From: an uncultured Prevotellaceae bacterium
GTDB taxonomy: Bacteria; Bacteroidota; Bacteroidia; Bacteroidales; Bacteroidaceae
Reading direction: 5' to 3'
Assembly (NCBI GenBank): GCA_947176895.1
Contig: CAMWSK010000014.1
Coordinates: 1-59,591, forward strand
Length of the DNA stretch: 59,591 nt
Each line of letters begins with the position of its first letter. Positions within the stretch are counted from its first letter, which is position 1. Positions 1 to 59,591 of this stretch are shown in pieces. The notes below the pieces were generated by a model. That model saw nothing but the letters and a program-made list of their open reading frames with translations. It did no database searches and had not been told where the DNA came from. The translations under genes were made by a program, and so were the position numbers.

Positions 1-74
1 ATTCATTGTGGGCCGTTCTTTTAAACTGGGTGCGGGGATTTGGTGTAAAAAAATTTTCCGTCAAACAAAAACCG

Positions 75-94
75 CCCCCCCCCCCCCCCCCCCC
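75..94. repeat. Homopolymeric C20 tract upstream of upxY
   Basis: Twenty consecutive C residues lie about 90 bp upstream of the antiterminator start codon. No gene is recognised in the first 186 bases. The tract is by far the longest homopolymer in the window and sits where the leader of the capsule operon should be. It could be a slippage-prone regulatory tract, or an assembly or sequencing artefact close to the window edge. No inverted repeats of an invertible promoter are visible in the 186 bases available. Confidence 0.85.
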
Positions 95-186
95 GTCAAA
101 TACTTTTTGGGGAAATTGTGTAACTGCTTGGCTAACAGCAATTATTGAGGCCTTGCAGGACTTGGAGATTTATCGGTTACCATACT

Positions 187-744
187 ATGAGCGATTTCAA
201 GGATCTGTCGATGCAGGCTAAGTGGTATGCCTTGCGTGACCTTAAACGCCCTAATGCAAAGCTTCCCGGCTATAAGTTGCTTGAGGAGGAACTGAGGATG
301 AGGGTCTTTATTCCCAAGAAGGAGAAACTTCTCATGAAGAACGGGAAGAAAGTAAAAATGGAAGTGCCGGTTATTCCCGATTTGCTTTTTGTGCACGACA
401 CGTTGGAAAATGTCAGGCACATTGTGGAGAAAACGGAAACATTGCAATTCCGTTACAAGAGAGGTGGAAGACAACATGAACCCATCGTTGTTCCCGATTA
501 TGACATGGAACGATTCATTCATGCTGTTGAAGTTTCGGGAAAGGCTAAATATTATTTGCCCGAAGATTTGACTTCGCAGATGTGTGGTCGCAGGATTCGT
601 GTTGTGGGTGGCCCGATGGATGGTTCCGAAGGAACGTTGCTTACCATAAGAGGATCCAAGACCCGGCGCTTGCTGGTGGAATTGCCCGGTTTTTTTTCCG
701 TGGGTGTGGAGGTTAATCCTGAGTACATTCATCTTCTGGAATAG
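187..744 (+). CDS. UpxY-family (NusG-like) capsule antiterminator
   Basis: A 185-residue protein with a NusG-type N-terminal domain (WYALRD at about 13-18, central PDLLFVH around 64-70) and a C-terminal KOW segment (GRRIRVVGGPMDGSEG, about 134-149). UpxY proteins of Bacteroidales bind RNA polymerase in the leader of their own capsule operon and prevent early termination across the long transcript. The ATG at 187 is chosen because the upstream 14 codons (from TTG 145) lack family character. It is the first gene of the cluster and points into it. No upxZ-like partner follows, unlike the B. fragilis loci. Family assignment is firm; the regulatory role is by analogy. Confidence 0.88.
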   Translation: MSDFKDLSMQAKWYALRDLKRPNAKLPGYKLLEEELRMRVFIPKKEKLLMKNGKKVKMEVPVIPDLLFVHDTLENVRHIVEKTETLQFRYKRGGRQHEPIVVPDYDMERFIHAVEVSGKAKYYLPEDLTSQMCGRRIRVVGGPMDGSEGTLLTIRGSKTRRLLVELPGFFSVGVEVNPEYIHLLE

Positions 745-787
745 AAACGAAAATAGAGTACTTAACACGATAAAACAACATTCATTT

Positions 788-1894
788 ATGCAATTTTGGA
801 TTTTTAATTGTCTTTTTGTCTTTCTGCTTTGCGTGTTTTTTGCAGGAATTGTTATTCCGCAGATTCTGTTGGTAGCTTTTCGCAACAGGTTGTTTGATGT
901 CCCCGATGAACGTAAGATTCACCGCGGTGCTGTGCCTCGTCTGGGCGGTATCGCGTTTACTCCGGTGAAGTCATTTGTATTGATGTTGTTATTGGGTGTC
1001 AACATGCTACTGGATGTACAGAACGTCTATGTGGAGTTCGAAAAAGATTTGCAAGGCTTATCCTTTGTCTATTGTTCTCTGATGTTGCTATATCTTCTTG
1101 GCATGGCGGATGATCTTGTCGGCGTACAATACAAGGCTAAATTCTTTGCCCAAGTCTTATGCGGAGTGATGTTGGTGGCCGGCGGTATTTGGCTGGACAG
1201 CCTCCACGGCGTATTGTGGATTCATGAAGTTCCCAGATGGATAGGTTATCCGCTGACCGTGTTATTGACTGTATTTATCATTAATGCCGTCAACCTGATA
1301 GATGGTATTGATGGTTTGGCATCCGGTCTGAGTGGTATTGCCTGCCTCTTTTACGGGGTCTTTTTCTTTATTCTGCAAAATTACGTGTATGCTCTGCTTG
1401 CTTTTGCCACTTTAGGGGTGTTGGTTCCTTTCCATTATTATAATGTATGGGGCGATCCTTTGAAACGGAGAAAGATATTCATGGGGGATACGGGCAGCCT
1501 CACCATCGGACTGATGCTTTCCGTCTTGAGTATAAAGTTGGTTACATGTGTTCCTGAGGATGCTTCGGAAATCAATACCATCATATTGGCATTTTCTCCG
1601 TTGCTGGTGCCCGGTTTTGATGTTGTGCGGGTATATTTTCATAGGGTGCGTAATGGAAAGAATCCATTCCTGCCCGATAAGAACCACATCCATCACAGGA
1701 TGCTTGCCGTCGGCATGACGCAACGTACAGCCATGGTTACCATCGTTTTCCTTTCAATGCTGTTCATTGTATGCAATGTCTTGTTGTCGAAACGTGTTTC
1801 TGTGACTTTTCTTTTCCTGTGGGACGTTTTGTTGTGGATAGCAGTCAACATGTGGCTCACCCATAAAATCGGTCAGAAAAATAAAAAACTATAG
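788..1894 (+). CDS. Undecaprenyl-phosphate sugar-1-phosphate transferase (WecA/MraY family)
   Basis: A 368-residue polytopic membrane protein. It shows the family signatures MADDLVG (about 106-112, Mg-binding aspartates), NLIDGIDGLASG (about 169-180), FMGDTGSLTIGL (about 231-242) and the cytoplasmic HIHHRM motif (about 300-305). Members transfer a sugar-1-phosphate from a UDP-sugar to undecaprenyl phosphate, the first step of repeat-unit assembly on the inner face of the membrane. The ATG at 788 places a hydrophobic helix at the N terminus; a longer frame from 704 would overlap upxY. The donor sugar (GlcNAc or another HexNAc) cannot be told from sequence. Its place at the 5' end, before the export genes, suggests it initiates this polysaccharide. 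Confidence 0.9.
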   Translation: MQFWIFNCLFVFLLCVFFAGIVIPQILLVAFRNRLFDVPDERKIHRGAVPRLGGIAFTPVKSFVLMLLLGVNMLLDVQNVYVEFEKDLQGLSFVYCSLMLLYLLGMADDLVGVQYKAKFFAQVLCGVMLVAGGIWLDSLHGVLWIHEVPRWIGYPLTVLLTVFIINAVNLIDGIDGLASGLSGIACLFYGVFFFILQNYVYALLAFATLGVLVPFHYYNVWGDPLKRRKIFMGDTGSLTIGLMLSVLSIKLVTCVPEDASEINTIILAFSPLLVPGFDVVRVYFHRVRNGKNPFLPDKNHIHHRMLAVGMTQRTAMVTIVFLSMLFIVCNVLLSKRVSVTFLFLWDVLLWIAVNMWLTHKIGQKNKKL

Positions 1895-1907
1895 TTATTT
1901 TTGAGAT

Positions 1908-2684
1908 ATGAATTTTTGCAAGAATTTGATTGTGGTGGCTTCTATTCTTGTTTTAGGAGCCTGTTCTGCACCCAAGCAGGTCGCTTATTTCCAAGACTTG
2001 CAACAGGGAGGGAACGCATTAACCGTCGCCAATCCGACAGAAATCAGGATTCGGCCTACAGACAAGTTGTCGATTCGGGTCAACAGTCAGAACCCGAAGC
2101 TTACGGCTCAGTTTACATTATCGGCATCAACTGGTTCTTCCGGAAGTAGTGAGGTCTTGGACTATACTGTGGATTCCGATGGGTGCATAGATTTTCCCGT
2201 ATTGGGGAAGCTTCGCATTGAGGGAAAGACGCGCGAGGAGTTGGCAGCCTATATCAAGAAGGAACTTCAATCCCGTGATTTGGTTACAGACCCTATTGTT
2301 ACGGTTGAGTTTGTCAATCTCTACGTCTCCATCATAGGTGAGGTGAATAGCCCCGGGCGTTATACCATAGATAAGGATTGCTTGACGTTGCCGGAAGCCT
2401 TGAGTTTGGCCGGCGACCTGACCATCCAGGGAAAAAGGGAAAATGTGTTGGTTCTTCGTAATGAAAATGGCAAACAGCAGCCTTATCGGGTGAATCTGTG
2501 CTCTGCCAATAATCTTTATGCGTCTCCGGTTTATTATCTGCAACAGGATGATGTGGTTTATGTGGAGCCTAACAGTATGAAGGTGCGCCAGTCTACGGTG
2601 AACGGAAACACGGTGCGCAGTACCTCGTTCTGGCTGTCGTTGGCCTCTTTCCTGACCTCCATCATTGTATTAATCGTTAGATAA
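1908..2684 (+). CDS. Polysaccharide export outer-membrane lipoprotein (Wza-like)
   Basis: 258 residues beginning with a lipoprotein signal peptide (lipobox LGAC, acylated Cys 19). A poly-export domain (about 35-125) is followed by an SLBB-type segment with IIGEVNSPGRYTI, and the C terminus is a hydrophobic helix (STSFWLSLASFLTSIIVLI). In Wza the C-terminal helix crosses the outer membrane and forms the exit pore. Thirteen bases separate it from the sugar transferase and nine from the kinase, so they are co-transcribed. It is shorter than enteric Wza (about 380 residues), which is usual for Bacteroidetes. Confidence 0.9.
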   Translation: MNFCKNLIVVASILVLGACSAPKQVAYFQDLQQGGNALTVANPTEIRIRPTDKLSIRVNSQNPKLTAQFTLSASTGSSGSSEVLDYTVDSDGCIDFPVLGKLRIEGKTREELAAYIKKELQSRDLVTDPIVTVEFVNLYVSIIGEVNSPGRYTIDKDCLTLPEALSLAGDLTIQGKRENVLVLRNENGKQQPYRVNLCSANNLYASPVYYLQQDDVVYVEPNSMKVRQSTVNGNTVRSTSFWLSLASFLTSIIVLIVR

Positions 2685-2693
2685 AAGATAAAA

Positions 2694-5090
2694 ATGGCAA
2701 CCACACAAAATAGACCTTCCGCACAGAACTCGCAGGATTTCATGCGGATACAAGATTTGTTCTACCTTTGTCTCAACAAATGGTATTGGTTCATTGCCTC
2801 GTTAGGGATATGCCTTGGTGTTGCGGTCTATTACCTGTTGACCACCCCTCCTGTCTATGTCCGCACGGCTTCCATCCTGATAAAGGATGATTCCAAGGGG
2901 GGGGGCTCAACCGGCATGGAGGCATTTGCCGATTTGGGTACGTTTACTGTCGCCACCAATGTCAACAACGAGATGGCGACGTTAAAGTCTCCTGATGTCA
3001 TGCGTGAGGTGGTGTCGAGATTGCATTTGGATGTGGACTACCACGTAGACGGCCGTTATCACAAGCAGACGATTTATGGCAACGAGTTACCTGTTCGTGT
3101 ATCATTTGCCGATTTGCCGGCTGACGAATCGGCTGCCTTTCTTCTCCGTTTGTCAGGGGATGGAACCGTTCGTTTGTCGTCTTTTGTGCATAATGGTGAG
3201 GAAATGGATGTAAAGCCGGATGTGACAGGAACATTGAACGATAGTATTGCCAGTCCGCTGGGTATTATTGTGATTGCCCCTTCGTCTGTTTACACGGCAG
3301 ATACCGAGATAGCCATCCATGTATCCCGAACGCCTCTGGCAGCTGTTGCATCCGCTTGTGTTTCTCGTCTGGCTGTTGCGCGGACCGATGCAAGCACCAA
3401 CATTATCAACCTTTCCTATCAGGATGTATCGCCCCGGCGTGCGGAAGATTTGTTAAATATGCTGATAACGGTCTATAATGAGAATTGGTTGAAGGACAAG
3501 AACCAACTGGCAGTCAGTACCTCCATGTTCATTAACGAACGACTGGGAGTGATAGAAAACGAGTTGGGCCATGTGGATGATGACATTTCTTCCTATAAGA
3601 GTGAACATCTGTTGCCGGATGTGCAGGCTGCCGCAAGTATGTATATGGCACGGGCCAATGCAGCTGAGACGTCTGTCAAGGAACTTAAGGACCAAGTCTA
3701 TATGGCTCGTTACGTTAAAAGCTATTTGACAAATGAGGAAAATATGTTTAAGTTGCTTCCCACCAATTCAGGGATGGAAAGTGCCAACATATCCGCACAG
3801 ATTAATGAATACAACAACCAGTTGCAGGAGCGTAACAATTTGGTTGCGCATAGTAGTACTAAAAACCCGTTGGTAGTAGAAATGGATGCTTCCTTAACGG
3901 ACTTACGTAAGGCTTTAATCTCCTCCATAGACAACCAACTGGTGGCCTTGAACGCGCAAATCAAGAGCCATCAGGCTATCGGCGGGCAAGCGACTTCTCA
4001 AATCGCTTCCAACCCGAAGCAGTCCAAATACCTGCTCAGTGTGGAACGCCAGCAGAAGGTGAAGGAATCATTGTACATTTACCTGTTGCAAAAGCGTGAG
4101 GAGAATGAATTGTCCCAAGCTTTTACTGCTTATAACACCCGTGTCATTACCCGTCCGGGAGGAAGTATGGCTCCTATCGCTCCTGTAAAGAAGAGTATTC
4201 TGCTGGTGGCCTTTGCTGTGGGCATGTTGTTGCCGATAGTCATTATCTTCCTGCATGAGACCATGAATACGAAGTTGCGTGGTCGCAAAGATTTGGAGGG
4301 TATGACGATACCGTTCATCGGAGAAATACCTCTTGCTTTCAGCAGGAAGAGAAAATGGTACACTCTCCGAAAAGAGGAAGCGGGAGGTAAGATTGTGGTC
4401 AAGGAAAAAAGCCGTAATATCATCAATGAGGCATTCCGTGTGGTACGCACCAATCTTGAGTTCATGATGGGAAAGGAACGGGAGTCTAACGTAATCATGC
4501 TGACTTCGGCCAATCCGGGCAGTGGAAAGACGTTTATCACGTTCAACCTTGCAACCAGTTTTGCTGTCAAGGGGAAGCGTGTACTTGTCATTGACCTCGA
4601 TTTGCGAAAAGGCTCTTTGAGTCGCTATGTGGGTAGTCCGGCAACAGGTATTGCCGATTATCTTGCCGAGCAGATAAACTGTATTGATGACGTTATATGT
4701 ACTCCTTCTGAGCATTTGAAGTTGGATGTCATTCCGGCGGGCACCATTCCTCCCAATCCTACGGAACTGCTGTTCTCCGAGCGGTTGGAAAAGTTAATCA
4801 GTGATTTCCGTAAGGAATACGATTATATCTTTATCGACTGTCCTCCTGTGGAGATCGTGGCAGATGCAGCTATCATCAACAAGTTGGCCGATATGACCTT
4901 GTTCATTCTTCGTGCCGGACTGTTGGAACGCAACATGCTTCCTGAAATAGAGCAGTTCTATACCGACAAGAAGTACAAGAACATGTCGCTCTTGCTCAAT
5001 GGTACTGATGGCGGTGGCCGGTATGGATATAAATACGGGTACAAGTACGGCTATCACTATGGGTATGCCGGCTATGCTAAAGACGAATAA
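2694..5090 (+). CDS. Wzc-like chain-length determinant and tyrosine autokinase
   Basis: 798 residues. A Wzz-type N-terminal region has a transmembrane helix at about 28-50, followed by a long periplasmic part with coiled-coil character, a second membrane helix near 505-525 and a cytoplasmic BY-kinase domain. The kinase shows Walker A NPGSGKTF (about 606-613), Walker A' VIDLDLRKG (about 631) and Walker B FIDCPP (about 711). The tail is a tyrosine cluster (GYKYGYKYGYHYGYAGY), the autophosphorylation site in this family. It controls polymerisation and export together with the Wza-like protein and the PHP phosphatase on either side. Codons 69-71 lie in a G9 run (2897-2905), in frame here; a one-base slip would truncate the protein in its N-terminal region. 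Confidence 0.93.
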   Translation: MATTQNRPSAQNSQDFMRIQDLFYLCLNKWYWFIASLGICLGVAVYYLLTTPPVYVRTASILIKDDSKGGGSTGMEAFADLGTFTVATNVNNEMATLKSPDVMREVVSRLHLDVDYHVDGRYHKQTIYGNELPVRVSFADLPADESAAFLLRLSGDGTVRLSSFVHNGEEMDVKPDVTGTLNDSIASPLGIIVIAPSSVYTADTEIAIHVSRTPLAAVASACVSRLAVARTDASTNIINLSYQDVSPRRAEDLLNMLITVYNENWLKDKNQLAVSTSMFINERLGVIENELGHVDDDISSYKSEHLLPDVQAAASMYMARANAAETSVKELKDQVYMARYVKSYLTNEENMFKLLPTNSGMESANISAQINEYNNQLQERNNLVAHSSTKNPLVVEMDASLTDLRKALISSIDNQLVALNAQIKSHQAIGGQATSQIASNPKQSKYLLSVERQQKVKESLYIYLLQKREENELSQAFTAYNTRVITRPGGSMAPIAPVKKSILLVAFAVGMLLPIVIIFLHETMNTKLRGRKDLEGMTIPFIGEIPLAFSRKRKWYTLRKEEAGGKIVVKEKSRNIINEAFRVVRTNLEFMMGKERESNVIMLTSANPGSGKTFITFNLATSFAVKGKRVLVIDLDLRKGSLSRYVGSPATGIADYLAEQINCIDDVICTPSEHLKLDVIPAGTIPPNPTELLFSERLEKLISDFRKEYDYIFIDCPPVEIVADAAIINKLADMTLFILRAGLLERNMLPEIEQFYTDKKYKNMSLLLNGTDGGGRYGYKYGYKYGYHYGYAGYAKDE

Positions 5091-5096
5091 CAGGTG

Positions 5097-5807
5097 ATGT
5101 GGCCGTTTCGTAAGTCAAAGACCCTTGCTCAAAGCGGTGTCTTGCAAGGGATGGCCGATTGCCACAGCCATCTTCTTCCGGGAGTGGACGATGGGGTCCG
5201 GACCCTGGATGAGACGCTCGATATTTTGGGCTTGATGGAGCAACATGGTGTCAGAAAGGTATGGCTTACGCCGCATATCATGGAGGATATCCCCAACGAG
5301 ACCACCCTTTTGCAACAGAAGTTCCGGGAACTGGAGCAAAGTTACAAAGGAGCGATGGAACTGGCCTTGGCTGCGGAATACATGATGGACAATCTTTTTG
5401 AGGAGCGGCTGGAGAAAAACAATCTTCTGCCCCTCCAAGAAGGAAGACGTTACCTCTTGGTGGAAACTTCTTATTATAATCCGCCGATGAACATGCTTTC
5501 CATCTTGCAGCGTATCCAAAGAAAAGGGTATTATCCGCTGTTGGCCCATCCCGAACGATATGAATATATGCAGGTGAAGGATTACAAAGTATTGAAGGAA
5601 GCGAGTGTTTTCTTCCAACTCAATGTTCCTTCGTTGGCCGGGATGTATGGCGGTCATGTGCAGGAAAAGGCCGAATGGCTTTTGAAAAACAATTACTATC
5701 AATTGTGTGGGGGAGACACTCATCGGATGGATGTATGGATGGAAGCGTTCACAAAGTCTCGGCAACCGGAGAAGGTATGGGATATGCTTCGAAACATCCA
5801 GATGTAA
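5097..5807 (+). CDS. PHP-family protein-tyrosine phosphatase (CpsB/YwqE type)
   Basis: 236 residues with metal-binding PHP motifs: [15 protein letters not shown] (about 19-33), HPERYEY in the middle and GGDTHRMD near the end. CpsB/YwqE/Wzb-type enzymes dephosphorylate the tyrosine tail of the cognate BY-kinase. It starts six bases after wzc; ATG 5097 is preferred to the adjacent GTG at 5094. The tight pairing with a kinase carrying an intact Tyr cluster supports a matched kinase/phosphatase control of capsule export. Confidence 0.88.
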
Positions 5808-5847
5808 GGTGTTCCCGTTTTACGAAAATTTAAATCCATTAAATCAT

Positions 5848-6753
5848 ATGAAAGGTATTGTTTTAGCAGGAGGCAGTGGCACACGCCTCTATCCGATTAC
5901 GAAAGGAGTAAGCAAGCAGTTGTTGCCTATTTTTGACAAGCCGATGGTTTATTATCCGATATCCGTGCTGATGCTTGCCGGTATTCGTGAAATCTTGATT
6001 ATCTCCACGCCTTATGATTTGCCCGGATTCAAGCGCTTGTTGGGAGACGGCTCGGATTACGGAGTGCATTTCGAATACGCAGAGCAGCCTTCGCCTGATG
6101 GCTTGGCTCAGGCTTTTACTATCGGTGAGAAGTTTATCGGAAATGATTCGGTTTGCTTGGTGCTGGGTGACAATATTTTCCATGGAAGCGGCTTTACCTC
6201 TATGTTGAGAGACGCGGTGAGGACTGCCGATGAAGAGCGGAAAGCCACAGTCTTCGGCTATTGGGTGAACGACCCCGAGCGCTATGGTGTGGCAGAATTC
6301 GACAAGAATGGCAACTGCCTTAGCATTGAGGAGAAACCTCTGAAGCCCAAATCCAGCTATGCGGTTGTCGGTCTGTATTTCTATCCTAATAAAGTGGTGG
6401 ATGTTGCCAAGCACATCCAGCCTTCTGCACGCGGAGAGTATGAAATCACCACTGTAAACCAACAGTTCCTGCACGATGGAGAGTTGAAAGTGAAGACCCT
6501 GGGCCGAGGATTTGCCTGGTTGGATACCGGAACTCATGACTCTTTGAGCGAGGCTTCTACATACGTGGAGGTGTTGGAGAAACGCCAGGGACTGAAGGTG
6601 GCTTGTTTGGAGGGAATTGCTTACAGACAAGGGTGGATTTCCGAAGAGCGGATGCGTGAACTGGCACAGCCGATGCTGAAAAACCAATATGGCCAATATC
6701 TGTTGAAGGTGATTGACGAGTTGAAGGAAACAGGAAATTCAAACTTGGAATAA
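5848..6753 (+). CDS. rfbA: Glucose-1-phosphate thymidylyltransferase
   Basis: 301 residues. The N terminus carries the nucleotidyltransferase signature GGSGTRLYP (8-16) followed by [14 protein letters not shown] at about 107-109 is the metal and nucleotide binding loop, and EEKP and [10 protein letters not shown] are the expected later motifs. It makes dTDP-glucose from dTTP and glucose-1-phosphate. It is the first of four dTDP-L-rhamnose genes in the order A-C-D-B. The ATG at 5848 is chosen because the longer frame from 5707 runs back into the phosphatase gene. Length and motifs match RmlA. Confidence 0.96.
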
Positions 6754-6759
6754 GAAACA

Positions 6760-7341
6760 ATGGAAGTAATAAAAACGGCGATAGAAGGTGTAGTCATTAT
6801 TGAACCGAGGGTGTTCAAGGATGCCAGAGGTTACTTCTTCGAGAGCTTTTCTCAAAAGGAATTTGAAGAGAAAGTCCGCAAAATCAATTTTGTGCAGGAC
6901 AACGAAAGCATGTCCTCGTATGGTGTCATGCGTGGACTGCATTTCCAGCGTCCTCCTTTTACACAAAGCAAGTTGGTGCGTTGCGTGAAGGGGCGTGTGC
7001 TGGATGTGGCAGTGGATATACGCAAGGGCAGTCCTACATACGGACAGCATGTGGCTGTTGAGCTGACCGAGGACAATCATCGTCAGTTCTTTGTGCCGCG
7101 TGGCTTTGCTCATGGCTTTGCCGTATTGAGTGAAACGGCGGTCTTTCAGTATAAGTGCGACAACTTCTATGCACCGGAGGCTGACGGGGGTATTAGCATC
7201 AAGGACGAGAGTCTGGGGATTGATTGGCAGATTCCCGTTGAAAATGCCCTCCTTTCAGAAAAGGATGTCAAGCATGTGTGTTTGAAAGACTTCGATTCTC
7301 CTTTTGATTATCAGGTAAATTTATATCCCGAATTTGAGTAA
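6760..7341 (+). CDS. rfbC: dTDP-4-dehydrorhamnose 3,5-epimerase
   Basis: 193 residues, cupin fold. FKDARGYFFESF (about 19-30), the catalytic histidine in MRGLHFQ (His 61), DVAVDIRKGSPTYG (about 82-95) and FVPRGFAHGF match RmlC. It epimerises C3 and C5 of dTDP-4-dehydro-6-deoxyglucose, the third step to dTDP-L-rhamnose. It begins six bases after rfbA and ends one base before the rfbD start, so the genes are tightly co-transcribed. Confidence 0.96.
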   Translation: MEVIKTAIEGVVIIEPRVFKDARGYFFESFSQKEFEEKVRKINFVQDNESMSSYGVMRGLHFQRPPFTQSKLVRCVKGRVLDVAVDIRKGSPTYGQHVAVELTEDNHRQFFVPRGFAHGFAVLSETAVFQYKCDNFYAPEADGGISIKDESLGIDWQIPVENALLSEKDVKHVCLKDFDSPFDYQVNLYPEFE

Positions 7342-7342
7342 T

Positions 7343-8254
7343 ATGAATATAGTGGTAACCGGTGCCAACGGACAGTTGGGCAATGAAATGCGCTTGATTG
7401 CCCGGGGAAGTGGCGATAATTATGTCTTTACGGATGTGAACCAGGTGGAGGGCGTAGAAACCGTTCATTTGGATATAACGGATTTGCATGCCGTCCGCAA
7501 GATGGTGGCAGACAAATCGGTGGATGTGATTGTGAATTGTGCGGCTTATACCAATGTGGATGCTGCGGAGAGCAATGAGTCATTGGCTGAGAAGCTGAAT
7601 GCCGAAGCCCCGGAGAATTTGGCAAGGGCGATGAAAGAGGTGAATGGCCTGCTGGTGCAGATTTCCACCGACTATGTATTTGGCAAAGAACCGTACAACA
7701 TCCCGTGTACAGAAGAGCAGCAGGGAACGCCTACAGGTGTTTATGGCTTGACGAAACTACATGGTGAGCAGAAGATTGCTGCTGTTGGTTGCAAGTATGT
7801 CATCATCCGTACGGCATGGCTTTACAGTGAGTTCGGCAAGAATTTCTGCAAGACGATGATGAACCTTACGGCCACCAAGCCTCAGTTGAAAGTTGTGTTC
7901 GACCAGGCCGGCACACCTACCTATGCCTTGGATTTGGCGGAAGCCATCAAACATGTGATTGCCGACTATGCCGGAGAGGCGACGGATGAGCAATACAGCA
8001 AGAGTGGTATCTACCATTATTCCAATGAAGGCGTCTGCTCATGGTACGATTTCACAAAAATGATTGCTGAATACAACGGGACTTCCGCTTGCGATGTGCA
8101 GCCGTGCCACAGCAACGAGTTTCCCACTCCGGTTACCCGCCCCGCCTATTCTGTGCTTGACAAGACCAAAATAAAAGAAACTTTCGGCATCCGTATTCCT
8201 TATTGGACGGAGTCACTGAAACAATGTATCAAGAATCTTAAAAATGAAAAATAA
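7343..8254 (+). CDS. rfbD: dTDP-4-dehydrorhamnose reductase
   Basis: 303 residues, extended short-chain dehydrogenase. Nucleotide-binding GANGQLG (7-13), STDYVF (about 108-113) and the catalytic YGLTK (Tyr 134, Lys 138) are present. It reduces the 4-keto intermediate to dTDP-L-rhamnose. ATG 7343 is chosen over an in-frame upstream TTG at 7334 because it follows the rfbC stop directly and gives the standard MNIVVTG start. Confidence 0.95.
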   Translation: MNIVVTGANGQLGNEMRLIARGSGDNYVFTDVNQVEGVETVHLDITDLHAVRKMVADKSVDVIVNCAAYTNVDAAESNESLAEKLNAEAPENLARAMKEVNGLLVQISTDYVFGKEPYNIPCTEEQQGTPTGVYGLTKLHGEQKIAAVGCKYVIIRTAWLYSEFGKNFCKTMMNLTATKPQLKVVFDQAGTPTYALDLAEAIKHVIADYAGEATDEQYSKSGIYHYSNEGVCSWYDFTKMIAEYNGTSACDVQPCHSNEFPTPVTRPAYSVLDKTKIKETFGIRIPYWTESLKQCIKNLKNEK

Positions 8255-8255
8255 T

Positions 8256-9395
8256 ATGGCAAAGAGAAATATCATTATCACCGGCGGAGCCGGTTTTATC
8301 GGAAGTCACGTCGTTCGTCTGTTCGTGAACAAGTATCCTGAGTACAAGATTATCAACTTGGACAAGTTAACCTATGCCGGCAATCTTGCCAACCTCAAGG
8401 ACATCGAGAGCAAGCCCAACTACAAGTTCGTGAAGATGGACATTTGTGATTTCGATGCATTCTATCAGTTGATGCAGGATGAGCAGGTGGACGGAATCAT
8501 TCACTTGGCAGCCGAAAGCCATGTGGATCGCAGTATCAAGGACCCTTTCACTTTTGCTCGTACCAACGTGATGGGTACACTCTCGTTGCTGCAGGCAGCA
8601 AAACTCTATTGGGAATCGTTACCGGAGAAGTACGAGGGTAAGCGTTTCTACCACATTTCCACGGATGAGGTGTATGGTGCTTTGACAATGAATCATCCCG
8701 AAGGCATCCGGCCTCCGTTTACAACAACGGCCTCTTCCGCCGAACATCATTTGGCATATGGTGATGATTTCTTCTATGAAGACATGAAGTACAATCCTCA
8801 TAGTCCTTATTCGGCGGCAAAGGCTTCGAGCGACCATTTCGTGCGTGCCTACCACGATACCTACGGAATGCCGACGATTGTCACCAACTGCTCTAATAAC
8901 TATGGTCCCTATCAGTTCCCCGAGAAGTTGATACCTCTGTTCATCAATAACATCCGCCATCGCAAGCCGTTGCCCGTATATGGCAAGGGAGAGAACGTGC
9001 GCGACTGGTTGTTTGTGGAGGATCATGCCCGTGCCATTGATGTGATATTCCACAACGGCAAGATTGCCGAGACCTATAACATCGGTGGTTTCAACGAATG
9101 GAAGAACATTGACATCATCAAGGTGGTCATCAAGACGGTTGATCGTTTGCTCGGACGTGCCGAAGGTGAAGATTTGAATCTGATAACCTACGTTACCGAC
9201 CGTTTGGGACACGATGCCCGCTATGCTATTGACAGCACCAAACTGCAGAAGGAACTGGGTTGGGAGCCAAGCCTCCAGTTCGAGGAAGGCATCGAAAAGA
9301 CGGTCCGTTGGTACTTGGATAATCAGGAATGGATGGACAACATCACCTCCGGTGAATACGAAAAGTATTACGAGGAGATGTATAAGGGAAGGTAA
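8256..9395 (+). CDS. rfbB: dTDP-glucose 4,6-dehydratase
   Basis: 379 residues, extended SDR. GGAGFIGSH (10-18) binds NAD, STDE (about 135-138) and YSAAK (185-189) are the catalytic motifs, and GENVRDWLFVEDH is typical of RmlB. It converts dTDP-glucose to dTDP-4-keto-6-deoxyglucose. About 25 residues longer than enteric RmlB owing to an insert before the YxxxK motif, a common Bacteroidetes form. Either ATG 8244 (overlapping rfbD) or ATG 8256 is possible; the latter follows the rfbD stop and gives MAKRNIIITGG. It is the last of the conserved 5' block; relics begin just downstream. Confidence 0.95.
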   Translation: MAKRNIIITGGAGFIGSHVVRLFVNKYPEYKIINLDKLTYAGNLANLKDIESKPNYKFVKMDICDFDAFYQLMQDEQVDGIIHLAAESHVDRSIKDPFTFARTNVMGTLSLLQAAKLYWESLPEKYEGKRFYHISTDEVYGALTMNHPEGIRPPFTTTASSAEHHLAYGDDFFYEDMKYNPHSPYSAAKASSDHFVRAYHDTYGMPTIVTNCSNNYGPYQFPEKLIPLFINNIRHRKPLPVYGKGENVRDWLFVEDHARAIDVIFHNGKIAETYNIGGFNEWKNIDIIKVVIKTVDRLLGRAEGEDLNLITYVTDRLGHDARYAIDSTKLQKELGWEPSLQFEEGIEKTVRWYLDNQEWMDNITSGEYEKYYEEMYKGR

Positions 9396-9579
9396 TCCCC
9401 GCCCCGTCATGTGGATGAAAAGAATGGATTATGTCCACTAAGATATAGACTTGGAGTATTGAGTTTCACATAGAGCACTATCTTGCTGCCTACAGGTTAG
9501 GCGCAATGCTGCGTGATACGATGCTGTTTGTGGTGGCACCCCCGAATGATAAAACTACAGTGTTGGGCATGGTTTTGCC

Positions 9580-9959
9580 ATGCCGCTTCAGCTTGTAAAG
9601 CGGTTGAGGAGTTGCTTCTGCCTGAAGCTGACAAAGAAAGAGCATAAGGTTAAGTTTCGGACAGTTGATACCAATGTGTTGCCCGATGTGTATTTATCTG
9701 TAAAGTATAATAATTATGATATTCAGGTGTTTGCAATATTGCTGTCGGTGGTTATGGTGGCGATGGTAGCATTGTTGTGTGTGAGAATTGCAAAAGTACC
9801 AGTGGTGGGCAGTACCCTGGCATATTGTGGCAAGGCATCGCTGTTCATAATGTTTGTGCATTAGTATGTGCATTCTCGCATAGTTGTCGCACAAGACCGA
9901 TGGGTTCACTTTTGGGTATCATAGCTTTGTCGTTGCTGCTATATTTCGCAGCGATGTAA
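9580..9959 (+). pseudogene. Acyltransferase-3 relic (C-terminal end, broken)
   Basis: The stretch encodes a hydrophobic segment ending in GKASLFIMFVH, which resembles the last helices of acyltransferase-3 family proteins, then hits TAG at 9862. The alignment-like continuation (YVHSRIVVAQDR) follows after the stop, and the final hydrophobic tail (LLGIIALSLLLYFAAM) lies in another frame. No N-terminal half is present between rfbB and this point. It reads as the decayed 3' end of a membrane O-acyltransferase gene displaced or deleted next to the flippase. The family call rests on a short motif and hydrophobicity. Confidence 0.5.
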
Positions 9960-10003
9960 TGGAGGATAACAAGGCTAATGCTGTGTTAAGAAATGAAATA
10001 AAT

Positions 10004-11458
10004 ATGTCGAACTTAAAAGGGGAAATGATAAAGGGCGTATTTTGGAACGCCATAGAGAAATATACCGGCATTGTTATCGGAATGATGGTTTCGATGGTGC
10101 TTGCACGAATCCTTACGCCTAAGGACTATGGAACGGTGGCAATTGTGACCGTTTTTACCACATTTTTGGGGCTGTTTAGCAGCATGGGTCTTGCACCAGC
10201 CATTATTCAGCGTAAGGACTTGACGAAGTCGAACCTTGATTCGATTTACACTTACTCAATACTGATAGCGCTGTTTCTTGGCTCAATTCTGTTTTTCTCA
10301 TCGTGGGGAATTGCCTCGTTTTATGAGGATAGTAAACTTGTGATTATAACACAGGTGCTGACGGTGCCCTTTTTTTTCTCCACGATAAACATGGTGCCAG
10401 GTACACTGATGGTGAGGGACAAGAGATTTAAACTCATTGCCCGCCGTTCGCTGTTGCTTGGCGTGATAAGTGCGATAATATCGGTCGGTGCTGCATTGCT
10501 GGGTGCGGGACTTTATTCGCTGATAATCGCGCCCTTGCTCACGACACCAGTGGTGTTTTTCTGGAATCAGTATTATTATCATTTAAAAATCGACAGGACA
10601 TTTGACATTGAGCCGATAAAGAGGGTGTTCTCGTTTAGTGCATACGTTTTTTTGTTCGACTTCTTTAACTATTTCTCACGCAATCTCGACAAGTTGATTA
10701 TTGGAAAGTTCTTAAACCTGTCGGCACTTGGAATCTATGAGAAATCCTACAGGCTGATGCAGTTGCCTATGAGCAACATCACTTTTGTGATTCATCCGGT
10801 GATGCAGCCGGTACTGCGTGATTTCGGTGAAGATCATGAGGAACTTGGGCGGAAATATGCAAAAATAGTGAAGTTCATTACCACACTCAGTTTCACCCTG
10901 GGATTTGCGCTGTATGGACTTTCGGCTGAGTGCATACACTTTTTTTATGGAGGTAGGTGGGATGCTGCCATTCCGGTGTTTGGCATTCTTGCGCTTTCCA
11001 TACCGTTGCAGATGATATTGTCCACATCGGGTCCTATATATATGGTCTGCAACGCCAGCAAGATGCAATTCTGGCTGGGAGTACGAAACACTGTTACCAC
11101 CGTGGCCGGATTTTTGATAGCAGCATTTGCCTTTGGCACCATTGAGTCGATGGCGTGGGCGTGGACTATAACGCTTTTCATCAATTTTGTGTTCACCTAC
11201 TACTTGATGTATCGGTATGTGCTTAAAATATCAATACTGCCAATGCTTAGGGAATTGGTGAAGCCTGCAATTATAGCTATGATAGTTTATGCAGTGATAC
11301 TGATATTTGATTTTTTAGGATTCAAGAATGATATCGTGGCATTAATCGTGAAATCGGTTGCTGCAGTGGTGGCCTTTGTACTCAGTGTGCAGTTGTTGCA
11401 TCAATACAATATTTTCATGATTATTAATAACGAAGTAAAAAAAATACAGAAGAAATGA
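10004..11458 (+). CDS. wzx: Oligosaccharide flippase (Wzx, MOP superfamily)
   Basis: 484 residues with roughly a dozen or more hydrophobic helices. The N terminus (KGEMIKGVFWNAIEKYTG, LARILTPKDYGTVAIVTVF) is characteristic of the WzxC-like branch of the polysaccharide transport family, which moves undecaprenyl-linked repeat units to the periplasmic face. ATG 10004 is preferred; ATG 9959 would add 15 polar residues and lies at the end of the upstream relic. It is the only flippase in the locus. Its stop overlaps the next start by four bases. Confidence 0.9.
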   Translation: MSNLKGEMIKGVFWNAIEKYTGIVIGMMVSMVLARILTPKDYGTVAIVTVFTTFLGLFSSMGLAPAIIQRKDLTKSNLDSIYTYSILIALFLGSILFFSSWGIASFYEDSKLVIITQVLTVPFFFSTINMVPGTLMVRDKRFKLIARRSLLLGVISAIISVGAALLGAGLYSLIIAPLLTTPVVFFWNQYYYHLKIDRTFDIEPIKRVFSFSAYVFLFDFFNYFSRNLDKLIIGKFLNLSALGIYEKSYRLMQLPMSNITFVIHPVMQPVLRDFGEDHEELGRKYAKIVKFITTLSFTLGFALYGLSAECIHFFYGGRWDAAIPVFGILALSIPLQMILSTSGPIYMVCNASKMQFWLGVRNTVTTVAGFLIAAFAFGTIESMAWAWTITLFINFVFTYYLMYRYVLKISILPMLRELVKPAIIAMIVYAVILIFDFLGFKNDIVALIVKSVAAVVAFVLSVQLLHQYNIFMIINNEVKKIQKK

Positions 11459-12393
11459 AACTGAAAGGACTCCTGCCAAGAACTATTGCTCTGCATTTAG
11501 GATTAATCAGGGAAACTTCGCATTGTGTTCATAATCTGAAATATGATATGTTGGCTCATTATCTCACCGACAAGGCAATTAATTGCATAAAGAAAGGAGT
11601 GAGCGACGAGGATTACGGCAATGAGCTGATTGTTTCGCTCACTACCTATGGTAAGAGGCTATATAGCGTTCATCTTGCAATTGAGTCGATTATGCAGGGG
11701 TCGGTACTGCCCAACAGAATTATTTTGTGGCTTGGCGATGAGCTTCAAGATACTCCATTGCCGGTAGTCCTGAGGAATCAGATGAAGCGGGGACTGGAGA
11801 TTAAGTTCTGTAAAGATGTTAAGTCATACAAAAAGTTGTGTCCCACTTTGTGCAATTATCCTAATGCCGACGTGATTACTATTGATGATGATCTGATTTA
11901 TAATTACGACCTCGTGGAGGCTCTTGTGGAGACTCATCGTGCCTACGGTGACTGCATTGTGGCCCGAAGGATTCACAAGGTTGTGATGGGCGATGATGGG
12001 AAACCAGTGGCTTACAACAACTGGAAATGGAATGGAGGCGACTGGATGCCGTCACTGCTCAATTTCTTCACAGGAGGTGGAGGCGCGTATTTTCCTGCCG
12101 GGAGTCTCGACAACGAAGTGCTTAGGGAGGACGTTTTCACCGACATTTGCAAATATGCCGATGATGTGTGGTTTTATGCGATGGCGGTGAAGAAAGGCAC
12201 AAAAGTGATGCGAGTGAGAGCCGAGAGTGCCATCGGAGAGGACTACCTCGTGAACGCATCGGTTCAGGATATGGGATTATGCAAGACAAATGTGGATAAT
12301 GGACTCAATGATAGGCAGATTGCAGCAGTGTTTGCGCGCTACAACATCAATGAAATACTTGTGAAAGAGAGTGGGAGGCTAGGGAAACAATGA
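11455..12393 (+). CDS. Glycosyltransferase, GT-A fold
   Basis: 312 residues. The segment ELIVSLTTYGKRLYSVHLAI is followed by ILWLGDE and a metal-binding acidic motif VITIDDDLIYN (about 141-151), a layout seen in capsule-associated GT-A transferases. Further on, FFTGGGGAYFPAGSL and DICKYADDVWFYAMA match the acceptor side of this group. Start overlaps the flippase stop by ATGA. Donor and linkage unknown. Confidence 0.72.
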   Translation: MKLKGLLPRTIALHLGLIRETSHCVHNLKYDMLAHYLTDKAINCIKKGVSDEDYGNELIVSLTTYGKRLYSVHLAIESIMQGSVLPNRIILWLGDELQDTPLPVVLRNQMKRGLEIKFCKDVKSYKKLCPTLCNYPNADVITIDDDLIYNYDLVEALVETHRAYGDCIVARRIHKVVMGDDGKPVAYNNWKWNGGDWMPSLLNFFTGGGGAYFPAGSLDNEVLREDVFTDICKYADDVWFYAMAVKKGTKVMRVRAESAIGEDYLVNASVQDMGLCKTNVDNGLNDRQIAAVFARYNINEILVKESGRLGKQ

Positions 12394-12412
12394 GTGCGGA
12401 ATTAAGTGTGAG

Positions 12413-13417
12413 ATGATGAAGACAAAGATAGTATATTGCATAGTAAGCAACGAAAAGGATATATATCTGGAACAGGCGTGGGTGTCGATTTATACACTGA
12501 GGAAGCATAACCCCGACGCAGAGGTGATTCTGCTCATTGACAAAGGAACTGAGGATACACTCACTGGAAAGCGTGCCGGAATAAGGGGGCTTGTCACAGA
12601 GGTGTTGGTCGTTGATACTCCTGCTGGCTTTAATGCCATGCAGCGTTCCCGCTATCTGAAGACCAACTTCCGGCAGTTCATATCCGGCGACCTGCTTTTT
12701 ATCGACTCCGACACCGTGATAGGCGGATCGCTTGCCGCCATCGATGACATAGAAGCCGAAATCGCCTGTGTGCCTGATGCTCATAAAGCGTTGGATTCGT
12801 ATTCTCAGCTTGTGGGTTTAAAGGCGAAGATATTGGAGATTTTCGGAATAGATATGAATGATGCAACGTATTACTTTAACTCTGGAGTTATTTATGTTAA
12901 GGACACGAAGCGCACAAGAGATTTTTTCGTTGATTGGTATAATCAGTGGAAATTCTCTGCTTTTGAAAAAGGGTGTAATTTCGACCAGCCGGCATTGTTT
13001 GCTACCGATAAGAAAAATGGCTATGAAATAAAGGAATTGCCGGGAGAATATAATTGTCAGTTATTTCTAAGTTTGCAATATCTTCACAAAGGTTTGATTC
13101 TACATTTCTTCAATGAAAAGACCTCACTACGAACAAAGGGGTTCTCGCCTTTTTATACCGATGAGATTTATCAAAGAGTAAAAGAAGATGGTGGAATTAA
13201 ATGTGATATAAAATGCATTCTAAATGACAGCTCTAAGTGGATTAATACACCCTCTTTTTTTGTAAGCAGAGAACAATTATATTTTATTACTTCGCCTGTG
13301 GGCATGCAATTGTTTGAATCCTATTTATCGAATACGGCACTATATAGATTCTTGAATATGCTAAATAAACTTCAATGGAAGTTTATTGCAATGAGAAATA
13401 TATTTAGGAAAAACTGA
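12413..13417 (+). CDS. Glycosyltransferase, GT8-like
   Basis: 334 residues. The opening KIVYCIVSNEKDIYLEQA, a central LFIDSDTVIGG (DxD-type metal site, about 102-112) and YYFNSGVIYVKD in the second half resemble GT8-like nucleotide-sugar transferases in which the DSD motif binds Mn and UDP-sugar. The second half (after about 12870) is noticeably AT-richer than the first, which may mark a recombination joint inside the gene. A second ATG at 12416 is equally possible as start. It sits just upstream of a dead GT2 gene. Confidence 0.68.
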   Translation: MMKTKIVYCIVSNEKDIYLEQAWVSIYTLRKHNPDAEVILLIDKGTEDTLTGKRAGIRGLVTEVLVVDTPAGFNAMQRSRYLKTNFRQFISGDLLFIDSDTVIGGSLAAIDDIEAEIACVPDAHKALDSYSQLVGLKAKILEIFGIDMNDATYYFNSGVIYVKDTKRTRDFFVDWYNQWKFSAFEKGCNFDQPALFATDKKNGYEIKELPGEYNCQLFLSLQYLHKGLILHFFNEKTSLRTKGFSPFYTDEIYQRVKEDGGIKCDIKCILNDSSKWINTPSFFVSREQLYFITSPVGMQLFESYLSNTALYRFLNMLNKLQWKFIAMRNIFRKN

Positions 13418-13440
13418 GAATGAACGGAGTCCTTTAGAAT

Positions 13441-13997
13441 ATGAAGAATACAATGCTTGTGGATTTTGCCAATAACATAAACGATGTTCCGCTGATGTAG
13501 GTGATTGTGCCGGTGTACAGAGCGGAGAAGTATATCAACCAGTGTGTGGACAGTATGCTTGGGTCGACTTATCGCAACATTGAGGTGATTTTGATGGACG
13601 ATGGGGTCACCTGATCGTTTTAGGGCAATCTGTGACGAGTATGCCGCGCGTGACAGCCGCATGAAGGTGATTCACCAGCCGAATGGCGGTGTGAGCGTCG
13701 CTTGGCAGATGGGAATTGACAATGTCACCGGCGGATACTCAATCCACGTCGACCCCGATGACTGGGTGGAACCAACGATAGTAGAGGAGCTTGTGGCAAA
13801 GGCAATTGAAACAGGTGCAGAATATGTGATTTGTGATTACTTTGAGGAATATTCGTCGGGAGACAATACGCAGACGCAACATCCCCGGCAAAGTGACATC
13901 AACGCGGGGAGAGCTTGAGAAGTCGATGAATCACAAATTTATTGTGGTTCTGTGGAATGTATTGCTTAAACGTGATGCTATATTGTGCAGTAAGTGA
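13441..13997 (+). pseudogene. Glycosyltransferase family 2 pseudogene
   Basis: Starts as MKNTMLVDFANN and reaches PLM, then TAG at 13498-13500 where GT2 proteins have PLVSVIVPVYR; the rest of the motif (VIVPVYRAEKYINQCVDSML) follows in the same frame. At about 13605 the DDGS nucleotide motif is broken: an extra G in GATGGGGTCACC shifts the frame, and PDRFRAICDEYAARDSRM, GGVSVAWQMG and HVDPDDWVEP continue in another frame. A third shift near 13880 moves the end (GELEKSMNHKFIVVLWNVLL) to yet another frame. With one nonsense and two frameshift lesions and no C-terminal part, the gene is dead rather than phase-off. Confidence 0.85.
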
Positions 13998-14292
13998 GAA
14001 AACTTTGCTTGATTTTAAGATAATTTTGTTGAAGTCTCTGGTAAATATAGAAAGCAGAAACTGGTTTAAGAAGGCAAGGGGGTCCTGATGTGCATGGACA
14101 AGCGATAAAGGAGAACTGAAGGTATAAGTGGTATAGTCCGCTAAGTTTGTGTTTGTCGATAGCATTGCGAGGATATCCCGAAATAGCGTGCATGGCCTAT
14201 AGCATAAATATGCTGTTTGTTAGTGCGAAGAATCTTTTTCAGGTGTATAAAATAAAGTATAAATCCAGATTCATATTTTCATTGGAATAGAA
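13998..14292 (+). other. Non-coding or decayed stretch between GT2 pseudogene and GT4
   Basis: About 295 bases with no intact gene. From 14141 one frame stays open for about 49 codons to a TAG at 14288 and reads as a hydrophobic then basic tail (IALRGYPEIACMAYSINMLF), which could be the last piece of a lost membrane protein. Nothing else recognisable was seen. Confidence 0.4.
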
Positions 14293-15501
14293 ATGAGGTG
14301 GAAAGTGGCGATATTGTCGACCGATGGGCAGCCGCAGTTCCTTGGGGGGATAAAGCGGGTGTGCTCGATGCTTGGGGAAAGCTGGATGGATAGTGGCGAG
14401 ACTGAGGTGGAGTTTATCACATTCACCGAGTCGGATTTCCGCAAGCCGAGGATAGGACGTATAGCGCAGTCGTTTTTTCCCGATGCGAGTGATTATTGTG
14501 CGAGGGAAAATGTGGATTTCCTGGTGAATAAGCTTAATGGGGAGGATTTCAATATTCTGCTCAATCCGCATGTGGAGGAGCAGTCTCTGAATGAACTTGT
14601 GGCAGAGGTGAGGCCGCACATCGGGGCAAAGGTGGTGTGTGCCCTGCACTTTTCGCCCACTCATAACCGTGATGTGGTGCGGGAGTCGTTTTTCATATCT
14701 TATTCGCTTGGTCTCGATGCCGTGGCATGGCTTAGACAGTGTGCTTTATGGGTCAAATATAAGCTGTATGGGCTTCGGGCTACTGAACGTGCCGAGATGG
14801 CAAAGCATTTATATGCAATCCGGAATTGTGACCGTTATGTGGTGTTGTCGGAGCGATTCATCCAGTTGTTTCCAAAAGGCGTTCGTTCAAAGATTGTGAG
14901 TATTAATAATCCATCGCCTTGTGGTGTAAAGCCCGTTGAGAAATTCTTTGAGAAATCAAAACGAAACGAGGTGGTGTGGTGTGGCAGGATGGACTTGACT
15001 GGAATGAAGCGCCTTGACCGTATGCTGAGAATTTGGGAACGGATTAATCCGCTAAAATCAGACTGGACATTGCACATTCTTGGTAGCGGTGATATTAAGT
15101 TTATAGAGAATCTTATTGTCAAAAATGGAATAACCAACGTGGTGGTAGAAGGATTCTGCGAGCCTTGGCTGCACTATAGCCGTGCAAAGGTATTATGTTG
15201 CACAAGTACGACCGAGGGCTGGGGAATGGTGCTTGTGGAGGCTATGAGCCGGGGGTGTGTGCCAATGGCTTTCGACAGCTATGCCAGTGTACGCGATATT
15301 ATTGACGATGGCGTGAATGGCGTGCTGGTGGAACCATTCAGCATAGGTGAGTATTCGCGTAAGCTTATTGAACTGATTGATGATGATGAACACCGCCGCG
15401 CAATGGCGGCACAAGGCATGGAGAGCATAAGCCGATTCAGTACTCCGGCGATAGCCCGGCAATGGCTAAAACTCTTTGAACAGATATCTGCAAATGTATG
15501 A
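14293..15501 (+). CDS. Glycosyltransferase family 4, GT-B fold
   Basis: 402 residues. The C-terminal Rossmann domain shows VVWCGRMD (about 228), LHILGSGD, VVVEGF and the donor-binding STTEGWGMVLVEAMSRG (about 307-323), the E-x7-E layout of GT4. The N terminus has FLGGIKRVCSML, a glycine-rich acceptor-side loop encoded by a G6 run (14345-14350). Its stop overlaps the next GT4 by ATGA; the two neighbours probably act in sequence. Donor unknown. Confidence 0.83.
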   Translation: MRWKVAILSTDGQPQFLGGIKRVCSMLGESWMDSGETEVEFITFTESDFRKPRIGRIAQSFFPDASDYCARENVDFLVNKLNGEDFNILLNPHVEEQSLNELVAEVRPHIGAKVVCALHFSPTHNRDVVRESFFISYSLGLDAVAWLRQCALWVKYKLYGLRATERAEMAKHLYAIRNCDRYVVLSERFIQLFPKGVRSKIVSINNPSPCGVKPVEKFFEKSKRNEVVWCGRMDLTGMKRLDRMLRIWERINPLKSDWTLHILGSGDIKFIENLIVKNGITNVVVEGFCEPWLHYSRAKVLCCTSTTEGWGMVLVEAMSRGCVPMAFDSYASVRDIIDDGVNGVLVEPFSIGEYSRKLIELIDDDEHRRAMAAQGMESISRFSTPAIARQWLKLFEQISANV

Positions 15502-16565
15502 AGGTGGTGATCTTGTTTCCGCACCCGGTGGCGGGGCCTACGGGGGGGTATAAGGTAGCTATGGAGTATGCCAACCGCATGGTGGCTGACGGGCATGAAG
15601 TGCACATTGTCTATTCGGGTTCTATCTACTGGAGCCGGAAGACGGCGTGGCATAAGCTCACTTGCTGTGTGCGCTGGGTGGAACGTAAGGTGAGGGGGTA
15701 TTCGTGCCGGGGGTGGTTCCAGCTCGATGATAGGGTGCGCGAGCATTTCACGCTGTCGCTCTGTGAACGGCATGTGCCGATGGCCGATGTGTATGTGGCT
15801 ACCTCGCCTTACACGGCTTGGTATCTCAACCGCTATGCAACGGATGCACGTAAGTTCTATTTTATTCAAGGCTATGAGGACTGGGGGCCGGGGCTGCGGG
15901 CGATTCTTCACGACACTTATCACTACCCGATGCGGAAGATTGTGGTGGCCACATGGCTACAGCGGATGCTCAAGGAGGAGCATGGCGAGGATTCGGTTTT
16001 TGTGCCGAATGGTTTTGACTTCGGCAAGTTTCGTATCACTGTACCTGTGGCCGAAAAGGATTGTCTGCATGTGTCAATGCTCTATCACGATATGCCCGGC
16101 AAAGACTGCGCCATGGGGCTGCGGGCACTTACGAGGGTGAAGGAACACTACCCGCAGTTGCGAGCCACACTCTTTGGAGTGCCGGCCCGCCCCAATGGAC
16201 TGCCGGAGTGGATTGACTACTACCAGTGCCCTGATGATGAGCTTCACTTGCGTATCAATAATGAGGCTGCCATCTACATTGGCACGAGCCGCACCGAGGG
16301 CTGGGGCTTGACCGTTGGCGAGGCGATGATGTGTGGTCAGGCTGTGTGCTGCACCGACAATCCGGGCTACCGCGAGATGGCCACCGATGGTGAGACCGCC
16401 CTAGTGACACCTGTGGGCGACAGCGAGGCATTGGCAAGAAGTATGGAGCGGCTCATTGCCGACGACGCATTCCGCTGCCGCATAGCCGAAAATGGGCATA
16501 ACTTTATTCAGCATTTCACTTGGGAGGATTCTTACCGAAAGTTTAAAACGACTTTAGGATTATGA
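15498..16565 (+). CDS. Glycosyltransferase family 4, GT-B fold
   Basis: 355 residues. It opens MKVVILFPHPVAGPTGGYKV, with the TGGY loop encoded by a G7 run at 15542-15548, and has SRTEGWGLTVGEAMMCG (about 258-274) and DNPGYREMATDGETALVTP as the donor-binding C-terminal motifs of GT4. ATGA overlaps join it to both neighbours. GC content is higher than in the Wzy region, like the surrounding block 14293-20593, so this block may have arrived together. Confidence 0.83.
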   Translation: MKVVILFPHPVAGPTGGYKVAMEYANRMVADGHEVHIVYSGSIYWSRKTAWHKLTCCVRWVERKVRGYSCRGWFQLDDRVREHFTLSLCERHVPMADVYVATSPYTAWYLNRYATDARKFYFIQGYEDWGPGLRAILHDTYHYPMRKIVVATWLQRMLKEEHGEDSVFVPNGFDFGKFRITVPVAEKDCLHVSMLYHDMPGKDCAMGLRALTRVKEHYPQLRATLFGVPARPNGLPEWIDYYQCPDDELHLRINNEAAIYIGTSRTEGWGLTVGEAMMCGQAVCCTDNPGYREMATDGETALVTPVGDSEALARSMERLIADDAFRCRIAENGHNFIQHFTWEDSYRKFKTTLGL

Positions 16566-18400
16566 GATTAGCTACATTTGATATATTCGACACTACGCTA
16601 CTGCGACGGTGCGGTCGGCCTGAAGAGGTGTGGGAGCAGCTTGCCAATCGGCTTTTCGCTGAGGAGAGAGACCTCACCGAAGCATTTGTGGCATGGCGCA
16701 GGCAAGCAAAGGGAGATACTCTTGCGGCCATCTATGCCGGTATCGATGAGGCGTATGTCACCTTTTCTGGCAAAAGCGAAGAGGAGTTGATGCAAGCCGA
16801 GAAAGAGGAGGAAAGGGCGACACTTATTGTCAATCCTGAGATACGCAGCATCATTGAGCGTAAGCGCAAAGAAGGGTGGACGATTGCATTTGTGAGCGAC
16901 ATGTATCTTGACAGCCACTTTCTGCAGTCCGTACTCTCTGAGCAACAATGCATCAAAGAGGGTGAGCGTATATATGTCTCATGCGAGCATCGTGCACGCA
17001 AGGATGACGGAACCCTCTACGATGTGGTGCGCCGTGACTGCGCTCCCGTTGAGTGGGAGCACTATGGCGACAACTGGCGCAGCGATGTGGCTATGGCCCG
17101 GAAGAAAGGCATTCGTGCCATAGCCGTGACATCGGGCTTTAATGTTGCTGAGGCGGCATGCTTGCGTGTAGCTCCTCATCTTGCTGCGTTGTCAAGGTTA
17201 TTCCGCCTACAGCATCCGAGGGATGGATTTGCGGCATTCGCCGCCGACTTCGTGGTGCCAGCCTACTTGCCTTATGCGGCATTTGTGCTTACCGAAGCAC
17301 GCAGAATGGGCATCGCCAAGCTCTATTTCCTTTCACGAGACAGTTATGTGTTGCTTAAGGCTGCGCAAGCAATGCTTGGAGATACTCAAGGACCTGAACT
17401 ACATTATCTATTTGTGTCGCGTCGTTCGTTGCTCTTGCCCTACTTGTGGAACGAGGACGAGAAAGCCTATCTTGCAGCACGCGACCACAATACCATTGTG
17501 CGCTTAGACAGCGTGGACAAAATGTTGGTGCATCTTGGTACCACACGTGAAGAACTACGTGAGCGATACGGAATAGAATTCGCTTACACTCGTGTGAACA
17601 ATCTTGCTGAACAGGTGGACTTTCTGAAAAAGATATTTCACAGCGACTTCACTCCTTTATTACAGCAGCGTGCACAGGAGCAGCAAACATTGTTGCTGGA
17701 CTACTTCCGGCAAGAAGGATTGCTCGACGGTGTGCGATGCGCTGCTGTGGATGTGGGCTGGCTGGGGACATCGCGGCTGATGATCAATCATATTTTGCGC
17801 AGACAGGGTGTGCCAGACATACACTTCTTTTATTATGGTGTGCGTGGTGATGTGTTCCCGCCGTCGGCAGGTCGTTATACGGCATATTTCCAAGCCGGAG
17901 AACTCTCTACGGAAGCCACGGTGTTGTTGGAGCATTATTTCTCGGCCTCTCCTTATCCAACTACGGTGGGGTATCAACGAAATGAAGACGGGCAAGTGAT
18001 ACCGCAATTTAAAACAAAGAGCAGATTTGCACACACACCTGCAAGCAAAGCCAATGCGGAGGCTATGGAAAGCATGGCCGCCGACCTTCCCCACTGCGAC
18101 AAGGCTATGTTGCGACAATGGGCAAGAAGTGCCATCAGTTCCTTGATGTCCTCACACCTGGAAGTGGACATCACACCTCTTGTCCCGACAAGCGACTTTG
18201 ATGACAACACGCCTTTCGTAAAGAAACTGAATATTGCTGAACTGGTGAAGTTGCTCGTTCTTGGTGGCCATGTGACGGGGTTCGACTTGGGAAGCCTTCG
18301 GCTGACACTGCCTCTCTGTATGCTGGCGCCTGCTTGGAGACTCCATGAATCAACAGGACGGTTGCGTGGGTATCTGTATCGTCGGATATACAGACAATAA
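16562..18400 (+). CDS. HAD-superfamily protein of capsule loci (COG5610-like)
   Basis: 612 residues. The first ~220 form a HAD hydrolase: motif I TFDIFDTTLLRR (5-16, nucleophile Asp 7 and general acid Asp 10), motif II FVSDMYLD (about 116) and motif IV HYGDNWRSDVAMARKKG (about 163-179). The remaining ~390 residues have no motif I can name (SRDSYVLLKAAQAML, CAAVDVGWLGTSRL). Such proteins occur in polysaccharide loci; whether they dephosphorylate a sugar or lipid intermediate or transfer a group is not known. ATGA overlap with the upstream GT4. It is the last gene before a MITE-like insertion, which starts three bases after the stop. Confidence 0.72.
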   Translation: MRLATFDIFDTTLLRRCGRPEEVWEQLANRLFAEERDLTEAFVAWRRQAKGDTLAAIYAGIDEAYVTFSGKSEEELMQAEKEEERATLIVNPEIRSIIERKRKEGWTIAFVSDMYLDSHFLQSVLSEQQCIKEGERIYVSCEHRARKDDGTLYDVVRRDCAPVEWEHYGDNWRSDVAMARKKGIRAIAVTSGFNVAEAACLRVAPHLAALSRLFRLQHPRDGFAAFAADFVVPAYLPYAAFVLTEARRMGIAKLYFLSRDSYVLLKAAQAMLGDTQGPELHYLFVSRRSLLLPYLWNEDEKAYLAARDHNTIVRLDSVDKMLVHLGTTREELRERYGIEFAYTRVNNLAEQVDFLKKIFHSDFTPLLQQRAQEQQTLLLDYFRQEGLLDGVRCAAVDVGWLGTSRLMINHILRRQGVPDIHFFYYGVRGDVFPPSAGRYTAYFQAGELSTEATVLLEHYFSASPYPTTVGYQRNEDGQVIPQFKTKSRFAHTPASKANAEAMESMAADLPHCDKAMLRQWARSAISSLMSSHLEVDITPLVPTSDFDDNTPFVKKLNIAELVKLLVLGGHVTGFDLGSLRLTLPLCMLAPAWRLHESTGRLRGYLYRRIYRQ

Positions 18401-18402
18401 AT

Positions 18403-18415
18403 ATGGATAGAAGAC
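18403..18415. repeat. 13-bp direct repeat, left flank of MITE-like element
   Basis: ATGGATAGAAGAC, identical to 18706-18718. The two copies bracket the inverted-repeat element and are the likely target-site duplication. Confidence 0.8.
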
Positions 18416-18705
18416 ACGGCTCTTTCATTTAAAATCGCTTTGAATTTTCAAAGTTCGTGAGTAATTAAATACAGCATCGCACAGAAAACTGCAAATCACT
18501 GGAACATGTTTGCCAACTAAAGCCTATAAACGTGCGTCCAAAACTTGTGAACACGTGTTCACAAGTTCTGAACAGAGAATCTCCCCGTGACGTTTTGGCT
18601 TTTTAGATACAGGAACCCCAACTTTGTGGATGTGTCGAAGTTTACTTCCAACCACCTGCTACTCACGAACCTTGAAAATTCAAAGCGATTTTAAATAAAA
18701 GATCC
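18416..18705. mobile_element. MITE-like element with 46-bp terminal inverted repeats
   Basis: A 290 bp non-coding insertion. The left arm 18418-18463 and right arm 18660-18705 are inverted copies over 46 bases with only three mismatches (shared core ATTTAAAATCGCTTTGAATT). Identical 13 bp direct repeats lie directly outside. Near the centre is a perfect 26 bp palindrome (18542-18567, core GAACACGTGTTC). No open frame of note is inside, so it would be a non-autonomous element mobilised in trans. Long target duplications of 10-13 bp are known from IS4-group transposases, but the parent is not identifiable here. It occupies the only large gap between the HAD gene and the next glycosyltransferase. 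Confidence 0.75.
18542..18567. repeat. Perfect 26-bp palindrome inside the MITE-like element
   Basis: The sequence around core GAACACGTGTTC equals its own reverse complement over 26 bases. As RNA or single-stranded DNA it would form a strong hairpin and could act as a terminator-like or protein-binding element in the middle of the capsule operon. Confidence 0.85.
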
Positions 18706-18718
18706 ATGGATAGAAGAC
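18706..18718. repeat. 13-bp direct repeat, right flank of MITE-like element
   Basis: ATGGATAGAAGAC, second copy of the flanking duplication, 20 bases before the next start codon. Confidence 0.8.
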
Positions 18719-18737
18719 GTTTTAATCACTATAATTA

Positions 18738-19592
18738 ATGACAAAGATTGCAGCTATCATACTAAACTACAATTCGTCCGCCGACTGCCGTAAGTGCGTG
18801 TCGTATTTGAAGCACCAGCAGGGTGTGGAGCTGGAGATTGTGATTGTGGACAACTGCTCTCGCCCCGAGGAGGCTGATGCCGCCCGGATCCTGGCGTGGG
18901 AGCAGGGATGCACGTTTATTGCGGCTGATGCCAACCGTGGCTACAATGCGGGCAACAATGTGGGGTTGCGTCATGCCGCCGGACTTGGTTGCGAGTATGC
19001 CCTGATTGCGAATCCCGACATGGAGTTCCCACAGCCCGGCTATGTGGCCAGCCTTGCAGCCGAGATGCGGAAGTACCCCGACGTGGCTGTGGTGGGCAGT
19101 GACATCGTGACCCCAGAGGGCATTCACCAGAATCCCATGATGCGTGATGGTGATTGGCGCAACTCGTTCGGGTGGATTACGGCGTTTTTTAGGAAGAAAA
19201 AGGCCGACACTTACGATTTTATCGACAACTATCACACGACTCATCAATGCCACAAGGTGAGCGGATGCTGTTTGCTTTTGAGGATGAGTTTTATTCAGAG
19301 TATAGGATATTTCGACGAGCGTGTGTTTCTCTACTGCGAGGAGGCTATTCTTTCCCGGCAAGTGGAACGTTGTGGCATGACCATGCACTACATTGCCGAT
19401 GCTCAGGCGATACATGCACATGTGAAGAATGAGAAGGGTGATCCTGTGGCGCGGTTCAGACACTGGAAGCACTCACGATTTATTTTCATTGACAATTACA
19501 GTGACGACAGCCGTTGGGGCCGCATGATGGCAAAGCTATCGATGACGGCCTACGTGCTGACGATGACTATGCTTCTACGATTGAAGAAATAA
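18738..19592 (+). CDS. Glycosyltransferase family 2 (rhamnosyltransferase-like)
   Basis: 284 residues. N-terminal IAAIILNYNSSADCRKCV and IVIVDNCS, ANRGYNAGNNVGL and ALIANPDMEFP (DxD equivalent, about 92-102), then SGCCLLLRMSFIQSIGYFDERVFLYCEE are the pattern of the WcaE/RfbF-like GT2 group that often uses dTDP-rhamnose. The rfb genes upstream make that donor plausible, but specificity is not proven. Ends with a hydrophobic segment. Its TAA overlaps the next ATG by one base. Confidence 0.83.
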   Translation: MTKIAAIILNYNSSADCRKCVSYLKHQQGVELEIVIVDNCSRPEEADAARILAWEQGCTFIAADANRGYNAGNNVGLRHAAGLGCEYALIANPDMEFPQPGYVASLAAEMRKYPDVAVVGSDIVTPEGIHQNPMMRDGDWRNSFGWITAFFRKKKADTYDFIDNYHTTHQCHKVSGCCLLLRMSFIQSIGYFDERVFLYCEEAILSRQVERCGMTMHYIADAQAIHAHVKNEKGDPVARFRHWKHSRFIFIDNYSDDSRWGRMMAKLSMTAYVLTMTMLLRLKK

Positions 19593-20593
19593 TGGCTAAG
19601 AAAAGAGAAAGATATTTAGATGTTGCCAAGGGACTGGCGATTCTGTGCATCGTGCTCCTGCATGTGGAGAACGGTGTGATTCCGGATGGGCTGAACACCT
19701 TTATAGGGTCGTTCATGATAAGCATGTTTTTTGTAACCACTGGGTGGCTCGACGGCTATCGTAGCGAGCCGCTGAAGTTGAAGGAACTATGTCGCAAGCG
19801 GTGGAAGCAACTTGGAGTGCCCTATCTGTGGTGGACTGGCATGATACTGGCTTTCGACCTGATGTTATGGGCTGTGGGTTACTATGATGTCTACATGATA
19901 GGGCGAGAGATTTACAAGGCGCTTGTACTGCGCGGCATAGGCACGCTGTGGTTCCTTCCGGCGCTATTTGGCGGTGAGATAATATGGAATCTTGTACGCC
20001 GCCGTGGCTCGGCGATTGTTGGCTTGCTTGCCGTGGCGGCTACGCTGGCGGCGCAATATGCCTATTTTTCTGCTTTCAGTGGAAAGATCGACACCCTAAC
20101 GCGGATAATTGAGGCTCCATTTCACACGCTTCACAACATGCTTGCCGCTTGGACGAGCATTGCGGCCGGCTTCCTTTTCCGTCGCCTCTTTGTGGCACTG
20201 AAGATGGAGAGAATGGCAAGATGGCACTACCTTGTGGCCGGAATGGTAGTGACGGCTGTCGGATATTGGTGTGCCAACTATTGGCCGGTGCCTATGCTTT
20301 GGGGCATGGCTGCGCCGGTGGTTGGACCTATAGGCATACTGCTGCTTGCCATGGCGGCTGATGGTCTGAAAGTTACTAACTATCTCAATTACTGGGGGGG
20401 TAACTCGCTTGTGCTTATGGTGACTCATTATTCGATCGTGATTGTGCTCTTTGAGATGCTCAACAAGGCGATTCTGCATGAGCCTTACATTCAAGGCTAC
20501 CCGGCATTTGCTTATTTTTTTGCCATAATGATTGTGGAATATTTTATCTGCGAGTTGATAAATAGAAAATGCCCGCGCTTGCTCGGCAGATAG
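19592..20593 (+). CDS. Acyltransferase-3 family membrane protein
   Basis: 333 residues, about ten hydrophobic helices. The N-terminal RYLDVAKGLAILCIVLLHV (about 7-25) contains the family's key histidine after the first helix, and GTLWFLPALFGGEI matches the second conserved region. These proteins O-acetylate or otherwise acylate surface glycans using acyl donors from the cytoplasm. A G7 run at 20394-20400 encodes YWGGNSLVL near the C terminus, in frame here. ATG 19592 is preferred to a longer frame reaching back into the GT2 gene. Confidence 0.85.
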   Translation: MAKKRERYLDVAKGLAILCIVLLHVENGVIPDGLNTFIGSFMISMFFVTTGWLDGYRSEPLKLKELCRKRWKQLGVPYLWWTGMILAFDLMLWAVGYYDVYMIGREIYKALVLRGIGTLWFLPALFGGEIIWNLVRRRGSAIVGLLAVAATLAAQYAYFSAFSGKIDTLTRIIEAPFHTLHNMLAAWTSIAAGFLFRRLFVALKMERMARWHYLVAGMVVTAVGYWCANYWPVPMLWGMAAPVVGPIGILLLAMAADGLKVTNYLNYWGGNSLVLMVTHYSIVIVLFEMLNKAILHEPYIQGYPAFAYFFAIMIVEYFICELINRKCPRLLGR

Positions 20594-20642
20594 TGGCGAG
20601 AGGACATTGCTTAGGTGGCAAAACGAAAATTCGATTGTAAGA

Positions 20643-21866
20643 ATGAACAGATTATTTTATTGGTTAGGAGAATTGTTCTCGCTGCACAACTACACGCTGC
20701 GCAACTACACGGTGTTCCTGTTGGTGCTATTCTGCATCCAGTATATCCCCATAGAGAGCCGTGCGGGTGCAAGTTGGGTGAAGGTGATGACAATGGTGAT
20801 TACCGCGTTCGTGTTAATGAAATATATAGTAGTTAATAAAGCCCTAATTATTTCGCTAATATATGCTGTATGGATTATACTAACAGCATATGGGCTTCAT
20901 CCTGCAACTTTTAGGGCTTCGACGGTGATATATTTCTTTATGTTTCTCACCACATTTGTTGCGTTTTATACATTTGTGTGGAATTACCATGTGATATCAA
21001 TAGATTTCTTCATCAAGGTGCTGCGGCAGTTCATCTTTGTACTTGTGGGTGTCCTTGTGGCACAGCAGATATGCATTATAGCAGGATTCAAGCTGATGCC
21101 GATTCTCAATCTGTGTCAAGTGCTCGATCGCGGAATTGGTGCCAACTCCCTCACTTTTGAGCCCTCTACGCTAGGTCGACTGATAAATATATTATTCTAT
21201 GCATATCTTAAATGTTATGAATATCGACGTGGAGAGAAAGTTAAGATTACCGAAGTCTTAAATAAAGAACACAAGTGGGTAACTATTGCATTTTTATGGG
21301 CTGTGCTTACTATGGGTAGTGGAACAGCTTTTTTTGCCACAGCAATAACATCGTTGTATTTTATGAGAGGCTGGTACTTCTTGTATTCGATTCCAATTTT
21401 TTTTGCGGCGTATTTTGCAATGGATTATTATGGAAATGAATCATTCCGCAGAGTTCAAACTACAACACAAGCCACAATGACCGGAGATGCGAATCTTGTA
21501 ATGGAAACAGATGGAAGCGCAGCAATGCGAATAAAGCCTATGCTTAATACATTGACATTAGATTTATCGGATTCAGATGTATGGATAGGAAGAGGGTGCG
21601 ATTCGGCGAAAGGTCTATATTCTGACGATAGATATATAGTGAATATAGGTGATTATGGGTTTATCGCTTTTATAATATGCGTTATTCTGACATTTTCTTG
21701 TGTAATAAATTTTTGGTCATTGCCAACCATAATGATTTTGGTAGGAATAGCGGGATTTGCCGGGGGAAATGTTTCATATATTTGGGGACTATTAATGATT
21801 TTTACTTGTGTAAAATATTTTAAGCATCATAGATATGAATATCAATCTTCTAACAGCGAGGATTAA
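20643..21866 (+). CDS. wzy: Wzy-like polysaccharide polymerase
   Basis: 407 residues, with about ten predicted membrane helices and a large soluble loop between about 270 and 330. The NSLTFEPSTLGRL segment (about 179) resembles the conserved E-P-S motif of O-antigen ligase/polymerase-like proteins. It is the only polymerase candidate in the locus and pairs with the single Wzx. Sequence conservation in this class is poor, so the call rests on topology and context. ATG 20643 gives a positively charged start; a longer frame from 20607 adds 12 polar residues. DNA from here to about 23600 is clearly AT-richer than upstream. Confidence 0.75.
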   Translation: MNRLFYWLGELFSLHNYTLRNYTVFLLVLFCIQYIPIESRAGASWVKVMTMVITAFVLMKYIVVNKALIISLIYAVWIILTAYGLHPATFRASTVIYFFMFLTTFVAFYTFVWNYHVISIDFFIKVLRQFIFVLVGVLVAQQICIIAGFKLMPILNLCQVLDRGIGANSLTFEPSTLGRLINILFYAYLKCYEYRRGEKVKITEVLNKEHKWVTIAFLWAVLTMGSGTAFFATAITSLYFMRGWYFLYSIPIFFAAYFAMDYYGNESFRRVQTTTQATMTGDANLVMETDGSAAMRIKPMLNTLTLDLSDSDVWIGRGCDSAKGLYSDDRYIVNIGDYGFIAFIICVILTFSCVINFWSLPTIMILVGIAGFAGGNVSYIWGLLMIFTCVKYFKHHRYEYQSSNSED

Positions 21867-22437
21867 GTGTTTGTTATCAATACCATTCTACGTGATTTTC
21901 TTAACTCACAACAAGAAAGGATTTCTTGAAGAAGAACTCAGACGATGGGAAGAAGTACTACCTGTACAGAAGTATAAAAGCACATTTATTGCTTTTATAA
22001 GAATGTTTGCTCTTTTTCGTGAATATCGCAATGTGTTTTTCTTTAGGTGTGGGATTATCGGGAAATTAGTGAAAAAGATAGTTCCTTGTGCAAGAGATGT
22101 AAATTTCATAGTAGAGTCGAGAAATGTAAATAAAGGGCTGGTGCTTCAACATGGATATTCATGCATGCTTTGGCCTGAAAAGATTGGGAATAATTGCCAA
22201 ATTTGGCATCATGTGACAATAGGAAGGGCGTCAGACAAAGGTAATAGACCAAACATAGGAGATAATGTGAAGATATGTACAGGTGCGATAGTTCTCGGTG
22301 ATATAACAATTGGAGATAATGTTACGATAGCAGCAGGGGCCGTTGTTGTAAAGAGTGTTCCCGATAATTGTGTTGTAGCAGGAAATCCTGCTAGAATAAA
22401 GAAGAAGAACGGAGTAAAGGTTGATATTTCACTTTAG
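21835..22437 (+). CDS. Hexapeptide-repeat O-acetyltransferase (CysE-like)
   Basis: 200 residues. A helical N-terminal half is followed by a left-handed beta-helix: GLVLQHGYSCMLWPEKIGNNCQIWHHVTIG (catalytic His in IWHHVTIG, about 124-131), NIGDNVKICTGAIVLGDITIGDNV and a closing GNPARI. Resembles serine acetyltransferase-type enzymes, but in this setting an O-acetyl transfer to a sugar is more likely. The start lies 32 bases inside the end of the polymerase gene. Confidence 0.8.
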   Translation: MNINLLTARIKCLLSIPFYVIFLTHNKKGFLEEELRRWEEVLPVQKYKSTFIAFIRMFALFREYRNVFFFRCGIIGKLVKKIVPCARDVNFIVESRNVNKGLVLQHGYSCMLWPEKIGNNCQIWHHVTIGRASDKGNRPNIGDNVKICTGAIVLGDITIGDNVTIAAGAVVVKSVPDNCVVAGNPARIKKKNGVKVDISL

Positions 22438-22443
22438 TAATTG

Positions 22444-23599
22444 ATGAAAATACTGTTTTTATTAAGTTCAACATCTGTTTTTGGAGGATCAACGAAGGCA
22501 TTTCTTACGTTATGTTCTGAATTGGTCAAAGATAGATCGATTGAGGTTTTGGTAGTATGCCCAAACCGTGGAGCCGGATATGAGGCTCTATCCCAAATGG
22601 GGGGGGGTGAAGGTGATAGCTGTGTCTATGCGCACACACATATATCCTGAATATAATAGCATTAATAACATACTGCTATTCCCTTTGAAGTTGTTATATC
22701 ATTTTGTTGTTAATCACAAAGCTTTTCAACAAATTTGTACTATCAGTAAATACTATAAACCCGACGTTGTTTACACCAATGTGAGCGTTATAGGTGTTGG
22801 GCAGAAAGTGGCTGAAAAGATTAAGGTACCTCATATATATCATATAAGAGAGTATCAGTATTTGGATTTTGGTATGCGTATAATACCTTCATCTTCTACA
22901 TTTAAGAGAATGTTACAGAATCAATATTCAATATGTATAACGAAAGGAATTCAATCTCATTTTGGACTGAATAATCAGAATTCGGTGGTCATTTATGATG
23001 GCGTTCGTAGTGAGGATGTAGCTTTTTTCGATAAGAGAAAAGAAAAATACTTTTTGTTTGTGGGTAGATTAGACAAAACCAAAGGCGTTAGAATTGTTCT
23101 TGAGGCATTTGCAAAATCGCGAATCAGAACTCATACATTAAAGATTGCTGGAGCCTCTTTGTCGAAAAATGAAGATAATCAACTTAAAGAACTTGTTAAA
23201 GAGTACGGAATAGAAGATCGGGTTGAATTTTTAGGAGTAGTAAATGATGTAGATAGCATTATGCGAAAGGCAACTGCATTGGTGATGGCATCTCAATTTG
23301 AGGGTTTTGGTTTGGTTACAGCAGAGGCTATGTTCAATGGTTGCCTTGTTATTGGCAGAAATGTTGCTGGAACAAAGGAACAATTTGATAATGGCCTAAA
23401 ATGGACTGGGGATGAAATCGGAATGAGGTGGAACTCGGTTGATGAATTGAGGCAGTGTATGAATAATGTTGTAGAGAATGGAATTGAAAGTTACTATCCG
23501 TATATTGAACGTGGAATCAAGGCTTGTAAACATTATTCGATTGAGCAAAATGCATTGAAGATAAAAGAATACTTAAAATTCGTTATTGGCAATCAATAA
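22444..23599 (+). pseudogene. Glycosyltransferase family 4, frameshifted at a G9 tract (possible phase-off state)
   Basis: The first part (MKILFLLSSTSVFGGSTKAF ... AGYEALSQMG, from ATG 22444) is in one frame; the rest (KVIAVSMRTHIYPEYNS ... to 23599) is in another. The break falls exactly in nine Gs at 22599-22607. With eight Gs the reading is SQMGGVKVIAVSM and a full-length GT4 of about 384 residues results. The C-terminal motifs are intact (FVGRLDKTKGV, SQFEGFGLVTAEAMFNG), and no other lesion is seen, so the gene is either phase-variable and off, recently inactivated, or a homopolymer sequencing error. As it stands the first frame stops at 22650. Confidence 0.85.
22599..22607. repeat. G9 homopolymer at the frameshift site
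   Basis: Nine Gs directly at the frame break of the GT4 gene. Eight Gs restore the frame. Confidence 0.9.
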
Positions 23600-23620
23600 T
23601 AAAAACAATAAATTACTGAG

Positions 23621-24589
23621 ATGGATGTGACTGTGGCTGTCTGCATGTGGAATGCAGAAAAGACAATTGAGAGCACTCTGCAGTGCCTCTTGAATCAGAC
23701 GATGCAGGACTTTAACCTGCTCATTGTGGACGATTGCAGCACTGATGGCTCGGTGGAGTGCGTGGAGCGTTTCTTTGTGAAGCATCCTAGGCAATATGAG
23801 GTGGTGCGCCAACTGGAGAATCAGGGCATTGCCTACGAGCGTAATTTTGCACTGCACCATGCGAGGACGAAATACCTGATTTTTATTGATTCTGATGATT
23901 TCCCTTTGCCGCAACTGGTTGAGAAAGAATATGCTGCAATCAGTTGCGACCAAGAACTGACCGCAGTCAGTTCTTGGTCGCAATTTGCTGACGCAAATTG
24001 CAATCGCATGCGTGGAGGGTTGTTCATTGGTGACACCACTAAGGAGGAATTTCGCAAGCGTGCCGAGGCGGACAAGCGCATTTTCCTGCCTATTCAGACG
24101 CTCTTTGTGCGCGAGGATGCTATCAGGGTGGGTGGATTCAGACTCGACGGTTTTCCCGAAGGCAAGCCGCGCTATCGCGATTTCTGTGAGGATCTTGATT
24201 TGTGGACGCGCATGAGCGACCTTTATGTCGAGGGAAAATATATTATCGTGCTTCCCGAGGTGCTTTATCTCTATAGGAAAACGGATGGGTTGTCGTCAAA
24301 TCACTTCAATATGATTATTAAAATGGAATTTGTGAAGGTGAACGTGCGCCGGAGGCGCAAAGGACTGCCCGAACTTACGTTCATGGAGTATTATGATTCG
24401 TTGAAACCCGAAGAGCTTGCACGGCTGAAGAAGGATTCCAGTGCAGCTGACTGTCTGCGCAACGGCGTGTTTTACGTGCGCGACGGCAAGTTGCTGAAGG
24501 GTTTTCGCCTTATTGCCGAGAGTGTATGGAATAATCCCACCTACATTTTCGACAAAATAATGGCAAATTCCGGCTTGGTGAAAAAATAA
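23621..24589 (+). CDS. Glycosyltransferase family 2
   Basis: 322 residues. N-terminal VTVAVCMWNAEKTIESTLQC, LLIVDDCSTDGS (about 32-43) and LIFIDSDDFPLP (DxD, about 87-98) give the GT-A nucleotide-binding set; FCEDLDLWTRMS (about 191) is the usual ED catalytic motif. Between them, residues about 107-130 (SCDQELTAVSSWSQFADANC) are encoded by two perfect adjacent palindromes at 23944-24001 and look foreign to the fold, although the frame stays open. Function is transfer of an unknown sugar in repeat-unit assembly. Confidence 0.85.
   Translation: MDVTVAVCMWNAEKTIESTLQCLLNQTMQDFNLLIVDDCSTDGSVECVERFFVKHPRQYEVVRQLENQGIAYERNFALHHARTKYLIFIDSDDFPLPQLVEKEYAAISCDQELTAVSSWSQFADANCNRMRGGLFIGDTTKEEFRKRAEADKRIFLPIQTLFVREDAIRVGGFRLDGFPEGKPRYRDFCEDLDLWTRMSDLYVEGKYIIVLPEVLYLYRKTDGLSSNHFNMIIKMEFVKVNVRRRRKGLPELTFMEYYDSLKPEELARLKKDSSAADCLRNGVFYVRDGKLLKGFRLIAESVWNNPTYIFDKIMANSGLVKK
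23944..24001. repeat. Two adjacent perfect inverted repeats within a coding region
   Basis: First hairpin: 18-base arms 23944-23961 and 23966-23983 (TTGCGACCAAGAACTGAC and its exact complement) around a 4-base loop. Second: 9-base arms 23980-23988 (GCAATTTGC) and 23993-24001 around TGAC, sharing bases with the first. Both lie in frame in the GT2 gene. Confidence 0.9.
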
Positions 24590-24638
24590 TAAACAACACA
24601 TTTAGTTGAGTTCTCAAAAACAGTAGACACAAATAAGG

Positions 24639-25970
24639 ATGAGTGAAATTTCGGCAAAGCATATCACTGAGGTGATAGGACTGCTTAATGAGAAGGCTGA
24701 TTATGCTGTGCTCCGTAACTTTGAGGGGCTTCCTGACAAGAACAAGAGCCGCGATATTGATATTATTATTACGTTGCGCAGCTACCGTGCGGTGAAGGAT
24801 GAGCTTGTGAGGCTTATCGACTCCATGGGATGGAAAATTGTGACTTATCTGCATAGCGACAGGTTAATTACCTATGTGTGCGCCAAGCAGAGTGGGGAGG
24901 TTACGGAGCTGGTGCAGTGGGACTTCTTTGTGAATACTTCGGTGTGGGGTATTCTGCTGATGGATGCCGGTGAGTTCCTTGCCCACAAGCAATTTAATGG
25001 CTTCTTATATTATGTGGGTGTGGAGTGCCAGTTTCTTGACAAGTATCTCTATAACCGTGCCGTGGGCAGCGCGTTTCCTAAGAAGTATCAATGGATGCGC
25101 GATGAAGCCGAGAAGAGCGACTTCGTGAGGGAGAAGGTGCAGAGTCTCTTTGGCTTGGCAAGTCTTGAGGAGTGCGACCGCAAACGCCGACCCTTGCTCG
25201 TTCTACGTGCTGTGGGGGTCAACCTGCTACGCCGTCCGTTGGGTTTTATAGTGGGCGTGGTGTGTTTCCTGTGGACGTTTGTGAGGAACTATGTGCGGTC
25301 GTGCACGGGGTTCTCAGTGGGATTCACTGGACCCGACGGGTCGGGGAAGACTACGGTGATTGACCTAATGATTAACCGTCTGGGCGATGTGTTCCGAACG
25401 GCTCATGCCTATATGCACTTCCGACCTGCGCTCTTTGGCAACTTGGGTGAGGTGGCTCACTCAGCGGGTGTGAAGAAGACGGTGGACCGCAACTATAGCG
25501 ATCCGCACCGTGGTGGTCGCACAGGCTGTGCAAGTTCGCTGGCGCGGCTTCTTTACTACTCGGTGGATTATGTGCTGGGCTATTTCCTGCGTGTGAAGAT
25601 GGTGACGCGCATCACAAGGCTTGTGATTTTCGACCGCTATTACACCGACATCATTTGTGACAGCCGCCGTTCGCGCATCTATCTTCCTGTAAGACTTTTA
25701 TATTGGTGGGGACGATTGTTGATTCCTTCACTCGATTACAACATTTTGCTCACAGCCGATAGCGACACCATCCTGCATCGCAAACGTGAGCTTGACCGAG
25801 AAGGCATCAACATCATCAACCGCAAGATTGACTATCTTGCTTCGAAGCCCGGCTACTACAAGATTCTCAACACGGGCACTCCTGAGCAGGCTGTGGCAAG
25901 GATACTCGCCACCATTTTCGATGTCCAGCACCGCAAGAACCTGAAACGACTGGAATATAGACAAAAATAA
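24639..25970 (+). CDS. Nucleotidyltransferase-like / thymidylate-kinase-like fusion protein
   Basis: 443 residues. The N-terminal ~100 (YAVLRNFEGLPDKNKSRDIDIIIT) resemble a nucleotidyltransferase fold with a D-x-D pair. The C-terminal half is a P-loop kinase: GPDGSGKTTVI (about 230-240), VIFDRYYTDII (DRY as in thymidylate kinase) and a lid-like DREGINIINRKIDY. Such fusions recur in Bacteroidetes capsule loci; substrate unknown. It may make a phosphorylated sugar or nucleotide precursor. Flanked by two GT2 genes on the same strand. Confidence 0.7.
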   Translation: MSEISAKHITEVIGLLNEKADYAVLRNFEGLPDKNKSRDIDIIITLRSYRAVKDELVRLIDSMGWKIVTYLHSDRLITYVCAKQSGEVTELVQWDFFVNTSVWGILLMDAGEFLAHKQFNGFLYYVGVECQFLDKYLYNRAVGSAFPKKYQWMRDEAEKSDFVREKVQSLFGLASLEECDRKRRPLLVLRAVGVNLLRRPLGFIVGVVCFLWTFVRNYVRSCTGFSVGFTGPDGSGKTTVIDLMINRLGDVFRTAHAYMHFRPALFGNLGEVAHSAGVKKTVDRNYSDPHRGGRTGCASSLARLLYYSVDYVLGYFLRVKMVTRITRLVIFDRYYTDIICDSRRSRIYLPVRLLYWWGRLLIPSLDYNILLTADSDTILHRKRELDREGINIINRKIDYLASKPGYYKILNTGTPEQAVARILATIFDVQHRKNLKRLEYRQK

Positions 25971-25990
25971 AATGTTGTGCATCATCAATT

Positions 25991-27001
25991 ATGAATAATC
26001 CATTTTTTTCAATAGTCATTCCAGTATACAACGGATTGACCCATGGTTTGCCTAAATGTCTTGACAGCATTTGGAAACAACCTCTTGATACATCGATATA
26101 TGAGGTGATATGTGTAGACGACTGCAGCACCGATGGCACACGGGCCTGGCTGCACACTCAGGCTGCACTCAGGCAAAATATGCGAGTGTTAGAGAATGAG
26201 ATAAATATCCGTCAAGGAGGGGGGAGGAACAAGGGATTTCGTGTAGCGAGAGGCAAATATATAGTTCTTATAGATCAGGACGATTATTATCATCCGGGGG
26301 CAATATCTAAAGTATATGAACACTTGCGGGAATCCGACTTGGATGTGCTGATAGTGGATTGCGCCTATGAGCGCCCTGGGAAGCCGAGCAACAAGTTACA
26401 ACACAATTTTCCACATCGCGAGGTGATGACAGGTGATGAGATAATTTTGAAAAATTCTATTCCGTATGCTCCTTGGAAATTCATCTTTTTGCATTCGTTG
26501 ATTATTGACAACAATCTGTTCTTTGATGAGAATGAGCGCATTGAAGATATTGATTGGGTTCATAGGCTTGTACATAGTGCAAAAAAAGTGCAGTATCAGC
26601 CGATTTTGTTTATTCATTATCTGAAGGGGGACACATCAACCACAATGACATCATTTAAGTCACCGGTAACCACTTATTCCTCGATGCGATGTGGACGAAG
26701 GTTGTATTTATTGGTAACCTATGACTTTGTTGATAGTTGTGATGAATTGAAGCGTGCTATGGAGAATCTTGGGGAGAATGTGTTCAGACTCAGTTTGCGC
26801 AACTTGCTCACATGCAAGGATTCATTGAAGAACAAGCGAAAAGCGATTTGTGAAATCATTGTGCCGCACAGCAAGAGGACTACGGCACTTACGAAAATAG
26901 CAGTAGCTATGCCGATGGCTTTTTGCATTGTGAGCAATATTACAGCTACATTCTTGCCTTGGTTTATCATTTTGCGCAGGAAATGGAAATATAGAAATTA
27001 A
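25991..27001 (+). CDS. Glycosyltransferase family 2
   Basis: 336 residues. PFFSIVIPVYNGLTHGLPKC, VICVDDCSTDGT (about 38-49), RNKGFRVARGKYIVLIDQDD (DxD equivalent LIDQDD) and ERIEDIDWVHRL (the ED motif) define a GT2 transferase with GT-A fold. The C terminus ends in a hydrophobic segment and basic tail, perhaps a membrane anchor. A G6 run at 26219-26224 encodes part of RQGGGRN. An internally deleted acyltransferase relic follows seven bases after the stop. Confidence 0.85.
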   Translation: MNNPFFSIVIPVYNGLTHGLPKCLDSIWKQPLDTSIYEVICVDDCSTDGTRAWLHTQAALRQNMRVLENEINIRQGGGRNKGFRVARGKYIVLIDQDDYYHPGAISKVYEHLRESDLDVLIVDCAYERPGKPSNKLQHNFPHREVMTGDEIILKNSIPYAPWKFIFLHSLIIDNNLFFDENERIEDIDWVHRLVHSAKKVQYQPILFIHYLKGDTSTTMTSFKSPVTTYSSMRCGRRLYLLVTYDFVDSCDELKRAMENLGENVFRLSLRNLLTCKDSLKNKRKAICEIIVPHSKRTTALTKIAVAMPMAFCIVSNITATFLPWFIILRRKWKYRN

Positions 27002-27007
27002 GAAGTG

Positions 27008-27225
27008 ATGGAAAAGAAGATTGGATATATTGATGCGATGCGCGGGCTGGCGATGCTGCTCGTGATGGTGGGGAGTGGTTTCGAGACAATCCCAATCCCG
27101 TGATAGAATATTTGCTTGCTATGGCGGTGGCGGCGGTGATGATAGCGGCATCGCTGCTTGTGGGGCGCATCATCCGCCTAAGTCCCACGCTTGCACATTG
27201 GCTGCTGGCAGCAAAGAAATCATAA
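27008..27225 (+). pseudogene. Acyltransferase-3 gene with large internal deletion
   Basis: The first 22 codons (MEKKIGYIDAMRGLAMLLVM) match the start of the intact acyltransferase at 28498 (RLEYIDAMRGLSMVLVV). Directly after ATGGTGGGG the sequence jumps to the last ~45 codons (EWFRDNPNPVIEY ... GRIIRLSPTLAHWLLAAKK), again matching the end of that paralogue, but one frame off. ATGGTGGG occurs in the expected sequence at both sides of the lost ~800 bp (the VMVGH and MVGEWF codons), so the deletion ran through microhomology. Non-functional. Confidence 0.85.
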
Positions 27226-27273
27226 ACACCAAGTCTATATAACATTTTATAAAGCCTCAATTGAATAAAACTT

Positions 27274-28266
27274 ATGAGAATTGTAAGATTAACATATTTA
27301 TGTCGAAAATCCTTTGAAAGGGCTGCTATTGTAATTAAAAATTTTTGGATTCGACGAAAGCATTATTCTTGGAAGTATGCTACTTATGACCTCTTGGAGT
27401 GGATTGGTTTTTATAGCCGCAGCTCTCGGCTGCAATTAATCGGCATCAAAAAAAAGCAATTGTGGCTTGATGGTTATATTGAGCAAAATTATGGTAGCAT
27501 AATAGAACGTTTTAGGAATTTGCGCGAAAGTGGAACTATTGCAAAGGATTTTAATATTTGGGTATTTTGGGCACAGGGCGAAGAGAATATGCCGCCTATC
27601 GTGAAAGCTTGTTACAGACAATTGTGTGCAAATAATAAGGGAGTGGTGAAGTTACTGGATTTGAAAAATGTAGGACAATATGTGTCACTTCCTGGATTTG
27701 TATTTGAAAAGTTGCGAGAAGGTAAGTTGCTCTATGCGCATTTCTCAGATATATTGCGGCACTCGCTTATTGCCAAATACGGAGGGTTTTGGATTGATGC
27801 CACATGTTGGACCGGTGGCGCATTCCCTGAAGAACTAAGACAAGGTGCGTTTATTTCTCCTCACAATGAAGAAGATGGAACGTATTGGTGTAGCTATGCA
27901 CTTGGAAGTGGACTGACAGGAAGTGTCACATTCTCTTTTGTTAAAGCTATGCTAATAGCTGTCTGTGAGAAAGAAGAAGTTTGGCCAGACTATCTGTTTC
28001 AGGATAGATTGCTTGATTATGCCCATAGAAAAGTGGGGGCATCTCGTGAAGCTATTAATGCAACACCTGCAAATAACACAAGGAGATTTTTGCTTTATCC
28101 GATGCTAAACAAGCCATTTGATGAAGCGTTTTACAATGATTTGACTTCGACCGACTGGTTGTTTAAGTTATCATATAAATCGAATTTCAATACAGAGCAG
28201 AATGGGAAGGAAACGTTCTACGGCAAAATGATAAAAGGGACAATTAATGTCAGACACAAGGGCTAA
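27274..28266 (+). CDS. Capsular polysaccharide synthesis glycosyltransferase (Caps_synth, GT32-like)
   Basis: 330 residues. FNIWVFWAQGEENMPPIVKACYR (about 93-115) and FSDILRHSLIAKYGGFWIDATCW (about 156-178) are the two hallmark blocks of the Caps_synth/GT32-like family; the GGFWIDAT aspartate is the equivalent of the DxD metal ligand. The N-terminal ~90 residues are basic and less conserved. The gene is AT-rich like the polymerase region. The start of another acyltransferase relic overlaps its 3' end. Confidence 0.8.
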   Translation: MRIVRLTYLCRKSFERAAIVIKNFWIRRKHYSWKYATYDLLEWIGFYSRSSRLQLIGIKKKQLWLDGYIEQNYGSIIERFRNLRESGTIAKDFNIWVFWAQGEENMPPIVKACYRQLCANNKGVVKLLDLKNVGQYVSLPGFVFEKLREGKLLYAHFSDILRHSLIAKYGGFWIDATCWTGGAFPEELRQGAFISPHNEEDGTYWCSYALGSGLTGSVTFSFVKAMLIAVCEKEEVWPDYLFQDRLLDYAHRKVGASREAINATPANNTRRFLLYPMLNKPFDEAFYNDLTSTDWLFKLSYKSNFNTEQNGKETFYGKMIKGTINVRHKG

Positions 28267-28387
28267 ATACATTGATATTACAAAAGGCTTAGTGTCTTTT
28301 TTTGGGGGGGTGCTAGTCATTCTTACAAATGTATATGTTAAGTCAAATTTGTGCAATGTTTTTTTCAAAACATTCACATGCTTTTGA
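28247..28387 (+). pseudogene. Acyltransferase-3 relic (N-terminal end only)
   Basis: A short frame MSDTRAKYIDITKGLVSFFG overlaps the end of the Caps_synth gene by 20 bases. KYIDITKGL is the classic beginning of acyltransferase-3 proteins, but the first membrane helix that should follow is disrupted at a run TTTTTTTGGGGGGG (G7 at 28304-28310) and the frame ends at TGA 28385-28387 after 46 codons. Nothing else of the gene survives before the intact paralogue at 28498. Confidence 0.6.
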
Positions 28388-28497
28388 AGGATTCGCAAAC
28401 GGAAGTAAACATACAAAAGAATTACAAGATATAAACAAACAAAAAATCTTTGCCCCAATCCCTCTGATTAATTCAAGATGAAGTAAAAATATAAGAT

Positions 28498-29529
28498 ATG
28501 ATTAAGAGACTTGAATACATTGATGCCATGCGAGGACTATCCATGGTTTTGGTCGTAGTAGGCCATGTTTTGTTTTTTGCATTTGAAGATGCGGGAAATG
28601 TTTTATTCAGAGTACTAAATGCAGAAATAGAGGTTCCACTTTTCTTTATGATAAGTGGATATCTAATGAAAGTACCGGAACATAGGTATGTATCATTTTT
28701 CCAGAAGAAAGCATTTTTGTTGTGTGTTCCGGCAGCGATATTCATGGCGGTCTATGTATGGATAAGTGGCTATGACTATCTTTCTGCATGGATTGATAGC
28801 TTTAAATATGGGTATTGGTTTACTTTCTCGTTATTTGAGTTTATTGTATTTTATGTTGTATTAAAATATGCTGCAAGAAAGATAAAGTTGGGATTCTATG
28901 CTGAGCAATTATTGCTATTTGTTATTTCTGTAGTAGTCTTGTTTGCCTCTGCCAGGTGTAAGCGTCATGAGTATAACTATGCTATCATTCCTTTACTTGG
29001 CTTGACACAATTCAAATCCTTTATTTATTTTGTATTTGGTGCGATATTGGCAGAGTGCAAAAGTCTTGGTAATAAATTGATACATATCAAGTTAAATTCT
29101 TATTCGGGGGGGTGGTTTTTTATCTTTTTTATTGTGTCCCATATTTACACGTATAAAGATGGTGGCATAAATTATATTGGTTCCTTTACACTATGGTTTG
29201 CGCTTATTACGATTTCCGGTTTGTTGGCATTATTGTGTGGATTCAAGCAGTATGTATCATGGAGTACGTCTTGGGTTGGCAAGAGGTTACAGATGGTCGG
29301 TCGTTATACGCTTGACATATATTTTATACATTATTTCTTTTTACCACGCAATTTGAATATGGTGGGAGAGTGGTTTAAGGCTAATCCAAATCCTTTGATA
29401 GAATATGTGTTTGCCTTGTTAATAGCAGTAGTGCTGATAGCGGTGTCGTTATTCGTAGGACGAATAATCCGTTTGAGTCCAATATTGGCTCACTGGCTAT
29501 TAGCTGAAAATAAGAATTACAAGAAATGA
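28498..29529 (+). CDS. Acyltransferase-3 family membrane protein
   Basis: 343 residues, about ten membrane helices. RLEYIDAMRGLSMVLVVVGHVLFFAF (about 4-29) contains the conserved histidine, FFMISGYLMK (about 51-60) the second motif, and YTLDIYFIHYFF near the end the C-terminal helix pair. It probably O-acetylates the polysaccharide or its lipid-linked unit. G7 at 29106-29112 encodes SGGWFF, in frame here. The stop overlaps the next start by ATGA. Two damaged relatives lie directly upstream. Confidence 0.87.
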   Translation: MIKRLEYIDAMRGLSMVLVVVGHVLFFAFEDAGNVLFRVLNAEIEVPLFFMISGYLMKVPEHRYVSFFQKKAFLLCVPAAIFMAVYVWISGYDYLSAWIDSFKYGYWFTFSLFEFIVFYVVLKYAARKIKLGFYAEQLLLFVISVVVLFASARCKRHEYNYAIIPLLGLTQFKSFIYFVFGAILAECKSLGNKLIHIKLNSYSGGWFFIFFIVSHIYTYKDGGINYIGSFTLWFALITISGLLALLCGFKQYVSWSTSWVGKRLQMVGRYTLDIYFIHYFFLPRNLNMVGEWFKANPNPLIEYVFALLIAVVLIAVSLFVGRIIRLSPILAHWLLAENKNYKK

Positions 29530-30773
29530 ACAAGCAAAAAATCTTTGTCTCCGCTTATGCTTGCGAGCCGGGACTTGGCAGCGAGATAGGTGTCGGTTGG
29601 CATTGGGTGTTGGAGATGTCCAAATATTTTGAATTGTGGGTGCTGACCCGTGAGAGCAATCGGCACACCATAGAGCCGTGGATTGCAGAGCATCCGGAGT
29701 ATGCCGGAATCCATTTCCTTTATTATGATTGGCCTAAGTGGGCACGGTTCTGGAAAAAAGGTTTGCGTGGAGTGCGCACCTATTATAACCTGTGGCAGAT
29801 ATGCGTCAATGGCATCGTGAAACGTACCATGCAAGAAAACGACATCCGGATTTTTCATCATCTGACTTATGGTAATGTGCTTTGGAGGGTAAGTAGTTAT
29901 GGGCAGAAACAGTTCTTTGTTTGGGGACCTGTCGGCGGCTTGGAGACCATTCCCGAAAGCTATTCACGTCATTATGACAGGAAGTCAAGACTGATTGAAC
30001 GTGTACGCAGAACGACGGCATCTATGGCGGCTCTGAATCGCGGATTTAAGAAGAGATGCAAACGGGCGGACTTGATTTTATGTAAGACGGAGATAACGCG
30101 CGACTTTATTCCACATAAATACAGAGCCAAGTCGATTTTGTTTACCGATGTGGCGGCAGAAGTTGCGGATTCTACAGGTCTTTCAGATGAAAATAAAGCA
30201 CCGAGAGAGGACAACATTACCCGATTTGTAACGGTAGGGCGTTTGGACGCATGGCGCGGATTTGATTTGGCGATTGAGGCTTGTGCCATTGCGTCAAGAG
30301 AGAATCCCGATATTCATCTTACTGTTATTGGTGACGGGGCGGATAAGGATAGGTTGAAGAAGATTATTAAGGACAGGAATTTAGACCGGTTTGTCACGCT
30401 TGCGGGGAAAGTGCCGATGGAGAAATACAAGGATATGATGCAGGCAGCGGACGTGGTGGTGAACGCCTCTTTGAAAGAGGGTGCCGTTACCGTGTCTTTT
30501 GACAGCATGTCGATGGGAAAACCTTTGATATGCCTTGATACCACCGGGTATACACGTTATTTTAATGATGATTATGCGATTCTGATAGAGAACACGAGTC
30601 GGGAAGAAGTGATCCGCCGGCTTGCGGATGGTATGCTACGTCTTACAGATGCAGAACTGCGTGGTCAAATGGGATATAAGGCACATGCCGCGTCAAAGAA
30701 CTTCTCTTGGGAGCATCATGGTGAAGAGATTCGTGATGCAATCATCGCGGCTTATAATCATTCGTCTGAATAA
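29526..30773 (+). CDS. Glycosyltransferase family 4, GT-B fold
   Basis: 415 residues. FVSAYACEPGLGSEIGVGW (about 7-25) is the N-terminal glycine-rich acceptor domain loop; FVTVGRLDAWRGFDLAIEAC (about 233-252), LTVIGDGADKDRLKK and VVVNASLKEGAVTVSFDSMSMG give the C-terminal donor-binding Rossmann domain. Base composition returns to that of the conserved genome from here on, hinting at a recombination border near 29520. Confidence 0.85.
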   Translation: MNKQKIFVSAYACEPGLGSEIGVGWHWVLEMSKYFELWVLTRESNRHTIEPWIAEHPEYAGIHFLYYDWPKWARFWKKGLRGVRTYYNLWQICVNGIVKRTMQENDIRIFHHLTYGNVLWRVSSYGQKQFFVWGPVGGLETIPESYSRHYDRKSRLIERVRRTTASMAALNRGFKKRCKRADLILCKTEITRDFIPHKYRAKSILFTDVAAEVADSTGLSDENKAPREDNITRFVTVGRLDAWRGFDLAIEACAIASRENPDIHLTVIGDGADKDRLKKIIKDRNLDRFVTLAGKVPMEKYKDMMQAADVVVNASLKEGAVTVSFDSMSMGKPLICLDTTGYTRYFNDDYAILIENTSREEVIRRLADGMLRLTDAELRGQMGYKAHAASKNFSWEHHGEEIRDAIIAAYNHSSE

Positions 30774-30776
30774 ATC

Positions 30777-31886
30777 ATGCAAACGAACTCTATGTTATCC
30801 CGATTTCTAAAGGAGAAAGCGGGCAAGGTTTTTTATCGGTTCTCAAATGCTGATGGCAAGACTTGGATCATGCCTGCGCAAAACATGCGTGTGGCGATGA
30901 ACTTGTATCAGCCGAGCGGGAGAAACGGGAAACTGCTAAAGGCATTGTTCCCATGGTTTCATCGTTCTGCATTGGTCAGAAAAATCATTCATGCAGAAGT
31001 CGTTCATGTGGAGCTTCGCGAGGAGGCACGATTGCTGTTGCAACAGCTGTTCGGGGTGGACAATCCGGAATTTTCCATTTTCTGCGGAACGCCTTGCGTT
31101 CATCAGAAAATCACAATGCAAATCAGTAAAGGCGAGAGGATTTTGGGATATTGCAAACTGACGGACAATCCTGAGGTCGCATGCTTGTTTGAAAGAGAAA
31201 AGGAGATTCTGCATAGCCTCGGAAGGCAAGGGGTGACCGGAGCGCCACTTTGTCTTTTTTGTGGTAAGGAGACCGGAGGATTGTACTTGTTTGTGCAGAC
31301 CACCACGAAGACACAACGGTCGAAAACCGTACATGAATGGGGGCCATGTCATGAGAAGTTTTTACTTGAGTTGCAGACAAAGACACATCAGAAACTACTG
31401 TTTGAGGACACTGACTACTATCAGACTCTGAAGGAATTGGAGGCACATCTTGACTGGCTCCCGGACTTTGTGGAACGCAGTTGCGTGGAGACCGCACTTC
31501 TGCAGTTGTTTGATAGGTATAATGGCCGGCAAGTGGATGTTTCCGCTTACCATGCTGATTTTACTCCGTGGAATATGTTTTTGGAGGGCGACAGGCTCTT
31601 TGTCTTTGACTGGGAATATGCCCGTATGACGTATCCTCCTCAGTTGGACCGTTATCATTTCTTGACGCAAACAGCTATTTTTGAGCGGCATTGGCAAAGT
31701 AGGGAAATCATAGACTATATGCAATCCGAGGAGGGCAAATGGGTGGACAGGCAATCGTATGTGCTTTACTTGCTGGATATCATCTCGCGTTTCTGCATAC
31801 GTGAAAGAGGGCTGTTCCATGGAGACGTTTTAAACTCTATGAAGATATGGAACGAACTTCTGAAATATATAGTGGCACATCAATGA
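30777..31886 (+). CDS. APH/choline-kinase-fold phosphotransferase
   Basis: 369 residues. The catalytic loop AYHADFTPWNMF (His 259, Asp 261, Asn 266) and the metal-binding FVFDWEYA (Asp 278) are the Brenner-type motifs of aminoglycoside/choline kinases. The N-terminal lobe is divergent. In a polysaccharide locus such a kinase could phosphorylate a sugar or an alcohol substituent; no substrate is evident. It starts three bases after the GT4 stop and overlaps the next GT4 by ATGA. Confidence 0.72.
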   Translation: MQTNSMLSRFLKEKAGKVFYRFSNADGKTWIMPAQNMRVAMNLYQPSGRNGKLLKALFPWFHRSALVRKIIHAEVVHVELREEARLLLQQLFGVDNPEFSIFCGTPCVHQKITMQISKGERILGYCKLTDNPEVACLFEREKEILHSLGRQGVTGAPLCLFCGKETGGLYLFVQTTTKTQRSKTVHEWGPCHEKFLLELQTKTHQKLLFEDTDYYQTLKELEAHLDWLPDFVERSCVETALLQLFDRYNGRQVDVSAYHADFTPWNMFLEGDRLFVFDWEYARMTYPPQLDRYHFLTQTAIFERHWQSREIIDYMQSEEGKWVDRQSYVLYLLDIISRFCIRERGLFHGDVLNSMKIWNELLKYIVAHQ

Positions 31887-32974
31887 AACGTATTGTTTGT
31901 TTCCATCTTTTCAATGACTACAGTGGCAGTCCCAAAGTCTTGAAAATGGTGTTGGAAGGTTTGTTGAGGAAAGGTTATCGGGTGGATCTGGTATCCTCCC
32001 GGGGAGGAGCACTGGACGAACTGCTCCACTACAAGAATCTGCACAAACATTCTTATCCATATAGGTTCTCGACCAATCCCGTGCTCACGATGTTGCGTTA
32101 TAGCCTTGTGCAGCTGTATACTTTCTTCTTGTCCTTTCGCTGGTTGTTTTGTAGGGATGTGGTTTTTTATGTCAATACGTTGCTTCCGGTTGGCCCGGCT
32201 TTGGCCGGCCGTATTATGGGCAAGCGTGTGGTGTATCACTATCATGAGAATGCTTTTGTCAAAGGGGCTTTTTATAAGACTTTGGCTGCCATGATGCAGA
32301 AATTGGCGCATGAGATTGTGTGTGTTTCCACATATCAGGCCTCATTTCTGAGGCGTACACATGGGGTGACGGTCGTTCCCAATGCTTTGTCCAAAGAGTT
32401 TACCGAACGGCTTGTGTATAATCCGGAAGAGGCCTTCAATCGTAAGACGGTGCTGATGTTGTCTTCTCTGAAGGAGTATAAAGGCACTCGTGAGTTTATT
32501 GAAATCTCCCGAAAACTGCCGGAATATAGATTCTTGTTGGTAATCAATGACACCCGGGAGAATATTGATGGATATTTGAGCGAAAATGATTTGACAGATG
32601 TGGGCGATAAGGGGAATCTGACGATTTATGCACGGCAAGGAGATGTCGCCTCACTTTATAATGCCGCCTCTCTTGTGCTGAATCTTTCCGATAAACATAA
32701 AATCATCGAGACCTTCGGCTTGACGGCTTTGGAAGCCATGAGCGCGGGCCTTCCTGTTATTGTCCCGACGGAGGGCGGCATCGCGGAAATGGTGGAAGAT
32801 GGAGAAAACGGCTATAAGATTGACGTGCAGGACTTAGAAAGGATAAAAACGCATATCGGATTGCTGTTGTCTGACCGTGAACTCTATCAGAAAATGGCGA
32901 CCTGTGCGATGAAATATTCTCAACGCTTTAGTGAGGAGAATATGATAAGCAGGATTGCCGAAATTCTCAATTAA
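31883..32974 (+). CDS. Glycosyltransferase family 4, GT-B fold
   Basis: 363 residues. N-terminal RIVCFHLFNDYSGSPKVLK, central VVYHYHENAFVKG, and C-terminal VLMLSSLKEYKGTREFIEIS and IIETFGLTALEAMSAGLPVIV (E-x7-E, about 274-294) are GT4 features. ATG 31883 is chosen by the ATGA overlap with the kinase gene; 12 further in-frame codons upstream are within that gene. Confidence 0.84.
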   Translation: MKRIVCFHLFNDYSGSPKVLKMVLEGLLRKGYRVDLVSSRGGALDELLHYKNLHKHSYPYRFSTNPVLTMLRYSLVQLYTFFLSFRWLFCRDVVFYVNTLLPVGPALAGRIMGKRVVYHYHENAFVKGAFYKTLAAMMQKLAHEIVCVSTYQASFLRRTHGVTVVPNALSKEFTERLVYNPEEAFNRKTVLMLSSLKEYKGTREFIEISRKLPEYRFLLVINDTRENIDGYLSENDLTDVGDKGNLTIYARQGDVASLYNAASLVLNLSDKHKIIETFGLTALEAMSAGLPVIVPTEGGIAEMVEDGENGYKIDVQDLERIKTHIGLLLSDRELYQKMATCAMKYSQRFSEENMISRIAEILN

Positions 32975-32984
32975 TATAAATTTT

Positions 32985-34055
32985 ATGAAGCGAGTAGCTA
33001 TTGTAGGTATTCAAGGGGTGCCGGCGAAATATGGCGGTTTCGAGACTCTGGTGGAAAACATTATCGGCGATAATTGTTCTTCCGAAGTCTGCTATACGGT
33101 GTTTTGCAGTGCCAAGGATTATACCATGCGGCAGGATACGTATAAAGGTGTCCGGCTGAAGTGGGTTCCTTTCTTTCATGCCAACGGGGCTCAGAGTACG
33201 CCTTATGACATCTTGTCAATGCTAAGATGTTTGCGGGGGTATGACACGGTTGTCGTTTTGGGCGTCTCGGGGTGTATCTTCTTGCCGCTTTTCAGATTGT
33301 TGTATAGGAGAAAGCTGATTGTGAATATTGATGGTCTGGAGCACCGCCGGGCCAAGTGGGGGAAGTTTGCCAAGTGGTTTCTGCGTACCAGCGAAGCGAT
33401 GGCGGTGAGATTCGCAGATGTGGTTGTTGCTGACAATAAGGGCATTCAGGATTATGTTACGGAGACCTACGGCAAGCCGTCGGAACTGATAGCCTATGGG
33501 GGAGACCATACGCAAAGAGAGGTGCCGGAGGAGCGGCAGCAGGAGATATTGAACAAATATGGAGTAAAGGCAAATGATTATGCCATCAGCGTGTGCAGAA
33601 TCGAGCCGGAAAACAACAGTCATATTCTTTGTGAAGCCTTTGCCAAAAGTGGAAAGAACCTGGTTTTTGTCGGGAACTGGGAGCGCAGCGAGTACAGCCG
33701 TAATCTGAAGAAGGAGTATGGTTCGTATAGCAATATCCGTATGGTGGATTCCGTTTACGACCTGGACGAATTATATGCCTTGCGTAATCAGTGCGAATGT
33801 TATATCCACGGCCATAGTGCCGGAGGAACCAATCCGTCACTTGTGGAAGCCATGTCGTTTGGCAAGCCGATTATTGCGTTCGATGTGGTCTATAACCGGG
33901 AAACGACGGAAAACAAGGCCTATTATTTCAAGGATTGCGATGAACTGGTTTCTTTGTTGTGTATGAGCGGAAAGAAAGGAGAAGCCATGAAGGAGATTAC
34001 CCGTCGCAGATACACCTGGAAGCACATAGCCGGGCAGTATGAGTCGTTATATTAG
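32985..34055 (+). CDS. DUF1972-type rhamnosyltransferase-like GT4
   Basis: 356 residues. VAIVGIQGVPAKYGGFETLVENI (about 4-26) is the signature of the DUF1972 N-terminal domain, found with GT4 C-terminal domains in proteins annotated as rhamnosyltransferases. GLEHRRAKWGKFAKWFLRTSE, YGGDHT and HGHSAGGTNPSLVEAMSFG complete the family pattern. It is the last gene of the capsule locus; a strong terminator follows 71 bases later. Rhamnose as donor would fit the rfb genes at the other end of the operon. Confidence 0.86.
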   Translation: MKRVAIVGIQGVPAKYGGFETLVENIIGDNCSSEVCYTVFCSAKDYTMRQDTYKGVRLKWVPFFHANGAQSTPYDILSMLRCLRGYDTVVVLGVSGCIFLPLFRLLYRRKLIVNIDGLEHRRAKWGKFAKWFLRTSEAMAVRFADVVVADNKGIQDYVTETYGKPSELIAYGGDHTQREVPEERQQEILNKYGVKANDYAISVCRIEPENNSHILCEAFAKSGKNLVFVGNWERSEYSRNLKKEYGSYSNIRMVDSVYDLDELYALRNQCECYIHGHSAGGTNPSLVEAMSFGKPIIAFDVVYNRETTENKAYYFKDCDELVSLLCMSGKKGEAMKEITRRRYTWKHIAGQYESLY

Positions 34056-34126
34056 GACGTATGTATAGGTGACGAGACGAAGCGGGCACGTGTCTGCACA
34101 GATTTCATTTCAGCGGATTTTTGTTA

Positions 34127-34170
34127 ATAATGGTGCTTGTCAATAGTGGCAAGCACCATTATCTTTTTTT
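34127..34170 (+). terminator. Rho-independent terminator of the capsule operon
   Basis: Perfect 13-bp stem (ATAATGGTGCTTG at 34127-34139 with its complement 34150-34162), 10-base loop, then CTTTTTTT. It lies after the last glycosyltransferase and before the GH97 promoter. Confidence 0.92.
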
Positions 34171-34228
34171 ATGGCCTATGGATATAACTTGATTGAAAAG
34201 GGAATAGTGAAAAAACTTAGGGGTAAGG

Positions 34229-34259
34229 TTTGTTTTCTGCAGGAAAAAAACGAACTTTG
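34229..34259 (+). promoter_or_regulatory. Bacteroidetes-type promoter for the GH97 gene
   Basis: TTTG at 34229-34232, 19-base spacer, GAACTTTG at 34252-34259 (one mismatch to TAnnTTTG). Confidence 0.55.
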
Positions 34260-34298
34260 TGGGAAGGAATGTTTATAAACCGATTATTTTTTAAGCCA

Positions 34299-36161
34299 AT
34301 GAGAAACAAATTTATCCCTAAAAGCACTTTTTTGATGCTCTGTTTTTGTTCTTCTTTCTCGCAGCTGAATGCCGGAAACGGTGATGGAGGAGAGTTCGTG
34401 ATGCAGTCGCCCTCGAAGCAGTTGACCGTTCGCGTCAGCGTGGACGACAATCACTTGTCGTACCGGGCTCTTCACCGCCGGCAGACGATTCTTGAGGATT
34501 CACGCTTGGCATGGAGTGTCGGCTCCAAGGAATGGGGCTCCAATGTGACGGGCGTGCGAATGGTGAAGGGCAAGAAACGCACCACCGGGTACCCCACCAT
34601 CGGCAGCCATTCCATGGCCCACAACACGTATCGTGCTTATACGTTGGATGTTCGTGAGGCTGCGGACAATGATTATCAGATAGAGTTCCGTCTTTATGAC
34701 ACGGGTATCGCCTTCCGTTACCTGACTTCTTCGGACGAAACATGTGTGGTCAACGACCGGACTACTTTCCGTCTGCCTGCCGGGGCCGATTGCTGGATGC
34801 AGACGAATGCGAAATATTACGAGGACGGCTACGCACATTACGTGTCGGACAACCTGCCGAAGGACAAGGTGGCCGGTCCGCCTGTGACCGTCAAGTATCC
34901 CTCGGGCGTGTATGCCTCCATCACCGAGGGAAACCTGGTGAACTTCGGCGGCATGGGGCTGAAGGTTGTGGAGGCGGATTGCTTCCAAAGTCTGCCGGAA
35001 GGGGAAACGACGCTTAGCGGTGAGATAGCCACCCCGTGGCGTATTGTGATGGTCGGCGATCTGAACAGTCTGGTGAACAATGACATTGTCAGCGATGTGT
35101 CTTCCCCCTTGTCACCCGTGTTCCGGGGTGACACCTCCTGGATAAAGCCCGGCAATTGCGTGTGGAGCTGGCTGGCCGGTTATGATGTGACGTTGGAGAA
35201 CATGAAGAAGTTCACCGATTGGGCGGCCGAACTGGGTGTGCCCTATAATCTGGTGGATGAGGGTTGGAGCCATTGGGAGGACAAGGCCGGCGGCAAGGAT
35301 GCCTGGCAGATGGTGGCCGAACTGGTTGAGTATTCGGCCAAGAAAGGTGTGAAGGTCTGGCTTTGGAAGGCCTATCCCGACCGCAAGGGTATCGACGGCC
35401 TGCAGACCGTGGAGCGTCGCCGCAACTTCTTCCGCAAGTGTAAGGAACTGGGCATTGCGGGACTGAAAATCGATTTCTTCGACAGCGAACGCCAGGAGGT
35501 TACCAAGTTCTATGCCGATGCATTGCACGATGCCGCCGAGTATGGCCTGATGATCAACTTTCATGGCAGCAACAAACCTACGGGGCTGACACGCACGTAT
35601 CCCAACGAGGTGACGCGCGAAGCCATTCTGGGATTGGAGTATGGCAGTTCGTCGGCCTACCAGGATGTCATCACACCCTTCTCTCGCTTCCTGGCGGGCC
35701 ATGCCGATTATACGCCGATGTCTTTTGAAGCCTGGCGCATGGGCAACACCACCGAGACCCACCAGATTGTGCAGACGGCTGTCTTCCTTTCGCCCTTCCG
35801 TTGCTATGGTGGTCGCCCCGAGGACTATCTGCGTCATCCTGCCAAGGATATTTTCCTCGACATTCCCACGATGTGGGACGAGACCATCGTCTTGTCGCCC
35901 AGTGAAGTGGGGGAATGTGTGCTGATGGCACGCCGCAAGGGCGCGGATTGGTATATTGCCGGCATGTCCGGAGAGAAGGCCACGGAGACAACCGTTCCGC
36001 TCACGTTCCTTGGCCGGGGGACATACAGCCTCGCCACGCTGTCTGACGGCGATGACAGGCAATGCCAAATGAATCGGGGCGAGCTGCAGAGGGGTGACGT
36101 GCTTCCTGTCAGGATGGCAACGGGCGGAGGCTTCCTGGCCGTGCTGAAACCGAAGAAGTGA
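34299..36161 (+). CDS. Glycoside hydrolase family 97
   Basis: 620 residues with an N-terminal signal sequence (STFLMLCFCSSFSQLNAG), a beta-sandwich N domain and a TIM-barrel core. VPYNLVDEGWSHWEDKAGG, VKVWLWKAYPDRKG, GIAGLKIDFFDSERQEV and NEVTREAILGLEYGSS are GH97 barrel motifs. In GH97 the retaining alpha-galactosidase-type enzymes have an aspartate nucleophile in the K-x-D-F block, whereas SusB-type alpha-glucosidases use glutamates elsewhere; KIDFFD here favours the retaining type. Likely periplasmic. ATG 34299 gives the best signal peptide; ATG 34269 is the alternative. It has its own promoter and does not belong to the capsule transcript. Confidence 0.87.
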   Translation: MRNKFIPKSTFLMLCFCSSFSQLNAGNGDGGEFVMQSPSKQLTVRVSVDDNHLSYRALHRRQTILEDSRLAWSVGSKEWGSNVTGVRMVKGKKRTTGYPTIGSHSMAHNTYRAYTLDVREAADNDYQIEFRLYDTGIAFRYLTSSDETCVVNDRTTFRLPAGADCWMQTNAKYYEDGYAHYVSDNLPKDKVAGPPVTVKYPSGVYASITEGNLVNFGGMGLKVVEADCFQSLPEGETTLSGEIATPWRIVMVGDLNSLVNNDIVSDVSSPLSPVFRGDTSWIKPGNCVWSWLAGYDVTLENMKKFTDWAAELGVPYNLVDEGWSHWEDKAGGKDAWQMVAELVEYSAKKGVKVWLWKAYPDRKGIDGLQTVERRRNFFRKCKELGIAGLKIDFFDSERQEVTKFYADALHDAAEYGLMINFHGSNKPTGLTRTYPNEVTREAILGLEYGSSSAYQDVITPFSRFLAGHADYTPMSFEAWRMGNTTETHQIVQTAVFLSPFRCYGGRPEDYLRHPAKDIFLDIPTMWDETIVLSPSEVGECVLMARRKGADWYIAGMSGEKATETTVPLTFLGRGTYSLATLSDGDDRQCQMNRGELQRGDVLPVRMATGGGFLAVLKPKK

Positions 36162-36190
36162 TTCCGGACGGAATCACCGCATCTTTCTAA

Positions 36191-36232
36191 AAAAACATGA
36201 ACATGTTTTTCAAAAACGTGTTCATGTTTTTT
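36191..36232. repeat. Two-unit CATG-ATG repeat forming a hairpin (copy A)
   Basis: AAAAACATGAACATGTTTTT, one base, then AAAAACGTGTTCATGTTTTT: two facing copies of the unit found in arrays at 46379 and 55896. The 20-base arms pair with a single mismatch, followed by a T-rich run, so it may end the GH97 transcript. Confidence 0.75.
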
Positions 36233-36273
36233 TTATTCTTCTTGATGTTTTTTGCATAAATTCTTGTTTGCCG

Positions 36274-36303
36274 TTGGAGGATAAAAAGAATTTTGTACCT
36301 TTG
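36274..36303 (+). promoter_or_regulatory. Bacteroidetes-type promoter for the thiamine uptake operon
   Basis: TTG at 36274-36276, 19-base spacer, perfect TACCTTTG at 36296-36303, just upstream of the TPP riboswitch. Confidence 0.7.
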
Positions 36304-36309
36304 TACCCG

Positions 36310-36394
36310 TTATCAGGGGTGTCCCGTAAAAACGTCGCGGGGCTGAGATTATACCCTAATATCTGAACCGGGTAATACCGGCGTAGAGAGTATG
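36310..36394 (+). ncRNA. TPP riboswitch (thi box)
   Basis: The segment contains the conserved thi-box blocks in order: CAGGGGTG, a variable GC-rich hairpin, GGGCTGAGA, ATACCCT, TGAACCGGGTAATACCGG and CGTAGAGAG. TPP binding in this aptamer represses downstream thiamine genes. It ends about 20 bases before the TonB receptor ATG with no room for a separate terminator, so control of translation start is the likely mechanism. Confidence 0.95.
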
Positions 36395-36414
36395 AACAAT
36401 TTTAATTCAATCAA

Positions 36415-38772
36415 ATGAAGCAAACAAAGCGATTTGCCGTGCTCGCGATGAGCATGGCATGCGGGACTTTTGCCATGGCGGCAGAGCCTGATTCCGTGAG
36501 TGTGGAACAATTAAACGAAGTGGTGGTGACCGCCGTGCGTGTGCCCAAGCATGCGCCTTTTGCCGTGAGCAAGGTGGACAAGAAGCAGCTGGAGACGTTC
36601 AGTCGCACGGGGCAGGAGCTTCCTTTCCTGCTGAGCCGTACCCCCGGCATCATGGCGTGGAGCGAGAACGGGCTGGGCACGGGTACCACCTATATGCGCA
36701 TCCGGGGCGCGGCCGGCAGCCGCGTGAATGTCACGCTTGACGGCGTGGCCCTGAACTCGCCCGAGGACCAGTGCGTGTTTTGGGCGAACACCAACTCGTA
36801 TGCCTCGCTGCTGGGCAACGTGCAGATACAGCGTGGCGTAGGTTCCAGCAGCAATGGCGACGGAGCTTTCGGCGGCACGGTGGCCATGACCACCGCCGGC
36901 CCCCGGTTGACTCCTCATCTGGAGGTGAACGGTTCGTATGGCAGCTATAATACGTACAACACGGGCTTCAACTTCGGCAGCGGCCTGCTGGGCAACCACT
37001 GGACCATCGATGGAGCTTGGCACCATACGGGCACAGACGGATATATCCATGGCACGAAGGGCAACAGCGGCAGCTATTATGCCGGCATCACCTACTTCAA
37101 CACAGCCCGCACGCTGAAGCTGAGCTACAAGAACCTGGGCAATTATGAGAAGACGGGCCAGGCCTGGAGCGGCATCGACACGGGCGACCTGCTGGACTGG
37201 AACTACGGAGGCATGGGTACCGGCATACATGGCTATCAGGATATGGTGGATGCCGGGCTTGGGCGCTACAACACGCTTTACGAGTGTCTGGTGGACGGAG
37301 GAGACCCCTCGAAGGGCACCGAGCGCTATCGGCTGAAGGACGGCAGCCTGTGGGAGCGGACAACAGACAATTTCTTCCAGAACCACAATCTGCTTTCGCT
37401 GGCCTACCGTATCAGCGACCGCTGGAAGACTGCCGGAACCATACACTACACCCACGGCCACGGTTACTATGACGAGTTTCGTTATAACAATAAGCTGAAG
37501 AAGTTCGGCCTGGCCAACTTCCGGCTTTCCAATGGCGAAACACTTGAGAAGACCGACTTCATCCGCCAGAAAGGTCTGACGCAGGATGTGTATGGCGTGA
37601 ACTGGAACATCAATTATGAGGATGAGAAGTGGGACGTAATCGGGGGCTTTGCCATGCAGACCTTCGAGGGCGACCACTACGGCCACCTGACTTATATGGG
37701 CAACGACGAACTGGAGGCCGCATACCTCAAGAACGGCAAGTACACCTATTATGATTCGAAGGCCGTGAAGACCGACCAAATGCTGTTTGCCAAGGCCACC
37801 TATAACTTCCATTCCGATTGGAGCGCCTTCGCCGACTTGCAATATCGCCATGTCTATTACATGACCAACGGCATCAATGACAAGTTCTATGAGAACGCCG
37901 ACGGCACGTACAGCAACCAACTGCTGAACATCACGAAGAAGTACGACTTCCTGAACCCTAAGGCCGGCATCAGCTATCACCACGGCGGACATAAGGCATA
38001 CGCCTCTTATGCCCTTGGTCATCGCGAGCCGGAGCGTAACAACTTCACCGACAACGGTTCGTATCCCGCCCCCAAGGCCGAGAGCGTACACGATGTGGAG
38101 CTGGGCTATAGTTACACGGGCAGACGCTGGTTTGCCGCTGTAGGCCTGTATGCCATGAAATATTATAACCAGTTTGTGCAGACTGGCCAACAGAGCGACA
38201 TCGGCGAGGCACTGACCACGAACATCAAGGACAGCTATCGCACGGGAGTGGAACTGCAGGCCGGCGTGAATGTGACCAAATGGCTGAGCCTGGAGGCCAA
38301 TGCCGCGCTGAGCAAGAACGCCATCACCGACTTTGACGAGGTGGTGGAAGATTGGGATAACGGCTCACAGACCATTCACTATGACCACTCGACACTGGCT
38401 TTCAGTCCCGCTGCCCTGGTCAACGGTTTCGTCGACTTCCACGTAAAGGGTTTCCAAGCCACGTGGCACACAGGCTTCGTGAGCAAGCAATACCTGGATA
38501 ACACCGAGTGTGACCGTCGTTCGCTGCCCAAGTACAGCCGCACCGACATCCACCTGGGCTACGATTGGAAGATATCGAACAAGGGCTTGAAGAACATTGT
38601 GCTGGGCTGTGACTTGAACAACATCTTCAACAAACATTATGCTGCAAGCGGTTGGGTGTACAGTGCCATCTACGCGAGCGGTGGTAACCCTGAGGGCAAC
38701 CGCTATACACAAATCGGCTACATCCCCATGGCAGGCTTCACGGCTATGGGCAGCATCGCCCTGAAATTCTAA
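36415..38772 (+). CDS. TonB-dependent outer-membrane receptor, thiamine uptake
   Basis: 785 residues: signal peptide (about 1-22, ending GTFAMAAEP), plug domain with NEVVVTAVRV (about 34-43), MRIRGAAGSRVNVTLDGVALNSPEDQ split over about 91-118 and VQIQRGVGSSSNGDGAFGG, then a 22-strand-type barrel ending in GSIALKF with a terminal aromatic. The direct TPP riboswitch control and the following PnuT gene assign it to thiamine or thiamine phosphate uptake in the outer membrane, as in other Bacteroidetes. Substrate is inferred from regulation. Confidence 0.92.
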   Translation: MKQTKRFAVLAMSMACGTFAMAAEPDSVSVEQLNEVVVTAVRVPKHAPFAVSKVDKKQLETFSRTGQELPFLLSRTPGIMAWSENGLGTGTTYMRIRGAAGSRVNVTLDGVALNSPEDQCVFWANTNSYASLLGNVQIQRGVGSSSNGDGAFGGTVAMTTAGPRLTPHLEVNGSYGSYNTYNTGFNFGSGLLGNHWTIDGAWHHTGTDGYIHGTKGNSGSYYAGITYFNTARTLKLSYKNLGNYEKTGQAWSGIDTGDLLDWNYGGMGTGIHGYQDMVDAGLGRYNTLYECLVDGGDPSKGTERYRLKDGSLWERTTDNFFQNHNLLSLAYRISDRWKTAGTIHYTHGHGYYDEFRYNNKLKKFGLANFRLSNGETLEKTDFIRQKGLTQDVYGVNWNINYEDEKWDVIGGFAMQTFEGDHYGHLTYMGNDELEAAYLKNGKYTYYDSKAVKTDQMLFAKATYNFHSDWSAFADLQYRHVYYMTNGINDKFYENADGTYSNQLLNITKKYDFLNPKAGISYHHGGHKAYASYALGHREPERNNFTDNGSYPAPKAESVHDVELGYSYTGRRWFAAVGLYAMKYYNQFVQTGQQSDIGEALTTNIKDSYRTGVELQAGVNVTKWLSLEANAALSKNAITDFDEVVEDWDNGSQTIHYDHSTLAFSPAALVNGFVDFHVKGFQATWHTGFVSKQYLDNTECDRRSLPKYSRTDIHLGYDWKISNKGLKNIVLGCDLNNIFNKHYAASGWVYSAIYASGGNPEGNRYTQIGYIPMAGFTAMGSIALKF

Positions 38773-38774
38773 GT

Positions 38775-39353
38775 ATGAGTTGGGATAAGATAACGGAAAT
38801 AGCAGGCCTTTTACTGGGCCTGCTATATCTTTATTGGGAGTTTAAGGCCGACCGGCGGATGTGGGTGGCCAGCCTGGTGATGACCTGCAACTCGCTGTAT
38901 GTGTATTGGCGTGCGGGTCTTTATGCTGATTTCGGCATCAATGTCTACTACTTGCTGGCTGCCGTCTATGGCTGGCTGCTGTGGAGCTTCGGTCTGAAGA
39001 GGACGAAAGAGAAGGCGGAACTGCCCATCACCCGCGTGCCCGTGCGGCAGTGGGGCGGCTTGGCTTTGGCCTTTGCGGCGGTGTATGCGCTGATCGCGTA
39101 TCTATTGATCGGTTTCACGGACAGCACCGTGCCCTATTGGGATGCGCTGAACACCTCGCTCAGCATCGTGGCCATGTGGATGATGGCTCGCAAGTGGGTT
39201 GAGCAGTGGCTGGTGTGGCTGGTGGTGGATGCCGTGAGCGTGGGCTTGTATATATATAAAGGTATAGAGTTTTATGCCGTGCTCTATGGCGTGTACACGG
39301 TGTTTGCGTACATCGGCTACCGCCATTGGCTGAAGAAGATGAACGCAGAGTAA
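38775..39353 (+). CDS. pnuT: PnuT-type thiamine transporter (PnuC family)
   Basis: 192 residues with six to seven membrane helices. Family features include ITEIAGLLLGLLYLYWEF at the start, GINVYYLLAAVYGWLLW (about 55-71) and YAVLYGVYTVFAYIGYRHW at the end, the W-x3-Y-x3-W/N class of PnuC proteins. The start is two bases after the receptor stop, so it shares the riboswitch. PnuT facilitates thiamine entry and depends on phosphorylation inside the cell for trapping. The thiamine pyrophosphokinase that usually follows is absent here. Confidence 0.88.
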   Translation: MSWDKITEIAGLLLGLLYLYWEFKADRRMWVASLVMTCNSLYVYWRAGLYADFGINVYYLLAAVYGWLLWSFGLKRTKEKAELPITRVPVRQWGGLALAFAAVYALIAYLLIGFTDSTVPYWDALNTSLSIVAMWMMARKWVEQWLVWLVVDAVSVGLYIYKGIEFYAVLYGVYTVFAYIGYRHWLKKMNAE

Positions 39354-39367
39354 GCAGAAATATCCGT

Positions 39368-39460
39368 AAAGTAGGGACGTGCCTTTGACATGTTGGAACC
39401 TTTATGTTGCTGATTAACCTGCAATCTGGGTTCAACGTGTCAAAGGCACGTCCCTACTTT
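39368..39460. repeat. Long inverted repeat between convergent pnuT and mnmA
   Basis: Arms 39368-39400 and 39429-39460 pair over about 32 bases with one mismatch and one bulge (shared GTAGGGACGTGCCTTTGACA), around a ~28-base loop. The right arm is followed by TTTGTGG rather than a T run. It may serve as a bidirectional terminator between the converging genes or be a REP-like element. Confidence 0.8.
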
Positions 39461-39498
39461 GTGGATGAGTCGGGTTTTTCAACCCTTTCTCCGATGTT

Positions 39499-40584
39499 TT
39501 ATCGGTCGCGATAGATGCTTATTTCGCCGCTTCCGTAGCAGATGCGGGCCTCGGCATCGTAGACGCAACCAAACTGCCCGGGGGCAATGCCCTGGATGGG
39601 TTGGTCGCTGTGTATGTGATATCCGTGTTCGTCTAAGGTGATGAGGCCAGGCAGGAAGTGGTCCACATGACGAATCTTGAACTGGATGGGCAGTTCATGG
39701 GGCGGCTCCTGCCAAGGATTCTCGGTAATGAAGTGGAGGTCGGCCAAGCGGAAATCGTGGCCATACTGCAGTTGCGTGTCCCATCCGTGTGCTACGAACA
39801 CGATGTTCTTCTTCACGTTCTTCTTCACCACAAACCACGGTCCGCCACTCAGCCCCAGTCCTTTCCTCTGGCCGATGGTGTGGAACCAGAAGCCTTTGTG
39901 CGTACCCACAATCTTGCCCGTCTCGATGTCTATGACGCGCCCTTCCTGCTCTCCCATGAATTTGGCCAGAAACTGGTTGTAATTGATTTTGCCCAGAAAG
40001 CAGATGCCCTGGCTGTCCTTGCGTTTGGCACTGGGCAAGTGGGCCTCTTGGGCAATGCGCCTCACCTCTTCCTTGGGCAGGTGGCCGATGGGGAACAGGC
40101 TGTGTTGCAACTGCTCGTAAGTGAGTTGTGCCAGAAAGTCTGTCTGGTCTTTCACGGAATCCGCGGCTGTTCCCAACCACACTTTGCCTCCCTCATCGAT
40201 GCGGGTGGCGTAGTGGCCGGTGGCCACATAGTCGTATTGGTGGCCGATTTTTTCATGGAAGGCTCCGAACTTAATCAGCCTGTTGCACATCACATCGGGG
40301 TTGGGGGTCAGACCTTTCTTCACACGCTCGATGGCATAGCCCACCACACGCTCCCAATACTCCTGTTGCAGGTCGGTGACGGTGAGGCTGAGTCCGTATT
40401 TGCGTGCCGTGGCCCGGCTCAGCTCGATGTCTTCTTCGGCTGTGCACGACGAGTCCTCGCCCTCCATACCTATCTTGATGTAGTGAAGGTCGGGGTGGTA
40501 GCCTTGCTCACAGAGCCGGTGAACCACCACGGCACTGTCTACTCCTCCGGAGATGAGAACCGCTATCTTATCGTTCAAATTCAT
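39499..40584 (-). CDS. mnmA: tRNA-specific 2-thiouridylase MnmA
   Basis: 361 residues. PP-loop [10 protein letters not shown] (about 11-20) binds ATP; the two catalytic cysteines sit in [12 protein letters not shown] (Cys 100) and GICFLG (Cys 195). The enzyme makes 2-thiouridine at tRNA position 34 of Lys, Glu and Gln tRNAs. It is the last gene of a minus-strand operon and its start overlaps the upstream lipoprotein gene by 17 bases. Many cysteines in the DUF814-like N-terminal loop (SSCTAEED) are typical of Bacteroidetes MnmA. Confidence 0.95.
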
Positions 40585-41155
40585 ATTTCTTGTTAATCAT
40601 GATGTGAGGGGTGGGAAACTCTTCCAAGGGGATGCTGGCATAGTCGTCCACGGTCCATGCCTGCACATCGTTGACCCATGGATGGTGTATCGTGAGATAG
40701 GTGATGCCGTCTGCCACGCTGTCTTGCGAGAGGGTTATCGTGTGACGGGCTGATTTCCGCATGTATTGCAAATGGAGATTGACGTATCTTCCGCCTTTCC
40801 ATGCGCTGACGATGGTCAGTGGCAACGTCTTCTGTGGCTTTTCGTCCGGGCGGAGCACCCACACGCCCGAGGTGCCCATCAGCGTGACACCCTCAGGTTC
40901 CACCACGTAATTGCAGAGCATCCGGTAGGTGGCTCGCGTCTTGCCGGCATAAAGTTCATTGAGGATGTGGAAACTTGACCCGTCGTCGGTGAGCATCCGG
41001 GACAACCTTCCGTTAGGCTCGGTGCTTACCTCGGCCATCTGCGTGACGACGTTGGGGAAAGTCTCTTCGCTGTCTGTGCAGGAAACGATGGCAGAAACCG
41101 GCAGTCCGGCGGCCCAAAACAGCAGTTTGATGGCCGAAGAACTACTTCTTCTCAT
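40568..41155 (-). CDS. NigD-like lipoprotein
   Basis: 195 residues. The N terminus ([17 protein letters not shown]) is a lipoprotein signal with a plausible lipobox SAIVSC and acylated cysteine near residue 26. The rest is beta-rich ([49 protein letters not shown]), resembling the NigD-like family of Bacteroidetes; function unknown. ATG 41155 overlaps the acyltransferase end by 14 bases; a longer frame from 41254 would lie wholly inside that gene. The family call is tentative. Confidence 0.62.
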
Positions 41156-42326
41156 CGCATTCCGCTTGGGCTGCCCGTTGGTTGAGCACGGGATTGGCAT
41201 ACATGGTGAACAATTGTTTCCTGAGGAAAGGCACATCTTTGTCGGGCAAGTCAATCAGGTCGATGCGGCTTTGGATATAATCCAGGAAGTTTTTTTTCTC
41301 CTGATGCGTGTAATGTGTGGCGTTTTCCGGCTGTCCTGAGAGCATGTCCAAAGCCACGAAGTTGCCGGGGAACAGGCGGTAGCCTTTGTGTATCTCCAGA
41401 TCCATGCGATGGGCGATGGCCTTGTACATCTCGGGAGCAGGCAGTCCGGCATAGTCGGCAAGCCATTGGTTGATGCACGGCGCCGTCTGATAGTGGATGT
41501 GCCCTTTCTGCCCTTTGATGCCCGTCTTCATGTTGTCCAGGTCGTCCTGCTTGCTCTTTTTCCAATCGGGGTTGTCCCTTTTCTGCTGAAACTCCTTTGC
41601 CTTCAGATAATCGCAGGGGTCGTATTCGTAGGAGATGGTGAGCGGCACGATGTTCAGTGTTGCCAGTCTGTCGATGGGTGTGCCGTCTCCCTCCAGCGCC
41701 AGCATCTTCAGCACACTCTCTTGTGTGTGGTCGCTGGAGTCCTTGGCGCGTCCCTCGCGCTGTGCTATCCAGATGTTTTCCTTCTTCTCCTCAATGGCGT
41801 AGTGCATGTATTTGCTCATCAGATGACTGCTCCGCAGCAACTCGCGTGCCGAGATGCCGCGGCGGACGGTGAAGGCTTTGTTCAGTCTCACGAGTGTACG
41901 TATCCACGGATAGATGAGCAAGTTGTCGCCGATGGCTATTTCACAGGTGGTGGGGAACTTGTCGTCGAAGAGCATCACGTCAAGTATGGCGCTGTCCAGC
42001 ACGATGTCGCGGTGGTTGCTGACAAAGGTGTAGCGTTGGCGGCCCGGCAGGATGGTGTCGTGACGGAAAGTGTGCCCGGTGCTGCATTTGCGCAGCAGCA
42101 TCTTCATCAGTGGGTACATCAGGCGTTCCTGAAACTTCTGTGTGCTGCTCACTCCGATGAAAGCGGCACGTATCATCCCGTTTCTGGCGATGCGGGGCAT
42201 CCAGGGGAACACGTTTTTCAGCACCCGATTGAATTGCCTGTCGTTCAGCAGTTCATTCACGGCTTGTTTCACCTCGTTGTTGTTGTAAGGGCGAATCTGT
42301 TCAAATTCTTTCACATCGTAGATCAT
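41142..42326 (-). CDS. PlsC-like acyltransferase (1-acylglycerol-3-phosphate type)
   Basis: 394 residues. TFVSNHRDIVLDSAIL (about 100-115) resembles the NHx4D acyltransferase motif, but the aspartate lies six residues after the histidine (a nearer Asp is at +2), and WIAQREGRAKD (about 192-202) matches the EGxR-type block. This large form is widespread in Bacteroidales and likely acylates lysophospholipids, though the exact acceptor is uncertain. 33 bases downstream of ddl on the same strand. Confidence 0.75.
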   Translation of the reverse strand: MIYDVKEFEQIRPYNNNEVKQAVNELLNDRQFNRVLKNVFPWMPRIARNGMIRAAFIGVSSTQKFQERLMYPLMKMLLRKCSTGHTFRHDTILPGRQRYTFVSNHRDIVLDSAILDVMLFDDKFPTTCEIAIGDNLLIYPWIRTLVRLNKAFTVRRGISARELLRSSHLMSKYMHYAIEEKKENIWIAQREGRAKDSSDHTQESVLKMLALEGDGTPIDRLATLNIVPLTISYEYDPCDYLKAKEFQQKRDNPDWKKSKQDDLDNMKTGIKGQKGHIHYQTAPCINQWLADYAGLPAPEMYKAIAHRMDLEIHKGYRLFPGNFVALDMLSGQPENATHYTHQEKKNFLDYIQSRIDLIDLPDKDVPFLRKQLFTMYANPVLNQRAAQAECDEKK

Positions 42327-42359
42327 GGCCTCAGGTATTTTGGGGGATAGCGGTTAATG

Positions 42360-43340
42360 TCAGAATGCGTTTTCGATGATGTCGGTCATCACTTGCTTCA
42401 TGTCCAGTCCGGCGGCACGCACCTGCTGGGGGATGAACGATGTGGCGGTCATGCCCGGAGTGGTATTGACCTCGAGCAGGTTGATTTTGTCTCCCTCGGT
42501 GATGATGTAGTCGATGCGGATGATGCCGTTGCATCCCAGTATGTCATAGATGGTGCTTGTGAGTGTTTGCACCCGGTCGCGCAGATGGTCGCTGATGCGT
42601 GCGGGCGTGATTTCGTCTACCTGGCCGTTATATTTGGCATCATAGTCGAAGAACTCGTTGTCGGTGACCACCTCGGTGATGGGAAACACGTGGGCCGATT
42701 GCTTGGTCTTATAGCATCCGCAAGTGATTTCGGTACCTTGCATGTAGGCTTCCACCATCACATCTTCGCCCTCCAGGATGGCCTTGTCGATGGCCGGGCG
42801 CAGAGCCTCGATGTTTTTTACTTTGGTGACCCCGAACGAGCTACCGCCGCGTGCGGGCTTCACGAAGCAGGGGAAGCCGATGCGGTCGGCGATGTCCCGG
42901 TCGCTCACTTCGCTGCTGCGGTCTCGGTGGATGAGCATGCTTTCGGCCACCCTCACACCCAGCGAGCGCATATATTGGTTGAGCACGAACTTGTCATAGG
43001 TCATGGCCTCCACCAGCACGTTGCAGGTGGAGTAGGGCATTCCGATGAGATCGAAGTAACCTTGCAGGATACCGTTCTCGCCGGGTGCGCCGTGAATGGT
43101 GATGTAGGCATAGTCGGGACGGATGCGCCGGCCTTCTGCCTCAAACGAAAAGTCGTTGCGGTCCACGGGGCATCGGCTGTCGTCGGCTAAGATGGCCTGC
43201 CATTTCCCGGCGTGGATTTCCACCTTATAAGTAATGTATTTGTCGGTATCGAAGTAGGTCTGCAGGTTGGCGGCACTGCGCATGCTTACATCGTGTTCTG
43301 AAGTTTCTCCGCCACAGATGATGGCAATTATACGTTTCAT
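42360..43340 (-). CDS. ddl: D-alanine--D-alanine ligase
   Basis: 326 residues, ATP-grasp fold. IAIICGGETSEHDVSMRSA (about 4-22) with the Glu 15 equivalent, YITIHGAPGENGILQG, CFVKPARGGSSFGV (ATP-binding Lys and loop, about 155-168) and NLLEVNTTPGMTATSFIPQQ at the end are Ddl signatures. It supplies D-Ala-D-Ala for peptidoglycan. It sits between rluD and an acyltransferase, an order common in Bacteroidales. Confidence 0.95.
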   Translation of the reverse strand: MKRIIAIICGGETSEHDVSMRSAANLQTYFDTDKYITYKVEIHAGKWQAILADDSRCPVDRNDFSFEAEGRRIRPDYAYITIHGAPGENGILQGYFDLIGMPYSTCNVLVEAMTYDKFVLNQYMRSLGVRVAESMLIHRDRSSEVSDRDIADRIGFPCFVKPARGGSSFGVTKVKNIEALRPAIDKAILEGEDVMVEAYMQGTEITCGCYKTKQSAHVFPITEVVTDNEFFDYDAKYNGQVDEITPARISDHLRDRVQTLTSTIYDILGCNGIIRIDYIITEGDKINLLEVNTTPGMTATSFIPQQVRAAGLDMKQVMTDIIENAF

Positions 43341-43370
43341 GTTTTGCTTTTCTTGTTATGATGTTTTCAA

Positions 43371-44423
43371 TCAGTTGTTCGGTCTTTTTCTCCACTTGTC
43401 CAATAGTGCTGTCATGTCTGCCGGCAGGGGAGAAGAAAAGTCCATTTCCTCACCCGTGGAGGGGTGCCGGAAGCCGAGGGTTCGGGCGTGCAGTGCCTGA
43501 CGCGGGCAGACGGAAAGGCAATTGCGCACGAAGGCCTTGTAGGCGGCTGTGATTTCGCCCCGCAGGATTTCGGTCCCCCCATAACGTTCATCGGCAAAGA
43601 GCGTGTGTCCCTGGCTTTTCATGTGCACGCGTATCTGATGGGTCCGCCCCGTTTCCAGCCGGCATTCCACGAGGGTCACGTGGCCCAGACGCTCCAGCAC
43701 GCGCCAATGGGTGACGGCACTTTTTCCTATTCCGCTGTCGGGCGCGAACATGGCCATTTGCAGGCGGTCTTTCGGGTTGCGCCCGATGTTGCCTTCAATG
43801 GTGCCCTCGTCCTGTGCGAAAGGACCCCACACAAGGGCGTTGTAGAGCCGGCGTGTGGTATGGAAGAAGAATTGCTTGCATAGGCCGGTCTTGGCTTCGG
43901 GCGTTTTCGCCACCACCAGCAGGCCGCTTGTGTCCTTGTCGATGCGGTGTACCAGTCCCACCGTGGGGTCGTTGGGGTCGTAACGCGGATCGTCTTTCAT
44001 GTGCCAGGCCAGTGCGTTGACCAGTGTGCCGCTGAAGTTTCCCGCTCCGGGATGCACAACCATGCCCGCGGGCTTGTCCACCACCAGCAAGTCGGCATCC
44101 TCGTACACCACGGCCAAAGGGATATCTTCGGGCACTATTTCCCAATCCCGTTTGGGGCGGTCCAGCATAAGCGTGATGACGTCTCCCGCCTTCACCTTAT
44201 AGTTGCTCTTTACCGCCTTGCCGTTGGCTTGGATGAATCCGGCTTCAGCCGCTTTCTGTATGCGGTTGCGGCTGGTGTCGCGCAGGTGGTCCATCAGGAA
44301 CTTGTCCACGCGCACGGGGTTCTGCCCGGCATCGGCCACCACGCGGCGGTGTTCAAACAACTCCGCGGACTGCTCGTCTTCCTCCAGCAGGTCGTCTTCT
44401 AACACCGTTTCCTCGTCACTCAT
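43371..44423 (-). CDS. rluD: 23S rRNA pseudouridine synthase RluD family
   Basis: 350 residues: acidic N-terminal tail, S4 RNA-binding domain (VRVDKFLMDHLRDTSRNRIQ), then the RsuA/RluD catalytic domain with VGLVHRIDKDTSGLLVVAK (catalytic Asp) and VECRLETGRTHQIRVHM. It isomerises uridines in helix 69 of 23S rRNA by analogy with RluD. The ATG at 44423 overlaps the PASTA gene end by eight bases; a further in-frame ATG at 44429 is possible. Confidence 0.93.
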   Translation of the reverse strand: MSDEETVLEDDLLEEDEQSAELFEHRRVVADAGQNPVRVDKFLMDHLRDTSRNRIQKAAEAGFIQANGKAVKSNYKVKAGDVITLMLDRPKRDWEIVPEDIPLAVVYEDADLLVVDKPAGMVVHPGAGNFSGTLVNALAWHMKDDPRYDPNDPTVGLVHRIDKDTSGLLVVAKTPEAKTGLCKQFFFHTTRRLYNALVWGPFAQDEGTIEGNIGRNPKDRLQMAMFAPDSGIGKSAVTHWRVLERLGHVTLVECRLETGRTHQIRVHMKSQGHTLFADERYGGTEILRGEITAAYKAFVRNCLSVCPRQALHARTLGFRHPSTGEEMDFSSPLPADMTALLDKWRKRPNN

Positions 44424-45141
44424 AGTCATAGAAGTCCTCTTGTGTTCCGCCCTCTTCTTCAAAGTCACCGTAGAGGTCTTTCAGGATTTCGTTGATGCTT
44501 GGGTCTTGTATGCTGTCGCTTTCGGTCCTCAGCCCTTCGGATTTTCCGCTGCCTACCTGCAGTACGATGGTGGAACCGACGTCCACTTTGTCGCCGTTGA
44601 ACACGGGTTTTCCGTTGACGAGCATGCCATACACCCAGTCCTTGTCGCCCGGGATGTGTTGCCGGTCGCCGATTTTGAATCCCAGGGACTGCAGGCGTGC
44701 TTCTGCCTCCCGTGTGGAACTGTTGCCCAGGATGTCGGGCAGCATCATGGTGGGCGCGTGGGCCGACATCACTGTCAGTGCCACGATTCGCCCGGGCTTC
44801 ACGTGGCCCCCTCGTTTGGGGCGCTGCTCCAGGACGGTGCCGGGTCTGGCTCCTTCCTTGTGGCTGCTGTCGGCTATCTCGCTTTCGATGCCCAGCGTGT
44901 TCAGCAGGGCGACGGCTTCGCTGATTTTTTTTCCGGTGACATCGGGCACCTCAATCTCCTGTCCATGACAGGTGTATTGGTTCAGAAAATATTTGAGTCC
45001 TTCAAACAGCAGGAAAGCTACCAGCACCATTCCCAGCAGGTTGAGCCACACGACGGGGCCGAAGAGCTTTCTCATCAGCCCTTCTTTCTTCTTGCTTTTG
45101 GACTTGGCCTTTTGGGGATTTTTGTTTTCCGAATCTTTCAT
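44416..45141 (-). CDS. PASTA-domain membrane protein
   Basis: 241 residues. A lysine-rich cytoplasmic N terminus (about 1-25) and one membrane helix (VVWLNLLGMVLVAFLLFEG, about 30-48) precede two to three PASTA repeats (EIEVPDVTGKKISEAVALLN, MMLPDILGNSSTREAEARLQ). An acidic tail ends the protein. PASTA domains bind muropeptides or beta-lactams in other proteins; there is no kinase domain here. It heads the operon with rluD and ddl, linking it loosely to cell-wall work. Confidence 0.85.
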   Translation of the reverse strand: MKDSENKNPQKAKSKSKKKEGLMRKLFGPVVWLNLLGMVLVAFLLFEGLKYFLNQYTCHGQEIEVPDVTGKKISEAVALLNTLGIESEIADSSHKEGARPGTVLEQRPKRGGHVKPGRIVALTVMSAHAPTMMLPDILGNSSTREAEARLQSLGFKIGDRQHIPGDKDWVYGMLVNGKPVFNGDKVDVGSTIVLQVGSGKSEGLRTESDSIQDPSINEILKDLYGDFEEEGGTQEDFYDYE

Positions 45142-45219
45142 TGCGGGTGTTGTATGGTAATAATGTGTAAAGGTACGAAATAAAGCTGATATGCCTGCGC
45201 TGTTTCCCTATAAAAAGTG

Positions 45220-45258
45220 CAAAAGAAAGGCAGGACACTTGGAATAGGTGTCCTGCCT
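45220..45258 (-). terminator. Terminator downstream of rpmH
   Basis: 11-bp perfect stem (45228-45238 with 45248-45258, AGGCAGGACAC) and 9-base loop; on the minus strand it is followed by a pyrimidine-rich TTTCTTTTGC. Confidence 0.85.
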
Positions 45259-45285
45259 TGTGTGGGTTTGTCTTGCCCCTATGGC

Positions 45286-45441
45286 TTATTTGCCGTGACG
45301 CTCGTCGGAAACGGTCAGCTTCTTGCGGCCTTTGGCGCGGCGTGAAGCCAATACGCGGCGACCGTTCGCGGTAGCCATTCTCTGACGGAAACCATGCTTG
45401 TTGTTTCTTCTGCGGTTGTGGGGCTGAAAAGTTCTTTTCAT
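45286..45441 (-). CDS. rpmH: 50S ribosomal protein bL34
   Basis: 51 residues read from the minus strand: [18 protein letters not shown] then [17 protein letters not shown] and ending DERHGK. The very basic composition and FQP...R...HGFRxRM pattern are diagnostic of bL34, a component of the large ribosomal subunit. It stands alone with its own promoter and terminator, divergent from efp, rather than next to dnaA/rnpA. Confidence 0.97.
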
Positions 45442-45487
45442 CTTTGTATATACGTTTTTATTTGTTTCTGTTCTCTCGTACGGGGTG

Positions 45488-45519
45488 CAAAATTAGACAA
45501 ATCTTTTGACACTTGCAAA
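45488..45519 (-). promoter_or_regulatory. Promoter of rpmH
   Basis: On the minus strand: TTTG (complement of 45516-45519), 20-base spacer, TAATTTTG (complement of 45488-45495). It interleaves with the efp promoter on the other strand. Confidence 0.7.
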
Positions 45520-45535
45520 TTTTTTCGTACTTTTG
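45505..45535 (+). promoter_or_regulatory. Promoter of efp
   Basis: TTTG at 45505-45508, 19-base spacer, TACTTTTG at 45528-45535; a perfect Bacteroidetes -33/-7 pair. Leader of about 90 bases to the efp start. Confidence 0.75.
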
Positions 45536-45632
45536 CAGCCGTAAAGTGGCACTTAACAGGCTATGACGGGCAGCTTCTTTGCACCTGAGCGAGAAACAAT
45601 TGGAATTATTAAATAAAATCGACTAAAAAGTT

Positions 45633-46199
45633 ATGATTAACTCACAAGACATCAAGAAGGGTACCTGCATCCGCATGGATGGCAAGCTCTATTTCTGCAT
45701 TGATTTTCTTCACCGCAAGCCCGGTAAGGGCAACACCATCATGAACGTGACCCTCAAGGACGTGGTGAACGGTGGCGTGCTGGAGCGCCGTTTCAATATC
45801 GGTGAGAAGCTGGAGGACGTACGTGTGGAGCGCCGTCCCTATCAGTACCTTTATGCCGAGGGTGATGAGTATGTGTTCATGAACAACGAGACCTTTGAGC
45901 AGGTGAACATCGCCGCCGACCAGATCAATGGCGTGAAGTTCATGAAGGAAGGTCAGGTTGTGGAGGTGGTGACCGATGCCAGCACCGAGACCGTGCTCTA
46001 TGCCGACATGCCCGCCAAGGTACATCTGGCCATCAGCTGGACAGAGCCCGGCCTGAAGGGCGACACGGCCACCAACACCCTGAAGCCTGCCAAGGTGGAG
46101 ACCGGTGCTGAAATCCGCGTGCCCCTGTTCATCAACGAGGGAGAAATCGTGGAGGTTGACACCCGCGACGGCAGCTATGTGGGCCGTGTGAAGCAGTAA
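45633..46199 (+). CDS. efp: Translation elongation factor P
   Basis: 188 residues, three beta-barrel domains. The modifiable tip loop HRKPGKGNT (Lys 32) lies in domain I, and the C-terminal signature region ending EIVEVDTRDGSYVGRVKQ is complete. EF-P relieves ribosome stalling at polyproline stretches. It is transcribed divergently from rpmH and closed by its own terminator. Confidence 0.97.
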   Translation: MINSQDIKKGTCIRMDGKLYFCIDFLHRKPGKGNTIMNVTLKDVVNGGVLERRFNIGEKLEDVRVERRPYQYLYAEGDEYVFMNNETFEQVNIAADQINGVKFMKEGQVVEVVTDASTETVLYADMPAKVHLAISWTEPGLKGDTATNTLKPAKVETGAEIRVPLFINEGEIVEVDTRDGSYVGRVKQ

Positions 46200-46224
46200 T
46201 CCTTTTCTTCGGACAAAGCAAAAG

Positions 46225-46256
46225 AGCGTTTCGCCTGATGGCGGAGCGCTTTTTTT
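46225..46256 (+). terminator. Terminator of efp
   Basis: 11-bp stem with two G-U pairs (46225-46235 with 46240-46250), 4-base loop TGAT, then TTTTTT. Confidence 0.85.
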
Positions 46257-46378
46257 GTTTGCATGTTGCGACTGAAACGTATAGTCATATGGCTGAAAAA
46301 CCTTTACTAAAGAAAGTTTTGCGATAAACGATACTTTCGTGTAAGTTCGGTGAATTCAAAACAGCGGAAGCTGCATGT

Positions 46379-46488
46379 TTCATGCCGTTTGCAGAACCTT
46401 CAAAAAATCATGTGGATGTTTCTGCCAAAACATGTTGATGTTTCGGGAAAAACATGTTCATGTTTTTGAAAAACGTGTTGATGTTTTG
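46379..46488. repeat. Dispersed repeat with four 21-22 bp internal units (copy B)
   Basis: After a lead segment (TTCATGCCGTTTGCAGAACC) come four direct units of form AAAACATGTTSATGTTT with CATG/CGTG starting at 46409, 46431, 46453 and 46474. The same arrangement, including the lead segment, occurs inverted at 55896-56007. It lies in the 415 bp gap between efp and the GT2 gene; the remaining gap (46257-46378) shows nothing else recognisable. Confidence 0.85.
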
Positions 46489-46562
46489 TCCATGCGTGTG
46501 TGGGCAGGGGCGGTGCGATGAAAAATGATTACGCGGGACGCGGGGATTTCATAAAATAATGC

Positions 46563-46570
46563 TATCTTTG
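46563..46570 (+). promoter_or_regulatory. Possible -7 element before GT2 gene
   Basis: TATCTTTG fits TAnnTTTG and lies 44 bases before the start; no good -33 element is seen. Confidence 0.45.
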
Positions 46571-46614
46571 TAAAGAAGGAATTCTTGGGGTTCGACCGCT
46601 AATTTTTTTTGCAG

Positions 46615-47637
46615 ATGAAGTATTCGTTTATCATACCCGTCTATAACCGCCCCGACGAGATGGCGGAACTTTTAGAGAGTCTTACGCGCCAGCGGGTGAA
46701 GGACTTTGAGGTCGTTGTGGTGGAGGACGGCAGTCAGGCGGACAGCCGTGATGTGGTGGCCGCTTATGCCTCGCGCCTTGATGTCCGCTATCTGAGCAAA
46801 GAGAACGGCGGGCCTGCCCGGGCGCGTAACTATGGAGCCGAGCATGCCCGGGGGGAGTATCTTTTGGTCTTGGACAGTGATGTGGTGGTGCCCGAGGGCT
46901 ATCTGGATGCCGTGGACCGCGAGCTTGCTGCCCGACCGTGTGATGCCTTTGGCGGACCCGATGCGGCTCACCCCGATTTCACACCTTTGCAGAAGGCCAT
47001 CAGCTACAGCATGACCTCCTTCTTCACCACGGGCGGCATACGCGGCGGCAAGAAAAAGCTGGACAAGTTCTATCCGCGTTCCTTCAATATGGGCATCAGC
47101 AGCGAGCTTTACCGCCGGCTCGGCGGTTTTAATGCCGGCATGCGCTTCGGCGAGGACATCGATTTCAGCATACGCATCTTCAAGAGCGGCGCCCGTTGCC
47201 GCCTGTTTCCCGAGGCATGGGTATGGCACAAGCGCCGCACCGACTTCATCAAGTTCTTCCGCCAGGTGCACAACAGCGGCATCGCACGCATACATCTGTA
47301 TAAGAAATACCCCGAGAGTCTGAAGGCGGTTCACCTGCTGCCTGCCGTGTTCACGCTGGGCGTGGCGGGCATGTTGCTGGCCTTTGTCGTGTTGGCGTGC
47401 TGTGGCCTGTGGACATGGGCGGGCATCATGCTGTTGCCCTTGCTGCTCTACAGCCTGGCCGTTTTCGTGGACAGCTCGATTTTGAACCGCAGTATGTGGA
47501 TTGGCCTGCTCAGTGTGGCCGCCGCCTTCGTGCAGCTTGTCGGTTACGGCACGGGCTTCCTGCGGGCTTGGTGGCAACGTTGTGTGAGAGGCCGGGGCGA
47601 GGACCTTCAGGCCTTCCGCGATACTTTCTATAAATAA
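46615..47637 (+). CDS. Glycosyltransferase family 2 with membrane helices
   Basis: 340 residues. KYSFIIPVYNRPDEMAELL, EVVVVEDGSQADS, ENGGPARARNYGAEHARGEYLLVLDSD (DxD) split across about 65-93, and FNAGMRFGEDIDFSIRI (ED motif) form the GT-A domain; two to three hydrophobic helices follow (about 240-310). Such proteins modify lipid-linked or cell-envelope glycans. It is outside the capsule locus and followed by radC with 17 bases spacing. ATG 46615 is preferred to a TTG six bases earlier. Confidence 0.85.
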   Translation: MKYSFIIPVYNRPDEMAELLESLTRQRVKDFEVVVVEDGSQADSRDVVAAYASRLDVRYLSKENGGPARARNYGAEHARGEYLLVLDSDVVVPEGYLDAVDRELAARPCDAFGGPDAAHPDFTPLQKAISYSMTSFFTTGGIRGGKKKLDKFYPRSFNMGISSELYRRLGGFNAGMRFGEDIDFSIRIFKSGARCRLFPEAWVWHKRRTDFIKFFRQVHNSGIARIHLYKKYPESLKAVHLLPAVFTLGVAGMLLAFVVLACCGLWTWAGIMLLPLLLYSLAVFVDSSILNRSMWIGLLSVAAAFVQLVGYGTGFLRAWWQRCVRGRGEDLQAFRDTFYK

Positions 47638-47654
47638 AAGAGGAGAGAAAAGGG

Positions 47655-48329
47655 ATGGCGATAACCGAATGGGACGAGGAGGACCGCCCGCGAGAGAAGA
47701 TGATGGCGCAGGGAGCCGAACGGCTTTCCGTACCCGAACTGCTGGCAATCCTGGTGGGCTCGGGCACAAAGAAGGAGTCGGCTGTGGAACTGATGCAGCG
47801 CATCTTCAACGATTGTGGTTGCAGCCTGAAGCGGATGAGCCAGCTCACCGTCGGCGAGTTTTGCCGTTACAACGGGGTGGGACAGGTCAAGGCTGTCACC
47901 ATCCTGGCGGCTTGCGAGCTCACCCGCAGGCGACTGATGGAGCAGAGCAACAGACGGAAGATAACCTGTGCGAAGGATATTTTCGATTATTTCCTGCCCC
48001 GGATGCAGGACCTGGGCGTGGAGGAGTGCCATGTGCTGCTCCTCGACCAATCGCATACCATCATGGGCGAACAGCTGGTGAGCCGCGGTGGCATAGCGGG
48101 AACGGCCGTGGACGTGAGGGTGGTGATGAAGCATGCCATCGTGGCGCAGGCTTCGGCTATCGTGCTGGTGCACAACCATCCCAGCGGAAATACGACCCCG
48201 AGCACGGAGGACGACCGGCTCACCCGACACGTGGCAGAGGCCGCCCGCACGCTTGACCTGCGGCTGCTGGACCACGTGGTGGTGGCCGATGGCGGATATT
48301 ACAGTTACAGTGAACAAGGAAAAATATAA
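47655..48329 (+). CDS. radC: RadC family JAB/MPN-domain protein
   Basis: 224 residues. N-terminal helix-hairpin-helix region (RLSVPELLAILVGSGTKKES) and a C-terminal JAMM/MPN fold with HNHPSGNTTPSTEDD (His 173, His 175, Asp 186). Despite the name a repair role is not established; the motif suggests a metal-dependent hydrolase. It runs directly into the MIP18-like gene. Confidence 0.92.
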   Translation: MAITEWDEEDRPREKMMAQGAERLSVPELLAILVGSGTKKESAVELMQRIFNDCGCSLKRMSQLTVGEFCRYNGVGQVKAVTILAACELTRRRLMEQSNRRKITCAKDIFDYFLPRMQDLGVEECHVLLLDQSHTIMGEQLVSRGGIAGTAVDVRVVMKHAIVAQASAIVLVHNHPSGNTTPSTEDDRLTRHVAEAARTLDLRLLDHVVVADGGYYSYSEQGKI

Positions 48330-48334
48330 CACCG

Positions 48335-48652
48335 ATGAACAATAGAGCAGATATAGAGGAGAGAGTGGTGGAGGTGCTGCGCACCGTCTACGACCCCGAG
48401 ATTCCCGTGAATATTTATGACCTGGGGTTGATTTACCGCATCGAATTGAATGACGAGGCCACCCGGTTGCAGGTGGACATGACGCTTACGGCTCCCAATT
48501 GCCCTGCGGCAGACTTCATCCTGGAGGACGTGCGCACCAAACTTGAGGCCATCCGGGGGCTGGAGTGCGTGGATGTGCAGCTGGTGTTTGAGCCCGAGTG
48601 GACGAAAGACATGATGAGTGAAGAGGCCAAGCTGGACCTGGGACTGATGTGA
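48335..48652 (+). CDS. MIP18/DUF59 family iron-sulfur assembly protein
   Basis: 105 residues. VVEVLRTVYDPEIPVNIYDLGLIYRIEL (about 9-36) and MTLTAPNCPAADFILEDV (about 50-67) are the full DUF59 signature, with the conserved cysteine in PNCP. SufT/PaaD-like proteins assist Fe-S cluster maturation. It begins five bases after radC. Confidence 0.9.
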   Translation: MNNRADIEERVVEVLRTVYDPEIPVNIYDLGLIYRIELNDEATRLQVDMTLTAPNCPAADFILEDVRTKLEAIRGLECVDVQLVFEPEWTKDMMSEEAKLDLGLM

Positions 48653-48675
48653 AGAAACCAACGAACCTTTTGACC

Positions 48676-49455
48676 ATGAAGAATATCTATTTTATAAGTG
48701 ATGCCCATCTGGGCAGCAGGGCAATCAGTCACCGGCGTCGCCAGGAACGTCGACTGGTGCGCTTCCTTGATGAGGTGAAGGACAAGGCCGAGGCCGTGTA
48801 CATGTTGGGGGATATGTTCGATTTCTGGTATGAATACCGCCGGGTGGTGCCGCGCGGTTTCACGCGTTTTTTGGGCAAGGTGAGCGAACTGACCGATGCA
48901 GGAGTCGAGGTGCACTTCTTCACGGGCAATCACGACATCTGGTGCTGGGACTACCTGCGGCATGAGTGTGGCTGTATCATCCATCACGGCCCGCAAACGC
49001 TTTCGTTGGCCGACAAGACGTTCTTCCTGGCTCATGGCGACGGCTTGGGATATACCACCCGAGGTTTTCGTATTATTCGCGGCATCTTTCACAACAAGGT
49101 GTGCCAGTGGCTGTTCCGCTGGATTCATCCCGATTTGGGTATGGCCTTCGGTCTTAACTGGGCAAAGCATAGCCGCCTGAAACATGAGAGCTACGATGGG
49201 GTGCATCCCGGCGAGCCACCCTATAAGGGGGAGGATAAGGAACCTTTGGTGCTTTTTGCCAAGGACTATCTGAAGACGCATCCCGATGTCAACTACTTCC
49301 TGTTCGGTCATCGGCATATAGAGCTTGACCTGCAGTTGACCAAGACCGCCCGCATGCTTATTCTGGGCGATTGGGTAACCCAGTTCACCTATGCCGTGTT
49401 CGACGGGGAAAACATGTTCCTCGAAAGTTATATAGAAGGAGACACCGAGCCATAA
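48676..49455 (+). CDS. UDP-2,3-diacylglucosamine diphosphatase-like metallophosphoesterase
   Basis: 259 residues, calcineurin-like fold: FISDAHLGS (Asp 9, His 11), LGDMFDFWYEY (about 50-60), FTGNHDIWCWDY and LAHGDGLG, FLFGHRHI. The pattern FWYE after the GD motif is typical of LpxH-like enzymes that cleave UDP-2,3-diacylglucosamine in lipid A synthesis. Candidate start GTG 48649 overlaps the previous stop, but ATG 48676 gives the normal MKNIYFISD start. Confidence 0.88.
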   Translation: MKNIYFISDAHLGSRAISHRRRQERRLVRFLDEVKDKAEAVYMLGDMFDFWYEYRRVVPRGFTRFLGKVSELTDAGVEVHFFTGNHDIWCWDYLRHECGCIIHHGPQTLSLADKTFFLAHGDGLGYTTRGFRIIRGIFHNKVCQWLFRWIHPDLGMAFGLNWAKHSRLKHESYDGVHPGEPPYKGEDKEPLVLFAKDYLKTHPDVNYFLFGHRHIELDLQLTKTARMLILGDWVTQFTYAVFDGENMFLESYIEGDTEP

Positions 49456-49504
49456 GTTACGAATTGCCTAATTGGAAATATAAACAGCAACAACAATCCG
49501 CAGT

Positions 49505-50053
49505 ATGATTGACGAAATTTTGGAGTTTAATCGGAAGTTTGTCGAGAGCAGAGCCTACGAGAAGTATCAGACGAGTAAGTTCCCCGACAAGAAGATTGCC
49601 ATTGTCACGTGTATGGACACGCGTCTTGTGCAACTGCTGCCCGCAGCCCTGAACATCAAGAACGGGGACGTGAAGGTGATAAAGAATGCGGGTGGCGTAA
49701 TCACCAACCCTTTCGACAGCACAATGCGTTCTCTGCTGGTGGCTATCTATGAACTGGGAGTGGCCGAGGTGATGGTCATCGGACACACGGAATGTGGAGT
49801 GCAGGGCATGGACTCTCAGGAGATGCTCCGCCTTATGCGGCAACGCGGTGTGGATGAAGAGCACATCTCGCTGATGCGTCATTGCGGCATCGACCTCAAC
49901 AGCTGGCTTCATGGTTTTGACGACACCGAATCGGCCATCCTGGAAACCGTGGACCTTGTGCGCAATCATCCGCTGATGCCCAAGGACGTGGTGGTGCGCG
50001 GGTATATCATGGACAGCACCACGGGCCGGCTGAACCCGATTCAGCCCTGCTGA
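49505..50053 (+). CDS. Beta-class carbonic anhydrase
   Basis: 182 residues. Zinc ligands Cys 36 in TCMDTR (with the Asp 38-Arg 40 dyad), His 94 and Cys 97 in GHTECGV are intact, as is VIKNAGG. It interconverts CO2 and bicarbonate. Its 3' end overlaps the convergent C_GCAxxG_C_C gene by 13 bases. Confidence 0.9.
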   Translation: MIDEILEFNRKFVESRAYEKYQTSKFPDKKIAIVTCMDTRLVQLLPAALNIKNGDVKVIKNAGGVITNPFDSTMRSLLVAIYELGVAEVMVIGHTECGVQGMDSQEMLRLMRQRGVDEEHISLMRHCGIDLNSWLHGFDDTESAILETVDLVRNHPLMPKDVVVRGYIMDSTTGRLNPIQPC

Positions 50054-50532
50054 GCCTGCGTCTGATGCCGCTCTGCCAACCAGGAGACGTAGATGCGAAG
50101 AGCCATCTCCACCATCCTTACGCAGGGACGACGACGATAGTATTCATCGGTGCGCTCCTCGGGCATGGGGCTTGTCTGTATCTCTTTCACATGGCCTTTC
50201 AGCAGTTCCCTGCAGATGAGGCTGCCCGTTTCGCCCTTGAAGCGGCGGGCCAATTCCTGCACGGCTTCATAGCTGCGTGCCTTGGATTCGCGTGAGGGGT
50301 CGGACGATGCGGTCTCCAGACCCGAAAGGATAAATATGCCGGTGGCCGTGCCGCATTGCTCGCGCATGCGTCCCATGCCGGCTCCCAGCCCGCTGACAAG
50401 ACGTGCGACCAGCGGTTCTGGCAGGTTATAATAAGGCGCAAAGGCCAGCACGGTGCTTTGGGAGCAGTTGTACCCTTGCTTGAAAAAGTCTATTCCCCGT
50501 TGAATGTATCGTTCAAAATCCTCTTCTTTCAT
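50041..50532 (-). CDS. C_GCAxxG_C_C family redox-type protein
   Basis: 163 residues. The cysteine pattern is present: GYNCSQSTVLAF (first Cys), GAGMGRMREQCGTATG (second and third motif) and LICRELL (later Cys). Family members are probably small metal- or redox-binding proteins; role unknown. It starts six bases after the PAP2 gene on the same strand. Confidence 0.85.
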   Translation of the reverse strand: MKEEDFERYIQRGIDFFKQGYNCSQSTVLAFAPYYNLPEPLVARLVSGLGAGMGRMREQCGTATGIFILSGLETASSDPSRESKARSYEAVQELARRFKGETGSLICRELLKGHVKEIQTSPMPEERTDEYYRRRPCVRMVEMALRIYVSWLAERHQTQAQQG

Positions 50533-50538
50533 TTTGTC

Positions 50539-51375
50539 TTATAGGCGTATTGTGCAACTCAGTCCCTTGCCTTCTTCGGACATGTAAGGGAAGATGTATG
50601 TGTTTTTCAGGTATCTCTTTCGGCAGAATGCTTTCGTTATCACGGGATAGAGCCAATAGGCGGCCTGTACACTGAAGATGCCGTAGCCGGCTCCGGCAAT
50701 CACGTCGTTGAACCAATGCCGGTTGTGGTACATGCGGAAGAAGGCTGTGGTGCCGGCCATGGCATAGCCCGCCACGCCTATCCAGGGAGACACGTCCCAA
50801 TACTCCCGGCGCAGAAGTTCCGCTCCCGCGAAGACCGTCGCCGTGTGTCCCGAGGGAAAGGAGTTGCGGCTGCTCCCATCGGGGCGACGCTCCTTCACCA
50901 GATATTTCGTACTGTTCACACCAATGGCCATAATGGCGTATGTTGTGGCCGTTATAATGGTCATGTCTATATAGCTATGTTTTGATTTCACCCCCCCCAA
51001 TTTCAGACCGTAGGTGGCCACAGCCGGGGCGTATTGGAGCCAATCTTCAAAGGCATATTGATTGGCACGGTCGTTCTTTTGCAGGCCTTTTCTGATTTCC
51101 TTGTTCAGTTCTTGCGCCCAGTCGCAATGCAATCCGATGAAGCCGACACCGATAAGGGCGGCCGGGGCGATTAACTGCACGGGCTTGAACTTGTAGGGAC
51201 AACCTTCCGGCAGGCCGGAGCACTTGTTTTGCATTTCCGCCAATGTGATTGCCGGGGTGGTGTCTTGGGTGATGGGACTTTTCGCGAAGGATGAATCGGT
51301 CTGAGCCTGACAAAAAACGGCCCGGAGCATGACAATGCATACAATCACGGCCCTTGAAGTCCTATGGGTTTTCAT
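50539..51375 (-). CDS. PAP2-family phosphatase with signal peptide
   Basis: 278 residues. Signal peptide about 1-24 (AVIVCIVMLRAVFCQA), a soluble N-terminal part, then the PAP2 core: KERRPDG (161-167), SFPSGHTA (about 172-179) and RMYHNRHWFNDVIAG (about 214-228), the three catalytic blocks. It likely dephosphorylates a lipid phosphate (lipid A or undecaprenyl pyrophosphate class) in the periplasm. Gly 127-128 are encoded by a G8 run (C8 at 50991-50998 on the plus strand), in frame here. ATG 51375 chosen for the signal sequence. Confidence 0.87.
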   Translation of the reverse strand: MKTHRTSRAVIVCIVMLRAVFCQAQTDSSFAKSPITQDTTPAITLAEMQNKCSGLPEGCPYKFKPVQLIAPAALIGVGFIGLHCDWAQELNKEIRKGLQKNDRANQYAFEDWLQYAPAVATYGLKLGGVKSKHSYIDMTIITATTYAIMAIGVNSTKYLVKERRPDGSSRNSFPSGHTATVFAGAELLRREYWDVSPWIGVAGYAMAGTTAFFRMYHNRHWFNDVIAGAGYGIFSVQAAYWLYPVITKAFCRKRYLKNTYIFPYMSEEGKGLSCTIRL

Positions 51376-51413
51376 AGATAAAACACAATAGCTTGTTCTG
51401 ATACAGATGAGTG

Positions 51414-51421
51414 CAAAGGTA
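51414..51421 (-). promoter_or_regulatory. Promoter -7 element of PAP2 gene
   Basis: Minus strand TACCTTTG, 39 bases before the ATG; the -33 region is weak. Confidence 0.55.
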
Positions 51422-51487
51422 CGCAAAAAAATGGATAATGAACTGTTTTTTCAATGCCGGTGGAGTGGAATTTTGTTTTTTGCGGAC

Positions 51488-52138
51488 TTAAATCTTTGCA
51501 TGTTCAAGGATGATGAGCAGGATAGCGGCCCAGTGGGCCATGGCTCCGCCCAAAACGAACAGGTGCCAGATGGCATGGTAGTGTCGCTTCCAGTCGCGGG
51601 CAAAGAACCAGGTGCCTGCGGTGTAGAGCACACCTTCCAGCAGGATGAGAGCCAGCGGCCACAACGAAAGGGCTTGCACCACGGGGCGGGCCAGGAACAG
51701 CCCGCTCCAGCCCATCAGCAGATACAAGGCCAGGGAAAGGCGCGGCCAGCGGCCTAACGCATAAATCTTGTAGAAACTGCCCGCCAGAACAATCACCCAC
51801 AGCGCGGCGAACACGAACCATCCCAAGGCACCACCCACCACGGCAATGCAGATGGGCGTGTAGGAGCAGGCTATCATCACGTAGATGTTGATGTGGTCCA
51901 GCTTGCGTAGAATTGTTTTCATGCGGCCCGGTCGTACCCAATGATAGAGGGTGCTGCTGAGGAACATCAGGAACATCCCCGTGATAAAGAAGGCGGTCCC
52001 CATAGCCCATTCCCAACCCAGGCGGGCCGCAGGCCATACCATCCATATACAGCTGAGGGCGAAAATGGTGCCCGCAAGGTGGGTGAAAGTATTGCCTTTC
52101 TCGCGCTTCATATCCGTTGCTTTCATCTTTGTCTTCAT
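51488..52138 (-). CDS. Hemolysin III (PAQR/TrhA) family membrane protein
   Basis: 216 residues with seven membrane helices. The conserved STLYHW (about 62-67), KLDHINIYVMIACSYTP (about 79-95) and late HAIWHLFVLGG histidines define the PAQR/hemolysin III fold. Bacterial TrhA members adjust membrane energy or lipid balance; the toxin name is historical. It lies seven bases after the metal ATPase on the same strand. Confidence 0.9.
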   Translation of the reverse strand: MKTKMKATDMKREKGNTFTHLAGTIFALSCIWMVWPAARLGWEWAMGTAFFITGMFLMFLSSTLYHWVRPGRMKTILRKLDHINIYVMIACSYTPICIAVVGGALGWFVFAALWVIVLAGSFYKIYALGRWPRLSLALYLLMGWSGLFLARPVVQALSLWPLALILLEGVLYTAGTWFFARDWKRHYHAIWHLFVLGGAMAHWAAILLIILEHAKI

Positions 52139-52145
52139 TAGTAGA

Positions 52146-54017
52146 TTATTTCACGCGCAAGGCACGCATGGCGTTCAACACACACAGCACCATCACGCCC
52201 ACATCACCGAACACGGCCAATGCCATGGGAACAAGACCCAGTGCCGAGAGAATCAGGATGGCAACCTTTATCGTGATGGCAAAGGCTACGTTCTGGCGGG
52301 CGATTGCCAGTGTGTGGCGGGCGATGGTGATGGCTGTGGCTATCTTGCAAGGATTGTCGTCCATAAGCACCACATCGGCTGCCTCGATGGCCGCGTCAGA
52401 GCCCAATGCGCCCATGGCAATGCCCACGTCGGCGCGAGCCAGCACCGGAGCATCGTTGATGCCGTCGCCCACGAAAGCCAGAGTGGAGGGAGCCTCGTGC
52501 AGCAGACGCTCCACATGGCTCACCTTGTCTGCCGGCAGCAGTTGTGCGTGATGTTCGTCGATGCCCAGGCGGAGAGCCACATCATCAGCTACCTGCTGAT
52601 GGTCGCCCGTCAGCATGACGGTTTTCTTCACACCGGCCTGTTTCAGTGCCCGAATGGCCCGGTCGCTGTCGGCTTTCAACCGATCGCTGACCACTACGTG
52701 CCCCTCGTATTCGCCGTCGATGGCCACATGTATGGTGGTTCCCACCGCATGACTGCACGCATGCCATTTAGCTCCTTCGGCCTCCATCAACCGGTCGCTG
52801 CCCACAGCCACGCGTTGGCCGTTGACGGTGGCCACGATGCCTTGGCCGGCCACTTCACGGATGTCTTCCACCCGGCAGTCGTGGCATGAGTGTCCGTATG
52901 CCAGTCGCAGCACAGAGGCGACGGGGTGGGTGGACAGGCTTTCCACGTGGGCCACCAGATGGAGCAATGCCGTTTTGTCAAGTGTCTGCGGATGCACAGC
53001 CTCAACCTCAAAGACTCCGCGGGTCAGTGTGCCCGTCTTGTCGAACACCACCGTGCCCAGTTTGGCCAGGGTGTCCATAAAGCTTCCTCCCTTGATGAGG
53101 ATTCCTTTGCGCGAGGCTGCACCGATTCCGCCAAAGAAGGTCAGGGGGACGCTCATCACCAAGGCACAGGGGCAGCTCACCACCAGGAAGGTGAGGGCAC
53201 GATAAAGCCAGGTGGAAAAGGAATCGGCATAGCCGGCCTCGGAAAAGAACGGAGGAACAAAGGCCAAGGCCAAGGCCGCGAACACCACGATGGGGGTGTA
53301 GACATGTGCAAAGCGGCGGATGAAGTTCTCTTGCCGGCTTTTCTTCTTGCCGGCGTTCTCCACCAATTCCAGGATTCTGGTGGCCGTGCTCTGGGCATAT
53401 CCTTTGGTGGCAGTGATGGTAAGTGCACCCTGCAGGTTGACACAGCCCGAGATAACCTCGTTACCCTCCTCAACATCGTGTGGCATACTCTCTCCGGTGA
53501 GGGCCAGCATGTTGAGGGAACTGTGTCCTTCTTTGACAACGCCATCCACGGGTATCTTCTCGCCGGGGCGCACGACAAGCGTGTCGCCCGCCTTTATCTC
53601 CGAGGGATTCACCACCACAATCTCTTCATTGCGCAGCAGATTGGCCGTGTCGGGGCGGAGATTCATCATCTGTTCGATGCTGTGACGCGAACGGTGTTCG
53701 GCAAAATGCTCGAAGTATTCACCGATTTGAAAGAAGAGCATCACAAAGACACCTTCAAGAAATTCTGTTTCGCCACCGGGCAGGAAGCCGATACCCATGG
53801 CACCCACCGTGGCCACCACCATCAGGAAACACTCGTCGAAAGGGTCTCCCTCCACGATTCCTTCCATGGCTTCCGCTATCACATCATAGCCAATGAGCAG
53901 GTAGGGCACCAGATACACCAACATCAGCTGCCACACGGGCAGTTCGCAGTTTCTTTCCACCAGCCATGCGCCCAGGAGCAGCAGAGCCGAAAGTATAATC
54001 CGAGTCAGTTTGTTCAT
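52146..54017 (-). CDS. Heavy-metal P1B-type ATPase (Zn/Cd/Pb exporter-like)
   Basis: 623 residues. TGES (actuator), SCPCALVMS (CPC in the transport helix), DKTGTLTRGVFEVE (phosphorylation Asp), a histidine-proline pair in STHPVASVL and VGDGINDAPVLARADVG are all present. It lacks an N-terminal heavy-metal-associated domain. The CPC with this later DKTGT context fits ZntA/CadA rather than CopA, but metal choice is inferred. ATG 54017 is set by the -7 element at 54043-54050, which excludes the longer frame. Confidence 0.9.
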   Translation of the reverse strand: MNKLTRIILSALLLLGAWLVERNCELPVWQLMLVYLVPYLLIGYDVIAEAMEGIVEGDPFDECFLMVVATVGAMGIGFLPGGETEFLEGVFVMLFFQIGEYFEHFAEHRSRHSIEQMMNLRPDTANLLRNEEIVVVNPSEIKAGDTLVVRPGEKIPVDGVVKEGHSSLNMLALTGESMPHDVEEGNEVISGCVNLQGALTITATKGYAQSTATRILELVENAGKKKSRQENFIRRFAHVYTPIVVFAALALAFVPPFFSEAGYADSFSTWLYRALTFLVVSCPCALVMSVPLTFFGGIGAASRKGILIKGGSFMDTLAKLGTVVFDKTGTLTRGVFEVEAVHPQTLDKTALLHLVAHVESLSTHPVASVLRLAYGHSCHDCRVEDIREVAGQGIVATVNGQRVAVGSDRLMEAEGAKWHACSHAVGTTIHVAIDGEYEGHVVVSDRLKADSDRAIRALKQAGVKKTVMLTGDHQQVADDVALRLGIDEHHAQLLPADKVSHVERLLHEAPSTLAFVGDGINDAPVLARADVGIAMGALGSDAAIEAADVVLMDDNPCKIATAITIARHTLAIARQNVAFAITIKVAILILSALGLVPMALAVFGDVGVMVLCVLNAMRALRVK

Positions 54018-54042
54018 ATCGCGTTTGTTTGTCTTCTGAACG

Positions 54043-54050
54043 CAAAGGTA
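54043..54050 (-). promoter_or_regulatory. Promoter -7 element of the metal ATPase operon
   Basis: Minus strand TACCTTTG, 26 bases upstream of ATG 54017. No convincing -33 element. Confidence 0.6.
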
Positions 54051-54127
54051 GTGAAAGATTTCTGCAATTCGGTTGCAACGTGCGCGGGAACTTAGGGGAA
54101 ACCCCTTGCGAAATAGGAAAACATCCC

Positions 54128-54158
54128 TTGCGCCGGCCATGGGAAATGGCTAACTTTG
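54128..54158 (+). promoter_or_regulatory. Promoter of the 54184 lipoprotein gene
   Basis: TTG at 54128-54130, 20-base spacer, TAACTTTG at 54151-54158. Confidence 0.7.
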
Positions 54159-54183
54159 CATCAAACAACAAAAACACACGATT

Positions 54184-54765
54184 ATGAAAAGAATGTTTGC
54201 TCTTCTCCGTGTTGCCGTCATCGCCCTTGTCGGCCTTGGCTTCGCCTCTTGCGATGAGGATATTATCACCGGTTCGAACATACAGGGCGTATGGAGCGGC
54301 AGGATGTATGTCACCAGTGAATGGAACGGACACACCTATGTCTCCAGCCGCACCGAGATAGAGTTCTGCAGCGACCCCTTCCGTGTCACTCAAGGCTCGG
54401 GCTATTGGATTGACCGTTACAGCCGTGCCCCTTGGGATTACTGGTATTCTCCCTTCACCTATCGCGTGAACCGCGGCGTTATCACCATCCGTTTCTTGTA
54501 TGATAACGCGGAAATCACCATCAGCGACTACTCCCTGAGCGGTGACCGTTTCATGGGTTATCTGGACTATAGCAACGAAAGGTTCGTGCTCTACAAGATG
54601 AGCGACGGCGAAGACTGGAGCATCTACGATGAGGGTTATTATTACCCCGGCGGCTATTACTACAATCGCGGCGAGCGCGACTTTGATGGACAGCCGGCCG
54701 ACTCTGTTTCCTTGCCAACGCGCAGGTTCTGGAACAAACAGGCCTACGAGGGTGTGGAAGAGTAG
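54184..54765 (+). CDS. Hypothetical lipoprotein, Tyr/Trp-rich
   Basis: 193 residues with a lipoprotein signal (VAVIALVGLGFASC, acylated Cys near 23). The mature part is aromatic-rich (RAPWDYWYSPFTYRV, DEGYYYPGGYYYN) and beta-rich, with a small repeat-like pattern of WxGxM/YxxS. No family is recognised beyond 'lipocalin-like' small-barrel proteins common in Bacteroidales. It is monocistronic, ending 27 bases before a convergent gene. Confidence 0.75.
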   Translation: MKRMFALLRVAVIALVGLGFASCDEDIITGSNIQGVWSGRMYVTSEWNGHTYVSSRTEIEFCSDPFRVTQGSGYWIDRYSRAPWDYWYSPFTYRVNRGVITIRFLYDNAEITISDYSLSGDRFMGYLDYSNERFVLYKMSDGEDWSIYDEGYYYPGGYYYNRGERDFDGQPADSVSLPTRRFWNKQAYEGVEE

Positions 54766-54791
54766 GCTTTGCTAACGTGTAGAAGTGCCCC

Positions 54792-55685
54792 TTACTTGAA
54801 CACCGGCATGGGTCGGCCAATCCAAACCTGGGGTTGCTTCAGGCCGAAGATGGCGGCTACCGTGGAGGCACAGTCGAACTGCATCATACTTTCTTCAAAG
54901 GCTCCGCCCTTCCTGATGCCTTTCCCTGCGATGATGAAAGGCGTCTCCATCTCGCTCATCGTCTTGCCGCCGTGGCCTTTGCCGATGCCGCCGTGGTCGG
55001 AAGTGAGGATGATGACGCTGCGGTCATCGATGCCGGCTTCCTTGATGGCGTCCAGGATGCGGCCGATGTAGCCGTCCAGTTCCTTCAGTTTGTCGTAGTA
55101 AGCCTGTGTGTCGTGGCCGTCGGCATGGCCCACATGGTCGGGATTGTCAAAACAGATGGCACTCAGCATGGGCTTCTTCTCTTTGATATATTCGCAGGCC
55201 ATGTCGCACAGCGCGGTGGGGTGGTGCTCATAGTCCGGAGCCTGGGCGTAGTGGTTCAGCGCCAAGGTGTCCACAAGATGTTTGATGCCGTCCCATTCAT
55301 ACAGCACACCAATCTCGGCGTTGGGCGCAGCCTTGCGCAATTCACTGAAGATGGTGGGGAAGATGCCGTGTTCGTTCAGCACGCGCGAAGGCAACTCCGG
55401 CGTCTGCGAACCCCACTGGGTGTAGCCGTGCAACTCGGGACCGACGCCCATGAACATGGCGGCCCAGTTGATGGCACTGGAGGAGGGTAGCACGCTGCGC
55501 TTCTTCAAGGTATAGGTTCCGGCCTCCATCAGCGATTTCGCATGAGGCATGTCGGCCTTCTCCATGCTGTAGGCACCCCAACCGTCGAGGCCGATGATAA
55601 ACACATGCTCCGCCTTTCGTTGCGTGTGGCAGCTCGTGAGCAGCACCGTGGCCATGAACAGGACAAGATAAGAGAGTTTCTTCAT
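54792..55685 (-). CDS. Alkaline-phosphatase-superfamily phosphodiesterase lipoprotein
   Basis: 297 residues. Lipoprotein signal (YLVLFMATVLLTSC). IIGLDGWGAYSM (about 30-41, metal-binding Asp), SSAINWAAMFMGVGPELHGY (catalytic region with Ser/Thr position), VGHADGHD and ILTSDHGGIGKGHGG (about 235-249) are the metal sites of type I phosphodiesterase/nucleotide pyrophosphatase-like enzymes. Substrate unknown; likely in the periplasm or surface-exposed. Confidence 0.85.
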   Translation of the reverse strand: MKKLSYLVLFMATVLLTSCHTQRKAEHVFIIGLDGWGAYSMEKADMPHAKSLMEAGTYTLKKRSVLPSSSAINWAAMFMGVGPELHGYTQWGSQTPELPSRVLNEHGIFPTIFSELRKAAPNAEIGVLYEWDGIKHLVDTLALNHYAQAPDYEHHPTALCDMACEYIKEKKPMLSAICFDNPDHVGHADGHDTQAYYDKLKELDGYIGRILDAIKEAGIDDRSVIILTSDHGGIGKGHGGKTMSEMETPFIIAGKGIRKGGAFEESMMQFDCASTVAAIFGLKQPQVWIGRPMPVFK

Positions 55686-55727
55686 AACGTATAGATTTAA
55701 GGATAGAAGGATGTTCTTTCTGTGTCA

Positions 55728-55758
55728 CAAAGATAAGGAAAAGTGATAGCAAAGGCAA
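55728..55758 (-). promoter_or_regulatory. Promoter of the phosphodiesterase gene
   Basis: Minus strand TTG (55758-55756), 20-base spacer, TATCTTTG (55735-55728). Confidence 0.68.
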
Positions 55759-55895
55759 GAGAATAGTGAAGTTTTCTCTTGAGGCGGATTCTGCCAGCGA
55801 CGAAGCAGAACCCCGGGTTTGTTCGGCAAATTTAATCTTAAGCAACGTGGGTTCGGTGAGTTTTTGGATTCCTCCGCCCCCCCAAAAAAAGCCTC

Positions 55896-56007
55896 CGAAA
55901 ACACATCAAGATGTTTTTAAAAAACATGAACATGTTTCTGAAAAAGATGAACATGTTTTTTCCGAAACATCCACATGGTTTTTTGACGGCTCCGCAAATG
56001 GCATGAA
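55896..56007. repeat. Dispersed repeat with four 21-22 bp internal units (copy C, inverted)
   Basis: Read on the minus strand it matches copy B: lead TTCATGCCATTTGCGGAGCC, then CATGTGGATGTTT and three further CATGTTCATGTTT-like units. Unit starts on the plus strand are at 55904, 55925, 55946 and 55968. It occupies the 409-base gap between two minus-strand genes; a C7 run (55877-55883) lies beside it and nothing else is seen in the gap. Confidence 0.85.
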
Positions 56008-56094
56008 CACGCACGGCTTGCTTTATCCGGCTTCATCAGGTTCACGTTAAAACAAGCTTTTTATCCGAAAAAACTGTGTTTTTAAAAATGGGTC

Positions 56095-56775
56095 TTATTT
56101 ACTCTGTCTGATGAAGAGGTTGAAGCGGATAATGGGGCCGTACCCCTCGTCATTTTGCAGGTAACAGACCTTAGCGACAAGCAGATGGCCCAGGCCGGAG
56201 TCTATCAGTGCCGCCAGCTCCCGGCTCTTGCTTTGCGGAATATAGCCCAGGAAGTATGTGCTCCCGTTGTAGGGAAACATCACGCGGATGGCGTTTGGGT
56301 CGTGGGAGTTGTCCGGTTCGCGCAGAAGCAGAAGGTCGTCATCTTTGCAGATTTCATAGATGATGCGGTTGGCATCGCTGAATTGTGAGCCTGCCACGGA
56401 AAACCGGCCATAAAGCTTGTTTGTCGTTGAAGGTTGCGCTTCAGTCCTCTTTGGGAGGTTATACTCCGGGAAATCGGCCTCTGCGACTTTTGTCTGTTCT
56501 GTTTTGATTCGGTAAATCTGTTCGGGGACCGGTTCGCCCGGTGCCGTGCCCGGTGGAAGACGCAGGGAGAGCATTGCCTGCCAGTCCACGTCCGGAAGAC
56601 GCCGGTTGATAATCTGTTGCTCCAGTTGCAATTGCTCCCGGTCGCAGATACTGCAAAAATCGGGGCATTCCGTGGGACAGCAACAATAAATAGGCTTATA
56701 GTCCAAGCCCATCATATCGGCCACATCCTGGTGAATTTCTTTGCGAAGTTCGCAGATTAACTGAATATCCTTCAC
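56095..56775 (-). CDS. HIRAN-domain protein with cysteine-rich N terminus
   Basis: 226 residues. The N-terminal ~50 contain six cysteines in a tight cluster (IYCCCPTECPDFCSICDRE, about 29-47), possibly a metal site. The C-terminal ~105 are a HIRAN domain: FSVAGSQFSDANRIIYEI, LLLREPDNSHDPNAIRVMF and YFLGYIPQSKSRELAALI. HIRAN domains recognise DNA ends in other proteins, but small stand-alone versions are uncharacterised. 42 bases after the fimbrillin-like lipoprotein and probably co-transcribed. Confidence 0.8.
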   Translation of the reverse strand: MKDIQLICELRKEIHQDVADMMGLDYKPIYCCCPTECPDFCSICDREQLQLEQQIINRRLPDVDWQAMLSLRLPPGTAPGEPVPEQIYRIKTEQTKVAEADFPEYNLPKRTEAQPSTTNKLYGRFSVAGSQFSDANRIIYEICKDDDLLLLREPDNSHDPNAIRVMFPYNGSTYFLGYIPQSKSRELAALIDSGLGHLLVAKVCYLQNDEGYGPIIRFNLFIRQSK

Positions 56776-56817
56776 CTTTGTTTCCGTTTTAGAAACGATT
56801 GTTTATTGTGTCCGGTA

Positions 56818-57696
56818 TCAAAACTCCAAGTCCACCGTTTCCCATTCTTCGGTGGCAATCCTTACGGAAAAGTCGTTGTCAAGTTCCGTTTCGCCGAAGA
56901 AGTCTCCCGTGTAGCGCGTCATTTGGTTGATTTTCATGGGAACCTTGCGGAATGTACGCTTGCGGATTTCCCGGTTGTTTTTGTCTTCCGCTATCATGGT
57001 TATGTCCACATCGCATTCTCTTTGGGGCAGGAAAGCGTAGGCGGACTGGGAAATTTCCGCATTCCCGGCCATGTCATTCTTGCTTAGGAAGGCATAGTCG
57101 CGTGTCACATCCTCACCGGCATATCCTGTGAGGGCATTCAACTGGAAACTGCCTCCCTGCATTTGCACTCTGAAGTGGTCGAAATTCTGAGGAACAGGCG
57201 TGCCTTTGGTGTTTAAGGTGAACACGCCCACGGCACGTGAAAGGACGATGTCATGCTGGGGGGCTGTATCTTCATCGATGGATAGCGCCAGGTTTTTCTG
57301 GTAAGTGTTGTCAACTACCTGTGCATCCCAATGGATGGCTGTCGGGTCTTCGGGGAAAAGCGTCCGGTCGGTATAGTAGGCCAGGAAAACGAAGTTATAT
57401 TCCCCTTTGGGAAGTCTGGCAGAGAAAGTGCCCCCTTCGGCAGAACCGGACTTATGAATGGTCGGCTCTTCCACCAATTTGTTTGTCCGGGCGTCGTAGA
57501 TGGCCATGACGAAGTGCGGGGCTTTCGTTGGTGTCGTTGCGCGTGTATTGTTGTTGAGTGAAATCAGCTCATAATTTATTACTTGAAATGTCAGTTCATA
57601 CTTGTCTGTTAATGTCTCTTCATTCTCGTCGCTTGAGCAACTTCCCAAGCCGACAGCCATGAACAGACCGACTAAAAAGTAGTATAATTTCTTCAT
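56818..57696 (-). CDS. FimB/Mfa2-like lipoprotein
   Basis: 292 residues with lipoprotein signal (YFLVGLFMAVGLGSC). Beta-rich mature part with HFVMAIYDARTNKLVEEP, FSARLPKGEYNFVFLAYY and DIVLSRAVGVFTLN, typical of FimB/Mfa2-type anchor or regulator subunits of Bacteroidales fimbriae. No fimbrial shaft gene is next to it, so its role is open. ATG 57696 chosen by the signal peptide; the frame continues upstream past the promoter. Confidence 0.72.
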   Translation of the reverse strand: MKKLYYFLVGLFMAVGLGSCSSDENEETLTDKYELTFQVINYELISLNNNTRATTPTKAPHFVMAIYDARTNKLVEEPTIHKSGSAEGGTFSARLPKGEYNFVFLAYYTDRTLFPEDPTAIHWDAQVVDNTYQKNLALSIDEDTAPQHDIVLSRAVGVFTLNTKGTPVPQNFDHFRVQMQGGSFQLNALTGYAGEDVTRDYAFLSKNDMAGNAEISQSAYAFLPQRECDVDITMIAEDKNNREIRKRTFRKVPMKINQMTRYTGDFFGETELDNDFSVRIATEEWETVDLEF

Positions 57697-57716
57697 TGGT
57701 TTAGATTTCTGTAATG

Positions 57717-57748
57717 CGAAATTAACGAAAACGAGCAGAAAGCCCAAA
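57717..57748 (-). promoter_or_regulatory. Promoter of the FimB/Mfa2-like gene
   Basis: Minus strand TTTG (57748-57745), 20-base spacer, TAATTTCG (57724-57717; one mismatch). Confidence 0.6.
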
Positions 57749-57836
57749 CTTCTCTTGTGAAAAGTTGCAAGGGGACTCACGATTATTATGGGAAAGTGCG
57801 TAACTTCGTGTGGAAAAACGCATGGTTTGTTGTGAT

Positions 57837-58997
57837 ATGGACGTATTGAAAGCGATTGGCAAGATGATTCTGGGATTTCTTGGCGGAGCGGTTGCCGGAC
57901 TGTTGATGGCAGGAGCGGGACTGGTTTGCTTTACCGGTATGACGTTCTCGGAGTATTTTTCAAAACTGCAATCGGTGCAATTCGGGGAAACGATGCTGGC
58001 CGTCGGTATTGGTGTGCTGGCTTTTTTCGCCTCGATGATGATTCTTATACCTTTGCATGAAGCCGGCCACTTGGTTTGCGGCCTGCTGTCGGGGTATAAG
58101 TTTGTGTCTTTTCGCATTTTCAGCCTCACAATGATTAAGATTGACGGCAAGGTGCACGTCAAGCGGTATGGCATAGCGGGCACGGGAGGACAATGTCTGC
58201 TCACTCCTCCCGAGTTGCCGTTAGAGAAAATCCCGGTGGGCTGGTACAACTTTGGCGGCGTGTTGGCCAACATCATCGCCGTGCTGTTGGCTGTACCTTT
58301 ATTATATATGGTGAAGCATCCGATAGCCAGCGAGATTACCGTGATATTCATGGTTGCAGATTTCCTGATGATTCTGATGAATGGTGTGCCGATGAAGATT
58401 GGCGGGGCGGCGAACGATGCCTATAATATGATGGCGCTTCGGAAAAATCTTGTCAGCAAACGTGCATTCGTAGAATCTTTGAGGGCTAACGCCATGCTGC
58501 AGAACGGAATCCGCCCCAAGGATATGCCCGAAGAGTGGTTCGTCGTTCCCTCGGGAATCAACTACAAGAATCCGTTGGAAGTGTCGATTCCGATAATGGC
58601 CGCCTCAAGGCTGATTGATGAATTGCGCTTTGCCGAGGCATTGCAGCAGTATGAGGGCCTTTATGAACGCAAGCAGGAAATGTTGGGTCTTTATGTTAAG
58701 GAGATGGCGTGTGAACTGGTTTTCCTTCGTCTTGTGGCCGGAAATATAGATGGTGCGAAGGATTTGCTTGATGAGAATCTGAAGAAATACATTCAGACGT
58801 ATAGTAAGGTGATGTCCTCGAAGGAACGTATCCGCTGCATCATCAGCCTGCTGAGGGACAACAACCGCAGAAAAGCCGAGGAAATCTACAACAATCTCTG
58901 TGCACGGAAGGACGAGTATCTGTTGCAAGGCGAAGTGAAGAGCGACCTGGCAGTGATGGAGGCAATCCTGTTTCCTTTGGCAGAGGATAGTGAATAA
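57837..58997 (+). CDS. M50-like membrane metalloprotease-related protein
   Basis: 386 residues. Two N-terminal membrane helices, then the zinc motif IPLHEAGHLVCG (His 74, Glu 75, His 78), further helices to about 190 including WYNFGGVLANIIAVLL, and a soluble helical C-terminal half (about 200-386) with TPR-like spacing (LIDELRFAEALQQYEGLYER). The third zinc ligand expected in an LDG motif is replaced by MNGVPMKIGG, so activity is uncertain. Starts at GTG 57810 or ATG 57822 are possible; ATG 57837 best fits a -7 like TAACTTCG at 57801. Confidence 0.75.
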   Translation: MDVLKAIGKMILGFLGGAVAGLLMAGAGLVCFTGMTFSEYFSKLQSVQFGETMLAVGIGVLAFFASMMILIPLHEAGHLVCGLLSGYKFVSFRIFSLTMIKIDGKVHVKRYGIAGTGGQCLLTPPELPLEKIPVGWYNFGGVLANIIAVLLAVPLLYMVKHPIASEITVIFMVADFLMILMNGVPMKIGGAANDAYNMMALRKNLVSKRAFVESLRANAMLQNGIRPKDMPEEWFVVPSGINYKNPLEVSIPIMAASRLIDELRFAEALQQYEGLYERKQEMLGLYVKEMACELVFLRLVAGNIDGAKDLLDENLKKYIQTYSKVMSSKERIRCIISLLRDNNRRKAEEIYNNLCARKDEYLLQGEVKSDLAVMEAILFPLAEDSE

Positions 58998-59143
58998 AAA
59001 GTTTTTTTGAAAAAGTTGCCCGCAAATTTGGTTTATAAGATAAACTGCACTACGATTTGTAATCGTATTAGGGTGGTAATCGCGAGCCGTCTTTTTTCAG
59101 AGAGAATAAGTCTATAATATAAACCGCTTAATTCGCTCGAAAA

Positions 59144-59386
59144 ATGAAAGAACTTGATCCACTATTGCATTCGCAGTTGCGACTCGCCGTGATGTCGATA
59201 CTGATGAACGTGGAAGAAGCGGATTTTGTCTATCAGCGTGAAAAGACGGACTCCACAGCCGGCAACCTCAGCGTACAGCTTGACAAACTGGCGAATGCCG
59301 GGTATATCTTAATGGAAAAGGGATTCGTGGGAAAGAAAGCGCGCACCGTATGCCGATTTACTGAAACAGGACGAAAAGCCTTTTGA
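59144..59386 (+). CDS. Winged-helix transcriptional regulator (HTH_27 type), C-terminally frameshifted
   Basis: 80 residues as read: DPLLHSQLRLAVMSILMNVE, TDSTAGNLSVQLDKLANAGY (recognition helix region) and ARTVCRFTETGRKAF, the pattern of the MarR/PadR-like winged-helix domain PF13601. The frame ends at TGA right after KAF; one T fewer in the TTTT at 59382-59385 would continue as EDYVETLKRVS and stop at TAA 59420, the usual C-terminal helix. A small palindrome TACGATTtgtAATCGTA at 59051-59067 upstream may be an operator. Confidence 0.8.
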   Translation: MKELDPLLHSQLRLAVMSILMNVEEADFVYQREKTDSTAGNLSVQLDKLANAGYILMEKGFVGKKARTVCRFTETGRKAF

Positions 59387-59473
59387 GGATTATGTTGAAA
59401 CTCTGAAAAGGGTATCTTAATTTGTAATTCATCTCTTCAAACGGCTGTGTGGAAAGATGAACATCTGGGTCAC

Positions 59474-59534
59474 GTGGACATTTTGCATGGTGATTTTGCA
59501 TTGAAAATAGAGGGGTGGACATTTTGCATGGTGA
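59474..59534. repeat. 20-bp direct repeats, possible insertion-sequence end
   Basis: GTGGACATTTTGCATGGTGA occurs at 59474-59493 and again at 59515-59534, 41 bases apart, with a third partial TTTTGCAT between them. Multiple short direct repeats at one end are characteristic of IS21-family elements. No transposase lies inside the window, so only the left end would be present. Confidence 0.45.
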
Positions 59535-59591
59535 GGCTGTCTAACAACCAATGTTATGCAGTCTCTATTTTTATACACGAAATCAGAAGAT

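What the first reader, a model, noticed from the sequence alone, without database searches (positions are those of the whole stretch)
22599..22607. Glycosyltransferase frameshifted exactly at a G9 tract: candidate contingency gene
The only lesion in this GT4 gene is at nine Gs; eight restore the full frame with the expected residues. Both halves otherwise look under selection. This would change the repeat unit of the capsule, giving antigenic variants rather than a simple on/off.
Basis: partly seen in the sequence, partly recalled or inferred. Interest (0 to 1): 0.72.

Follow-up and report, generated by a model that had tools for sequence, protein, structure and literature searches.

The report
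Poly-G switch in capsule glycosyltransferase gene
A sugar-transferase gene in a predicted capsule gene cluster is split exactly at a run of nine Gs while a relative's copy with a shorter run is intact, so the run likely acts as a random, reversible on/off switch that would vary the cell's sugar coat.

Summary
A GT4 gene (22444-23599) changes reading frame at a G9 run (22599-22607). Its halves align gap-free to an intact orthologue (MAG SUG1506) whose run is shorter, and both look constrained (dN/dS 0.09 and 0.21). The new evidence is in the wider locus. SUG1506's capsule contig (27.5 kb) carries six G runs of 8-10, all coding-strand and inside genes, against 0.37 expected after synonymous-codon shuffling (0 of 2000 reach six). 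One, a G10, splits an acyltransferase exactly at the run; the window's intact homologue has a G7 run at the same site. Twenty comparable regions of the genus (380 kb) hold one such run, intergenic. Neither genome shows an overall excess of G runs. Best reading: a slipped-strand contingency gene, now likely OFF, in a multi-run capsule locus that probably moved between distant Bacteroidales. Poly-G switching is classical in Campylobacter; the Bacteroides literature I saw describes DNA inversion. Reversible switching is not shown (no reads available), and whether OFF alters or removes the capsule is unknown.

The parts
22599..22607 (+). G9 run at which the reading frame changes
   Evidence: sequence; length difference against the intact orthologue
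22444..22650 (+). 5' half of the GT4 gene, 68 codons then stop
   Evidence: 94% identical to the relative over 51 codons before the run
22568..23599 (+). 3' half of the GT4 gene in another frame; homologous from the run onward
   Evidence: PF00534 1e-28; 88% identical to the relative over 329 codons
2694..5090 (+). Wzc-like polysaccharide kinase with a G9 run at 2897-2905, frame intact
15542..15548 (+). G7 run in the GT4 gene 15498-16565, frame intact; the relative has G6 here
20394..20400 (+). G7 run in the Acyl_transf_3 gene 19514-20593, frame intact; the relative has no run here
29106..29112 (+). G7 run in the intact Acyl_transf_3 gene 28498-29529; its homologue in SUG1506 is split at a G10 run at the same place
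28304..28310 (+). G7 run between genes 27274-28266 and 28498-29529
704..34055 (+). predicted capsule locus: PF00953 transferase, Poly_export, Wzc-like kinase, rmlD, flippase, GT2 and GT4 enzymes, Caps_synth, acyltransferases

Best explanation
The G9 run lies inside a family-4 glycosyltransferase gene of a predicted capsule locus and splits it into two frames, and it likely works as a contingency switch in which replication slippage would lengthen or shorten the run and so turn the enzyme on or off at random. Shown: the frame change sits at the run; a relative with a shorter run has the gene whole; the aligned halves carry no other indel or stop; the relative's capsule locus is rich in coding-strand G runs, one of which splits an acyltransferase. 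Inferred: that slippage is the cause, that it reverses in living cells, and that the state sampled here is OFF. Predicted: the 68-residue 5' product and the N-terminally shortened 3' product are inactive, because the model of the intact relative places the run between helix 44-50 and strand 55-59 of the N-terminal domain, so the 3' product lacks the first two strands and two helices. The consequence would be a changed or missing polysaccharide, which might alter phage receptors or antigens. Several genes of the locus carry runs, so combinations of states are possible.
For: Frame break exactly at the run, no other indel between the halves and the intact orthologue. dN/dS 0.089 and 0.206, with seven neighbours at 0.061-0.183; no excess of changes on the window branch (5 against 7, 27 unplaced). 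The relative's 27.5-kb capsule contig has six G runs of 8-10, all coding-strand and in genes, 0.37 expected, 0 of 2000 shuffles; six of the 36 distinct runs of that genome in 1.1% of it, Poisson 1.4e-6 to 3.8e-6. A gap in its run-length spectrum (one run of six, none of seven, six of eight to ten) and no C run above five. A second gene, an acyltransferase, split exactly at a G10 there; the homologue in the window is whole with a G7 run at the same place. Close orthologue proteins elsewhere begin or end at the run: P0002, P0004, P0005, P0123. P0002, identical to the window's 3' half, is listed with a longest contig of 12,327 bases, so another assembly record has the split form too.
Against: No population data: reversible change was not seen. 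The own genome has no overall excess of G runs, and the window locus alone is only moderately enriched. Four other alignable run sites are runs of 7 or more in only one of the two genomes, so runs are not well conserved one by one. Some runs sit where the protein family has Gly residues anyway (GT2 motif at R19140; L045). The C half has the highest dN/dS of the nine pieces. The protein ends of P0004, P0005 and P0123 may come from contig edges or other lesions; their DNA was not seen. A very young pseudogene would look the same.
Confidence: 0.62

Rival explanations
1. A recent, essentially one-way loss: the run is a slippage-prone site by chance, one slip inactivated the gene, and it is a young pseudogene that is not selected for switching.
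For: One lesion only, at the most slippery site of the gene; runs turn over between the two genomes; no overall excess of G runs in the genome.
Against: The excess of coding-strand runs in the relative's locus beyond protein and codon usage (0 of 2000), the second gene split at its run, and the run-associated ends of close orthologue proteins are not expected from one chance loss.
Confidence: 0.22
2. A sequencing or assembly error: the true run is shorter and the gene is intact.
For: Homopolymers are error-prone, the genome is a draft of 53 contigs at 88% completeness, and contig ends here carry suspicious long runs (C20 at 75-94; C30).
Against: The protein database holds the same split form on a contig of at most 12,327 bases, so not the window's 59,591-base contig, though it may come from the same reads. 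Of the G or C runs of 7 or more in the window's capsule genes, only this one breaks a frame; the other G9, in the Wzc-like gene, does not.
Confidence: 0.09
3. The gene is whole in function: ribosomes or RNA polymerase slip at the run and make some full-length enzyme from the split gene.
For: Homopolymers are slippery for polymerases and ribosomes in general; the paper I saw says this of A/T runs (PMC3711429, passages).
Against: The intact relative needs no frame change, so it is not a conserved programmed site. No stimulatory element was sought or seen. It could coexist with DNA slippage as leakiness.
Confidence: 0.07

Closest known systems
Campylobacter jejuni poly-G/poly-C contingency loci of capsule, lipooligosaccharide and flagellar modification (PMC4965091, abstract and passages)
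   Same: G or C runs of seven or more inside reading frames of surface-glycan enzymes; frame class decides full-length or truncated product; several run-bearing genes in one genome.
   Different: Switching proven there by reporters and repeat sizing; the species is AT-rich, so runs stand out genome-wide. Here only the locus is enriched, in a different phylum, with no population data.
Frameshift variation of capsule O-acyltransferases and transferases in other bacteria, e.g. a pneumococcal wciG frameshift (PMC11934437, search listing and start of abstract only); meningococcal siaD and others are recalled, from no call
   Same: A frameshift in one capsule enzyme gene changes the polysaccharide.
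   Different: Different phyla; effect on the polysaccharide known there, unknown here.
Bacteroides fragilis polysaccharide acetyltransferase frameshift in a run of four Cs (PMC3090145, passages)
   Same: Bacteroidales polysaccharide locus; frameshift in a homopolymer; the authors suggest slippage could vary the polysaccharide.
   Different: One strain-level difference in a short run of four Cs; no multi-run locus described in the passages I saw.
Bacteroides invertible-promoter capsule switches (PMC11868660, passages)
   Same: Random variation of capsule expression in the same order.
   Different: Works by site-specific DNA inversion of promoters of whole operons, not by slippage inside single genes.
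HepE of Anabaena and other GT4 enzymes of GT-B fold (4xsu)
   Same: Fold of the enzyme (E 2e-21, TM 0.73, 20% identity).
   Different: Substrate and linkage of the window's enzyme unknown.

Membership tests
Slipped-strand (SSR) contingency locus | Pure repeat tract inside the reading frame whose length sets the frame | tested here: met
Slipped-strand (SSR) contingency locus | Intact and broken states at the same tract in related strains | tested here: met
   window split, SUG1506 intact with a shorter run; the two are different species, not strains of one
Slipped-strand (SSR) contingency locus | Tracts more frequent than protein and codon usage predict | tested here: met
   SUG1506 locus 0 of 2000 shuffles; window locus 7 of 2000 at G>=7, 72 of 2000 at G>=8; not met genome-wide
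Slipped-strand (SSR) contingency locus | Reversible, high-frequency length change within a clone | not testable with these tools
   no reads or colonies
Slipped-strand (SSR) contingency locus | Gene otherwise under purifying selection | tested here: met
   dN/dS 0.089 and 0.206; branch counts 5 and 7, 27 unplaced
GT4 glycosyltransferase, GT-B fold | Glycos_transf_1 domain and GT-B fold | tested here: met
   PF00534 1e-28 on the 3' half; model of the intact relative, pLDDT 94.7, matches HepE
Bacteroides invertible-promoter capsule switch | Inverted repeats flanking a promoter upstream of the operon, with a recombinase | tested here: inconclusive
   three stretches scanned: no close pair in 13400-14320, only weak pairs in 1-2700, but a 49-nt inverted repeat with 196-nt spacer at 18415-18708 inside the locus; promoter and recombinase not looked for

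The most novel reading that the evidence does not exclude
Some Bacteroidales carry a horizontally mobile capsule cassette with a multi-gene poly-G phasome: several transferase and acyltransferase genes, each with its own G run, giving combinatorial capsule variants by slippage in a group known for DNA inversion.
Probability: 0.43. Interest if true: 0.72.

Novelty: new member of a known kind. Interest (0 to 1): 0.57.

Why it matters
If true, some Bacteroidales vary their capsule gene by gene through homopolymer slippage, as Campylobacter does, besides or instead of promoter inversion. Clonal cells would then differ in capsule structure, and perhaps in phage sensitivity and immune recognition, in ways that searches for inversions miss. 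It is directly testable in existing metagenome reads by counting run lengths. It also warns that such split genes in metagenome assemblies should not be written off at once as pseudogenes or errors.

Tried and rejected
Genome-wide excess of G runs: rejected. 37 distinct G or C runs of 8 or more in 2.42 Mb against about 48-65 predicted from base composition.

A genus-wide habit: rejected. Twenty regions round GT4 homologues (20 of the 23 non-own loci; one region only 4.5 kb; 380,333 bases together) hold one run of 8 or more, intergenic. For the three loci not widened (L076-L078) the held 3-4 kb have none. The 139 genus genomes differ widely in G9 counts, and the listed places include long runs at contig starts (places listed for some genomes only), so these counts were not used as evidence.

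More orthologue DNA was sought: genus, 139 genomes, family, 151 and 399 sampled genomes, the relative's genus, 5 genomes, one viral-contig scan, one genome-contig scan, which gave L054. No further orthologue above about 45% identity came up, so the DNA of P0004, P0005 and P0123 was never seen; their tract state is inferred from protein ends.

Late protein starts: 2 of the 3 closest non-own proteins against 4 of 116 others, Fisher p 0.006 (one search had one cell off by one). Post hoc, tiny numbers, best 120 of 435 hits only.

Other frame breaks at runs in the own genome: ORF pairs near C13:6416 and C43:10803 looked suspicious but read as gene boundaries. The G8 at C16:39915 sits at the start of a hexapeptide-transferase frame; state ambiguous.

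Literature: eight searches. None listed a Bacteroidales poly-G contingency gene as far as titles and abstract starts show; one search was swamped by plant names, and most subscription papers are not held. PMC2831843 was searched for Bacteroid- and related words, none found.

Full report
Observation. The window reads G9 at 22599-22607. From ATG 22444 the frame gives 52 residues of a glycosyltransferase N terminus, then 16 more residues and a stop at 22648-22650. The body of the enzyme is open in another frame, 22556-23596, and matches Glycos_transf_1 at 1e-28. The closest relative with DNA, L054 (JAQXTJ010000190.1, MAG Bacteroidales bacterium SUG1506), carries one uninterrupted gene with a shorter run at the same place. 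Codon alignments of the two halves, made separately, have no gaps, and the DNA alignment at the site differs in length at the run.

Setting. The gene lies in a predicted capsule locus on the + strand, 704-34055: a PF00953 transferase, Poly_export, a Wzc-like kinase, rmlD, a flippase (PF13440), several GT2 and GT4 enzymes, Caps_synth, two Acyl_transf_3 genes and a hexapeptide transferase. The genes at 20607 and 24639 had no family hit; I take them as polymerase and flippase candidates by position only. Gene order from 18738 to 27001 is the same in SUG1506. That block is 86-87% identical in DNA, while rpoB of the two genomes is 73% identical over 3,262 aligned bases. The block has therefore probably moved between distant lineages.

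Constraint. Window against SUG1506, the N half has dN/dS 0.089 (51 codons) and the C half 0.206 (329 codons). Seven neighbouring genes lie between 0.061 and 0.183, so the C half is the highest but far from neutral. With P0004 and P0005 as outgroups, 5 amino acid changes of the C half fall on the window branch and 7 on the SUG1506 branch; 27 could not be placed. There is no sign of decay, though a very young pseudogene would look the same.

States in public assemblies. Among proteins like the C half (435 at E<=1e-60, best 120 listed), the four closest are P0002 (330 aa, identical to the window over its length, longest contig 12,327 bases), P0003 (384 aa, intact, 5 members), P0004 (324 aa, starting at the first Met after the run) and P0005 (339 aa, starting MGGVK at the run itself). 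Of 121 proteins checked, 7 start late: P0002, P0004, P0005 and four more distant ones, two of these on contigs under 1.6 kb. The N half finds one short protein, P0123, 55 aa, 84% identical, ending ...QMGGG at the run, on a 1,514-base contig; an alignment query found only the same one. With the flank seen in the window and in L054, that ending would fit a longer run followed by a stop, but a contig edge is as possible.

The wider locus. The relative's capsule contig gives the strongest new evidence. Its 27.5 kb hold six G runs of 8 to 10, all on the coding strand and all inside genes: two Acyl_transf_3 genes, two GT4 genes (one the orthologue in question), one GT2 and one Caps_synth gene. Shuffling synonymous codons, which keeps every protein and the codon usage, gives 0.37 on average and never six in 2000 trials (at G>=7, 2 of 2000 reach six; at G>=9, 2 seen and 14 of 2000 reach it). 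From I count 36 distinct runs in that genome of about 2.5 Mb; six in 1.1% of it has a Poisson chance of 1.4e-6, or 3.8e-6 pooled. The G-run spectrum of the locus has a gap: 60 runs of four, 9 of five, 1 of six, none of seven, then 4, 1 and 1 of eight, nine and ten, with no C run above five. A and T runs, for comparison, fall off smoothly to eight. In the window locus the G counts are 56 of four, 18 of five, 2 of six, 4 of seven, 2 of nine, again with no C run above five; shuffles reach the observed count in 7 of 2000 for G>=7, 72 of 2000 for G>=8 and 13 of 2000 for G>=9.

A second broken gene. In SUG1506 an acyltransferase is split exactly at its G10: the 255-residue and 143-residue frames both match Acyl_transf_3 (the second at 26.7 bits, under the curated cut-off of 31) and match the intact window acyltransferase 28498-29529 at 60% and 66%. 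The window gene has a G7 run at the same place in the protein. Two genes of this locus type, each split exactly at its run in one genome and whole in the other, is the pattern a contingency system predicts. Against this, four other alignable run sites are runs of 7 or more in only one of the two genomes, so runs turn over.

Limits of the pattern. The own genome is not enriched in G runs overall (37 distinct, about 48-65 predicted). Twenty regions of the genus, 380 kb, have one run, intergenic. The feature belongs to this locus type, not to the genus. The own genome has a second polysaccharide locus on contig C16 (flippase, Wzy_C, GT8, GT2, GT4) with a G8 and a G9 run in two hexapeptide-transferase frames; the G9 is in frame and the G8 is ambiguous. 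Coding-strand runs of the own genome also lie in genes that are not of this kind, for example a TamB protein and a kinase-FGE protein, a Na/Ca exchanger and a 2-hydroxyacid dehydrogenase.

How it likely works. Replication slippage would change the run length. In one frame class the full enzyme is made; in the others a short peptide, perhaps with an N-terminally shortened protein from GTG 22607 or a later start. The model of the intact relative (pLDDT 94.7; closest fold HepE 4xsu) places the run between helix 44-50 and strand 55-59, so the shortened protein lacks the first two strands and helices and is probably inactive.

Comparison. G or C runs of seven or more in reading frames of surface-glycan enzymes are the classical switch of Campylobacter jejuni (PMC4965091, abstract and passages). 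For Bacteroides a recent review speaks of inversion (PMC11868660, passages). One B. fragilis paper reports a frameshift in a run of four Cs in a polysaccharide acetyltransferase and suggests slippage (PMC3090145, passages). Eight searches of the held library listed no Bacteroidales poly-G contingency gene in titles or abstract starts. I call it a new member of a known kind, in a group where the kind seems undescribed in what I could search. The defining test, reversible change within a clone, could not be run.

Noticed in passing
window 18415-18708: 49-nt inverted repeat arms (92% complementary) with a 196-nt spacer in the gap before the GT2 gene 18738, with the direct repeat ATGGATAGAAGAC just outside each end; single copy in the own genome, and the gap between open frames in SUG1506 is only about 45 nt. 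A MITE-like insertion or a candidate invertible element.
   Followed up: partly
window 75-94: C20 run near the start of the contig; several genus genomes also show long G or C runs at contig starts, so it may be an assembly or sequencing artefact.
   Followed up: no
L136 9915-9922 and 12196-12204 (own genome, contig C16): A second polysaccharide locus has a G8 and a G9 run in two hexapeptide-transferase frames on the coding strand.
   Followed up: partly
window 18738-27001 against L054: The capsule block is 86-87% identical in DNA to that of a genome whose rpoB is only 73% identical, which suggests horizontal transfer of the block.
   Followed up: partly
L045 1386-1393: A GT4 gene of another genus of the family has a G8 run at its N-terminal Gly-Gly loop, in frame.
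   Followed up: no
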